Shown here in pieces: positions 1 to 64,000 of a stretch of 64,000 bases of DNA. The DNA lies in assembly GCF_041381155.1 (NCBI RefSeq), contig NC_091145.1:38579882-38643881 (forward strand), given 5' to 3'. Position 1 is the first letter of the stretch, and each line of letters starts with the position of its first letter. Origin of the DNA: Argopecten irradians. Its lineage: Eukaryota; Mollusca; Bivalvia; Pectinida; Pectinidae. The position numbers and the translations under genes are program-made. The notes below the pieces were generated by a model that did no database searches, was not told the origin of the DNA, and saw only the letters and a program-made list of their open reading frames with translations.

Positions 1-950
1 CGTGAAAGGAAATGGAGAATATGAAAGACAATTAAAAAGTCTGCCGAATTAGGAATTTCGTGAAACAGACAATAGAAGGATTTCCTTTTACAAATGGTTA
101 CCTATCAACACGTATATTATTTGATAACAATTTAGAATTCAATATTGGTTGGATTTTTTTTTATAAATCGATCGTTTAAACATTAGACATAGCCCCCGAC
201 TGCGCTGTCTAAACCCTCTTTACGTTTGATTGATGGACACATTAACCCTATTCGTGTGATCAGCAAACACCGGCGAACAGAAAGTCGTGTGTGACAGGCT
301 ACAGGAAATTACGTCAATGTGTACTGAGGCATAGAATATAAACACAACCCTCCCGTCAATATGACAGGCCAGATTTAATATAAAATCACATTAAACAGAC
401 TTTGCTAGGATCCAATATATTGCCGGAGTGTTCACATTCCAAGACACTCCAAAGGATATAGATCTAGAGAGAGTGCAGTTCAGAATAGACTTATCGATTA
501 CCAGTATCCCGGACCATTATGGTCTAGATGTTCAGATAGTGATCACAATCAAGTCATTGTTTACACATACATTTTACATTACAGGTAATACTGGTGTATT
601 GTTAGTGAGAGTAACAATAGTAATATGATTCATACCTTCCTCCGTCATGCTTTCCTCTACGGATAAAAAAGTACAGAGAAAAAACGTCCCGGATACACAG
701 TACACTTCAGTAGATATATATATATTTATAGGAGTCGAATAGTTTTGACAACAACAGCATAGCAACCACGCCACTGAGCCATTGAATACCTGTCAGGTGT
801 ATACATACCGGTAGACGTATATCAGGTGTGTAGTCAGTATATATGTACTGTATAACAATGTACATTTACCTGTATAGATGCAAAAGTTGTCATTAATAAA
901 ATGTGAGCAATTAAAGACATAAAAGACATTAAACACCCTGCTGCTGATAA
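1..950. other. No gene recognised
   Basis: AT-rich sequence with a short (TA)n run near 715-728. The short open frames on both strands lack splice context and protein-like composition. I see no repeat boundary, RNA gene or promoter I can support. Confidence 0.6.
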
Positions 951-951
951 T

Positions 952-2933
952 AGTATTGATTCCTATTATTTCTATTGTTTCCCATTATTACTATTGTTTC
1001 CTATTATTTCTATTGTTTCCTATTATTACTATTGTTTCCTATTATTACTATTGTTTCCTATTATTTCTATTGTTTCCTATTATTTCTATTGTTTCCTATT
1101 ATTTCTATTGTTTCCTATTATTACTATTGTTTCCTATTATTTCTATTGTTTCCTATTATTTCTATTGTTTCCTATTATTACTATTGTTTCCTATTATTAC
1201 TATTATTTCTATCGTTTCCTATTATTTCTATTGTTTCCTATTATTACTATTGTTTCCTATTATTACTATTGTTTCCTATTATTACTATTGTTTCCTATTA
1301 TTACTATTGTTTCTTATTATTTCTATTGTTTCCTATTATTACTTTTGTTTCTTATCGTTTCTTTCTGTTTCTATTATTACTATTGTTTCCCATTATTACT
1401 ATTGTTTCTATATTCATGTTTCTATTATTTCTATTGTTTCCTATTATTACTATTGTTTCCTATTATTTCTATTGTTTACTATTATTTCTATTGTTTCTTT
1501 ATTCTATTGTTTCTATTATTACTATTGTTCTTTCTATTCTTTACTATTGTTTCCTATTATTTACTATTGTTTCCTATTATTTCTATTGTTTCCTATTATT
1601 ACTATTGTTTCCTATTATTACTATTGTTTCCTATTATTCTATTGTTTCTATTATTTTCTATTGTTTCCTATTATTCTATTGTTTCTTATTTATTGTTTCC
1701 TATTATTTACTATTGTTTCCTATTATTACTATTGTTTCCTATTATTACTATTGTTTCCTATTATTACTATTGTTTCCTATTATTTTCTATTATTCTATTG
1801 TTTCCTATTATTACTATTGTTTTTATTATTTCTATTGTTTCTATTATTTCTATTGTTTCCTATTATCTATGTTTCTATTATTCTATTGTTTCCTATTATT
1901 ACTATTGTTTCTATTATTCTATTGTTTCTTATTATTTCTATTGTTTCCTATTATTACTATTGTTTCCTATTATTACTATTATTTTCTATTGTTTCCTATT
2001 ATTTCTATTGTTTCCTATTATTACTATTGTTTCTTATTATTTCTATTGTTTCCTATTATTACTATTGTTTCCTATTATTACTATTATTTCTATTGTTTCC
2101 TATATTTATTTTTTATTTCTATTGTTTCCTATTATTACTATTGTTATTTTCCTATTTATTACTATTGTTTCCTATTATTACTATTGTTTCCTATTATTAC
2201 TATTGTTTTATTTTCCTATTATTACTATTGTTTCCTATTATTTCTATTGTTTCCTATTATTACTATTATTTCTTTCTTATTTCTATTGTTTCCTATTATT
2301 ACTATTATTTCTATCTTATTTCTATGTTTCCTATTATTACTATTGTTATTATTTCTTATTATTTCTATGTTCCTATTATTACTATTGTTTCTTATTATTT
2401 CTATTATTTCTATTGTTTCTTTTATTTTATTCTATGTTTATTTACTATTGTTTCCTATTATTTCTATTGTTTCTATTATTCTATGTTTCTATTTACTATT
2501 GTTTCCTATATTACTATTTTTTCTATTATTACTATTGTTTCTATTATTACTATTGTTTCTTATTATTCTATTGTTTCCTATTATTTCTATTGTTTCTTAT
2601 ATTATTTCTATTGTTTCCTATTATTTACTATTGTTTCTTATTTCTATTTTCTATTGTTTCCTATTATTACTATTGTTTCCTATTATTACTATTGTTTCCT
2701 ATTATTTCTATTGTTTCCTATTATTACTATTGTTTCTTATTATTTCTATTGTTTCCTATTATTTCTATTGTTTCCTATTATTTCTATTGTTTCCTATTAT
2801 TACTATTGTTTCCTATTATTTCTATTGTTTCCTATTATTTCTATTGTTTCTTATTATTTCTATTGTTTCTTATTATTTCTATTGTTTCCTATTATTTCTA
2901 TCGTTTACTAGTATTTCTATCGTTTACTATTAA
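952..2933. repeat. 19-bp T-rich minisatellite
   Basis: Tandem array of about 100 units. The consensus is TTCCTATTATTACTATTGT, with a common variant in which TTACT becomes TTTCT. Indels are frequent between 1340 and 2660, while both flanks (960-1330 and 2650-2930) are more regular. The plus strand has no stop codons in the unit, and 19 is not a multiple of 3, so all three plus frames stay open for about 650 codons. The resulting Y/F/L/I/V/S/C polymers are artefacts of composition and are not annotated as proteins. Confidence 0.95.
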
Positions 2934-2939
2934 TACTAG

Positions 2940-4010
2940 AACATTTAATAATGAATAGACACATTCAGTTGCCAATAGAAACGCGTTCATTTTGTTACAT
3001 GTCTGTATTTTTGTCCCGGTTTTGTTTTTATTTACAATTCTGTTCCACGAAAATATATAATAAATAGTAGAACAAAACACACGCAATGATCTGAATAAAG
3101 CTAATTATGTCTATACGCGTAGTTAAAACATAGTTGTGATGCCATCTATTGTTGTTTCTGGACTTTAACTCCAGGATTATGGGACCATTACCTGTAACTT
3201 TCCTACATGTTACCTTTTACTGTCTAATATGTGACTCTTATATAAGACAGTCAATTATAAGGCAGTAGAAGGTAACTTATGGGAGAGTTACACAATGAGG
3301 GTGAGTATATGTCTCCGGGCATAATCCCATAATTATGTTAACTTACTGCATACTTCCAACCTCTCACAAAGGAAAAGTGTGGCCAATAAATGTCTTGTTA
3401 CCACAGTTGAGTCCACAATAACCACCTTTCATGGCCAATCAGGATTACTTGACCATGAAAGGGGCTGAATTCCCCATTCATGGCAAATCAGGATTATTAC
3501 ATGACCATGGAAGGGGCTGGACATGTGTGCAGTCAACCATGGTAACAAATGCTGTAAGGAAGGGGAGATAATCATATCTCACTTTGTTCTAATGATAGAT
3601 CAATCAATAGACCAACTTACCAATGCTGACATTTTTCTAAAAATACAATGCAATAAGAAAATCACATTTATTTAAATGCACATCAAAAAGCTTCATTAAT
3701 TATTATTCCAATTAATTATTATATGATAGGAACTTCGCATTTTAAGGAAAAGTTTTCACTCTTAATGTATATGCATTTTATCAATTGAAAGCACAGATAT
3801 AGAATTAAAATAAAATTTACTTACATTTAAAGTTTCCGACAATTTCTTTTTTCATTTACTGATTTTTCTTGCAATCGCTGAACAGAGCTTAATAATACTC
3901 CAATTGTTTCATACTGTACATATCTCCTAAAACATTTTGATGCAGTATTTTGCAGAATCAAAGTTTTTATCTCTACACATGGCAAAACTCCTTACGATGG
4001 ACAGTGACAA
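2940..4010. other. Intergenic, small local duplication only
   Basis: No coding exon recognised. A segment at 3426-3467 is repeated in diverged form at 3476-3520; both contain CATGGC, AATCAGGATTA and GACCATG followed by AAGGGGCTG. A copy of the dispersed GGGGAGATAA motif lies at 3560-3573. Confidence 0.5.
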
Positions 4011-4015
4011 ACTGA

Positions 4016-5935
4016 TATATTAATAGATATAATAATATCTTAGAAGCTGAATGCTTTCCAGCAGACTGGTCGTCAGCACTTATTGTCCCTATTCATAAAA
4101 AGGGTGTTACTACAGACCCTAACAATTTTAGAGGAATAAGTTTAATAAGCTGTTTGTGTAAATTATTCACTTCTATTCTTAACAAACGACTTGCAAATGT
4201 TTGTTCTGATCAAGAAATTCTTACGGATGCGCAGTTCGGTTTCCGATCGGGTTTAAGTACAGTTGATGCAATTTTTGCTTTACAATCTATAATTTCCAAA
4301 TCTTTATCAACCAAAATACGATTATATTGCTGTTTTGTTGATTTTCGGAAAGCATTCGACTTTGTTGATAGAGTAAGTTTATAGTATAAGTTAATCAAAC
4401 TGGGCATCAGAGGGAAATTCTTGAAAGTCATTAAGGGTCTGTATTCATTTGTAAAATCATGTGTTTTTGTGAATGGGAAATGTTCTGATTTTTTTACTAG
4501 TCATATTGGATTGATGCAAGGGGAAATCTTATCCCCTCTACTCTTTTCCATGTTTATAAATGATTTTGAAAATAGTTTTATTGAAAATGGTGCTAGTACA
4601 TACGAATTCGGTGATCTCAGTCTATTTTTTCCTTTTATATGCCGATGATTTGGTTCTTTTCTCTGAATCTGTCGAAGGTTTACAAAGTTTGCTTAATTGT
4701 TTATGTGATTACACTAAAAGATGGAAGCTAACTGTTAACACTGAAAAGACCAAAATTGTAGTTTTTCGAAATGGTGGGAATATTAAGGAATCGGAATCAT
4801 GGACATATGAAGGAAACGGTATTTCAGTTGTTGATGAATTTTGTTATTTAGGCGTTTTACTACGATTTAATAACAAGTTCAAAACCACTATTAAACACGT
4901 AGCTAGTCAAGCTCGCAAGGCCGTTTTTGCCTTGCGGGCAAAGTGCAATCAAGTAAATTTCAATATTAAAACTTTATTACATTTATTTGATACATATATT
5001 GTTAGCATCCTTCATTATGCTTGTGAAACTTGGCGGGATATAAAGCTGATGAAGTTGAAAAGGTTCATTTAGAATTTTGTAAAAATATTTTATGTGTGAA
5101 AAAAAAATCAACTTGTAATGCAATGGTTTATTATGAACTTGGTCGTTTTCCCTTGGTAAATCAACAAATCTTCAAAGCCTTCAAGTATTGGTTTAAACTA
5201 TTGAACAGTAATAACTGTATTTTGAAGGAAATATATCAGTTCTTTTTTAAGGAAACGGAAAAAGTACATCCAAAACATATTTTTTTTAGTGTTTATTAAA
5301 CAAAAACTATCTGAACTTGGGTTAGGTTATATATGGTTAAGGCAGTCTCCTGCTGATATCATTTTACTTCCGTTAATTAAACAACGAATTGATGATCAGA
5401 CAAAACAACTGTTGTTGGCATCAATAAGCACTTCCAGTAAATGTGATCTCTTTAGATATCTAGTAGATGACGTAACATTACAATTTTATTTAACGAAGTC
5501 TCTTTCAAAACAACGTAGAATTTCTGTATCCAAACTCCGTCTTTCAGCTCATAATCTTGCAATCGAGACAGGTAGATATAGAAATGTTGAAAGGAATAAT
5601 AGATTATGTAGAAACTGTGAACTCTTCGAAATAGAAGATGAATATCATTTTTTATTTATTTGTCCAAAATTTTCAGATATTCGGAGAAAATACATTAAAA
5701 ACTATTTTTGGGTGAAGCCATTTGTTTACAAAGTTATTGAATTGCTAAATACACATAACATAAAAGATCTTAACTTATTAGGCAAGTACATAATTGAGGC
5801 AAACAACAGCAGAATCACTTAATCACATATGTGCATTTCAATTTGTCTATTTTACCCTTGTTGATTGTATATATGCATATTTTATGTTAATATTCCAATA
5901 AGTTGTATAGTTACGGAAATAAAGAATTTCGAATA
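4016..5935 (+). pseudogene. LINE (non-LTR retrotransposon) reverse transcriptase remnant, 5'-truncated
   Basis: The conceptual product contains reverse transcriptase blocks in order. An IVPIHKKG...NNFRGISL segment is near 4085-4145. QFGFRSGLSTVDAIFAL is near 4232-4280. The palm A motif CFVDFRKAFDFVDR is near 4330-4375. Block B, LMQGEILSPLLFSMFINDF, is near 4510-4570. The catalytic LYADDLVLF is near 4635-4660. A C-terminal C-x2-C...H...C knuckle follows (RLCRNCELF, then DEYHFLFICPKF) near 5605-5675. The gene is dead: an in-frame TAG falls at 4382-4384, the frame shifts just before YADD and changes again near 5030-5060 and 5290. There is no endonuclease domain upstream, as expected of 5' truncation. 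A stop at 5819-5821 and AATAAA near 5918 mark the 3' end. The clade (I/Jockey-like or other) is not resolved by eye. Confidence 0.88.
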
Positions 5936-6096
5936 ATAGTGAGCAAAGAACCTCTAATACTGAAAAGTGCTCACAAGCATAACACGTACAGGTAAACCAA
6001 AACAGAGAACAACGGGAGAGTGGAGGGATGGAAAGGTGTGTATTTTTTCAATCAACCTGTCTTTTTGTTCGAGGTTAAGAAGCATGCAGTAAGTCA

Positions 6097-6190
6097 GTTA
6101 TTGCATGATTTCTCGTCACTCGGGACTTATAACCCACTCGCTTCGCTCGGGTGTAATAAATCCCTTATTACTCGAAAGCAATGCAATAAC
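6097..6190. repeat. Short foldback (MITE-like)
   Basis: The ends are inverted: GTTATTGCAT at 6097 pairs with ATGCAATAAC ending at 6190, and the interior has complementary TCTCG/CGAAAG and CACTCGCTTCGCTCGGG pieces. No coding capacity. Likely a small non-autonomous DNA element; the family is not identified. Confidence 0.45.
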
Positions 6191-6199
6191 CTTTACACA

Positions 6200-6985
6200 C
6201 AACCTGCCGGAATATTGCATAAATCTTAAATCCAAATTACGAATAAAATCACACACAATGAAGATGCAGAATTAAACACATCTACAGAATTTCTGTATAT
6301 ACCCATATCGAGTTTTCCTCCTTATTATGAATTCACCATTTAACACTTATCTACAGCATTAACTCAAATTTCCGCTTTCTGAAAACCTTGTTTTTGTACA
6401 CCACTTTTGATTTTAAATTTCCAACTACACTGTAGTTTTACAGAATTTTACCTAAATCCCATTGGCTTGTTGAATGAAATTGCACATGGTATAAATAAAT
6501 CCAAGATTGTCCCTAGAGAGGTCGAAATTTTCTGGTGGTACGGACTGTTTTGAACTAGCCTGGAAAATCACTATTATATGCGATCATTTTTGCAAGACGC
6601 TTTCAAACAAAGACCTAAATTGCCAGTCTAGTTTCATATGTCATTTCTTGACCATATCAGACATTGGACAGAAATGTCCTTTTAGCAATAAAAGTCACTA
6701 AAGTCACCTATATATCCCTCCATCACTGTCGGTGGACATGGTTAAAGTGAATTTACAGGTAAGTTGTCCAACCCAAAAGCATGCTTCATGCGTTACGTTC
6801 ATGAATGCTATTTATCACATATAACACAGGCAATATGTTGCCATTATCTATATTGGATTTGTCATGGTTTAATGCACATTGGTAGAGTTACCTGAGCTCA
6901 CAGACAAAGGCAAATAAGTGGCTTATATTAGAAATAAAAGTGAATTTTATTAACACAAAGACTTACTATGTTTTAAGTTAGAGTT
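6200..6985. other. No gene recognised
   Basis: AT-rich intergenic DNA. Short open frames (e.g. 6507-6701) show no recognisable domain or splice context. Confidence 0.5.
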
Positions 6986-6988
6986 AAG

Positions 6989-7081
6989 CCTCAAACTGTA
7001 CAATATGTTGGAGAAAGAACAGATCTCGGCTCTGACGGGCCTCGATACAGTTCTTTCTCCAACACATTGTACAGTTTTCGG
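6989..7081 (-). other. Near-perfect hairpin (MITE or miRNA-precursor-like)
   Basis: A 28-nt arm at 6993-7020 is the reverse complement of 7050-7077 with one difference, and a 29-nt loop separates them. Read on the minus strand that difference is a G.U pair, so the stem is fully paired. A further AGCC/GGCT pair extends it past a small internal loop. The size fits either a tiny foldback transposon or a pre-miRNA; sequence alone does not decide. Confidence 0.5.
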
Positions 7082-7139
7082 CTTATCTCCATCACACATA
7101 TAGTGCCACCAACCATTAGAGTGAAACGACAATCAAATC

Positions 7140-7611
7140 ACGCAGATGGATGTTTTTGCGAGTATGTGTACAATCGTATACGTACTGCTAAGTAATCGCT
7201 TTATTCCGTTATGTAGTTAGTGATAATTCTGAGAAAAGATTTAAGTACTATTTTCCAACGCTCTATCAGTCATATAATATACAGTGGTTGGCATTACAGC
7301 TCTTCCAACGAAATACCAGCGTTAAATTATGGTTTACCAACATGATTGCTTCCTATATATATATCATAAATACATTGATTAAGGAGTAATACTGGTAGGT
7401 CCTATTCATTTCACGTTCTTCCTCCAAAGGTGAGCAGGCCCAATCAGGAATCATAGCTCTGGTAACTTTTGGTAGTTTACTAGCTTCCAGTAGGTTTTTT
7501 TTCGTCATGGCAAGTACTGTGTCTGATGACCAAACTCTTACCACCTTTGTATCCAGCAAACTCCACCTACCTACTTAAATAGTAGTAGTGATTTAAGGTG
7601 TCCGGACATCC
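7140..7611. other. No gene recognised
   Basis: Intergenic AT-rich DNA between the hairpin and the 17-kb array. The only long open frame (7353-7559, minus) has no recognisable features. Confidence 0.5.
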
Positions 7612-10600
7612 TTCAAAAGGCAGTCAAAAGGAAGTCTAGCAAATAGAGAAGGAAGACAAAAGGAAGTCTATCAAATAGAGAAGGAAGTCAAAAGGAAGTC
7701 TATCAAATAGAGAAGGAAGTCAAAAGGAAGTCTATCAAATAGAGAAGGAAGTCAAAAGGAAGTCTATCAAATAGAGAAGGAAGTCAAAAGGAAGTCTATC
7801 AAATAGAGAAGGAAGTCAAAAGGAAGTCTATCAAATAGAGAAGGAAGTCAAAAGGAAGTCTATCAAATAGAGAAGGAAGTCAAAAGGAAGTCTATCAAAT
7901 AGAGAAGGAAGTCAAAAGGAAGTCTATCAAATAGAGAAGGAAGTCTATCAAATAGAAGTCAAAAGGAAGTCTATCAAATAGAGAAGGAAGTCTATCAAAT
8001 AGAGAAGGAAGTCAAAAGGAAGTCTATCAAATAGAGAAGGAAGTCAAAAGGAAGTCTATCAAATAGAGAAGGAAGTCTATCAAATAGAGAAGGAAGTCAA
8101 AAGGAAGTCTATCAAATAGAGAAGGAAGTCAAAAGGAAGTCTATCAAATAGAGAAGGAAGTCTATCAAATAGAGAAGGAAGTCAAAAGGAAGTCTATCAA
8201 ATAGAGAAGGAAGTCAAAAGGAAGTCTAGCAAATAGAGAAGGAAGTCAAAAGGAAGTCTATCAAATAGAGAAGGAAGTCAAAAGGAAGTCTATCAAATAG
8301 AGAAGGAAGTTAAAAGGAAGTCTAGCAAATAGAGAAGGAAGTCAAAAGGAAGTCTATCAAATAGAGAAGGAAGTCAAAAGGAAGTCTAGCAAATAGAGAA
8401 GGAAGTCAAAAGGAAGTCTATCAAATAGAGAAGGAAGTCTATCAAATAGAGAAGGAAGTCAAAAGGAAGTCTAGCAAATAGAGAAGGAAGTCAAAAGGAA
8501 GTCTATCAAATAGAGAAGGAAGTCAAAAGGAAGTCTAGCAAATAGAGAAGGAAGTCAAAAGGAAGTCTATCAAATAGAGAAGGAAGTCAAAAGGAAGTCT
8601 ATCAAATAGAGAAGGAAGTCTATCAAATAGAGAAGGAAGTCAAAAGGAAGTCTAGCAAATAGAGAAGGAAGTCAAAAGGAAGTCTAGCAAATAGAGAAGG
8701 AAGTCAAAAGGAAGTCTAGCAAATAGAGAAGGAAGTCAAGAAGGAAGTCATATCAAATAGAGAAGGAAGTCAAAAGGAAGTCTAGCAAATAGAGAAGGAA
8801 GTCAAAAGGAAGTCTATCAAATAGAGAAGGAAGTCAAAAGGAAGTCTAGCAAATAGAGAAGGAAGTCAAAAGGAAGTCTATCAAATAGAGAAGGAAGTCT
8901 ATCAAATAGAGAAGGAAGTCAAAAGGAAGTCTAGCAAATAGAGAAGGAAGTCAAAAGGAAGTCTATCAAATAGAGAAGGAAGTCTATCAAATAGAGAAGG
9001 AAGTCAAAAGGAAGTCTAGCAAATAGAGAAGGAAGTCTATCAAATAGAGAAGGAAGTCAAAAGGAAGTCTATCAAATAGAGAAGGAAGTCTATCAAATAG
9101 AGAAGGAAGTCTATCAAATAGAGAAGGAAGTCTATCAAATAGAGAAGGAAGTCAAAAGGAAGTCTATCAAATAGAGAAGGAAGTCAAAAGGAAGTCTATC
9201 AAATAGAGAAGGAAGTCAAAAGGAAGTCTATCAAATAGAGAAGGAAGTCTATCAAATAGAGAAGGAAGTCAAAAGGAAGTCTAGCAAATAGAGAAGGAAG
9301 TCAAAAGGAAGTCTATCAAATAGAGAAGGAAGTCAAAAGGAAGTCTATCAAATAGAGAAGGAAGTCAAAAGGAAGTCTATCAAATAGAGAAGGAAGTCAA
9401 AAGGAAGTCTATCAAATAGAAGAAAGGAAGTCTAAAAGGAAGTCTACAAATAGAGAAGGAAGTCAAAAGGAAGTCTATCAAATAGAGAAGGAAGTCAAAA
9501 GGAAGTCTATCAAATAGAGAAGGAAGACAAAAGGAAGTCTATCAAATAGAGAAGGAAGTCAAAAGGAAGTCTATCAAATAGAGAAGGAAGTCAAAAGGAA
9601 GTCTATCAAATAGAGTCAAAAGGAAGTCTATCAAATAGAGAAGGAAGTCAAAAGGAAGTCTATCAAATAGAGAAGGAAGTCTATCAAATAGAGAAGGAAG
9701 TCTATCAAATAGAGAAGGAAGTCAAAAGGAAGTCTATCAAATAGAGAAGGAAGTCAAAAGGAAGTCTATCAAATAGAGAAGGAAGTCAAAAGGAAGTCTA
9801 TCAAATAGAGAAGGAAGTTCAAAAGGAAGTCTATCAAATAGAGAAGGAAGTCAAAAGGAGTCTATCAAATAGAGAAGAAGTCAAAAGGAAGTCTATCAAA
9901 TAGAGAAGGAAGTCAAAAGGAAGTCTATCAAATAGAGAAGGAAGTAAAAGGAAGTCTATCAAATAGAGAAGGAAGTCAAAAGGAAGTCTATCAAATAGAG
10001 AAGGAAGTCAAAAGGAAGTCTAGCAAATAGAGAAGGAGAAAGGAAGTCTATCAAATAGAGAAGGAAGTCAAAAGGAAGTCTAGCAAATAGAGAAGGAAGT
10101 CAAAAGGAAGTCTAGCAAATAGAGAAGAAAGGAAGTCTAAAAAGAAGGAAGTAAAAGGAAGTCTATCAAATAGAGAAGGAAGTCAAAAGGAAGTCTATCA
10201 AATAGAGAAGGAAGTCAAAAGGAAGTCTAGCAAATAGAGAAGGAAGTCTATCAAATAGAGAAGGAAGTCAAAAGGAAGTCTAGCAAATAGAGAAGGAAGT
10301 CAAAGGAAGTCTATCAAATAGAGAAGGAAGTCAAAAGAAGTCTATCAAATAGAGAAGGAAGTCAAAAGGAAGTCTAGCAAATAGAGAAGGAAGTCAAAAG
10401 GAAGTCTAGCAAATAGAGAAGGAAGTCAAAAGGAAGTCTATCAAATAGAGAAGGAAGTCAAAAGGAAGTCTATCAAATAGAGAAGGAAGTCAAAAGGAAG
10501 TCTATCAAATAGAGAAGGAAGTCAAAAGGAAGTCTATCAAATAGAGAAGGAAGTCAAAAGGAAGTCTATCAAATAGAGAAGGAAGTCAAAAGGAAGTCTA

Positions 10601-13600
10601 TCAAATAGAGAAGGAAGTCTATCAAATAGAAGGAAGAAGTTATCAAAAGGAAGGAAGTAAAGAGTCTATCAAATAGAGAAGGAAGTCAAAAGGAAGTCTA
10701 GCAAATAGAGAAGAAGTCAAAGGAAGTCTATCAAATAGAGAAGGAAGTCAAAAGGAAGTCTATCAAATAGAGAAGGAAGTCAAAAGGAAGTCTATCAAAT
10801 AGAGAAGGAAGTCAAAAGGAAGTCTATCAAATAGAGAAGGAAGTCAAAAGGAAGTCTATCAAATAGAGAAGGAAGTCAAAAGGAAGTCTATCAAATAGAG
10901 AAGGAAGTCAAAAGGAAGTCTATCAAATAGAGAAGGAAGTCAAAAGGAAGTCTATCAAATAGAGAAGGAAGTCAAAAGGAAGTCTATCAAATAGAGAAGG
11001 AAGTCAAAAAGGAAGTCTATCAAATAGAGAAGGAAGTCAAAAGGAAGTCTATCAAATAGAGAAGGAAGTCAAAAGGAAGTCTATCAAATAGAGAAGAAGA
11101 TCAAAAGAAGGAAGTCAAAAGGAAGTCTATCAAATAGAGAAGGAAGTCAAAAGGAAGTCTATCAAATAGAGAAGGAAGTCAAAAGGAAGTCTATCAAATA
11201 GAGAAGGAAGTCAAAAGGAAGTCTAGCAAATAGAGAAGGAAGTCAAAAGGAAGTCTATCAAATAGAGAAGGAAGTCAAAAGGAAGTCTATCAGCAAATAG
11301 AGAAGGAAGTCAAAAGGAAGTCTATCAAATAGAGAAGGAAGTCAAAAGGAAGTCTATCAAATAGAGAAGGAAGCAAAAGGAAGTCTATCAAATAGAGAAG
11401 GAAGTCAAAAGGAAGTCTATCAAATAGAGAAGGAAGTCAAAAGGAAGTCTATCAAATAGAGAAGGAAGTCAAAAGGAAGTCTATCAAATAGAGAAGGAAG
11501 TCAAAAGGAAGTCTATCAAATAGAGAAGGAAGTCAAAAGGAAGTCTATCAAATAGAGAAGGAAGTCAAAAGGAAGTCTATCAAATAGAGAAGGAAGTCAA
11601 AAGGAAGTCTATCAAATAGAGAAGGAAGTCAAAAGGAAGTCTATCAAATAGAGAAGGAAGTCAAAAGGAAGTCTATCAAATAGAGAAGGAAGTCAAAAGG
11701 AAGTCTATCAAATAGAGAAGGAAGTCAAAAGGAAGTCTATCAAATAGAGAAGGAAGTCAAAAGGAAGTCTATCAAATAGAGAAGGAAGTCAAAAGGAAGT
11801 CTAGCAAATAGAGAAGGAAGTCAAAAGGAAGTCTATCAAATAGAGAAGGAAGAAGGAAGTCTATCAAATAGAGAAGGAAGTCAAAAGGAAGTCTATCAAA
11901 TAGAGAAGGAAGTCAAAAGGAAGTCTATCAAATAAGGAAGAAGGAAGTCTATCAAATAGAGAAGGAAGTCAAAAGGAAGTCTATCAAATAGAGAAGGAAG
12001 ACAAAAGGAAGTCTATCAAATAGAGAAGGAAGTCAAAAGGAAGTCTATCAAATAGAGAAGGAAGTCAAAAGGAAGTCTATCAAATAGAGAAGGAAGTCAA
12101 AAGGAAGTCTATCAAATAGAGAAGGAAGTCAAAAGGAAGTCTATCAAATAGAGAAGGAAGTCAAAAGGAAGTCTATCAAATAGAGAAGGAAGTCAAAAGG
12201 AAGTCTATCAAATAGAGAAGGAAGTCTATCAAATAGAGAAGGAAGTCAAAAGGAAGTCTATCAAATAGAGAAGGAAGTCAAAAGGAAGTCTATCAAATAG
12301 AGAAGGAAGTCAAAAGGAAGTCTATCAAATAGAGAAGGAAGTCAAAAGGAAGTCTATCAAATAGAGAAGGAAGTCTATCAAATAGAGAAGGAAGTCAAAA
12401 GGAAGTCTATCAAATAGAGAAGGAAGTCAAAAGGAAGTCTATCAAAGAGAGAAAGGAAGTCTATCAAATAGAGAAGGAAGTCAAAAGGAAGTCTATCAAA
12501 TAGAGAAGGAAGTCAAAAGGAAGTCTATCAAATAGAGAAGGAAGTCAAAAGGAAGTCTAGCAAATAGAGAAGGAAGTCAAAAGGAAGTCTATCAAATAGA
12601 GAAGGAAGTCAAAAGGAAGTCTATCAAATAGAGAAGGAAGTCAAAAGGAAGTCTATCAAATAGAGAAGGAAGTCAAAAGGAAGTCTATCAAATAGAGAAG
12701 GAAGTCAAAAGGAAGTCTATCAAATAGAGAAGGAAGTCAAAAGGAAGTCTAGCAAATAGAGAAGGAAGTCAAAAGGAAGTCTATCAAATAGAGAAGGAAG
12801 TCAAAAGGAAGTCTATCAAATAGAGAAGGAAGTCAAAAGGAAGTCTATCAAATAGAGAAGGAAGTCAAAAGGAAGTCTATCAAATAGAGAAGGAAGTCAA
12901 AAGGAAGTCTATCAAATAGAGAAGGAAGTCAAAAGGAAGTCTATCAAATAGAGAAGGAAGTCAAAAGGAAGTCTATCAAATAGAGAAGGAAGTCAAAAGG
13001 AAGTCTATCAAATAGAGAAGGAAGTCAAAAGGAAGTCTATCAAATAGAGAAGGAAGTCAAAAGGAAGTCTATCAAATAGAGAAGGAAGTCTATCAAATAG
13101 AGAAGGAAGTCAAAAGGAAGTCTATCAAATAGAGAAGGAAGTCAAAAGGAAGTCTATCAAATAGAGAAGGAAGTCAAAAGGAAGTCTATCAAATAGAGAA
13201 GGAAGTCTATCAAATAAGGAAGTCTATCAAATAGAGAAGGAAGTCAAAAGGAAGTCTATCAAATAGAGAAGGAAGTCAAAAGGAAGTCTATCAAATAGAG
13301 AAGGAAGTCAAAAGGAAGTCTATCAAATAGAGAAGGAAGTCAAAAGGAAGTCTATCAAATAGAGAAGGAAGTCAAAAGGAAGTCTATCAAATAGAGAAGG
13401 AAGTCAAAAGGAAGTCTATCAAATAGAGAAGGAAGTCAAAAGGAAGAGTCTATCAAATAGAGAAGGAAGTCAAAAGGAAGTCTATCAAATAGAGAAGGAA
13501 GTCAAAAGGAAGAATCTATAGAAAGGAAGTCAAAAGGAAGTCTATCAAATAGAGAAGGAAGTCAAAAGGAAGTCTATCAAATAGAGAAGGAAGTCAAAAG

Positions 13601-16600
13601 GAAGTCTATCAAATAGAGAAGGAAGTCAAAAGGAAGTCTATCAAATAGAGAAGGAAGTCAAAAGGAAGTCTATCAAATAGAGAAGGAAGTCAAAAGGAAG
13701 TCTATCAAATAGAGAAGGAAGTCAAAAGGAAGTCTATCAAATAGAGAAGGAAGTCAAAAGGAAGTCTATCAAAAATAGGAAGTCAAAAGGAAGTCTATCA
13801 AATAGAGAAGGAAGGAAGTCTATCAAATAGAGAAGGAAGTCTAAAATAAGTCTATCAAGTAGAAAAGGAAGTCTATCAAATAGAGAAGGAAGTCAAAAGG
13901 AAGTCTATCAAATAGAGAAGGAAGTCAAAAGGAAGTCTATCAAATAGAGAAGGAAGTCAAAAGGAAGTCTATCAAATAGAGAAGGAAGTCAAAAGGAAGT
14001 CTATCAAATAGAGAAGGAAGTTCAAAAGGAAGTCTATCAAATAGAGAAGGAAGTCAAAAGGAAGTCTATCAAATAGAGAAGGAAGTCAAAAGGAAGTCTA
14101 TCAAATAGAGAAGGAAGTCAAAAGGAAGTCTATCAAATAGAGAAGGAAGTCAAAAGGAAGTCTATCAAATAGAGAAGGAAGTCAAAAGGAAGTCTATCAA
14201 ATAGAGAAGGAAGTCAAAAGGAAGTCTATCAAATAGAGAAGGAAGTCTATCAAATAGAGAAGGAAGTCAAAAGGAAGTCTATCAAATAGAGAAGGAAGTC
14301 AAAAGGAAGTCTATCAAATAGAGAAGGAAGTCAAAAGGAAGTCTATCAAATAGAGAAGGAAGTCAAAAGGAAGTCTATCAAATAGAGAAGGAAGTCAAAA
14401 GGAAGTCTATCAATAGAGAAGGAAGTCAAAAGGAAGTCTAGCAAATAGAGAAGGAAGTCAAAAGGAAGTCTATCAAATAGAGAAGGAAGTCAAAAGGAAG
14501 TCTATCAAATAGAGAAGGAAGTCAAAAGGAAGTCTATCAAATAGAGAAGGAAGTCAAAAGGAAGTCTATCAAATAGAGAAGGAAGTCAAAAGGAAGTCTA
14601 TCAAATAGAGAAGGAAGTCAAAAGGAAGTCTAGCAAATAGAGAAGAAGGAAGTCTATCAAATAGAGAAGGAAAGGAAGTCTATCAAATAGAGAAGGAAGT
14701 CAAAAGGAAGTCTAGCAAATAGAGAAGGAAGTCAAAAGGAAGTCTCAATAAGAAAAGTCAGAATCAAATAGAGAAGGAAGTCTATCAAATAGTCTAGAAT
14801 AGAGAAGGAAGTCAAAAGGAAGTCTAGCAAATAGAGAAGGAAGTCAAAAGGAAGTCTATCAAATAGAGAAGGAAGTCAAAAGGAAGTCTAGCAAATAGAG
14901 AAGGAAGTCAAAAGGAAGTCTATCAAATAGAGAAGGAAGTCAAAAGGAAGTCTATCAAATAGAGAAGGAAGTCAAAAGGAAGTCTATCAAATAGAGAAGG
15001 AAGTCAAAAGGAAGTCTAGCAAATAGAGAAGGAAGTCAAAAGGAAGTCTATCAATATAGAGAAGGAAGTCAAAAGGAAGTCTATCAAATAGAGAAGGAAG
15101 TCAAAAGGAAGTCTAGCAAATAGAGAAGGAAGTTAAAAGGAAGTCTATCAAATAGAGAAGGAAGTCAAAAGGAAGTCTATCAAATAGAGAAGGAAGTCAA
15201 AAGGAAGTCTATCAAATAGAGAAGGAAGTCAAAAGGAAGTCTAGCAAATAGAGAAGGAAGTCAAAAGGAAGTCTAGCAAATAGAGAAGGAAGTCAAAAGG
15301 AAGTCTATCAAATAGAGAAGGAAGTCAAAAGGAAGTCTATCAAATAGAGAAGGAAGTCTATCAAATAGAGAAGGAAGTCAAAAGGAAGTCTATCAAATAG
15401 AGAAGGAAGACAAAAGGAAGTCTATCAAATAGAGAAGGAAGTCAAAAGGAAGTCTATCAAATAGAGAAGGAAGTCAAAAGGAAGTCTATCAAATAGAGAA
15501 GGAAGTCAAAAGGAAGTCTATCAAATAGAGAAGGAAGTCAAAAGGAAGTCTATCAAATAGAGAAGGAAGTCTATCAAATAGAGAAGGAAGTCAAAAGGAA
15601 GTCTATCAAATAGAGAAGGAAGTCAAAAGGAAGTCTATCAAATAGAGAAGGAAGTCAAAAGGAAGTCTATCAAATAGAGAAGGAAGTTAAAAGGAAGTCT
15701 ATCAAATAGAGAAGGAAGTCAAAAGGAAGTCTATCAAATAGAGAAGGAAGTCAAAAGGAAGTCTATCAAATAGAGAAGGAAGTCAAAAGGAAGTCTATCA
15801 AATAGAGAAGGAAGTCAAAAGGAAGTCTATCAAATAGAGAAGGAAGTCAAAAGGAAGTCTATCAAATAGAGAAGGAAGTCAAAAGGAAGTCTATCAAATA
15901 GAGAAGGAAGTCAAAAGGAAGTCTATCAAATAGAGAAGGAAGTCAAAAGGAAGTCTAGCAAATAGAGAAGGAAGTCAAAAGGAAGTCTATCAAATAGAGA
16001 AGGAAGTCAAAAGGAAGTCTATCAAATAGAGAAGGAAGTCTATCAAATAGAGAAGGAAGTCAAAAGGAAGTCTATCAAATAGAGAAGGAAGTCTATCAAA
16101 TAGAGAAGGAAGTCAAAAGGAAGTCTATCAAATAGAGAAGGAAGTCAAATAAAAGGAAGTCTATCAAATAGAGAAGGAAGTCAAAAGGAAGTCTATCAAA
16201 TAGAGAAGGAAGTTAAAAGGAAGTCTATCAAATAGAGAAGGAAGTCAAATAGAGAAGGAAGTCTATCAAATAGAGAAGGAAGTCAAAAGGAAGTCTATCA
16301 AATAGAGAAGGAAGTCAAAAGGAAGTCTAGCAAATAGAGAAGGAAGTCAAAAGGAAGTCTAGCAAATAGAGAAGGAAGTCAAAAGGAAGTCTAGCAAATA
16401 GAGAAGGAAGTCAAAAGGAAGTCTAGCAAATAGAGAAGGAAGTCAAAAGGAAGTCTAGCAAATAGAGAAGGAAGTCAAAAGGAGAAGGAAGTCTAGCAAA
16501 TAGAGAAGGAAGTCAAAAGGAAGTCTATCAAATAGAGAAGGAAGTCAAAAGGAAGTCTAGCAAATAGAGAAGGAAGTCAAAAGGAAGTCTAGCAAATAGA

Positions 16601-19600
16601 GAAGGAAGTCAAAAGGAAGTCTAGCAAATAGAGAAGGAAGTCAAAAGGAAGTCTAGCAAATAGAGAAGGAAGTCAAAAGGAAGTCTAGCAAATAGAGAAG
16701 GAAGTCAAAAGGAAGTCTAGCAAATAGAGAAGGAAGTCAAAAGGAAGTCTAGCAAATAGAGAAGGAAGTCAAAAGGAAGTCTAGCAAATAGAGAAGGAAG
16801 TCAAAAGGAAGTCTATCAAATAGAGAAGGAAGTCAAAAGGAAGTCTAGCAAATAGAGAAGGAAGTCAAAAGGAAGTCTATCAAATAGAGAAGGAAGTCAA
16901 AAGGAAGTCTAGCAAATAGAGAAGGAAGTCAAAAGGAAGTCTATCAAATAGAGAAGGAAGAGTCTATCAAATAGAAAAGTCAAAGGAAGTCTATCAAATA
17001 GAGAAGGAAGTCAAAAGGAAGTCTAGCAAATAGAGAAGGAAGTCAAAAGGAAGTCTATCAAATAGAGAAGGAAGTCTATCAAATAGAGAAGGAAGTCAAA
17101 AGGAAGTCTATCAAATAGAGAAGGAAGTCAAAAGGAAGTCTATCAAATAGAGAAGGAAGTCAAAAGGAAGTCTATCAAATAGAGAAGGAAGTCAAAAGGA
17201 AGTCTATCAAATAGAGAAGGAAGTCTATCAAATAGAGAAGGAAGTTCAAAAGAGAAGGAAGTCTATCAAATAGAGAAGGAAGTCAAAAGGAAGTCTATCA
17301 AATAGAGAAGGAAGTCAAAAGGAAGTCTATCAAATAGAGAAGGAAGTCAAAAGGAAGTCTCAAATAGAGAAGGAAGTCAAAAGGAAGTCTATCAAATAGA
17401 GAAGGAAGTCAAAAGGAAGTCTATCAAATAGAGAAGGAAGTCAAAAGGAAGTCTATCAAATAGAGAAGGAAGTCAAAAGGAAGTCTATCAAATAGAGAAG
17501 GAAGTCTATCAAATAGAGAAGGAAGTCTATCAAATAGAGAAGGAAGTCAAAAGGAAGTCTATCAAATAGAGAAGGAAGTCAAAAGGAAGTCTATCAAATA
17601 GAGAAGGAAGTCAAAAGGAAGTCTATCAAATAGAGAAGGAAGTCTATCAAATAGAGAAGGAAGTCAAAAGGAAGTCTATCAAATAGAGAAGGAAGTCAAA
17701 AGGAAGTCTATCAAATAGAGAAGGAAGTCAAAAAGGAAGTCTATCAAATAGAGAAGGAAGTCAAAAGGAAGTCTCAATAGAAAGGAGTCAAAGGAAGTCT
17801 ATCAAATAGAGAAGGAAGTCAAAAGGAAGTCTATCAAATAGAGAAGGAAGTTATCAAGGAAGTCTATCAAAAAAGGAAGTCTATCAAATAGAGAAGGAAG
17901 TCAAAAGGAAGTCTAGCAAATAGAGAAGGAAGTCAAAAGGAAGTCTATCAAATAGAGAAGGAAGTTTATCAATAGAGAAGGAAGTAAAAGGAAGTCTATC
18001 AAATAGAGAAGGAAGTCAAAAGGAAGTCTAGCAAATAGAGAAGGAAGTCAAAAGGAAGTCTATCAAATAGAGAAGGAAGTCAAAAGGAAGTCTATCAAAT
18101 AGAGAAGGAAGAAGTAAAAGGAAGTCTATCAAATAGAGAAGGAAGTCAAAAGGAAGTCTATCAAATAGAGAAGGAAGTCAAAAGGAAGTCTATCAAATAG
18201 AGAAGGAAGTCTATCAAATAGAGAAGGAAGTCAAAAGGAAGTCTAGCAAATAGAGAAGGAAGTCAAAAGGAAGTCTATCAAATAGAGAAGGAAGTCAAAA
18301 GGAAGTCTATCAAATAGAGAAGGAAGTCAAAAGGAAGTCTATCAAATAGAGAAGGAAGTCAAAAGGAAGTCTATCAAATAGAGAAGGAAGTCAAAAGGAA
18401 GTCTATCAAATAGAGAAGGAAGTCAAAAGGAAGTCTAGCAAATAGAGAAGGAAGTCTATCAAATAGAGAAGGAAGTCAAAAGGAAGTCTAGCAAATAGAG
18501 AAGGAAGTCAAAAGGAAGTCTATCAAATAGAGAAGGAAGTCAAAAGGAAGTCTATCAAATAGAGAAGGAAGTCAAAAGGAAGTCTATCAAATAGAGAAGG
18601 AAGTCAAAAGGAAGTCTATCAAATAGAGAAGGAAGTCAAAAGGAAGTCTATCAAATAGAGAAGGAAGTCAAAAGGAAGTCTATCAAATAGAGAAGGAAGT
18701 CAAAAGGAAGTCTATCAAATAGAGAAGGAAGTCTATCAAATAGAGAAGGAAGTCTATCAAATAGAGAAGGAAGTCAAAAGGAAGTCTATCAAATAGAGAA
18801 GGAAGTCAAAAGGAAGTCTAGCAAATAGAGAAGGAAGTCTATCAAATAGAGGAAGTCAAAAGGAAGTCTAGCAAATAGAGAAGGAAGTCAAAAAGGAAGT
18901 CTAGCAAATAGAGAAGGAAGTCAAAAGGAAGTCTAGCAAATAGAGAAGGAAGTCAAAAGGAAGTCTATCAAATAGAGAAGGAAGTCAAAAGGAAGTCTAG
19001 CAAATAGAGAAGGAAGTCTATCAAATAGAGAAGGAAGTCTATCAAATAGAGAAGGAAGTCAAAAGGAAGTCTATCAAATAGAGAAGGAAGTCAAAAGGAA
19101 GTCTAGCAAATAGAGAAGGAAGTCAAAAGGAAGTCTATCAAATAGAGAAGGAAGTCAAAAGGAAGTCTATCAAATAGAGAAGGAAGTCAAAAGGAAGTCT
19201 ATCAAATAGAGAAGGAAGTCAAAAGGAAGTCTATCAAATAGAGAAGGAAGGAAGTCTATCAAATAGAGAAGGAAGTCAAAAGGAAGTCTATCAAATAGAG
19301 AAGGAAGTAAAAGGAAGTCTATCAAATAGAGAAGGAAGTCTATCAAATAGAGAAGAAGTCAAAAGGAAGTCTATCAAATAGAAGAAGGAAGTCTATCAAA
19401 TAGAGAAGGAAGTCAAAAGGAAGTCTATCAAATAGAGAAGGAAGTCAAAAGGAAGTCTATCAAATAGAGAAGGAAGACAAAAGGAAGTCTATCAAATAAG
19501 AGAAGGAAGTCAAAAGGAAGTCTATCAAATAGAGAAGGAAGTCAAAAGGAAGTCTAGCAAATAGAGAAGGAAGTCAAAAGGAAGTCTATCAAATAGAGAA

Positions 19601-22600
19601 GGAAGTCAAAAGGAAGTCTATCAAATAGAGAAGGAAGTCAAAAGGAAGTCTATCAAATAGAGAAGGAAGTCAAAAGGAAGTCTATCAAATAGAGAAGGAA
19701 GTCTATCAAATAGAGAAGGAAGTCAAAAGGAAGTCTAGCAAATAGAGAAGGAAGTCAAAAGGAAGTCTATCAAATAGAGAAGGAAGTCTATCAAATAGAG
19801 AAGGAAGTCAAAAGGAAGTCTAGCAAATAGAGAAGGAAGTCAAAAGGAAGTCTATCAAATAGAGAAGGAAGTCAAAAGGAAGTCTAGCAAATAGAGAAGG
19901 AAGTCAAAAGGAAGTCTAGCAAATAGAGAAGGAAGTCAAAAGGAAGTCTATCAAATAGAGAAGGAAGTCAAAAGGAAGTCTATCAAATAGAGAAGGAAGT
20001 CTATCAAATAGAGAAGGAAGTCAAAAGGAAGTCTATCAAATAGAGAAGGAAGTCAAAAGGAAGTCTATCAAATAGAGAAGGAAGTCAAAAGGAAGTCTAT
20101 CAAATAGAGAAGGAAGACAAAAGGAAGTCTATCAAATAGAGAAGGAAGTCTATCAAATAGAGAAGGAAGTCAAAAGGAAGTCTAGCAAATAGAGAAGGAA
20201 GTCAAAAGGAAGTCTAGCAAATAGAGAAGGAAGTCAAAAGGAAGTCTAGCAAATAGAGAAGGAAGTCAAAAGGAAGTCTATCAAATAGAGAAGGAAGTCA
20301 AAAGGAAGTCTAGCAAATAGAGAAGGAAGTCAAAAGGAAGTCTAGCAAATAGAGAAGGAAGTCAAAAGGAAGTCTATCAAATAGAGAAGGAAGTCAAAAG
20401 GAAGTCTAGCAAATAGAGAAGGAAGTCAAAAGGAAGTCTATCAAATAGAGAAGGAAGTCAAAAGGAAGTCTATCAAATAGAGAAGGAAGTCAAAAGGAAG
20501 TCTATCAAATAGAGAAGGAAGTCAAAAGGAAGTCTATCAAATAGAGAAGGAAGACAAAAGGAAGTCTATCAAATAGAGAAGGAAGTCAAAAGGAAGTCTA
20601 TCAAATAGAGAAGGAAGTCAAAAGGAAGTCTAGCAAATAGAGAAGGAAGTCTATCAAATAGAGAAGGAAGTCTATCAAATAGAGAAGGAAGTCAAAAGGA
20701 AGTCTATCAAATAGAGAAGGAAGTCTATCAAATAGAGAAGGAAGTCAAAAGGAAGTCTATCAAATAGAGAAGGAAGTCTATCAAATAGAGAAGGAAGTCA
20801 AAAGGAAGTCTATCAAATAGAGAAGGAAGTCTATCAAGTAGAGAAGGAAGTCAAAAGGAAGTCTATCAAATAGAGAAGGAAGTCAAAAGGAAGTCTATCA
20901 AATAGAGAAGGAAGTCAAAAGGAAGTCTATCAAATAGAGAAGGAAGTCAAAAGGAAGTCTAGCAAATAGAGAAGGAAGTCAAAAGGAAGTCTAGCAAATA
21001 GAGAAGGAAGTCAAAAGGAAGTCTAGCAAATAGAGAAGGAAGTTAAAAGGAAGTCTAGCAAATAGAGAAGGAAGTTAAAAGGAAGTCTATCAAATAGAGA
21101 AGGAAGTCAAAAGGAAGTCTATCAAATAGAGAAGGAAGTCAAAAGGAAGTCTAGCAAATAGAGAAGGAAGTCAAAAGGAAGTCTATCAAATAGAGAAGGA
21201 AGTCAAAAGGAAGTCTAGCAAATAGAGAAGGAAGTCAAAAGGAAGTCTAGCAAATAGAGAAGGAAGTCAAAAGGAAGTCTAGCAAATAGAGAAGGAAGTC
21301 AAAAGGAAGTCTATCAAATAGAGAAGGAAGTCAAAAGGAAGTCTAGCAAATAGAGAAGGAAGTCAAAAGGAAGTCTATCAAATAGAGAAGGAAGTCAAAA
21401 GGAAGTCTATCAAATAGAGAAGGAAGTCAAAAGGAAGTCTATCAAATAGAGAAGGAAGTCAAAAGGAAGTCTAGCAAATAGAGAAGGAAGTCAAAAGGAA
21501 GTCTATCAAATAGAGAAGGAAGTCAAAAGGAAGTCTATCAAATAGAGAAGGAAGTCAAAAGGAAGTCTAGCAAATAGAGAAGGAAGTCAAAAGGAAGTCT
21601 ATCAAATAGAGAAGGAAGTCAAAAGGAAGTCTATCAAATAGAGAAGGAAGTCAAAAGGAAGTCTATCAAATAGAGAAGGAAGTCAAAAGGAAGTCTATCA
21701 AATAGAGAAGGAAGTCAAAAGGAAGTCTATCAAATAGAGAAGGAAGTCAAAAGGAAGTCTATCAAATAGAGAAGGAAGTCAAAAGGAAGTCTAGCAAATA
21801 GAGAAGGAAGTCAAAAGGAAGTCTATCAAATAGAGAAGGAAGTCAAAAGGAAGTCTATCAAATAGAGAAGGAAGTCAAAAGGAAGTCTATCAAATAGAGA
21901 AGGAAGTCAAAAGGAAGTCTAGCAAATAGAGAAGGAAGTCAAAAGGAAGTCTAGCAAATAGAGAAGGAAGTCAAAAGGAAGTCTATCAAATAGAGAAGGA
22001 AGTCAAAAGGAAGTCTATCAAATAGAGAAGGAAGTCAAAAGGAAGTCTAGCAAATAGAGAAGGAAGTCAAAAGGAAGTCTATCAAATAGAGAAGGAAGTC
22101 AAAAGGAAGTCTATCAAATAGAGAAGGAAGTCAAAAGGAAGTCTATCAAATAGAGAAGGAAGTCTATCAAATAGAGAAGGAAGTCAAAAGGAAGTCTATC
22201 AAATAGAGAAGGAAGTCAAAAGGAAGTCTATCAAATAGAGAAGGAAGTCTATCAAATAGAGAAGGAAGTCTATCAAATAGAGAAGGAAGTCAAAAGGAAG
22301 TCTATCAAATAGAGAAGGAAGTCAAAAGGAAGTCTAGCAAATAGAGAAGGAAGTCAAAAGGAAGTCTATCAAATAGAGAAGGAAGTCAAAAGGAAGTCTA
22401 GCAAATAGAGAAGGAAGTCTATCAAATAGAGAAGGAAGTCTATCAAATAGAGAAGGAAGTCTATCAAATAGAGAAGGAAGTCTATCAAATAGAGAAGGAA
22501 GTCAAAAGGAAGTCTAGCAAATAGAGAAGGAAGTCAAAAGGAAGTCTATCAAATAGAGAAGGAAGTCAAAAGGAAGTCTATCAAATAGAGAAGGAAGTCA

Positions 22601-24775
22601 AAAGGAAGTCTATCAAATAGAGAAGGAAGTCTATCAAATAGAGAAGGAAGTCAAAAGGAAGTCTATCAAATAGAGAAGGAAGTCTATCAAATAGAGAAGG
22701 AAGTCTATCAAATAGAGAAGGAAGTCAAAAGGAAGTCTATCAAATAGAGAAGGAAGTCAAAAGGAAGTCTATCAAATAGAGAAGGAAGTCAAAAGGAAGT
22801 CTATCAAATAGAGAAGGAAGTCAAAAGGAAGTCTAGCAAATAGAGAAGGAAGTCAAAAGGAAGTCTATCAAATAGAGAAGGAAGTCAAAAGGAAGTCTAG
22901 CAAATAGAGAAGGAAGTCAAAAGGAAGTCTAGCAAATAGAGAAGGAAGTCAAAAGGAAGTCTATCAAATAGAGAAGTCTAGCAAATAGAGAAGGAAGTTT
23001 AGTCAAAAGGAAGTCTATCAAATAGAGAAGGAAGTCAAAAGGAAGTCTATCAAATAGAGAAGGAAGTCAAAAGGAAGTCTATCAAATAGAGAAGGAAGTC
23101 AAAAGGAAGTCTAGCAAATAGAGAAGGAAGTATCAATAGAGAAGGAAGTCAAAAGGAAGTCTAGCAAATAGAGAAGGAAGTCAAAAGGAAGTCTATCAAA
23201 TAGAGAAGGAAGTCTATCAAATAGAGAAGGAAGTCAAAAGGAAGTCTAGCAAATAGAGAAGGAAGTCAAAAGGAAGTCTAGCAAATAGAGAAGGAAGTCA
23301 AAAGGAAGTCTAGCAAATAGAGAAGGAAGTCAAAAGGAAGTCTATCAAATAGAGAAGGAAGTCAAAAGGAAGTCTATCAAATAGAGAAGGAAGTCAAAAG
23401 GAAGTCTAGCAAATAGAGAAGGAAGTCAAAAGGAAGTCTATCAAATAGAGAAGGAAGTCAAAAGGAAGTCTAGCAAATAGAGAAGGAAGTCAAAAGGAAG
23501 TCTATCAAATAGAGAAGGAAGTCAAAAGGAAGTCTATCAAATAGAGAAGGAAGTCTATCAAATAGAGAAGGAAGTAAAAGGAAGTCTATCAAATAGAGAA
23601 GGAAGTCAAAAGGAAGTCTATCAAATAGAGAAGGAAGTCAAAAGGAAGTCTATCAAATAGAGAAGGAAGTCAAAAGGAAGTCTATCAAATAGAGAAGGAA
23701 GTCAAAAGGAAGTCTAGTCAAATAGAGAAGGAAGTCAAAAGGAAGTCTATCAAATAGAGAAGGAAGTCAAAAGGAAGTCTATCAAATAGAGAAGGAAGTC
23801 AAAAGGAAGTCTATCAAATAGAGAAGGAAGTCAAAAGGAAGTCTATCAAATAGAGAAGGAAGTAGGAGTATCAAATAGAGAAGGAAGTCAAAAGGAAGTC
23901 TATCAAATAGAGAAGGAAGTCAAAAGGAAGTCTATCAAATAGAGAAGGAAGTCAAAAGGAAGTCTATCAAATAGAGAAGGAAGTCTATCAAATAGAGAAG
24001 GAAGTCAAAAGGAAGTCTATCAAATAGAGAAGGAAGTCAAAAGGAAGTCTAGCAAATAGAGAAGGAAGTCAAAAGGAAGTCTAGCAAATAAGAAGGAAGT
24101 TATCAAATAGAGAAGGAAGTCAAAGGAAGTCTATCAAATAGAGAAGGAAGTCAAAAGGAAGTCTATCAAATAGAGAAGGAAGTCAAAAGGAAGTCTAGCA
24201 AATAGAGAAGGAAGTCAAAAGGAAGTCTATCAAATAGAGAAGGAAGTCAAAAGGAAGTCTATCAAATAGAGAAGGAAGTCAAAAGGAAGTCTATCAAATA
24301 GAGAAGGGAAGTCTTCAAATAGAGAAGGAAGTCAAAAGGAAGTCTATCAAATAGAGAAGGAAGTCAAAAGGAAGTCTATCAAATAGAGAAGGAAGTCAAA
24401 AGGAAGTCTATCAAATAGAGAAGGAAGTCAAAAGGAAGTCTATCAAATAGAGAAGGAAGTCAAAAGGAAGTCATAGCAAATAGAGAAGGAAGTCAAAAGG
24501 AAGTCTAGCAAATAGAGAAGGAAGTCTATCAAATAGAGAAGGAAGTCAAAAGGAAGTCTATCAAATAGAGAAGGAAGTCAAAAGGAAGTCTATCAAATAG
24601 AGAAGGAAGTTTATCAAGTAGAGAAGGAAGTTAAAAGGAAGTCTATCAAATAGAGAAGGAAGTCAAAAGGAAGTCTAGCAAATAGAGAAGGAAGTCAAAA
24701 GGAAGTCTAGCAAATAGAGAAGGAAGTCTATCAAATAGAGAAGGAAGTCAAAACGATGTCTATCAAATAGAAAAC
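7612..24775. repeat. 17-kb minisatellite/satellite array (32-bp and 21-bp units)
   Basis: The basic 32-bp unit is made of GAAGGAAGTC, AAAAGGAAGTC and TATCAAATAGA. A 21-bp short form lacks the middle 11 bp, so GGAAGTC occurs twice in the long unit and once in the short one. By length I estimate about 550 units. A point variant (CTAGC instead of CTATC) is common and clustered, e.g. a near-unbroken run at 16,320-16,800. The plus strand is about three-quarters purine. Every frame meets TAG or TGA quickly, so there is no coding potential. Broken units cluster near 9,420, 10,010-10,150, 10,620, 13,780-13,870, 14,640-14,800, 16,960, 17,760-17,880 and 22,970-23,130. The array ends by degeneration at 24,750-24,775. 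Confidence 0.98.
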
Positions 24776-24789
24776 TAAGTAAAAATGAA

Positions 24790-24962
24790 TCCAGGTCAAT
24801 TTCAGGTAAAACTTTAAGGTAAAATTTACATGAAAAGATATTTTAAGTTAATTCATGTCAAAACCTTAACCTTAAATTCGTATGAAATTGATCTGAAGTT
24901 TTCTTCATGTAAAAATTGACCTCAATTTCAGATTTTTTTCAGGTCAAAATTGACTTGCTTGT
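24790..24962. repeat. Possible imperfect foldback next to the array
   Basis: GGTCAATTTCAGGTAAAAC and AATTTACATGAA near 24,793-24,838 recur in inverted, diverged form near 24,893-24,955 (TTCATGTAAAAATTGACC, then TTCAGGTCAAAATTGAC). It looks like a decayed MITE. Boundaries are uncertain. Confidence 0.3.
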
Positions 24963-26290
24963 GTGAAACCGATACACCTTACCTCTAAAGGCAAACGCAA
25001 CATCTCTCATTTCTGTTCTTGACTTTTGTCTGACAGCTGTTACTTCTTTAGCCTCGTACATGTCCTCCCATGACAATCAAGCCATTGAGGATGAAAGACG
25101 TTCTGCTTTGATGTAAAGACGTGTCGGATCAGCTGGTCGCCGACACTAACCACTATACACTAAACACTAGCCTTAATGTGATTATGTTCTACTACAGCAG
25201 GTTGGTTGGTACGGTAGTGTACTAGAAAATGTGTTTTGTTATAGTTGAAAGCCATGCCTGTGACTCCATTTTCTAGTAGTCACTCCCTGATCGTTTTACT
25301 TCCTCACAAATAATAACACTATTCTTCACTCTCGCTGTCACCTCTTTACCTATCGTTAAGATTTCTGGTCGAGTCATGTCCCTGCATTTGGTGCCGATTC
25401 TACAGGCTCTGATTTGGCCTTGATTATTTAATGAAAAAGACACCATAATACTATCGACAATATTCCCGTCCTAGAGAATGGTCTCTGCGTCTTGAAAAGT
25501 CAGTCTATGTGGATAACTTCGCTTCTCTGACCATAAGAAATATTAGAAATATCTTTGCTATACTTTATACCCCCATGACCAACTTCAGGAAGTTGTTTGC
25601 AGGCTAGTTCTAAGATGAATCAGACACCATTGAAGGGATGAAGGCAAACACTGATTTATTATCTCCTTAACAGTCCTTACCACTTATTTGCAGTATGAAC
25701 ATTTCATAAACTAGCAGTGCCTATATGAATCTTTGCATCAAATCTTCTTCTGGCCTTCTGTTCACAACTTCCCTCTAAATGATATTTTGTCTTACTACTG
25801 ATTTGAATTTCATAAGCACCTAAGCGACCATCTCGTCAAGGTTTCTTCAAGGGCTATGATCCGTACGACCCGCCTGATCCGCCTACTCCTCTTGTAGTTG
25901 ATCGTAACCTTGGCTAGCGAAGATAGTTTTCAAGGGGTTCAAGGTCTCTCAGTGACTAATCTCTTAATGCTTATTTGAACCAAATGTTATTTGAAACATC
26001 TCTTCCATGCCTTCTCTCATTTCTAGGGACTATCACTTCGATGTTCCTCAGAGTAGCACTCTCTTCAGGGTCTTTCAGCGCTAAAGTTAAGATCTCGGTG
26101 ATGGTTACTTAGACCATTCCTTAGAGACCCCTTTAATTCCAATATATTCTGATTCCATCCCTTCATGTTCCTCGGAGTAGCAATCTCTTCTAGGTTTTTC
26201 TGAGCCCCTGACCAACTCCCCAAGGTCTCAAACACTTATTGCAATCTCTTGCTTCACAAAACAATCAAATCAATGAATAAATGCCTTTCT
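24963..26290. other. Intergenic; possible decayed coding relic at its left edge
   Basis: On the minus strand about 30 codons near 25,070-24,985 read like protein (WEDMYEAKEVTAVRQKS...). They end at AGAG/GTAAGG, which resembles a splice donor, but a stop lies just upstream and no domain is recognised. GTGTCGG/CCGACAC at about 25,120-25,146 is a small hairpin. A diverged duplication links about 26,033-26,078 to 26,158-26,203 (shared ATGTTCCTC and GAGTAGCA). Confidence 0.3.
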
Positions 26291-26299
26291 CCTAAAGGC

Positions 26300-26495
26300 T
26301 TTTTTGAGAGCTCTAATGACCACAATCTCTTTTTGAGCTTAAGAGATACTCTTTTCTAAGAGCCACAGTGATGATTTCTCTTTGAGCTCAAGAAATCCTC
26401 TTTTCTAAGAGCCAAAGAGACAATCTATCTTTGAGCTCAAAAGATATCTCTTTTTTAAGAGTCATAGCAAAAGTATCTCTTTTAGCTCAATATAC
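26300..26495. repeat. Degenerate tandem repeat, about 57 bp, roughly 3-4 copies
   Basis: Units share TCTCTTTGAGCTCAAGA and CTCTTTTCTAAGAGCCA with substitutions in each copy. No coding frame or splice context seen. Confidence 0.6.
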
Positions 26496-27289
26496 TACGG
26501 TAAATTGGGATATTTTGGATCATATTTTGGCTTGTATGACACTTTAACACACCAAAATTTGAAAACATATTTATTTATTTATATAAACACATACTCTTTG
26601 GTAAGTTACTCAATTACGTTAAATAAACATACATATAGGTATATTCTGTCAACAGGAAAAAAAGCTGTTACATGATTTTCTTTATTTTTTTTATGATAAA
26701 CCTGTACATGTGATGATTAATCACTTCTATTGAAGGCCGATATTTCTAAGGTTTGTCTTAGTTCCAATATGGCTTCAAATTCAATCACATCGGATTTTAA
26801 TTGATAAGCTTCTATGAATATAAACGAAAATGTTGCTGCATTATGCAATACAAGAACATCTTTAGAATTCTGATCTTCCTTTCTGATAAAAGTTATGCCC
26901 CAAACATTTACAGGACACAGCTAAACGTTAAATATTTAATCACCTTATCTTGATACAAAACGCCAAATTTCCGCATGCCAAATTATCCCAATTTATGGAA
27001 TTCTTTTACAGAAACAAAATGTCACAATCTGTGTTGTCAAATGCATACATATTTATTCTTCACATACACATTTAGGTACACATTTATTCCTATATGCATT
27101 TTAGCATATACACATTTACTTACCAAGTATTCTTCAAATGAAACAAGTCTTGCATCTTAATATTTCATAATACACATGTACTATGTAAGTAAAATAACCT
27201 TATGATTCATAACAATGATTTGGACTATGAGTAAATGAGGAACACATCTCGGGACTACTGGGCTGGTGCTCTGGTTCAAGAGAGTAAAG

Positions 27290-27400
27290 GGCTGAATGGA
27301 AACTAGCACATATACAGACACACAGCGCCAGGGGCACATAAACAGACACACACACACCAGGGGCACAATATATACAGACACACACGCACCAGGTCCAAAA
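27290..27400. repeat. Short CA-rich tandem repeat, 3 copies
   Basis: Three imperfect units of about 33-36 bp share ATACAGACACACA and CCAGGGGCACA. The overlapping minus-strand open frames are by-products of this low-complexity sequence. Confidence 0.65.
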
Positions 27401-27409
27401 TAATTTCAA

Positions 27410-29170
27410 TAATGAGCAGTTTCAAACAGCAGTATTAAAACCTTAACATTTTAACAAAGATACCGCTGGGTATCAGTTTCACGAACAGTCCTCAACTTTT
27501 ACTTACTTCTAGAAGGAGAATTTTAGGTTAAGGAATATTCATAAAATGGAGCATGATCCTACAGACATGGTAACAGATGAAATACAACTAATAATCATCC
27601 AACAATACTTATCTTCTCCTTACAATGTATTACAACTATACACAATATATCAACGTCATGTAATCACTGGCATCATGGTTACAGATAGAATCAACTTATA
27701 CTGCTAATCTCACACATGACGTAGTTGGTTGGACATATAGCACATGAAATTTCTATAAATCTGTGTCTGTACATGTATTTGCCAAAAATTATAAATAATA
27801 TCTTTGAGGAAATATCATAGCATCAGTACAACTGTGAATAGTGACATAATGATAATCTAATTCTCTTTTGCCCCGAAAAAATAAACAAATAGTGATGATT
27901 CCATCTTTACATATGACAGAGTTACCTCCCTTGTACATTAATTGTGACATCATTACTTCACATTAGTCAGAGATGAAAATGAAAAATTATGAAAAATGTT
28001 GAAATTTATTTTTGGGGGAAAATTATATAGAATTACAGGTACCAGGAACCTATTTTCTGAAAGTCAAAAAGGCTGAAATCAGCCAATTGGCTGAACACTT
28101 CCATCCCTGAAATTACAAGACAGTTGTTACAAGGGTAGTAACTTTGTAATATGACACTACAGAATATGAATATAATTATATAAGTTAGTTTTGATGTGGA
28201 ATGTTTTAGGGATCTTTCCTCTGCTGTGTGGAGTATGTATGGAGTACATATTTATTAGCCTATAAGTACAGTTTCTGTATAATGATGTATAAAACTTTTA
28301 TATACTTGATTTCATAGAACCATCTGAGAATGATATCATTTCCTGTTTATACAGAATTTTGTACACTTCTTATTGACAGTTTGAAACTATTCAATATAAA
28401 TTTACAGAGGAATGAAAAGTGAACATAATTTCATTGAATATTAAACCATCACCATAAAACTTGTAGAGTAAATATAGCACATACAAGAAATCAAATAAAC
28501 CAATAAAATCTACATTTCTGTATGACGTTCTGAATAACGACGTGACATTGTTTCACCGGTAAATAAAACAAATTTCGCAGGAGAAAAATGCTTTTCGAAA
28601 AGTCGCATCATTTAAAGTTAAAATCTTAGGCACAGCAATGTCTATAATTGTATTAGATTTGTGTTCTCAACCATGTTCCTTTTTGTTAAATTTTGACCAA
28701 TGCATGCCATGGTGGCAATCTTGGTTCCTGGTCTGCAAAAGTTGCACATCTACAGGTCAACAAAAATGACTTAAAATAGTTTTATGACATAGTAACAATA
28801 TGATCTAGAACTTCAAAATACAACAAATATGAACTTGGACCTAAAACGGATCCCTGCTGACCAGTGAATAAAGGGAGATAACTCTTTATTGGTTTTTAGA
28901 AAATTTTAAACGGTAAAAAAAAAATTCACTCATAATTATGGTATTTTTCACTTTAAAAATTTAGAATCTGTTTTAAACTACATATTGAAACGGATTCCAG
29001 GCAAATCGGACCAGTAGTTAAATATCCATAAGCAGTTCAATTTTGAACAATGAAAGGCTGTTGCGGCTGTCTTGGACGGAGGTTGGAAAAAATTAAACCA
29101 GTCAACACATCTGCAGGTCACTTGAAATGACCTCGCAAAATTTTATGGCAATCCGACTTACAGTTTTCAA
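27410..29170. other. No gene recognised
   Basis: AT-rich intergenic DNA downstream of the lysine-rich gene's predicted stop. Copies of the dispersed GGGAGATAACTC motif occur at 27,918-27,932 (minus) and 28,871-28,884 (plus). An AATAAA on the minus strand at about 28,884-28,889 could be a poly(A) signal, but it is over 1 kb from the predicted stop. Confidence 0.4.
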
Positions 29171-29174
29171 GAAC

Positions 29175-29260
29175 ATGGTGGGACAAAGTCGCGGCAGACA
29201 AAGAAGAACCAGAAGAAGAAGAATAATAATAAGAAACGGAGCAAACACAATAAATTTCCC
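29175..29260. repeat. Purine-rich GAA/AATAAT microsatellite-like tract
   Basis: AGAAGAACCAGAAGAAGAAG followed by AATAATAATAAGAAACGG. It resembles the A-rich end of an interspersed element, but I cannot define boundaries. Confidence 0.4.
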
Positions 29261-29439
29261 ACTCCATTGGGGTAACTTAATAAAAGGGTGGGAAAAATCA
29301 TTTCATAAAACATTTATAATGCAAAAATTCTTTCAAAAATAATTTGCAATACTAGGAACGTTGGAAATTATCTGTATCTACTACTTAAATACAGTAACCA
29401 GCGATAAACAATTGGTAATGTAATTTTTTGTACAGAGTC

Positions 29440-29672
29440 CACCAGTAAAACCTACACCAAGGGATACAGAATACTTTCTCTTAAGTCCTCTTACCAGTCA
29501 TTAAAGGACATGGAAAGTTTGGGAGGGAGGTAAAAGCAGTTGTTACTAGAGAAAAACCTATATGATGTGTCTGGTAACTACCCACATGAGTTTTGAATTA
29601 TACCCCAGAGGTGGCTTGTAGTAATGTGTAGGAACACCTTTACAACTCTGACACCGCGGCCCATACCTTTTC
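29440..29672 (-). mobile_element. Degenerate tRNA-derived SINE (probable)
   Basis: Read on the minus strand it parallels the clearer SINE at 38,575-38,750. Shared pieces include a diverged tRNA-like head (GTTCCTACACATTACTACAAG), a TTCAAA remnant of the B box and a TTTTTCTCTAG central segment. Substitutions are heavy, so it is an old copy. Confidence 0.4.
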
Positions 29673-29874
29673 AAGAGTAATCATCATAATGTTTTTTATC
29701 CTGTCAGCTCATATCAACGTATGTTGCAGAGAATTATCAATGTTATTTTCAATGACAACAAGTATAACAAAGAAACATAATGTACCACCAACAATATACA
29801 GCCACAAGGCAGTCAATACAAATACTTCTTCAATAACATACTGTGACACAACTGTCATAAAAAGCACATTTTCT

Positions 29875-30016
29875 TGTCAACTGTAATCAGGACAAGTCAT
29901 CTGATCCAGATAATCAGGACGAGTCATCTGATCCAGATAATCAGGACGAGTCATCTGATCTAGATAATCAGGATGAGCCATCTGATCCAGATAATCAGGA
30001 CGAGTCATCTGATCCC
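29875..30016. repeat. 27-bp tandem repeat overlapping the stop codon of the lysine-rich gene
   Basis: Five units share AATCAGGACGAGTCATCTGA and a TCCAGAT linker. On the minus strand the first unit encodes the predicted C-terminus SDDSS and the TGA stop at 29,997-29,995; later units would lie in the 3' UTR. At 27 bp the unit keeps a frame, but each copy carries the stop. Confidence 0.85.
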
Positions 30017-30048
30017 CCTTTCGCTGCCATTCTTAAGTGTGGTGGTTT
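29995..30048 (-). CDS. Lysine-rich gene, predicted last coding exon (10)
   Basis: A strong acceptor, TTTCCTCTCCAG, precedes 30,048. In phase 0 it reads 17 codons (KPPHLRMAAKGGSDDSS) then TGA. The stop lies in the first unit of the 27-bp repeat. The alternative is that exon 9 is terminal and ends four codons into its array (ATG GTA AGG GGA TGA). Confidence 0.5.
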   Translation of the reverse strand, partial: KPPHLRMAAKGGSDDSS

Positions 30049-33000
30049 CTGGAGAGGAAATCATAATGTTTCAACAATAACACAGAAAATTACATAGAAT
30101 TGATTTGCTCTACCACACACTGGCATTGACAAAGACATTAGCTTACAGTAAGTCAAAGGAACAAGAGATCCCAGAGAGATTTTGGCGCCAACCAAAGAAT
30201 GATCCAACATTTGTACATCCCTTCTCTCATCCCCTTACCATAAGATCAGGCCTTGTCTATGACACCAACATTTGTACACCCCTTCTCTCATCCCCTTACC
30301 ATATGATCAGGCCTTGTCTATGACACCAACATTTGTACACCCCTTCTCTCATCCCCTTACCATATGATCAGGCCTTGTCTATGACACCAACATTTGTACA
30401 CCCCTTCTCTCATCCCCTTACCATATGATCAGGTCTTGTCTATGACACCAACATTTGTACACCCCTTCTCACATCCCCTTACCATATGATCAGGCCTTGT
30501 CTATGACACCAACATTTGTACACCCCTTCTCTCATCCCCTTACCATATGATCAGGCCTGGTCTATGACACCAACATTTGTACATCCCTTCTCTCATCCCC
30601 TTACCATATGATCAGGTCTTGTCTATAAGATCAACATTTGTACACCCCTTCTCTCATCCCCTTACCATATGATCAGGCCTTGTCTATGACACCAACATTT
30701 GTACACCCCTTCTCTCATCCCCTTACCATATGATCAGGCCTTGTCTATGACACCAACATTTGTACACCCCTTCTCTCATCCCCTTACCATATGATCAGGC
30801 CTTGTCTATGACACCAACATTTGTACACCCCTTCTCTCATCCCCTTACCATATGATCAGGCCTTGTCTATGACACCAACATTTGTACACCCCTTCTCTCA
30901 TCCCCTTACCATATGATCAGGCCTTGTCTATGACACCAACATTTGTACACCCCTTCTCTCATCCCCTTACCATATGATCAGGTCTGTTGTCCTTCTTGAT
31001 GTTTTTCTGTTTACTCCTTTTCTTAACCCTTTTCCTGATATGGCCATCTTTTAATTTCTGTTTAAAATACAAACATGACCTCTGTCTTTCTAGTTTTTGC
31101 CTTGCATACTCTTTTCAATAGTACTTATTTGGACAATAAATGGCATTGTTCGGTATATACCAGTCAAATTAACTCCTACAATTAAAGAAATGAATAACAT
31201 AGTTTTTTTGCATTATTATTTTATTCATTATTTAATAAAAGACAACAATTTTTTTTGGAATCTGAAGAAAATTACATACTGTAAACCATCATATTTTTGG
31301 TGTGCCATTAAAGGTAGGTTTCGCCCAACCAAATAAATATTTTTTTGTAAAATCTGATAAATGGAAGAAATGATGAAAAAAACATATTAAAAATTGAATT
31401 TCTTTATGCATATGAGATTGAACAAATGTGTCTTGAATACAAAATTGAAGGAAATCCTTGATTTATTACGGTGTCCGTCAGACAAGAAAGTATGCAAATG
31501 AAGCTGCAATGAATTGTGTTAAAAAAAAATCTGAATCGGCAACAAAGTGGAGGAAATTATAATGGAATTGGTAGGACCCTAGGATATCTATAGGGAATTA
31601 AATTCAGAGATGGCATGTAGCAATAGAAGAAACAGAAGCCATATCTCAAGCGGAACTTGCCCGGATCTGTTGGGACTTGTGTAAAGGGGTTGCATGTTGT
31701 GAGTTAAATTTCAACACATATGCCAGCACACATACAGCCGCAGACTAACTACATGTATGTTTGGTGTACTAAGCTAGCAAGTGTATCTAAGTAACATGAA
31801 GTGTTTTAGCTTATATGATATGCATAAAAGTCCATCGCACTTCGATTTGATGTTGTTGTTTTTTAACTAAACATGCCGTGGCAAACTGTCCTGCCATCGG
31901 ACTTTTTGTTGCACACTTTTGTTTGTTGCGGTGGCCTCGTTTTGGAAAACAATAAGTCATGTTCTATGTAAAGCTTGACTTTGCTCTATTTTTAGAGGAG
32001 TATTTTCCTGGTCAAGCTAGGCAACTGACCACCCATATTGTTCGCTGTATGCATTGAAAATGATCTGAAGATTATATCTATGTACAGGATAAATTTCAAT
32101 TTCGTAGTCTTTATATTTCATTGGGCGAAACCTACCTTTAGAGTTTGTGTATTTTGCACGGCGATAAGAAATCGCCAACATAAATCAACACACTACCTTT
32201 TTCTTTGTCGGAGATGCCTTTGAGTCCTCTTCACTCTCATCGCTCTCCCATCCTTCTGATTTCATCACATCCTCATCGTCCTCAGATCCTTCCTCCTTTG
32301 GTACTTTCTTTGTCTTTTTCTTATCTTTTCTTTTCCCAGATTTGTCTAGTTCTGGTTTTGTTTCTTCCTTCTTTTTGGTTTCCACAGCCACAGAATCTGT
32401 TTTTTTTGTTTTAATTTTTTTTGTCTTTGATTCTGCTTTTTCTGTTTTTTTTGTTTTACCCTTTTTTGTCTTTGACTCTGCCTTTTCTGCCTTTTTAGTT
32501 TTCGCTTTCTTGGACAATTCATTCACATCTGTTTCTGAACTGTAAAATAATTAAATGCACACATACAATGGCAGATTGTAGCTTATGAGAAAAAAAAGAG
32601 CACAATGAAAACCTTTTTTTTTAAATACCAACAAAGATATTCTATAGTGAACTGTTTCTGGAGTGTTTAGAGAAAACCCTAGTCAAAAACAGGGGTCCCT
32701 CTGCCGATTGTGAAAATTGCCGAGCTCCCAGTCTCTCTTATACTGTATTGCCTTAATTAGTGCCCCTCCCACTTTTAATGTCCCTTCCCTCATCTGGCAG
32801 TGTTGAAGTAACATAAACGCGTTGGAGTAAAATTAACGCCTCCTTTCCAATGGAATTATCAATGTTTTACAATAATGTGATACTTATAATATCTGCTGCC
32901 AATTATCAATGTTTTACAATATTGTGATACTTATAATATCTACTGCCAATTATCAATGTTTTACAATAATGTGATACTTATAATATCTACTGCCAATTAT

Positions 33001-36000
33001 CAATGTTTTACAATAATGTGATACTTATAATATCTGCTGCCAATTATCAATGTTTTACAATAATGTGATACTTATAATATCTACTGCCAATTATCAATGT
33101 TTTACAATAATGTGATACTTATAATATCTACTGCCAATATCAATGTTTTACAATAATGTGATATTTATAATATCTACTGCCAATTATCAATGTTTTACAA
33201 TAATGTGATACTTATAATATCGACTGCCAATTATCAATGTTTTACAATAATGTGATATTTATAATATCTACTGCCAATTATCAATGTTTTACAATATTGT
33301 GATATTTATAATATCTACTGCCAATTATCAATGTTTTACAATAATGTGATACTTATAATATCTACTGCCAATTATCAATGTTTTACAATAATGTGATACT
33401 TATAATATCTGCTGCCAATTATCAATGTTTTACAATAATGTGATATTTATAATATCTACTGTCAATTATCAATGTTTTACAATAATGTAATACTTATAAT
33501 ATCTACTGCCAATTATCAATGTTTTACAATAATGTGATACTTATAATATCTACTGCCAATTATCAATGTTTTACAATAATGTGATACTTATAATATCGAC
33601 TGTCAATTATCAATGTTTTACAATAATGTGATACTTATAATATCTACTGCCAATTATCAATGTTTTACAATAATGTGATACTTATAATATCTACTGCCAA
33701 TTATCAATGTTTTACAATAATGTGATACTTATAATATCGACTGTCAATTATCAATGTTTTACAATAATGTGATACTTATAATATCTACTGCCAATTATCA
33801 ATGTTTTACAATAATGTGATACTTATAATATCTCCTGCCAATTATCAATGTTTTACAACAATGTGATACTTATAATATCTACTGCCAATTATCAATGTTT
33901 TACAATAATGTGATACTTATAATATCTACTGCCAATTATCAATGTTTTACAATAATGTGATACTTATAATATCGACTGTCAATTATCAATGTTTTACAAT
34001 AATGTGATACTTATAATATCTACTGCCAATTATCAATGTTTTACAATAATGTGATACTTATAATATCTACTGTCAATTATCAATGTTTTACAATAATGTG
34101 ATACTTATAATACCTACTGCCAATTATCAATGTTTTACAATAATGTGATACTTATAATATCTACTGCCAATTATCAATGTTTTACAATAATGTGATACTT
34201 ATAATATCTACTGCCAATTATCAATGTTTTTACAATAATGTGATACTTATAATACCTACTGCCAATTATCAATGTTTTACAATAATGTGATACTTATAAT
34301 ATCTACTGCCAATTATCAATGTTTTACAATAATGTGATACTTATAATATCTACTGCCAATTATCAATGTTTTACAATAATGTGATACTTATAATATCGAC
34401 TGTCAATTATCAATGTTTTACAATAATGTGATATTTATAATATCTACTGCCAATTATCAATGTTTTACAATAATGTGATACTTATAATATCTACTGCCAA
34501 TTATCAATGTTTTACAAATAATGTGATACTTATAATATCTACTGCCAATTATCAATGTTTTACAATAATGTGATACTTATAATATCTACTGCCAATTATC
34601 AATGTTTTACAATAATGTGATACTTATAATATCTACTGCCAATTATCAATGTTTTACAATAATGTGATATTTATAATATCTACTGCCAATTATCAATGTT
34701 TTACAATAATGTGATACTTATAATATCTACTGCCAATTATCAATGTTTTACAATAATGTGATACTTATAATATCTGCTGCCAATTATCAATGTTTTACAA
34801 TAATGTGATACTTATAATATCTGCTGCCAATTATCAATGTTTTACAATAATGTGATACTTATAATATCTACTGCCAATTATCAATGTTTTACAATAATGT
34901 GATACTTATAATATCTGCTGCCAATTATCAATGTTTTACAATAATGTGATACTTATAATATCTGCTGCCAATTATCAATGTTTTACAATAATGTGATACT
35001 TATAATATCTACTGCCAATTATCAATGTTTTACAATAATGTGATACTTATAATATCGACTGTCAATTATCAATGTTTTACAATATTGTGATACTTATAAT
35101 ATCTACTGCCAATTATCAATGTTTTACAATAATGTGATACTTATAATATCTACTGCCAAATATCAATGTTTTACAATAATGTGATATTTATAATATCTAC
35201 TGCCAATTATCAATGTTTTACAATATTGTGATACTTATAATATCTACTGCCAATTATCAATGTTTTACAATAATGTGATACTTATAATATCTACTGCCAA
35301 ATATCAATGTTTTACAATAATGTGATACTTATAATATCTACTGCCAAATATCAATGTTTTACAATAATGTGATATTTATAATATCTACTGCCAATTATCA
35401 ATGTTTTACAATAATGTGATACTTATAATATCTGCTGCCAATTATCAATGTTTTACAATAATGTGATACTTATAATATCTACTGCCAATTATCAATGTTT
35501 TACAATAATGTGATACTTATAATATCTGCTGCCAATTATCAATGTTTTACAATAATGTGATACTTATAATATCTACTGCCAATTATCAATGTTTTACAAT
35601 AATGTGATACTTATAATATCTACTGCCAATTATCAATGTTTTACAATAATGTGATACTTATAATATCTACTGTCAATTATCAATGTTTTACAATAATGTG
35701 ATACTTATAATATCTACTGCCAATTATCAATGTTTTACAATAATGTGATACTTATAATATCTACTGCCAATTATCAATGTTTTACAATAATGTGATACTT
35801 ATAATATCTACTGTCAATTATCAATGTTTTACAATAATGTGATACTTATAATATCTACTGCCAATTATCAATGTTTTACAATAATGTGATACTTATAATA
35901 TCTACTGCCAAATATCAATGTTTTACAATGGCTTGATATTTATAATATCTACTGTCATAGTGAATCATAACGTCATAATTCAGGTCAAAGGTAAGAAGGC

Positions 36001-39000
36001 ATATGCATTTTTAATGCGACAGATTAATGTACCATGAGTACAAAAAGAATAAAAGTATTCTTTATATATAAATTAACCTTAAAAATATAAATTTGTAAGC
36101 ACCCTGGGCACTAAGTACAGCGAGTACAGTATATGTTTCTGATTACATCAACAAAAGTAAAACTTTATTTGGTATACTCTACATAGAATCAATACCAAAA
36201 GACTTTACCTATCAGCCTTAAGTTTCGAGATTGCCCGCCTTATTCTCTTCTTTGACGCTGCAGAAAGACCTCCTTCTTCAAGTCTCTGTTGAAAATGATT
36301 TAGCCTTTCTTCAACACTTTTTTCTATACTTTGTGAAGTATCTCCTTTCTGAACTTTAGACTTTTTCTTCGATTTTGAAGGAGAGTCCTTTTCCATATTG
36401 GCTTCTACAGCAGATCTTTTCTTAGCCTTAGTAGTACCTGTGAAAACAGCTTAGTTTGTTAAAGCTTTATCTGCGTCCTACTTCTCAATGATGGATAACA
36501 CAAATAAAACTCCATAACCTTATTTGTTATTTTCTTATTATTATCTTATAGTCAGTTATTAATGCAGGTCAAATTGTTTTGCAATTTAACTAAAACCGAC
36601 AAATATTAGTGGTTTAAATTTCTGCGATATTGTGTTTTTGGTATACATGACTCAATAGTTTCTGAATATTTCTCGCAGCAAATTTCTGCAATCAAACCAA
36701 TGTCCCACAAAATCGCCAAAATATCAATTACACCAAAAATTACCGGCTTTACTGTATCTCCAATATATCTTCTATAAAAAATTCATTTTTACGTCCAAAA
36801 TCTGTATCAACTGAATCAAACAAAACGTTCTGTAACACTGAGATACATTGTATATATGTACACGTTCAGTTCTCTTTAATTTGTAGAGATACACTGTGGA
36901 TAGTTGTTACCAGAGCTAAAGTTAATGCGGACCTCTACGTAGCTGAGCACCACCATTTTAGGACTGACTAATTGCCTAGCACCACCACTTTAGGACTGAC
37001 TAATTGCCTAGCACCACCACTATGTTACCTGTAGTGGGTGCACTGTTGGCAGACTTCACTAACAGTGGACTGTTTATCATCTTTAGCTTATCCAGTAGAG
37101 ATTCCTTGGCTCGAGATGATTTGTGTGTATTTGTGGCAACGTCCGAATCACTGCTATCATCTGAGGAAGATGTATCCACATTTTGGTTACTGACAACTTT
37201 TGGACTAGGTTTGCCTTCCCTTGGAATAAATAGAAAAATATTGTTAACATCTACTGTAATGAGGAAATTCATGCATGGTGAAATACGGTAATTACTTGAA
37301 GGCGAATATTTTTCTCACACATACAGTGGAACTTAGTTGATACAAACTCCAATAATTCGACAACCCCGCTTAATACAAAGTACTTCGCTGGTCCTGGCCA
37401 AATTCCCTCTTATCTTTGTTTAAAGAACTCGGATAATTCGAATTTGGAAAACTCAAAGAACTCGGATAATACAAATAAAACTCAAAATGAGATTTTTTGG
37501 ACAACGAGATCGCCAAAAATGCCCATTTCTTTTTCATAAAACAGGGTCACAAAATATATTTATCGGTTTTATTGTTATAATTTTGCAACAACCAGTGATA
37601 AATTCATCTCTCTTGTTCACATCGTTTTACAACATTGAACTAGTCTATATATACCAAGTAATTTGAACACTTGGATAACTCAAAGTTTTATCTCAGTCCC
37701 TTCAAGTTCGTGTTAACTGAGTTCCACTGTAATGTTTGGTATATATTATTAGACTACAAACAGTGTATATATGTATGTTGCAAAATGTTAACAGGTGCAT
37801 TTATCAACAAAATAACAACACCACGAAATATTATGCAATTTTCATGTGATATCATATTTTTAAAATTGGAAAAAAAAACGAAAAAAACAAAAAAACAAAA
37901 CAAAACCCATCAAGTTAGGAGATTTGCCTCGGGTTTTACAACATTACAGCATATTCGTATCCTTAACACAGGGTATCCACATATGAAAGAGTCTAATCAT
38001 ATTAATCATAGACATACTTACAGTCCTGCTTTCAATGCAATGATCTTTTTTCTGATGTTCTTGCGTGTTGACCTTGAAGTGGTGACCTTGAGTTTCTGTT
38101 CTAAGGTTGCTATGCTGTGCCTTGACCTGTCTGGAGTTCCCTCTGACATGTTGACCTTTGGTTTCTTAGCAACCACTTTAGGATCATCCTCATCAGACTC
38201 GTCAGAGGAATTTTCCTCTTTCTGCCTTTTCTTGGTTTTTTTCTTTTCTGTTTTTCCTAATTCCATTGATTGATCTGTTTTCAGTTGTTTCTTCTGTTTT
38301 TCCTTCAATTTCTTGTCTATGTAACGATACACAAGCATTTGTATTGATATTCTCAACAATTTTTAACATACAGTGTAGTTGAAATATTAACTTGAACCCG
38401 TATCATGAATACCATATTTAATATGAAGTATTTTTGTTGATCCTGACTTTTCCCTATACATTTTTTTAATTATATTAATTCGACAAGTAAACCTAACTAG
38501 AATACCAAGATAACTAATGATACATGGTTCTGTTGACTTCGGAGTTTAAATGTTGGATTGTTTGTTTAATAGTCAGTGTCATTTTAGGAATGCCAGGTTA
38601 ACAAGTTGGGAAAGCCAGAGTACCCAGAGAAAAACCATCAACCAGTTGTCAGAATACCAGGCAACTGCCCCACTTGGGATTTGAACTCCCAACCCAGAGG
38701 GCTTGTGGTAATATGTTGAGACATCTTAATGACTCGGCCACCACAACCCTGTGGAATTTGTAACCATAATTCATATAACCAGGCCTCGATTTCTCAAAAA
38801 AAAGGTAAAAGTCAAATATGGATTTAAGTTAATTACTTTTACTAATGTTACATAATGAATCAAACTTAAATGTGTAAGGCAAAGTTTTTTGTTTCACGAA
38901 ATCGGGGCAAGGTACTAATGTTAATGTAGCAGACAAACAAACTACATAATTTTACAGTGCTATTTTACATGTATAATTTTATATACCATATCAATATGAA

Positions 39001-42000
39001 CCCGTTAACTTTCAGTTTAACTGTGACCCTAGAGAAGGAACCAACATTGTGTACATGTTTTTACCTTTTTTGTCTTTCTTTTTCTCTGAGTGTCCTTTAG
39101 CATCACCATTGACGTCTTCTTTGGTGTTAACGCCATTCATAAGTTTGGATTCAGATTTATTCTTCTCCACTTTCTTTTTCTTGGCTTCCTTTTTTTCCTC
39201 ATTGTCTGTTTTTCCTTCATTTTTCTTCTTTTCTTTAGTTTCACTGTTGTCTTTTTCAGCCTTCTTTACAGTATTTGAACTATCTTCTTTTCTAGGGAAA
39301 CATGAAGAGATCAAAGCTGGTTGAAAATAGTTGACCTCAGATATTAAAGATATAGAACAAAATAAAATCTGTTTAATTAATGTTTCAAAGAATGGTTGAC
39401 TTAAAATCAAAAGAAATTCATATCCAGCAATAAAATAAATAGTAAATATAGTTCATTTTTAAGTACATGTATCATGGTATATGTATGTAAAATTCGAATA
39501 ATGAGGTATAAAGCTAGTATATTAATAATCTGAAACAAAAGGCCCCCAAATAAATTCAAAGTAAAATCAAAAATCCTTTTATATATATGGAATATATATT
39601 CAGCCACTATCAGGCCTTCTTCAGTCCAAAATAACACTAACACAATGTGTTCGTCTACATGTTTGTTTACAATCTATCAGAGTAATCTCCCCTTGCTTGA
39701 ATCTTTTGGTACTGTATACCATGTATTTACAATGTGACCTACATTCCTCTAAGGTCCTATTATACATTTGTTAATTCTTCATCTTCAGAAACAAATCACA
39801 CCCTTTACATACGTTTTGTAACAAAGAGCCATCAGGTTATTTAATAGTAAATGTGTTATCAGCTAAACACACAGCAGGTATCGCATTATGAGAGATTGCT
39901 CATTGTTTTTGTTATCCAACTCTCTATATTAATGCAATTGTTTTTATTATGATCACAAAATACTGCTTGAAAATCGTTACAAACATACATATCTTCAGAA
40001 ACAAATGACCGGTCAATAGTTTGAACGGAGTGACGGATCCAAATATTCTTTCGGCGAATGTCATTCTCAGCAATTCTCAAGCTGAGACAAATTAAGATAT
40101 GACCAAAGGAAGTAGACTTACTCAATGCTCAATAGGATGTTGAGTTTTTTCTTTAATTTCTTTCTGGCAGTATTGGACAGGGTATTATCTTGCAGTTTTT
40201 GTTGTAGACTCTCCACTGTATTCCTTTGTATGGGTGGCTGGGACTTCTTACCAACAAGTGTTGCTTTACTCTCCTCTTTCTCACTACTATCACCTGTAGA
40301 CAAAGATTTCTTCTTCATACCTGTAAACTTTCCCTCGGTTTCTGAAAAAAAAATGTTCTGTATATGATTTTGTCTGAAGAAGGTGACGTTTAGTGTTACA
40401 CATTTGTGCTTGTCATCAAACTTCACAAATAAATTTTCATTGGTTGTGTACCAATATCATTACATAAATTTTCTTTATGCATCAAACTTAAATATACAGG
40501 GTAATATGTTGTTTGTTATACAGTTACGACGGTTGATAAAGACAACACAAAGAGAAAATGGTCTTTCTAGCCTCTTTATACACAGGTCAAATTGTGTTTA
40601 AACTCTCATTTTGCACCTAACAAAATTGTCCATTTCAAAGGCCCACTACGAGATGTTTCTTACAAACAATAATAACATAAGATATTTCACATTGATGGCT
40701 TAAGATGAAGTTATAACTGCCATTTTACCAACATAATATATTTTAGCAATGAAGATTCAATTCATTAATTTGCCATCAGCGCAGAAATAATCAACTTACA
40801 CATAGTATATGTGTAGTTAGCAGTAAAAATAATATGACCCACATTATGAAAATAACATTTAATCTATTTTAATGAAATTATTCAGACAGTAATGATAAGT
40901 GTAGAATTGAAACATTAAGCTAATCACTTTGGCAATACTACAAAATCATCAATTTTGTTTTACATTCCCATTTGAAAATTAAAAGCTGTTTCAGAGAGTA
41001 GTGTGCATTTAAGCAGATGGTCTTTATACAGCTATGGTAGGTTTTACTGTATAACCATTAACTTTCATCTCTAAATATGGATTCCCATCATAAGTTTATA
41101 CAAGTATATTTCAGTCCTTGAATAGTCTGTAAACATACCTTTATTTTCAGTATCTTTAATGTGTTTAGACTTTTTGAGTTTTTTCTTCAACTTTTCCTCC
41201 ATGAATGATGACACACTACTGAGGTTCTTTGCAGACTCTAATCCTGATATGGATTGTTTAACCACATTGTCCTTTTTCTCTTTTGCAGCTGATGATGCTG
41301 TTTTATCACTTTTTTCCTTTTTCTTTTTCTTCTTCCTGCATGATAAAATGCTTATACTGAACTACACGTTGATTCTCAACATGACAAAAGACATTAAAAC
41401 TTTTATATTTATTTCATAAATCACAGTCCCCATATACATTACCTTTTTATATTTTAGTACCAGATAAATTTTGTATTTTAAAGGTCTAAATGTAGATTAT
41501 AGTGACCTTCTTACCCATCAATTATATACATGTACACAACACAATACAATTATATACATGTACACAACACAATACAATTATATACATGTACACAACACAA
41601 TACAGAGTCCAGAGGTCATCTCGATATGCGCTCTTCTTTGAAGAGAAGTCTATTCAGAATATCTTCCACCTCTTAGATGAAAGTCAAGAGCTTCTAGAAG
41701 CAGAAGAGCTACAAATTGATTCCATGCAGTAATTGGAAATAAAGTTAGGCTCAGGTGAACCCATATATATATATATACATGTATAGATATATACTTTACA
41801 CCATTACCATCACTGAACTTGAGCTTCTTATTTTAGATAGAAATATTAAAAATAATCAAATACGTCCAGAAAAACTTTATGGCACTATGCCCTATATGGA
41901 ATGAAATACTGTTTATGTGTACCATTTAGAATAGTAAGAATGTGTGTCCTCATGTAGCCACCTAAGTTTGCAGGAATGTCTCAAACATTTCAGTAATTAT

Positions 42001-45000
42001 TATTAGACTGTTTTAGCTGTGTGCTATAGTTTTGGTGGTACTATACTCGAGCTGTGTGCTTACAAAGGAGCTGTATGCTTAGCAACAGTATTGTGAAGTT
42101 AGAAGAGAGCTGTGCATGCTCAAAAACAAGTATTTAGAAGCTGTGTGCATGCTCAAAAACAAGTATTTAGAAGCTGTGTGCTAGAAAGCTATGTGCTATG
42201 AAGAGGGCTGAGTGCTCATGAAGCTATGTGCTAAAGGGGAGAGCTGTTTGCTCATAAACTGTATTTTGAAGCTGTTTGCTCAGAAAGCTGTGTGCTATGA
42301 AGAGGGATGCGTGCTCATAAAGCTGTGTGCAAAAGGGGAGAGCTGTGTGCTCATAAACTGTATTTAGAAGCTGTGTGCTCATAAACTGTATTTAGAAGCT
42401 GTATGCTCAGAAAGCTGTGTGCTATGAAGAGGGCTGCATGCTCACGAAACTGTGTGTAAAAGGGGAGAGCTATGTGCTCATAAACTGTATTTAGAAGCTG
42501 TGTGCTCATAAACTGTATTTAGAAGCGGTGTGCTCATAAACTGTATTTAGAAGCGGTGTGCTCAGAAAGCTGTGTGCTATGAAGAGGGCTACGTGCTCAT
42601 GAAGCTGTGTGCTAAAGGGGAGAGCTGTGTGCTCATAAACTGTATTTAGAAGCTGTGTGCTCAGAACGCTGTGTGCTATGAAGAGGGCTGTGTGCTCATG
42701 AAGCTGTGTGCTAAAGGGGAGAGCTTTGTGCTCATAAATTGTATTTAGAAGCTGTGTGCTCATAAACTGTATTTAGAAGCTGTATGCTTAGAAAGCTGTG
42801 TGCTATGAAGAGGGCTGTGTGCTCATGAAGCTGTGTGCTAAAGGGGAGAGCTGTGTGCTCATAAACTGTATTTAGAAGCGGTGTGCTCAGAACGCTGTGT
42901 GCTATGAAGAGGGCTGTGTGCTCATGAAGCTGTGTGCTAAAGGGGAGAGCTGTGTGCTCATAAACTGTATTTAGAAGCTGTGTGCTCATAAACTGTATTT
43001 AGAAGCTGTGTGCTCAGAAAACTGTGTGCTATGAAGAGGGCTGTGTGCTCATGAAGCTGTGTGCTAAAGAGGAGAGCTGTGTGCTCAAGAAGACTATAAA
43101 TAGACCTTAAATCCTTTACGTTATTTCGACTGAAGTTCAGGATAGCTTGTGACTATTGTCTATTGTTACCTGTGGAACAGTCGATCCAAGGCATAGTGAC
43201 ATTGTGTAATATCAACAAGGAAATGTGCTAGGAGACTGATAGTGCTTACGTGGGAATTGAAACCTTCCTATGAAGTTTATGGCTACATGTGTATATAGTA
43301 TATTTAGGGTATTTACAGGTTGTATTTTGTATTGGGTTATATATTTAGGATTAAATATGAGTGAGATTGTTTGTGCGTATAGGTTGACAGGGCAGTGTGT
43401 GTATTTACAAACATGTATTTTTGTATACATATTGTATATTTGAATAATTGTTAATTTATTTTGTAATGTGTTGTGGAATCTATTCACCTGCTAATGGCCA
43501 ATACCCATGAATCCATTATAAAATATTTCGAGTGAGCACTTTCTAACAAGAAGTATCATGGCGGTCAAGTGAGCCGTGTCAGAGAGGTGAGCCATTGAAT
43601 TGTGAAACATAATTTAGACATGGAGGTTGATAAATAAATAATAAGTTTAGGTTAGAACTGTTTGATATTGTTGAATTTAATTACAACTTCACTTGACATA
43701 TATGAAATATATCATTTTCACAACTGGATGTTTTGAAACACTGCAGTCAACAGAACAGAATCGTAGCTCTGACGACGACCATTTGTCTGAAATCATCTGT
43801 CCGTTGTTCAGAGCTACATCATCGCAGCTACTATAAGGGGAGATCATTCACATGACAATGCTGTGCAAGTTTTTGACTATAAGGGGAGATAACTCAAATG
43901 ACAAAACTGTGCAAGGTTTTGACAATGTGGGAACAAAGGTCACTCATCTCATATGATTTATGATGTTAATTGTTTTAGTGTATATACCATAGTTGCTGTG
44001 GTCTCTTTCATTGTTTCAATCTGTTTGACACCGTCAGGTTGGGCATTATACCGGTACAAACATGCATTCCGCGTGTGTTTCCGGTTGTGTAATTGTTATA
44101 GCGGCTATCGTTTGTATCCTTGGGCACCCAGGGGGAGATACCTCTCCTACCAGGCACTCACAACAGTTGCCACAGATTGCTGATAACAGCACAAGTACCT
44201 ATGTATGTATTTGAATTAGGACACTTAAGGTGTTGGACGTAATTAAGGGAGTGGAGCTGTTGTGACGTTAGCTGGCGGGAAAAGGAAGGGGGTATTGGTC
44301 AATAGCTATAGGCTAGCTCTCAGCAGGAACAAGTGGGGGGTAATATTATCATTAGGTACTCTCTGTAAACTTCTATGCTCTATACTTACTTCATTTTTGT
44401 TTACCTGTATATTATCTGTTACATAGTAGAGTAAATCTCCGCTTAACTTAATACAATGTGTTCGTTGACATGTAGTAATTGCTCCGCCACATCCTTATGA
44501 ACTTGTGATTGAGCTGTCTGTAATCAGCTCAGCGTGTGTGCATGTCTCTACTTTCTTTACTTTTACTATTATAAGACAATGGAATTTCCTCCCTGTAGCA
44601 GCAGTACAATGCACTGCACTTGAGGACTTCAAGGCACATATTTCCAACGTAGCCCTTGAAGTCCCCATGCACTAGTTCTGCAAACACCTTTTATCTTATA
44701 TACTTAAAATTTTTTTTAAAAATCACAAATTTAATCCCTTCACATCCTTGCACCCCTACAGATCACATGACGAAATCGTCATTTTTGACAGAGTCATGCA
44801 AGAAGAAGAAAGGATTCGTCTGCTGATTGGTGCCGGGGTATTGTATCAAAACTATATGATCACAACTTTAAAAATTGACATTTCCTTGACGCTGGTCATG
44901 GGAGTGGGGACGTGCTATTACAACTGTAGCGGTGACCAGGTAGCTCAGCGGTAGAGCATTCGGCTAGTGTTCGTAGGGTCCCGTGTTCGAATCCCAAATT

Positions 45001-46264
45001 GACATTTCCTTGACGCTGGTCATGGGAGTGGGGACGTGCTAGCCTATTACAACTGTAGCGGTGACCAGGTAGCTCAGCGGTAGAGCATTTGGCTAGTGTT
45101 CGGAGGGTCCCGTGTTCGAATCACAGTCTGGCCGCTATATGTTATCCTTTACACAACAGGGGAGATAACTCTCACGATGTTTAAAATATCTAAATTCATA
45201 ATCGTTGAGTAAACAACCTACACTGATATATACAATAGCGTAAATGCCACGTCTAGGACTTGTCAATTGCAATGCACAGCAAACTTGTATACAAGAAACG
45301 CTAGCTGCTGGTTCCCTGTTAATCCCTATTGAGATTCCTCCTCTAGACTCTTTTATATTCGGACGTCTGATAGATGTCTCTCGTCGGAATCCCTACTCGG
45401 GCCTTCTAAACTTTATTCTGGAAAATCAAGTCAGGTTGACCTACCTCTTGTAAGGGTCTATTACAGAAATAATCCAACTGCAGTGGTTCCCATACTAGCA
45501 CACATCGCTAGTGGAGATATTTTTCTCTCCATACGCACATATATTATTTAGTGACACATATTAAAAACAAAGAACCATCCCATATTGTAAACAATGTTAT
45601 GTTCCATTGCTACTTTGAGCAGCCATTTTGAAAGTCCCTCTCTGTCATGTGACCACTATAGTCTGTTTCAATAAAATTCATTACCTGTATAACCTTATTC
45701 CATTCAGTGTAATAGGCATTATCTGGAACGCACTATAGTGGTCATGTGACAGCGAGGGACTTTCAAAATGGCTGCTCAAAGTAGCGATAGAACAAGACAT
45801 CATTTGCAAAATGAGATGGTTCTTTGTTTTCAATACATGTCACTTCATAATATATGTGCGTTTTGAGAGAAAAATATCTCCACTATCGATGTGTGCCAGT
45901 GTGGGAACCACTGCAGTTGGATTATTTCTGTAATAGACCCTTACAAGAGGTAGGTCAACCTGACTTGATTTTCCAGAATAAAGTTTAGAAGGCCCGAGTA
46001 GGGATTCCGACGAGAGACATCTATCAGACGTCCGAATATAAAAGAGTCTAGAGGAGGAATCTCAATAGGGATTAGTTCCCTGTTAGCATCTTGCATGGTG
46101 TATCGCTGTTGCATGCGCGATAAACAAATAATTTTACTAAGAATAGTTAAGTTGCGTTTTACATACGCTATTAATTGAACGTCTTCGGGCTCTGCTTCAA
46201 AGCTTTCGTCGGAGAACCACGACGCTACCAATGATTTTGATGCATCATCTACTTCGAGTTCCAT
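29995..46264 (-). CDS. Lysine-rich protein gene, about ten coding exons (unrecognised family)
   Basis: Joined exons, in transcript order: 46264-46167, 41335-41139, 40341-40122, 39291-39065, 38316-38022, 37219-37029, 36437-36209, 32539-32197, 31057-30971, 30048-29995. They total 1,941 nt, about 646 residues. All internal exons have AG/GT borders and compatible phases (2,1,2,1,2,1,2,0,0). The product is Lys/Glu/Ser-rich, with many basic clusters that could be nuclear or nucleolar localisation signals, and acidic Ser stretches. A helical motif of the type LxxKLxxxxLSxxxRKxxrKKIxxLK occurs in exons 3, 5 and 7. I do not recognise the family; a nucleolar or chromatin role is a guess from composition. 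Exons 2-8 are strongly supported. The link to exon 1 and the last two exons are predictions. A longer gene with missed small exons is possible. Confidence 0.75.
30158..30202 (-). mobile_element. HINE 3'-terminal fragment
   Basis: Read on the minus strand this matches the last ~45 bp of the HINE copies at 49,107, 50,104 and 59,541: ATCATTCTTTGG, GGCGCC, an AGAT..CTCTGGGATCT hairpin and CTTGT. Only the 3' end is present. It abuts the 61-bp array directly. Confidence 0.75.
30204..30992. repeat. 61-bp tandem array spanning the exon 9 splice donor
   Basis: Thirteen TTACCA-anchored units lie 61 bp apart (first near 30,235, last at 30,967). Each contains ACACCAACATTTGTACACC, CCTTCTCTCATCCCC and TTACCATATGATCAGG. 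On the minus strand each unit holds the last bases of exon 9 (CCTGATCATATG) followed by GTAAGG, a donor consensus. The array runs from inside exon 9 down to the HINE fragment. Confidence 0.95.
30971..31057 (-). CDS. Lysine-rich gene, exon 9
   Basis: The acceptor TTTTAAACAG is upstream of 31,057. The exon has 29 codons in phase 0 (KLKDGHIRKRVKKRSKQK... RPDHM), a highly basic composition matching the rest of the protein, and the donor ATG/GTAAGG at 30,970. The frame is exactly the one left by exon 8. The last ~21 nt of this exon are the source-like copy of the 61-bp repeat. Confidence 0.7.
31070..32190. other. Intron 8 of the lysine-rich gene
   Basis: AT-rich, no second gene recognised. Short open frames at 31,097 and 32,038 (plus) have no support. 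Confidence 0.5.
32197..32539 (-). CDS. Lysine-rich gene, exon 8
   Basis: Acceptor ATTTTACAG before 32,539; donor AAG/GTAGTG at 32,196. It begins by completing a Ser codon from exon 7 (phase 2) and ends in phase 0. The first half is KTKK/AESKTKK-type repeats (four imperfect copies of about 12 residues). The second half is acidic (EEGSEDDEDV... DESEEDS). This alternating basic/acidic-Ser pattern is seen in nucleolar phosphoproteins, but no specific homologue is recognised. Confidence 0.88.
32850..35955. repeat. 47-bp minisatellite inside intron 7
   Basis: About 66 units by length. The consensus contains TACTGCCAATTATCAATG, TTTTACAATAATGTGATAC and TTATAATATC. It is very uniform, with recurrent point variants (CTGCTGCC, CGACTGTC, AATATTGTG, GATATTTAT). 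It fills about 85% of the intron between exons 7 and 8 (32,540-36,208). The right end decays at about 35,930-35,955. No open frames of note. Confidence 0.97.
36209..36437 (-). CDS. Lysine-rich gene, exon 7
   Basis: Acceptor TTTTCACAG before 36,437; donor AG/GTAAAG at 36,208. Phase 1 in, phase 2 out. It encodes a basic stretch (SPSKSKKKSKVQKGD) followed by the third copy of the helical motif: VEERLNHFQQRLEEGGLS then KKRIRRAISKLKADR. It pairs with exon 6 as a two-exon module. Confidence 0.9.
36948..37022. repeat. Intronic 32-bp duplication next to the exon 6 donor
   Basis: TTAGGACTGACTAATTGCC plus TAGCACCACCA is present twice, with a further partial copy, starting about eight bases into the intron on the minus strand. 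It does not include the donor itself. Confidence 0.7.
37029..37219 (-). CDS. Lysine-rich gene, exon 6
   Basis: Acceptor TTTATTCCAAG before 37,219; donor CAG/GTAACA at 37,028. Phase 2 in, phase 1 out. Product: EGKPSPKVVSNQNVD..., an acidic serine run (TSSSDDSSDSDV), then SLLDKLKMINSPLLVK. Less lysine-rich than its neighbours, but the frame and phase fit exactly. The plus-strand open frame over this exon is its shadow. Confidence 0.85.
37324..37729. mobile_element. pogo/Tigger-like MITE
   Basis: Terminal inverted repeats CAGTGGAACTTAGTT (left) and AACTGAGTTCCACTG (right) differ by one base, and both are flanked by TA (37,322-37,323 and 37,730-37,731). The CAGTGGAAC start and TA target site are typical of pogo/Tigger members of the Tc1/mariner superfamily. 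At 406 bp with no transposase it is non-autonomous. It sits in the intron between exons 5 and 6. Confidence 0.75.
38022..38316 (-). CDS. Lysine-rich gene, exon 5
   Basis: Acceptor GTTACATAG before 38,316; donor ACT/GTAAGT at 38,021. Phase 1 in, phase 2 out. Product: KKLKEKQKKQLKTD..., an acidic DESDEDD segment, then the second copy of the helical motif, IATLEQKLKVTTSRSTRKN followed by IRKKIIALKAG. It pairs with exon 4 as a module. Confidence 0.9.
38575..38750 (-). mobile_element. tRNA-derived SINE
   Basis: On the minus strand the head carries an A-box-like TGGCCGAGTCATTAAG and a B-box-like GGGAGTTCAAATCCCA with a long variable region, resembling a class II tRNA (Leu/Ser type). Downstream is TTTCTCTGGGTACTCTGG, a central segment shared by several metazoan SINE superfamilies. 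It lies in the intron between exons 4 and 5, in the gene's sense orientation. Confidence 0.7.
38785..38913. repeat. Possible MITE with TTTCTC/GAAATCG ends
   Basis: CCTCGATTTCTCAAAAAA at the left is roughly inverted at the right (TTTCACGAAATCGGGGC). AT-rich interior. Weak, based only on the ends. Confidence 0.35.
39065..39291 (-). CDS. Lysine-rich gene, exon 4
   Basis: Acceptor TTTCCCTAG before 39,291; donor AAG/GTAAAA at 39,064. Phase 2 in, phase 1 out. Nearly pure Lys/Glu/Asn/Asp/Ser: KKAEKDNSETKEKKKNEGK... ending HSEKKKDKK. Likely disordered or helical, highly charged. First exon of the second two-exon module. Confidence 0.88.
39300..40115. other. Intron 3 of the lysine-rich gene
   Basis: AT-rich. 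One minus-strand copy of the dispersed GGGGAGATTACT motif is at 39,681-39,694. No other feature recognised. Confidence 0.5.
40122..40341 (-). CDS. Lysine-rich gene, exon 3
   Basis: Acceptor TTTTTTTTCAG before 40,341; donor GA/GTAAGT at 40,121. Phase 1 in, phase 2 out. Product: ETEGKFTGMKKKSLSTGD..., then the first copy of the helical motif, VESLQQKLQDNTLSNTARKK followed by LKKKLNILLS. Second exon of the first module. Confidence 0.9.
40345..41130. other. Intron 2 of the lysine-rich gene
   Basis: AT-rich sequence with no recognised feature. Confidence 0.5.
41139..41335 (-). CDS. Lysine-rich gene, exon 2
   Basis: Acceptor TATCATGCAG before 41,335; donor AAG/GTATGT at 41,138. Phase 2 in, phase 1 out. 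Product: KKKKKEKSDKTASSAAKEKK, then VKQSISGLESAKNLSSVSS and MEEKLKKKLKKSK. Its opening phase matches exon 1 at 46,264-46,167. Confidence 0.82.
41515..41606. repeat. 31-bp tandem repeat, 3 copies
   Basis: AATTATATACATGTACACAA plus CACAATAC repeated three times with almost no divergence. Confidence 0.9.
41603..41732 (+). CDS. Possible terminal exon or retrocopy fragment
   Basis: Directly after the 31-bp repeat, an open frame reads VQRSSRYALFFEEKSIQ then HLLDESQELLEAEELQ, ending at TAA (41,730-41,732) with AATAAA a few bases later. The composition is protein-like and helical, and a CACAATACAG acceptor-like sequence precedes it. No family is recognised. It is antisense to intron 1 of the lysine-rich gene and could equally be a retroposed fragment. 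Confidence 0.25.
42030..43095. repeat. GCTGTGTGCT-based higher-order tandem array
   Basis: Subunits built on GCTGTGTGCTCATAAACTG, TATTTAGAA, CTATGAAGAGGGCT and CTAAAGGGGAGA alternate in blocks of about 100-150 bp. The left end is more degenerate than the right. Open frames on the minus strand come from the repeat. Confidence 0.92.
43831..43925. repeat. 47-bp duplication carrying GGGGAGATAAC
   Basis: CTATAAGGGGAGAT, CA(A/T)ATGACAA and CTGTGCAAG-TTTTGAC occur twice in succession with several substitutions. Confidence 0.7.
44547..44675 (+). pseudogene. LINE ORF2 C-terminal fragment
   Basis: Reads STFFTFTIIRQWNFLPVAAV, then TALEDFKAHIS, then a stop at 44,673-44,675. The R-x-WN-x-LP ... L-x-x-FK pattern is characteristic of the extreme C-terminus of Jockey/CR1-type LINE reverse transcriptases. 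Only this fragment is present. Confidence 0.5.
44934..44995 (+). pseudogene. Truncated tRNA-like copy 1
   Basis: Same head as copy 2 (D arm, anticodon arm with AGT, B-box GTTCGAATCC), but the 3' side of the T stem and acceptor is replaced by the duplication junction, so it cannot fold fully. Confidence 0.75.
45063..45134 (+). tRNA. tRNA-like sequence, anticodon AGT (Thr); gene or SINE head
   Basis: It folds as a 72-nt cloverleaf. The acceptor GACCAGG/TCTGGCC has six of seven pairs (one G.U, one A-C mismatch). The D stem is GCTC/GAGC. The anticodon stem TTTGG/TCGGA relies on three G.U pairs. The loop CTAGTGT gives anticodon AGT. The T stem CCGTG/CACAG has four of five pairs around TTCGAAT. 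The A box TAGCTCAGCGG and B box GTTCGAATC are good. The mismatches and duplicated context favour a tRNA-derived repeat or pseudogene over a functional tRNA-Thr. Confidence 0.55.
45320..46074. mobile_element. Foldback element with ~350-bp inverted arms and 9-bp target duplication (MULE-like)
   Basis: The left arm (45,320-~45,665) and right arm (~45,730-46,074) are inverted copies with modest divergence, starting TAATCCCTATTGAG and separated by about 65-75 bp. The 9-mer GTTCCCTGT flanks both ends in direct orientation (45,311-45,319 and 46,075-46,083). Long terminal inverted repeats with 9-bp duplications are typical of Mutator-like (MULE) elements. No transposase is present. The same short open frame appears in both arms because of the inversion. 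It lies in intron 1 of the lysine-rich gene, about 90 bp from exon 1. Confidence 0.85.
46167..46264 (-). CDS. Lysine-rich gene, predicted first coding exon
   Basis: ATG at 46,264 in good context (CAACATGG). It reads MELEVDDASKSLVASWFSD then ESFEAEPEDVQLI, followed by donor GC/GTATGT at 46,166 (phase 2), which matches the phase needed by exon 2. It is acidic and distinct from the K-rich body. Without splicing the frame runs on into the foldback element, which argues that the donor is used. The direct link to exon 2 is inferred. Confidence 0.55.
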
Positions 46265-46289
46265 GTTGACATTTGCAGTGAGCACGTTG

Positions 46290-46345
46290 CTGTGACTTCC
46301 GGTCCCGTGTATACATGCGCAGTCAAATCCTTTTCACTTCCGTAT
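46290..46345 (-). promoter_or_regulatory. TATA-less promoter with ETS and NRF1-like sites
   Basis: On the minus strand there are two ETS-type CGGAAGT sites (46,295-46,302 and 46,336-46,343) and an NRF1-like CTGCGCATG (46,314-46,322), within about 80 bp of the predicted ATG. This combination is typical of housekeeping promoters and supports a gene start here. Confidence 0.55.
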
Positions 46346-46349
46346 AATG

Positions 46350-47140
46350 TGCACATGTTCTTTTCTGGGGTTATGCCGATTGAGCATATTATAACTTCTA
46401 AAGACTATTATGTTTGTTTCAATCTAATAATTTTTTCATGAATTACACAAAAAATAGTCTACTGTAGGATAATTATGTTTGATAATATAATGACAACATA
46501 TTTAATTCCATTTTTGAAACATTGACAATACCGCAGAAAGAGAAGCAATTCAAAAGTCAACAAAGCTGACACACGTGGGTACAAGATCCAGAGTTGTCTC
46601 CATTCCCACATACAGGCTTATTGAAGTCGTTTTATAGGTAGGCCTTATTCTTGTCTTTTTTTGGTGCATGCATTACACATAAAATCGCGAAACATGAATA
46701 TGGCGACATGGCAGGATGGAATGAAAGCAAAACTCATTGGTCTATTTATATTTAAATACTACATCATTCATTAATTAGGTCAAAGGTTAATTGAATAAAT
46801 GGTCATGAAATATGTTCAATGTTTTATGTAACAAGTATAAATTGTTCAATCTGATAAATAGATCTCTATACATGGTGTATATATTATGCCAAGTATAATA
46901 GTTATTGCATCAGAGTTGCATGTTTCAAGGCGTGTAGGTATAATGCAGGAAAAATGTCATCATTTGACCTTGACCTGTCACTGTTATTTACCTTGACCCT
47001 ATTGGGGTGCGAATATAAAAGTTACACTGTAATATCGGTGAATGAGTAGTCTGCTGCCAGCTGACTTGTGGTAACCAGCGACCCTAAGGAATACATTGTA
47101 CCTGGTAATTATGACACTCATGGTCTGATATGGTTTGATT
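46350..47140. other. No gene recognised
   Basis: Upstream flank of the lysine-rich gene. No repeat or coding signal beyond AT-rich sequence. Confidence 0.5.
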
Positions 47141-48050
47141 TGATTTTTTTTATTTAAACATATTTTTATTGTTCAACATAACAATAGGGATAAGGCACAA
47201 GTTGTCTCAACTTAGAAACGCCTTCTCCCAGAATTACATATATACAGATCTACAATAATATACACTAGCTATAACCAACTAGATTTTCAAGAGATAGATA
47301 TTTGTTTAGAAGAGGAGAGTCCTGAAAAGCCTGGAAGAAAAACAGAATAACAAACATTACAATATTGAGAAATGTTGTTAAATAAAGTTTCACATTGTCT
47401 TCAATATAATATACATTCTAAAAATTTTCGCATTCACATGATGGGTCATTGATTACATTAACTTGAAACAATTAAAACATATTTTAAACCGCTACAAGCA
47501 TGTCGCAACCTTGTATGTAAACTTTCTGTTTCCTATAATAGAAAATAAAGGTAATGCATCAAGGCTGTGTTGAATTTTAGATTTAAAACAATTGATAGAT
47601 GGTTGCTCTCTGACATTGACTTGGTAAATTATTCCATAACCTATCAGTAGACTGAAAAAAAGATTCATAAGAAATAGATAATCTATAATTTTGTAAGGTG
47701 TAATCTTGATTATTTCTGACATTGTACGCATTACGCTCCCCTACTCTTGGAGGAAGCAGATTACTTAAGTAAGAAGGAGTTAGATTATTATGAAGTTTAT
47801 ACATAAGTGAAAGTTTTGTTTGTTTCCTGTGATAACTCTTGCTGCTTCAAGTTGGACTTGCTCGAGCTTATTTACATCTGTCAGAGAACAACCATCCCAT
47901 AATTCACATGCACATTCTAATACTGGCAACACAAATACTTTGTATATCCGCAATAGTATCTTTCTATTCAACAAATATGATATGGTTTGAGCAACATTCA
48001 GATGTATAATACTCAAAAGATTTCTGATGTTAAAAAAATTGCCCAATATA
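47130..48050 (-). pseudogene. LINE reverse transcriptase C-terminal remnant
   Basis: Across frameshifts the minus strand reads LLRIYKVFVLPVLECACELW, then DVNKLEQVQLEAARVITG, MYKLHNNLTPSYLSNLLPPR and STDRLWNNLPSQCQ with a KSKI tail. This is the hallmark C-terminal region of LINE ORF2 proteins (WxxC/NKLE-Q--AARI-TG, YK-x-HN-x-x-P-YL, R-x-WN-x-LP). The 3' end has a TGATT-rich flank near 47,140. The part upstream of 48,050 is too decayed to follow. Confidence 0.8.
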
Positions 48051-48059
48051 ATTGGTTTT

Positions 48060-49100
48060 TTTTAATCCTTATTTAATATCAGAAACGTTTAATTTGGATC
48101 AGCAAAGCCCATTTATACTACTATTATGATTACAAATAAGTCCATCAACTTATCCTTTGGTGTAAATTTTTTCAAAAAAAAAAGGGTTTTTAGTATACAT
48201 CAGTCATTATTTCCTTTGATTTGAATAAACTTACAAAATTAATGGAGCTGCATGATTGCCGATATAATGTAACAGATGCCAATTTAACAATGTTTTTCAA
48301 ATAACTTTTCCCCTTGGAAGAAGGACAGTTGAATAGACACATGTACTGAGATTTAAAAAAAATGCAGCTGTTTTCCATAAGTGCTGAATACAGCAAAGAA
48401 ATATGTGCAGAAAATATCATAAATGTATCTAGGTATAAGAAATAACTTTGATGACACTGATATAGATGTTATATGTGACCTTATCTATATGTTTACAAAT
48501 GCCATATTTACCTTCATGTTAATTACAAGATTAAGAAAAGCGTCTTTGACTAATTATTATGCTCCCTTCTCTAAAGTGCTAGTAAGATTCTACAGTATAA
48601 TTTGTCTAAACCAGATGCCATCAGGACTAGTATATTTGACATATTTATAAACAGGTTTCTGGATTATTACAAAGGAAAATGACATACAATGAAGTAGGAA
48701 TAGATAGGGATCCCTAGTGGACAAGGGCTGGTTTAGACAGGTTACGCTTTATTTACCTCTCAATCTCCTCTGATTTTAGACTTGATCTAATTGCTCATTA
48801 ATATACAGTTGTATCATGATCAGCATGACCCATTTGGTTTGAACTATTTTCAAAAATGGAAGATCATGGACAAACTGCCAAAAGCGACCAAATGGCACCA
48901 TTTGAAATCTAGATTTTCAATTTTTCCCAGGGGAGACTCCCGGACTCCCTTCAAAACATTTTTCTTGTACCTACGGCGCTTGCCTCAAAAAGGTGCCTAC
49001 ATATCCAGCAACCCGCTTTATAAGTATAAACTATATATAAACTATAAAGTTAGATTTCTTGCCAGCATATTAGTACTGCCATTTGTTTCCTTGTCTTCTT
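48060..49100. other. No gene recognised; possible decayed LINE and interspersed repeat
   Basis: The open frames at 48,190-48,420 (minus) and 48,423-48,650 (plus) may include eroded LINE sequence. The segment 48,900-49,015 (TTTTTCCCAGGGGAGACTCC, then GGCGCTTGCCTC) looks like a dispersed repeat, but I cannot bound it. Confidence 0.3.
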
Positions 49101-49106
49101 GTTTTT

Positions 49107-51780
49107 AGCCCACCGTCATCAGATGGTGGGCTATTCAAATCGCCCTGCGTCCGTGGTCCGTCGTCCGTCCGTAAACAATGCTTGTTATCACTATTTCTTA
49201 AAAACTGCTGCAGGGATTTTGTTCAAACTTCACATGGAGGGTCCCCTTGGTCCATATTTGTGCCATACAGATTTTGAGGCTGATCGGAAAAATAAGATGG
49301 CCGCCAGGCAGCCATCATTGATTTTGGCAGTTGAAGTTTGTTATCGATATTTCTTGAGAACCACTGAAGGGATTTTGTTCAAACTTCACATGGAGGGTCC
49401 CCTTGGTCCCTAGTTGTGCCATACAGATTTTGAGGCTGATCGGAAAAACAAGATGGCCACCAGGCAGCCATCTTTGATTTTGGCAGTTGAAGTTTGTTAT
49501 CGATATTTCTTGAGAACTATTGAAGGGATTTTGTTAAAACTTCACATGGAGGGTACCCTTGGTCCCTAGTTGTGCCATACAGATTTTGAGGCTGATCGGA
49601 AAAACAAGATGGCCGCCAGGCAGCCATCTTTGATTTTGGCAGTTGAAGTTTGTTATCGATATTTCTTGAGAACTACTGAAGGAATTTTGTTCAAACTTCA
49701 CATGGAGGTTACCCTTGGTCCCTTTTTGTGCCATTCAGATTTTGAGGCTGATCGGAAAAACAAGATGGCCGCCAGGCGGCCATCTTGGATTTTGATAGTT
49801 AAGGTTTGATATCCCTATTTCTCAAAAAGTGCTGAAGGGATCTGTCTCAAATTTCATATGTAGGTTCCCCTAGGGACCTTGTTGTGCATATTGCATTTTG
49901 GGACCGATCGGTCAACAAGATGGCCGCCAGGCAGCCATCTTGGATTTTGTTATTCAAAGTTTGTTATCGCTATTTCTCAGAAAGTACTGAAGGGATCTGT
50001 CTCAAAATTCATATGTAGGTTCCCCTAGGGCCCTAGTTGTGCATATTGTGATTTGGGACCGATCGTTCAACAAGATTGCTGCCAGGCAGCCATCTTGGAT
50101 TTTAAGCCCACCATCATTAGATGGTGGGCTATTCAAATCGCCCTGCGTCCATGGTCCGTCGTCCATCGTTCGCCGTCCGGCGTCCGTCGTCCGTCCGTAT
50201 ACAATGCTTGTTATCACTATTTCTTAAAAACTGCTGCAGGGATTTTGTTCAAACTTCACATGGAGGTTACCCTTGGTCCCTATTTGTGCCATACAGATTT
50301 TGAGTCTGATAGGAAAAACAAGATGGCCGCCAGGCGGCCATCTTGGATTTTGATAGTTAAGGTTTGATATCCCCATTTCTCAAAAAGTGCTGAAGGGATC
50401 TTTCTCAAATTTAATATGTAGGTTCCCCTAGGGCCCTTGTTGTGCATATTGCATTTTGGGACCGATTGGTTAACTAGATGGCCGCCAGGCAGCCATCTTG
50501 GATTTTGTTATTCAAAGTTTGTTATGGCTATTTCTCAGAAAGTACTGAAGGGATCTGTCTCAAAATTCATATGTAGGTTCCCCTAGGGCCCTAGTTGTGC
50601 ATATTGTGATTTGGGACCGATCGGTCAACAAAATTGCTTCTAGGCAGCCATCTTGGATTTTTATATTCAAAGTTTGTTATCGCTATTTCTCAGAAAGTAT
50701 TGAATGGACCTTTCTCAAATTTCACATGTAGGTTCCCCTAGGGCCCTAGTTGTGCATATTGTGATTTGGGACCGATTGATCAACAAGATGGCCGCCAAGG
50801 AGTCATCTTGGATTTTGATAGTTGAAGTTTGTTACTGCTATTTCTCAAAAGGTACTGAAGCGATCTGTCTCAAATTTTATATGTAGTATGTTTGAAAAAG
50901 TTTAAAAAGTAGAGAAAAGATCCATCTTTCCTTTGTCAGATATAGATCATTCTTTGGTGGGCGCCAAGATCCCTCTGGGATCTCTTGTGATAGTTAAAGA
51001 TTGTTATCGCTATTTCTCACAAATTACTGAAGGAATCTTTCTCCAATTTCATATGTAGGTTCCCCTAGGGCCCTAGTTGTGCATATTGCATTTTGGGACC
51101 AATCGGTTAACAAGATGGCCGCCTGGCAGCCATATTGGATTTTGATTCTTAAAGTTTGTTATCGCTATTTCTCAGAAAGTCAGATGAAGTGATCTTTCTC
51201 AAATTTCATATGTAGGTTTCCCTAGGGCCTTAGTTGTGCATAATGCGTTTTTGGATCGATCGGTCAACAAAATGGCCGCCAGGCAGCCATCTTGGATTTT
51301 GATAGTTAAAGATTGTTATTGCTATTTCTCACAAAGTACTGAAGGAATCTTTCTCATATTTCATATGTAGATTCCCCTAGGGGTCTTGTTGCGCATATTG
51401 CATTTTGGATTGATCGGTCAAAAAATGGCCGCCAGGCAGCCATCTTGGATTTTGATAGTTAAAGATTGTTATCGCTATTTCTCACAAAGTACTGAAGGGA
51501 GCTTTCTCATATTTCATATGTAGGTTCCCCTAGGGCCCTAGTTGTGCATATTTCGATTTGGGACCAATCGATCAACAAGATGGCCGCCAAGGAGCCATCT
51601 TGGATTTCGATAGTTGAAGTTTGTTACTGCTATTTCTCAGAAAGTACTGAAGCGATCTGTCTCAAATTTTATATGTAGTATGTTTGCAAAAGTTTGAAAA
51701 GCAGAGAAAAGATCCCTCTTTCCATTGTCAGACATAGATCATTCTTTGGTGGGCGCCAAGATCCCTCTGGGATCTCTTGT
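49107..51780 (+). mobile_element. HINE (non-autonomous Helentron-like element), outer copy
   Basis: The 5' end is a hairpin (AGCCCACC...GGTGGGCT, 49,107-49,132), followed by ATTCAAATCGCC and a CGTCC-rich stretch. The core is a tandem array of ~155-bp units, each centred on AAGATGGCCGCC / GGC(A/G)GCCATCTTG. The 3' end has the subterminal inverted match GGTGGGC (51,748-51,754), a hairpin AGATCCC..GGGATCT (51,759-51,775) and a final CTTGT. A short inverted subterminal repeat, GTCC microsatellite, tandem core and 3' hairpin match the HINE/DINE/pearl design of Helentron-derived elements. The element is interrupted by a second copy at 50,104-50,988. Confidence 0.85.
50104..50988 (+). mobile_element. 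HINE, nested copy
   Basis: A complete 885-bp copy with the same 5' hairpin (50,105-50,130), GTCC-rich zone, shorter core and 3' end GGGATCTCTTGT. It splits one core unit of the outer element: the left flank ends TTGGATTTT and the right flank resumes GATAGTTAAAG, exactly the sequence seen uninterrupted elsewhere in the core. This gives the element's ends to within one base and is consistent with insertion at a TT dinucleotide. Confidence 0.9.
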
Positions 51781-51784
51781 TTTC

Positions 51785-52120
51785 ATTGTTAATTCTATAT
51801 CATCTGATCATATGTTTGTTTAATGTGTATCTTGATAAAGGGGCAGACTGCATTGAAAATTTGACAATCATTTTTATCTACACGGTTGGAATTACTTCCT
51901 TGCCCCATGAAGTCAAAATAATATAGATTGTATATAATACCGGTACATATAGTTAAGTCTCGTCATCTACTTCCTCATGTGTGAAATCACAGATAAAACC
52001 ATTGATATGCCATCATCAACAGGATACCTCACAGGAAGTACATATACTTTAGTGGGTACTTTAGACAAGGAAGTAAGACTGTAAGGTCATGACAGTGACC
52101 ATAATTGACAGGTGGCCATG
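51785..52120. other. No gene recognised
   Basis: AT-rich sequence between the HINE and the 52.1-kb repeat. No feature supported. Confidence 0.5.
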
Positions 52121-52124
52121 CAGA

Positions 52125-52225
52125 ATGTAGCCACACCTCATGCTCACAAACGCACATGTACATATTCAAAGTCATTGCAAATGTTGCAGCATACACAATA
52201 CAAAATTCAAAGGCATGTGCAGTAG
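52125..52225 (-). repeat. Dispersed repeat, copy A (homologous to 60,733-60,836)
   Basis: The minus strand reads TTGTATTGTGTATGCT... GAGCATGAGG...TGGCTACA, about 70% identical to plus-strand 60,733-60,836 with few indels. Translated, both share CIVYA, FA(M/L)TLN, C-V-C and HE-x-WLH. The family is not identified. Confidence 0.6.
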
Positions 52226-52254
52226 CTGACACAGCCTAGCTGGAACATAGAGTA

Positions 52255-54713
52255 TACAGTACTGGTACAACCTGGAACAAAAAGTATGTACCAGGACAGC
52301 CCAGAACAAAAAGTATGTACCGATACAGCCCAGAACAAAAAGTATGTACCGGTACAACCTGGAACAAAAAGTATGTACCAGGACAGCCCAGAACAAAAAG
52401 TATGTACCGATACAGCCCAGAACAAAAAGTATGTACCAGTACAACCGGGAACAAAATGTATGTACCGGTACAGCCCGGAACAGAAAGTATGTAACAGTAC
52501 AGCCCGGAACAGAAAGTATGTAACGGTACAGCCCGGAACAAAAAGTATGTACCGGTACAGCCCGGAACAAAAAGTATGTACTTGTACAGCCCGGAACAAA
52601 ATGTTTGTACCGGTACAGCCAGGCACAAAATGTATGTACCGGTACAGCCCAGAACAGAAAGTATGTACCAGTACAGCCCGGGACAAAATGTTTGTACCGG
52701 TACAGCCATGCACAAAATGTATGTACCGGTACAGCCGGGAACAGAAAGTATGTACCAGTACAGCCTGAAACAAAAAGTATGTACCGGTACAGCCCAGAAC
52801 AGAAAGTATGTAATGGTACAGCCCGGAACAGAAAGTATGTACCGGTACAGCCCGGAACTTAAAGTATAAAGTACCGGTACAGCCCGGAACAAAAAGTATG
52901 TACCGGTACAGCCCGGGGTGGTACAGCCTGGAACAAAAAGTATGTACTGGTACAGCCCGGAACTAAAAGTATGTACTGGTACAGCATGACACAAAATGTA
53001 TGTACTGGTACAGCCCGGAATAAAAAGTATGTACCGGTACAGCCTGGAACAAAAAGTATGTACTGGTACAGCCCGGAACAAAAAGTATGTACCAGTACAG
53101 CCCGGAACAAAATGTTTGTACCGGTACAGCCAGGCACAAAATGTATGTACTGGTACAGCCTGGAACAAAAAGTATGTACTGGTACAGCCCAGAACAAAAT
53201 GTATGTACTGGTACAACCCGGAATAAAAAGTATGTACTGGTACAGCCTGGAATAAAAAGTATGTACCGGTACAGCCTGGAACAGAAAGTATGTACCGGTA
53301 CAGCCTGGAACAAAAAGTATGTACCGGTACAGCCCGGAACAAAAAGTATGTACTTGTACAGCCCGGAACAAAATGTTTGTACCGGTACAGCCAGGCACAA
53401 AATGTATGTACCGGTACAGCCCGGAACTAAAAGTATGTACTGGTACAGCATGACACAAAATGTATGTACTGGTACAGCCCGGAATAAAAAGTATGTACCG
53501 GTACAGCCTGGAACAAAAAGTATGTACTGGTACAGCCCGGAACAAAAAGTATGTACCAGTACAGCCCGGAACAAAATGTTTGTACCGGTACAGCCAGGCA
53601 CAAAATGTATGTACTGGTACAGCCTGGAACAAAAAGTATGTACTGGTACAGCCCAGAACAAAATGTATGTACTGGTACAACCCGGAATAAAAAGTATGTA
53701 CTGGTACAGCCTGGAATAAAAAGTATGTACCGGTACAGCCTGGAACAGAAAGTATGTACCGGTACAGCCTGGAACAAAAAGTATGTACCGGTACAGCCCG
53801 GAACAAAAAGTATGTACTTGTACAGCCCGGAACAAAATGTTTGTACCGGTACAGCCAGGCACAAAATGTATGTACCGGTACAGCCCAGAACAGAAAGTAT
53901 GTACCAGTACAGCCCGGGACAAAATGTTTGTACCGGTACAGCCATGCACAAAATGTATGTACCGGTACAGCCGGGAACAGAAAGTATGTACCAGTACAGC
54001 CTGAAACAAAAAGTATGTACCGGTACAGCCCAGAACAGAAAGTATGTAATGGTACAGCCCGGAACAGAAAGTATGTACCGGTACAGCCCGGAACTTAAAG
54101 TATAAAGTACCAGTACAGCCCGGAACAAAAAGTATGTACCGGTACAGCCCGGGGTGGTACAGCCTGGAACAAAAAGTATGTACTGGTACAGCCCGGAACT
54201 AAAAGTATGTACTGGTACAGCATGACACAAAATGTATGTACTGGTACAGCCCGGAATAAAAAGTATGTACCGGTACAGCCTGGAACAAAAAGTATGTACT
54301 GGTACAGCCCGGAACAAAAAGTATGTACCAGTACAGCCCGGAACAAAATGTTTGTACCGGTACAGCCAGGCACAAAATGTATGTACTGGTACAGCCTGGA
54401 ACAAAAAGTATGTACTGGTACAGCCCAGAACAAAATGTATGTACTGGTACAACCCGGAATAAAAAGTATGTACTGGTACAGCCTGGAATAAAAAGTATGT
54501 ACCGGTACAGCCTGGAACAGAAAGTATGTACTGGTACAGCCTGGAACAAAAAGTATGTACCGGTACAGCCCGGAATAAAAAGTATGTACTGGTACAGCCC
54601 GGAATAAAGAGTATGTACCGGTACAGCCCGGAACAAAATGTTTGTACCGGTACAGCCTGGAGTAAACATTATGTACCGGTACAGCCTGGAACAAAATGTA
54701 TATACTGGTACAG
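52255..54713. repeat. 29-bp minisatellite with TGTACCGGTACA palindrome and higher-order repeats
   Basis: About 85 units of TGTACCGGTACAGCCC plus GGAACAAAAAGTA. The first 12 bases are a perfect palindrome. Marker irregularities (CCCGGGGTGG at 52,911 and 54,147; ACAGCATGAC at 52,981, 53,445 and 54,217) show block duplications at offsets of 464 bp (16 units) and 1,236 bp. Neither strand of most units contains a stop, and 29 is not a multiple of 3, so very long open frames exist on both strands with a 29-residue periodicity. I do not annotate them as proteins. Confidence 0.95.
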
Positions 54714-54920
54714 ACCTGTTAGATGTTTATATATACAGATATACAGATCAATTTGACATTTATTCTAAAATTAAGCCAGAATGGCCAAGTCATCTGTTGG
54801 ACTAAATATTAATATATTACGTACTTTTTCCAGCACATTTGCTATGTTTCTGTCTGTGTACTGTAGTTGTATTCAGAACATCCTGACAATAAATAATTAT
54901 GTACATATATTGTTTTTCAG

Positions 54921-57900
54921 AGATCTAGAGATGTAAGTGGTGGGTTGACCTACGCCACATCATGACGGACACCAACTTCAAAGTTGCCCTGCTGGTCAGT
55001 ATCAAGGATAGGGATATTCTACCCGAGGGTCACAAAATGTTATAAAACCTGAAGCTTGCCAAAGGTTCTACTACATTTTGTGACCCTGAGGGTAAAATAT
55101 CCCTATCCTTCATAATCACATAAGAAAGAGTATTTGTCTCTCATACCTCAATGTTTTATTGCAATTTTACTTCTATTTTTTTCTGCCATTTTGAATTAAA
55201 TTTAAAAAAAAACACGACTGCAAGTCTATTTTCCATACATGAAAATTGTGTGAAATTTTCAACGCAAATTCTGTTGGTTTTAACTTCTAGAGCAAATCCA
55301 GCCTAGCTTCTGAAAAGAATTATACCCAGAACATAGTTATTTTATTAACGCTATGATGTCACAAGGCTTTGTTGCATGGGTAGCCATGCAATACAGCCTC
55401 AGGCGGCATGAGTGTATTACCCTAGTATTTTACGTGTAGGTATGGGGAAAATACATTTAAGAATTTTTGTAAGATGTTTTGGCAGTTAGAGACGTTTGTA
55501 AACAAAACAATGTTATTATATCATATTCTTTAAAAAGTGTACGTATGATTCTTTATTTTTAGGTCGCCTGAGACGATGTCTCAAGTGACCTATTCTAATC
55601 GCCTTTTGTCTGTCGTTGTCTGTCCGTCGTCGTCTGTCGTCCGTCGTCCGTCATATGGTGATAAACAATTTACTTTTTCGACTTCTTCTCCAAAACTACT
55701 GAACCAAATTTGTTGAAATTTTGCAAAAACCTTTCATAGCCAAAGGTCAACCAAAATTTTGAATTATATGGTCCCAGCCCCCCAGGGGCCTGAGGGGTGG
55801 GGCCAAAAGGGGTCAAATAGGCTAAAACTTCATAAATCTTCTTCTGAAATTCCAGAAATGGCAGAATCAAATACTCTTCATAGATTGAAAGGTCTTAAGG
55901 TCCATTACAAATATTGTGAATTATATGACCCTGGGGTCTCGCGTTCCCCCCTGGGGAGGGGGTCAAGTTTACTATAGTTTATATGTATAGGGAAAACACA
56001 TTTTTGAGCATTATCTGGTCATTTGAAATAGGAAATAAGTCAAATGTTGTCAAAATTATCAGTATGAGATGGCCATTGAATCCTATTAACAATTGTTCCA
56101 CGACTGACCCCCAGGAGCCTGAGAGGTGGGGCCAAAAGGGGTCAAATAGGCTGAAACTTTAAAAATCTTCTTCTGAAATTCCAGAAATGGCAGAATCAAA
56201 TACTCTTCATAGATTGAAAGGTCTTGAGGTCCTTTACAAAAATTGTGAATTATATGACCCTGGGGTCTCGTGTTTCCCCCTGGGGAGGGGGTCAAGTTTA
56301 CTATAGTTTATATAGGAAAAGCACATTTATGAACGTTATTTTCTTACTTTTCATAGGAAATTAGTCAAACTGATTTAGAATTTTTAGCCTGAGATAGCAT
56401 TTTATCTTCATATCCATATTTGTCCTGGCCGACCCCCAGGGGCCTTAGGGGCAGGGCCAAAAGGGGTCAAATAGGCTAAAACTTCAAAAATCTTCTTCTG
56501 AATTCACAGATTTGATGGAACCAGATACTCTTCATAGATTGGAAGGTCTTAAGGCCCTTTACAAAAAATAGTGAATTTCATGGCCATGGGATCTCATATT
56601 TTTCCCTGGGGAGGAGGTCAAATTTACTTTAGTTTATATGGGAAAAACAAATTTATGAACATTATTTGCTTTGTTTTCATAGGAAATTAGTCAATCTGGG
56701 TTAGAATTATTAGCCTGAGAAAGCATTTTAACATCATATCCATATTGGTCCTGGCCGACCACCAAGGGCCAGAGGGGCGGAGCCAAAAGGGGTCAAATTG
56801 GCAAACTTTTCAAAAATCTTCTGAATTCACAGATCGATGGAACCAAATACTCTTCATGGATTGAAGATAGTTTTGATTAAGGCCCTTTACAAAATGTTTG
56901 AATTTCATGGCTCTGGGATCTCAGATTTTCCCCTGGGGAGGGAGTAAAATTTACTATAGTTTATATAGGAAAAACACAGTTATGAATATTATTTGCTTAG
57001 TTTTAACAGGAAATGAGTCAAACTGGGTTAGAATTATTAGCCTGATCGAAATAGCATTTAACACCATATTCATATTGGTCCTGGCTGACCCCCAGGGACC
57101 AGAGGGGCGTGGCCAAAATGGGTCAAAATGGCTAAAATTTCAAAAATCTTCCTCTGAATTCACAGGTATGATGGAATCAAATAATCTTCATAGATTAAAA
57201 AGTGAAATTTATAAAATCACTGACACTGACTGACTTCTAGTTTGGTTTTGTTGTTTAACGTTGGCAAAGCAAATTGGAATTTTAAGCATAACGTTTGGTA
57301 ACATAATAAACTAACTATCAAAATGAAAAAAACAAAAAATAAAAATTCTAATACGAAGGTTCAAACTTTAATGTTTATTCTAATACGTACATACTTTTTA
57401 CAGATTTGAACCAACTTTGCAATGCTCTTTCTGTATCAGCTCTCAGGTGACCGTCAAGGCCTCTTGGGCCTCTTGTATTACTTTTATTATGCCTCACAAG
57501 TATAAACAATATACATGTACATAATTATGTACTTTGTTACGGATAAAGTTTAGTTTATAGCTATGACACAGTAACACTGACTGTTTTACTGTTGTGTATC
57601 TTGTTGACAGTATAATAATCTAATAATTTTATCTGTCTTATTATGAAGAACTCTGAGAGAAATGATGTTATGATTTATTCTTCTATTTTAATGAAGCTTT
57701 ATGTTTCTGTGACAAATCAGGGAGCATAAAAATCTCCAAAAGAAACACAGACTGGTCCTGACATCTTCTCCTTTTCTCATTTTCCATATATCTCCCATAG
57801 TATACCTCCATTCATTAATTTAAAGGGACATGAACCTAAATAAGTCGCACTGGGTTTTGGGGAAGTCCAAGGCAGGCGCTTTTGTGTTTGTGCACTGACC

Positions 57901-60900
57901 TTGACGTTTGGCGACGACTGATTTTCCTTTGATATCCGCCGGCGCAGCCTTTGATGTAGCTTGTAGGTGGAGGGTTACCGTCTTACTTTCTGAAGCGGGG
58001 CCGTCATTTCATGAGCTGTCGATCTTTTTTAACGAAAATTTAAGACATATCCTCTAAATATTCCGTCTTTAAAGCAAGTTATATACGTTGTGAAATTTAA
58101 TAAACTTTACATTGGTGTTTCGTTTGACTCGATAAGACAAGTATTTGTTGAGAAAAACGGTTTTTATTCCCGGTTCATAGGCGTCTCGCGTGGTGTTTAG
58201 TAATGTAAAGAGATAGTCACGAATCCTTCTCACTTATAAATCCTTGATATTTAAGACGTGTCAGATACCTTACTAAGTAATATATATCAGTTATTGTGCA
58301 AATGTGTCAAATTAAACAATTATAATGGAAATTCATCTTTCTGTATTTTGAACCGGCCCGGTCAAATTTTGTAGCTGAGTGTGATAAAAAAAGTAGTGTT
58401 TAACTTTAGTGACCACCCACAATGCACTGCACAAATTAAATTAACGTAAACAAAATGGTGGGTCAAAAACGTGAGTGAAGCGAACACAAACGAATTCCGA
58501 TAGAAAACAGTACATAAAGAGTCAGTAATGTGTGCGATTGGGGAAGTAGGTAAATATGAATGGATCGCTGAAATGCAAGAGACGGAAGCAACTTCCCACT
58601 TTATACTTGCGTGATGTATATATGTGTAATAAGTCAAGAACCTCCCTTAGCGGTGCCCAGTCGAATGAAAAGTCTTGTTTGACTTTGGACTTATCGCTCT
58701 TACGCTAAATGCAAATTGTTTTATAACAAATATTAAGAAATATGGCTTAAACTTTTTTTGTCAACCATCGTAAATTACAAAATAATCTTAAAATGTGGAA
58801 AACTAATATTCCTTGTCATGTTACCAAGTTTGATGTTCATTATAACCTCGCTTTTGGCCAGCTTTTGTTTTGTGTTCCAAAAATAGAATATGACGGTCTA
58901 TATAAATTTTATCATTTTTGTGGTAGGTATTCCCCATGTTTTCCTGTCGTTTTAGATAACCAATCATTGTAATAAAATATCCAATAAACATCTGAAAACC
59001 ATATCTAAGCATACAGAACAATTTATTTAAGGTTCATGTCCCTTTAAAGGTGAAGTAGTTCTAATGGATATTGATTCGAACTTTTTAATATATACCAGTC
59101 TGGGGCAGCAGCTGGCATTTCCGTCGACCTGTCACTGTTTCCATTGGATACCATCAAGACACGCCTACAAAGTCAACAAGGTTTTCTGAATTCTGGAGGT
59201 TTCAGAGGAATATATTCAGGCCTACTTCCGGTCGTGATTGGATCAGCCCCCACTGGTATGTTTAAAAACCTCATTATGAAATTATTAGTATGAGGGCAAG
59301 ATGAAGGATTGTGCTTCATTTTGTTCAAAGATAAGAATGGTAAGATGGTGTGTTAAAGATAAGAATCTTCATCAGATAACATTTGAAATATCTTTCATGG
59401 AAATTACAATAGTTCTAAGATGCGATATAAATCACACCTCATTATCCAAATGTTTGTTGCAATGTAGTGTCCATCAGTTCTGAATCATACAATGGACAGA
59501 TCGCCAGCTGTCAATCAAACCACACGTGGATTTGCTTTTTAGCCCACCATCATCAGATGGTGGGCTATTCAAATCGCCTTTCGTCCTTGGTCCGTCGTCC
59601 GTTCGTCGCCGCGTCCTTCCGTCCGTCCGTCCGTTAACAATTCTTGTTACCGCTATTTCTCAGAAAGTACTGAAGGGATCTTTCTCACATTTCATATGTA
59701 GGTTCCCCTAGGACCCTAGTTGTGCATATTGCATTTTGGGACCGATCGGTCAACAAGATGGCCGACAGTCGGCCATCTTGGATTTTGATAGTTGAAGTTT
59801 GTTACCACTATTTCTCAAAAAGTGCAGAAGGAATCTTTCTCAAATTTCATATACAGGTTCCCCTAGTACCCTAGTTGTGCATATTGCATTTTGGGACGGA
59901 TCGGTCAACAAGATGGCCGACAGGCGGCCATCTTGGATTTTGATAGTTAAAGTTTGTTACCGCTATTTCTCAAAAAGTGCTGAAGGGATCTTTCTCAAAT
60001 TTCATATATAGGTTCCCCTAGGGCCCTAGTTGTGCATATTGCATTTTGGGACCGATCGGTCAACAAGATGGCCGACAGGCGGCCATCTTGGATTTTGATA
60101 GTTGAAGTTTGTTACCGCTATTTCTCAAAAAGTGCTGAAGGGATCTTTCTCAAATTTCATATACAGGTTCCCCTATGACTCTTGTTGTGCATATTGCATT
60201 TTGGGACTGATCGGTCTACAAGATGGCCGACAGGCGGCCATCTTGGATTTTGATAGTTGAAGTTTGTTACCGCTATTTCTCAAAAAGTGCTGAAGGGATC
60301 TTTCTCAAATTTCATATATAGGTTCCCCTAGGACCCTAGTTGTGCATATTGCATTTTGGGACTGATCGGTCTACAAGATGGCCGACAGGTGGCCATCTTG
60401 GATTTTGATAGTTGAAGTTTGTTACCGCTATTTTTCAAAAAGTGCAGAAGGGATCTTTCTCAAATTTCATATACAGGTTCCCCTATGACTCTTGTTGTGT
60501 ATATTGCATTTTGGGACTGATCGGTCAACAAGATGGCCGACAGGCGGCCATCTTGGATTTTGATACTTGAAGTTTGTTATCGCTATTTCTTAGAAAGTAC
60601 TATAGCGATCTGTCTCAAATTTTATATATAGTGTGTTTGAAAAAGTTTGAAAAGCAGGGAAAAGATCCCTCTTTCCATTGTCAGACATAGATCATTCTTT
60701 GGTGGGCGCCAAGATCCCTCTGGGATCTCTTGTTGTATTGTGTATGCTACGATGTTTGCTCTAACATTGAATGGAAACATATGTGTATGCAAGCATGAGG
60801 CATGGCTACATATAGTGCCTGGCGATGGGTCAATTAATTGTTTAATGATGTGTTTGTAAATGACAGAAAAGTGAAGTAGAACCAACTATTTATAGCATTT

Positions 60901-61520
60901 TGTCTGACTTGTTCCTGAATTCGTCTGACAAGTTATTGAATTCGTCTGACAAGTTTCTGAATTTGTTTGCAGCTGCTTTGTTTTTCTGTACATATGAGGT
61001 GACAAAGACAATGATCAGGAGAACAATGGGCGAAAACTGGGCAACAGCCTCACACATGATGGGGGCCTCATTTGGGGAAGTTGTAAGTATGTAGAGACAT
61101 TATCACACATGATGGGGGCCTCATTTGGGGAAGTTGTAAGTATGTACACATGATGGGGGCCTCATTTGGGGAAGTTGTAAGTATGTAGAGACATTAATTG
61201 TCACACATGATGGGGGCCTCATTTGGGGAAGTTGTAAGTATGTACACATGAATGGGGCCTTTTCACACACAACACAAACATACTGCAGCCTCCAAAAACA
61301 TGCACACAATCAACACACAGCATACATTGGAGGGTTGTCCATCAATGACCTTTTAATGGGACGTTAATCTAATCAACCTTCTATGTTACATTAAGATTAA
61401 TTCTGTTTTTAACAGTCAGCCTGTCTTATCCGAGTACCGGTGGAGGTTATAAAGCAAAGAGCACAAGCCAACCCAAACCTGACGTCCAAGTCAATATTTA
61501 TCTCTACTCTAAAACAGGAG
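54921..61520 (+). CDS. SLC25A26: Mitochondrial S-adenosylmethionine carrier, first four coding exons (gene continues past the window)
   Basis: Coding segments 54962-54994, 59099-59255, 60973-61082 and 61416-61520 join in frame (phases 0, 1, 0) into 135 codons, about half of the ~270-residue family. The protein imports S-adenosylmethionine across the inner mitochondrial membrane in exchange for S-adenosylhomocysteine, supplying mitochondrial methylation. Two of the three carrier signatures P-x-[DE]-x-x-[KR]-x-[KR] are visible: PLDTIKTR at residues 26-33 and PVEVIKQR at 108-115. The segments [31 protein letters not shown] and [15 protein letters not shown] match the SLC25A26 subfamily rather than other carriers. 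Exon 1 is the least certain. Intron 1 holds a MITE, a HINE and a TTAA element; intron 2 holds a HINE; introns 3 and 4 start with arrays that duplicate the splice donor. The third carrier repeat must lie beyond 64,000. Confidence 0.92.
54931..54936 (+). promoter_or_regulatory. Start-stop upstream ORF and cryptic donor in the SLC25A26 5' UTR
   Basis: After a strong acceptor (TTTTTCAG at 54,913-54,920) the 5' UTR has ATG immediately followed by TAA, 31 nt before the main ATG, with a purine at -3. The same bases form GTAAGT (54,933-54,938), a strong donor-like sequence. The acceptor implies an upstream non-coding exon that I could not locate. Confidence 0.4.
54962..54994 (+). CDS. SLC25A26: SLC25A26 exon 1 coding part
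   Basis: ATG at 54,962 gives [11 protein letters not shown], then donor CTG/GTCAGT. Joined to exon 2 ([12 protein letters not shown]) it aligns without gaps to the short N-terminus and first helix typical of this carrier. The intron opens ten bases before a small foldback element. Confidence 0.72.
55004..55110. mobile_element. 107-bp foldback MITE in SLC25A26 intron 1
   Basis: About 37-nt arms (AAGGATAGGGATATTCTACC..., and its inverse ending CCCTATCCTT at 55,110) contain GAGGGTCACAAAATGT and its complement. A 32-nt spacer has its own small stem. No clear target duplication. It begins 10 nt after the exon 1 donor. Confidence 0.7.
55561..57476 (+). mobile_element. HINE-like element, second family
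   Basis: Same architecture as the 49.1-kb HINE with different sequence. The 5' GGTCGCCTGAGACGATGTCTC hairpin region is followed by ATTCTAATCGCC and a GTC(T/C)GTCC-rich stretch. The core has about four ~310-bp units (GGGGCCAAAAGGGGTCAAAT... CCCTGGGGAGG... TTTACTATAGTTTATAT). The 3' end has CTCAGGTGACC, inverted to the 5' GGTCGCCTGAG, then a GGCCTCTTGGGCC hairpin and CTTGT at 57,472-57,476. No coding capacity. Confidence 0.82.
57824..59043. mobile_element. 1.2-kb TTAA-flanked non-autonomous DNA transposon
   Basis: Inverted ends AGGGACATGAACC-TAAATAA (left) and TTATTTAAGGTTCATGTCCCT (right) are flanked by TTAA on both sides (57,820-57,823 and 59,044-59,047). TTAA targets are characteristic of piggyBac-type elements, though the ends do not start with the usual CCC. 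No transposase frame is seen. It ends only 55 bp before SLC25A26 exon 2. Confidence 0.75.
59099..59255 (+). CDS. SLC25A26: SLC25A26 exon 2
   Basis: Acceptor TATATACCAG; donor G/GTATGT at 59,256. Phase 0 in, phase 1 out. It contains the first carrier signature and the [19 protein letters not shown] region that leads into helix 2. The conserved acidic and basic residues of the signature are intact. Confidence 0.95.
59541..60733 (+). mobile_element. HINE, third copy, in SLC25A26 intron 2
   Basis: Complete element of the 49.1-kb family: 5' hairpin (59,541-59,566), CGTCC-rich zone, about six ~155-bp core units with AAGATGGCCGAC / GGCGGCCATCTTG, and 3' GGTGGGCGCC, AGATCCC..GGGATCT and CTTGT. It separates TTT from TGTATTGTG, and an uninterrupted relative of that junction exists at the 52.1-kb repeat. 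Confidence 0.87.
60733..60836 (+). repeat. Dispersed repeat, copy B
   Basis: Homologous in reverse orientation to 52,125-52,225. Reads [14 protein letters not shown]... HEAWLH in the shared frame. The HINE inserted at its left edge. Confidence 0.55.
60973..61082 (+). CDS. SLC25A26: SLC25A26 exon 3
   Basis: Acceptor TTTGTTTGCAG; donor GTT/GTAAGT at 61,083. Completes an Ala codon from exon 2, then [17 protein letters not shown]... GASFGEV, corresponding to helix 2, the matrix loop and the start of helix 3. Its last ~32 nt are the unit of the downstream array. Confidence 0.93.
61050..61255 (+). repeat. Tandem array duplicating the exon 3 end and its splice donor
   Basis: CACACATGATGGGGGCCTCA plus TTTGGGGAAGTT/GTAAGTATGTA is present four times, with donors at 61,083, 61,136, 61,177 and 61,234, and a fifth broken copy. 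Spacings of 53, 41 and 57 bp differ by linker length (with or without GAGACATTA). Exon-derived and intron-derived parts are both nearly identical between copies. Confidence 0.95.
61416..61520 (+). CDS. SLC25A26: SLC25A26 exon 4
   Basis: Acceptor TTTTTAACAG; donor GAG/GTGAGT. 35 codons in phase 0: [20 protein letters not shown]... ISTLKQE. It contains the second carrier signature. The next residues in the family (a G-x-x-GLYRGY segment) must come from an exon beyond the window. Confidence 0.94.
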
Positions 61521-62140
61521 GTGAGTACTGGGCTTTGGGTCCTCAAGTGGAGAAACCAACCCAAACCTGAGGTCCAAATCAATATTTATCTCTACTATAA
61601 AACAGGAGGTGAGTACCAGGCTCTGAGCCCTCGAGTTGAGAAACCAACCCAAACCTGACGTCAATACCTATCTCTACTCTAAAACAGGAGGTGAGTATCA
61701 GGCTCTAGGCCTCCAGTAGAGAAACAAACCCAAACCTGATGTCAATACCTATCTCTACTCTAAAACAGGAGGTGAGTACTGGGCTCTAGGCCCTCGATTT
61801 GAGAAACAAACCTGATGTCAATACTTATCTCTACTATAAAACAGGAGGTGACTACCGGGCTCTGGGCCCTCAAGTGGAGAAACCAACCCAAACCTGACGT
61901 CAATACTTATCTCTACTCTAAAACAGGAGGTGAGTATCAGGCTCTGGGCCTCCAGTGGAGAAACCAACCCAAACCTGACGTCAATACTTATCTCTACTCT
62001 AAAACAGGAGGTGAGTATCAGGCTCTGGGCCTCCAGTGGAGAAACCAACCCAAACCTGACGTCAATACTTATCTCTACTCTAAAACAGGAGGTGAGTATC
62101 GGGCTCTGGGCCCTCAAGTGGAGAAACCAACCCAAACCTG
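61468..62140 (+). repeat. Tandem array duplicating the exon 4 end and its splice donor
   Basis: Eight units of 76-88 bp. Each holds CAACCCAAACCTGACGTC, TATCTCTACTCTAAAACAG, GAG/GTGAGTA and an intron-derived tail (GGGCTCTGGGCCCTCAAGTG, GAGAAAC). Donors lie at 61,521, 61,609, 61,691, 61,772, 61,848 (GTGACT variant), 61,930, 62,011 and 62,092. Later units share an internal deletion relative to the exon, so they derive from one another. A partial ninth unit runs into the heptamer array. Confidence 0.95.
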
Positions 62141-64000
62141 TCGATTGTTTCATGTCTATTGTTGTTACATGTCAATTGTCTATTGTTACATGTCTATTGT
62201 CTATTGTTACATGTCTATTGTTACATGTCTATTGTTGTTACATGTCTATTGTCTATTGTTACATGTCTATTGTCTATTGTTATTGTTACATGTCTATTGT
62301 TACATGTCTATTGTTACATGTCTATTGTCTATTGTTACATGTCTATTGTTACATGTCTATTGTCTATTGTTACATGTCTATTGTCTATTGTTACATGTCT
62401 ATTGTCTATTGTTACATGTCTATTGTTTGTCTATTGTTACATGTCTATTGTTACATGTCTATTGTCTATTGTTACATGTCTATTGTTACATGTCTATTGT
62501 CTATTGTTGTCTGTCTATTGTTACATGTCTATTGTTACATGTCTATTGTCTATTGTTACATGTCTATTGTTACATGTCTATTGTTACATGTCTATTGTCT
62601 ATTGTTACATGTCTATTGTCTATTGTTACATGTCTATTGTCTATTGTTACATGTCTATTGTTGTCTATTGTTACATGTCTATTGTTACATGTCTATTGTC
62701 TATTGTTACATGTCTATTGTTACATTCTATTGTCTATGTTCATGTCTATTGTTACATGTCTATTGTCTATTGTTACATGTCTATTGTCTATTGTTACATG
62801 TCTATTGTTACATGTCTATTGTCTATTGTTACATGTCTATTGTTACATGTCTATTGTCTATTGTTACATGTCTATTGTCTATTGTTACATGTCTATTGTC
62901 TATTGTTACATGTCTATTGTCTATTGTTACATGTCTATTGTCTATTGTTACATGTCTATTGTTGTCTATTGTTACATGTCTGTTGTTGTCTATTGTTACA
63001 TGTCTATTGTTGTTTTTATGTTACATGTCTATTGTTATTTATGTCTATTGTTACATGTCTATTGTTTGTTACATGTCTATTGTTACATGTCTATTGTTAA
63101 TGTCTATTGTCTATGTTTCTATTGTCTATTGTTACATGTCTATTGTTACATGTCTATTGTTACATGTCTATTGTTACATGTCATTGTCTATTGTTACATG
63201 TCTATTGTCTATTGTTACATGTCTATTGTTACATGTCTATTGTTACATGTCTATTGTTACATGTCTACATGTCTATTGTTACATGTCTATTGTTACATGT
63301 CTACATGTCTATTGTTACATGTCTATTGTTGTCTATTGTTACATGTCTATTGTTACATGTCTATTGTTACATGTCTATTGTCTATTGTTACATGTCTATT
63401 GTTGTCTATTGTTACATGTCTATTGTTACATGTCTATTGTTACATGTCTATTGTCTAATGTTACATGTCTATTGTCTATTGTTACATGTCTATTGTTACA
63501 TGTCTATTGTTACATGTCATTGTCTATTGTTACATGTCTATTGTTTGTCTATTGTTACATGTTATTGTGTCTATTGTTACATGTCTATTGTTACATTGTC
63601 TATTGTTACATGTCTATTGTCTATTGTTACATGTCTATTGTTACATGTCTATTGTCTATTGTTACATGTCTATTGTCTATTGTTACATGTCTATTGTTGT
63701 CTATTGTTACATGTCTATTGTTACATGTCTATTGTCTATTGTTACATGTCTATTGTCTATTGTTACATGTCTATTGTTACATTGTCTAATGTTTTGTCTA
63801 TTGTTACATGTCTATTGTCTATTGTTACATGTCTATTGTTGTCTATTGTTACATGTCTATTGTTACATGTCTATTGTCTTGTTTGTTATTGTTACATGTC
63901 TATTGTTACATGTCTATTGTCTATTGTTACATGTCTTATTGTCTATTGTTACATGTCTATTGTTACATGTCTATGTTGTCTATTGTTACATGTCTATTTT
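62141..64000. repeat. Heptamer array (CTATTGT / TACATGT), continues past the window
   Basis: The array is built almost entirely from two 7-mers, CTATTGT (A) and TACATGT (B), in the orders BA and BAA, with occasional GTTGT or clipped units. Units of 14 and 21 bp lack plus-strand stops, so frames of 300-620 codons are open in all three frames. These encode CLLLHVY/SIVTCLL-type polymers and are artefacts. The array lies in the intron after SLC25A26 exon 4 and is cut by the window end. Confidence 0.96.

Follow-up and report, generated by a model that had tools for sequence, protein, structure and literature searches.

The window analysed here is a stretch of 64,000 nt from the scallop Argopecten irradians (C12:38579882-38643881 of an assembly of 846 Mb in 1508 contigs), and it contains the first four exons of SLC25A26 (Table 1). 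In protein comparison, exons 1-4 matched best the S-adenosylmethionine mitochondrial carrier of Pecten maximus (91% over 135 aa), with proteins from Ylistrum and Mizuhopecten coming next. The Pfam family PF00153 was found on these four exons, and a Pfam search with 38 aa alone gave no match. Exons 5-9 were taken from 30 kb of downstream DNA that starts at window position 61119. The gene is complete in the assembly, with 9 exons, 822 nt and 273 aa, and introns 1-8 measure 4104, 1717, 333, 4027, 276, 485, 2637 and 616 nt. The exon model is a prediction based on protein alignment and splice consensus. The predicted carrier shares 248 of its 273 residues with P. maximus, its top database matches are scallop SAMC proteins, and it represents a full-length mitochondrial carrier. 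In the alignment, the end of exon 4 (KQE) and the start of exon 5 (GFPGLF) are in the same register as in the scallop relatives. This gene model agrees with the preliminary description of the window, which was right about the identity of SLC25A26, exon 4, its frame and the arithmetic of the stop codons.

A search of the species' own genome returned a single set of closely matching SLC25A26 exons. The 414-aa protein P0122 was considered as a repeat-bearing isoform and rejected, as it is a different SAMC, non-scallop by sequence, with its own first half doubled. Upstream of the gene, units of the AAGGAAGTCTATCAAATAGAG type form a 17-kb array at window positions 7617-24728, in which the two strands are strongly asymmetric (GC skew about 0.47), and a 129-bp tandem pair at 44872-45135 overlaps a predicted tRNA-Thr(AGT) at 45063-45135. 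Elsewhere in the genome, proteasome exon matches fell into two sets separated by about 68 kb, at C3:33010675-33011760 and C3:33078680-33079767, with equal or nearly equal scores, representing either a recent duplication or a retained haplotype.

Table 1. Exons, arrays and splice-related signals of SLC25A26 in window numbering
Feature	Position	Strand	Remark
SLC25A26 exon 1, coding part from ATG	54962..54994	+	aligned with scallop SAMC proteins
SLC25A26 exon 2	59099..59255	+	gene model
SLC25A26 exon 3	60973..61082	+	gene model
Exon 3 'mirage', four units with the final 31-33 nt of exon 3 and GTAAGTATGT	61050..61260	+	
SLC25A26 exon 4, 105 nt, phase 0/0	61416..61520	+	gene model
Exon 4 'mirage', eight units of 76-88 bp, each with the final 53 nt of exon 4 and its 5' splice site	61468..62138	+	
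Donor 1 GTGAGT	61521..61526	+	sole 273-aa source by simple joining to exon 5
TGA met by donors 3-8	61656..61658	+	
Donor 5, changed to GTGACT	61848..61853	+	
3' array of intron 4, TGTCTATTGTTACA units	62139..64000, on to 3' splice site 65547/65548	+	

The eight tandem copies of the exon 4 end and its 5' splice site that had been reported from first inspection are present base for base. The duplicated exonic part, estimated at about 53 nt, is indeed 53 nt long and begins with CCAACCC at 61468. The donors start at 61521, 61609, 61691, 61772, 61848, 61930, 62011 and 62092, corresponding to a spacing of 88, 82, 81, 76, 82, 81 and 81 nt. Between positions -3 and +6, seven of the eight read GAGGTGAGT and the fifth reads GAGGTGACT; seven copies have GAG/GTGAGT and the fifth has GAG/GTGACT. 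The TRF score for 61416-62140 was 1047, compared with at most 40 in 100 shuffles. In unit-to-unit comparison, identity ranges from 76 to 100%, and this divergence speaks against a trivial assembly stutter. Unit 6 is identical to unit 7 and unit 3 is 95% like both, as may be seen in a homogenising cluster, and a loss of 6 nt is common to units 3-8 and not found in units 1 and 2. At the left edge, units 1 and 2 are 76-85% like units 3-8, and the inner unit 4 is equally distinct (76-85% to all others); unit 8 at the right edge is 93% like units 5-7. Inspection of the units also confirmed that each has a pyrimidine-rich run ahead of AAAACAG/GAG. The DNA of the array had one genomic match, with scoring restricted to the best candidates and common words skipped. 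In its anatomy, with a unit that spans the exon-intron boundary and copies that carry splice signals, the array corresponds to the 'mirages' known from amphioxus.

Of the eight donors, donor 1 alone would yield the full 273-aa carrier when joined simply to exon 5. Donor 2 would give a product of 203 aa with a stop codon 183 nt before the last junction, and donors 3-8 a product of 180 aa that ends at the TGA, 334-735 nt before the last junction. Reading of the frame thereby bore out two earlier claims, namely that use of donor 2 lengthens the exon by 88 nt with a frameshift and that donors 3-8 run into the TGA at 61656-61658. The further claim that only the first donor gives a normal carrier is valid for simple joining to exon 5, but splicing from donor 1 to the AAAACAG/GAG of any of units 2-8 would add 3 nt in frame (KQE-E-GF), and this path would give a near-normal carrier. 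As a description of the anatomy, the term 'multi-donor competition substrate' used for the array is appropriate. The earlier account left out the further arrays of SLC25A26, those at other SLC25-family exons and the published name for this kind of repeat.

A second array, absent from the earlier account of exon 4, is located at the end of exon 3. It likewise has a boundary-spanning unit and splice signals in its copies, with GTAAGT at all four donors (61083, 61136, 61177 and 61234). Donors 2-4 of exon 3 would reach a TAG at 61092 and produce 103 aa, with the stop 448-546 nt ahead of the last exon junction. The 50-nt rule is the usual criterion for NMD, and by this rule the ten extra donors, three at exon 3 and seven at exon 4, are predicted to be of NMD type.

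Intron 4 extends from 61521 to 65547 (window numbering continued) and comprises 4027 nt, of which the first 618 nt are donor array and the remaining 3409 nt are TGTCTATTGTTACA units. The last unit of this 3' array reads TTGTTACAG/GGG, while elsewhere TTGTTACATG occurs 142 times and TTGTTACAAG five times; the single CAG in the array is the splice site. Only seven AG dinucleotides are present, compared with 95 expected from base composition, and we do not take this scarcity as selection because the unit itself is AG-poor. Exact matching of a 30-base pattern from the 3' array gave 33 hits in the genome, all of them within intron 4. This led us to reject a dispersed satellite, with the limitation that diverged copies would escape such a search. 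Since the exon 4 array was found at one place and the 3' pattern is confined to intron 4, both look like local growths, and intron 4 seems to be the product of two local amplifications that each built up one of its ends.

To place these arrays in the context of the gene family, PF00153 was searched in the genome, which returned at least 83 matches (150 of 167 candidates scored). We examined 77 of these, none of them in SLC25A26; the six others were SLC25A26 exon 2, two matches in L010 and three in one open frame of 315 aa. Matches were flagged if a direct repeat of 20 nt or more, with at least 75% identity, lay within 2 kb, which was the case for 10 of the 77. By reading, a copied splice junction was found at eight of the 77 matches, with exon borders placed by frame and consensus; as 15 matches had just 106-132 nt of flanking sequence, some copies may be missed. 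At L019, the exon-end donor is copied in 67-bp units, with GTAAGT at 41 places (5044-7849). The donor of L047 is present in three copies before the sequence examined ends, the third being GTAAGA, and that of L054 in two, the second without GT. Acceptors are copied at L020 (two copies, with one exonic base), L029 (four copies), L037 (two copies), L044 (two copies, with the junction matched by eye over 18 nt) and L045 (three copies including the first exon bases, one of them without AG). Because the flagged repeat of L044 stops short of the junction, a strict count gives seven of 77. The other two flagged cases are an intronic array at L038 and, at L037, a diverged copy of the exon end at a distance of 310 nt.

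Tandem repeats account for 17.5% of the bases in 20 long SLC25 loci, two of which overlap, compared with 55% of the window. In the long loci, repeats span two of 92 match edges (one more touches) and none of 48 match centres (two counted twice), compared with 133 of 600 random positions chosen 300 nt or more from matches (nine more touch). The difference between edges and random positions is significant (Fisher p 3e-7), with the reservation that match edges only approximate exon edges, so that the count for edges may be too low. Around the SLC25 genes examined, tandem duplication is common, but it is scarce in and at exons. Duplication targeted to splice sites was rejected on these numbers, which point to background duplication that is tolerated by splicing rather than to a targeted device. 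With two of eight donors and one of eight acceptors in arrays, SLC25A26 is far above the sampled edges, but this gene was chosen for its array. Mirages would be the apparent survivors of this duplication at the margin.

Array anatomy, an intact gene and a premature stop for each of donors 2-8 can be read directly from the DNA. In our view, the exon 4 array is probably a mirage minisatellite that originated from local duplication and is tolerated since donor 1 still defines the exon. By chance, a local tandem duplication would have begun 53 nt inside exon 4 and ended in the intron, and ordinary minisatellite slippage or unequal exchange would have expanded it to eight units. The array may persist because the exon-proximal donor 1 still defines exon 4, which would leave the protein unchanged, and any use of donors 2-8 would presumably lead to NMD. 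Intron 4 may have grown by amplification at both ends, at the 3' end by amplification of its own pyrimidine-rich tract without AG. Reports that splicing is undisturbed by amphioxus mirages were counted in favour of a tolerated array. In reporter experiments, downstream donors of identical sequence frequently compete strongly, so that use of the first donor is not guaranteed. Most likely, the array has no function beyond tolerated leakage.

A regulatory role would require a steady leak of SLC25A26 transcripts from the donor array into NMD, with the number of copies adjusting how much mitochondrial SAM carrier is present. Such a poison extension would fit with the observation that every extra donor, three at exon 3 and seven at exon 4, gives a stop well ahead of the last junction, and with the identity of seven of the eight exon 4 donors over -3 to +6. 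The donor core AAAACAGGAGGTGAGTA has one change in eight units over 17 columns, but constraint on it was rejected, as a column shuffle gave p 0.06 for that block and 0.68 for any block of the same size. Considering also that junctions are copied on the donor and acceptor sides alike in other SLC25 genes and that repeats are depleted at match edges, we regard a regulatory role as unlikely. Errors in assembly could have resulted in a wrong array length, given that a window with 55% tandem repeat is hard to assemble. However, except for units 6 and 7, the units differ by substitutions and indels, there is no N in the 30 kb from 61119, the flanking exons are intact on both sides and kindred arrays exist at other loci, which makes an artefact very improbable.

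The sequence GTGAGT...AAAACAG/GAG of each unit constitutes a would-be intron of 73-85 nt, with CTGA 29-35 nt ahead of the AG. If these were nascent introns and splicing hopped along the units, each hop would add one Glu (KQE(E)nGF), always in frame. All seven single hops from donor 1 are in frame and create no new stop, and an origin of introns by tandem duplication is already in print. The would-be acceptors have 10-11 pyrimidines in 16 positions and lie inside the range of the eight real acceptors of the gene (9-13 of 16), so that they cannot be dismissed on that count. On the other hand, AAAA directly before CAG makes a poor pyrimidine tract, and an extra residue is not present in 12 aligned relatives (11 molluscs and one fish), none of which has been shown to have the array. 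A 3-nt exon is also too short for ordinary exon definition, which leaves stepwise splicing as the sole route, and overall we consider hopping improbable. In stepwise splicing, transcripts from a downstream donor would be trimmed a second time, with donor 1 joined to the AAAACAG of the unit concerned, so that only one extra GAG is left, and intron 4 would consist wholly of copies of its two ends. The repeat would then correct itself, since acceptor, 3 nt and donor are present in frame in every unit, but we give this scheme equally little credence.

As a tolerated mirage, the exon 4 array belongs to a known kind, whereas its host is new as far as the literature was searched and the double-ended intron is unusual. 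The way in which the spliceosome selects one of several near-identical donors in a real gene has usually been approached through minigenes. The carrier-gene exons of this scallop genome provide a natural donor-copy series with three or more (L047), four and eight (SLC25A26) and 41 copies (L019), and the copied acceptors at other SLC25 exons add to it. Since each array has a coding read-out, position rules and leakage could be counted from ordinary RNA-seq. Intron 4 additionally provides an example of an intron built wholly from arrays at both ends.

No mollusc case of a mirage was found in the literature searched, with most subscription papers lying outside, and the accessible portions of one earthworm and one scallop paper describe no such arrays. 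In the human gene IFI6 (6-16), a minisatellite with a unit of 12 bp reportedly gives multiple splice donors, as is said to have been described by Turri et al. in 1995. The scallop array resembles it at the sequence level in that a minisatellite supplies several splice donors; the unit of IFI6 is shorter and its donors are reportedly in the transcript, whereas those of the scallop are known from sequence only. In humans, variable minisatellites at exon-intron boundaries were described among internal tandem repeats that alter gene structure (PMC2812944, available part). They share their position at the boundary with the scallop minisatellite but occur in primate segmental duplicates, whereas scallop SLC25A26 shows one closely matching exon set. 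Intron gain by tandem duplication, as outlined in PMC4974935, similarly involves a tandem copy that holds a donor and an acceptor-like AG, but the downstream copies in the scallop lie in the intron instead of coding sequence and their splice signals are predicted.

The closest relatives are the amphioxus mirages of Adh3, the globins BflGb6 and BflGb9, TnC and PGBD5, as far as covered by the accessible text of two papers (PMC3087553, PMC3902484). Their units measure 10-160 bp and lie at the boundary on one or the other side of exons, and many copies include splice signals (PMC3087553). They were reported not to disturb splicing, with normal splicing suggested by RT-PCR (PMC3087553, PMC3902484); the second paper adds PGBD5 and cites the Adh and TnC mirages as being without aberrant mRNA (PMC3902484). 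Like these, the scallop arrays are minisatellite-like tandem copies of an exon-intron boundary, with units of 76-88 bp at exon 4. Unlike the amphioxus cases in the text consulted, they reside in a mollusc, affect two successive exons as well as both ends of one intron and are known here from genomic DNA alone. Thereby, they extend mirages from lancelets to a mollusc.
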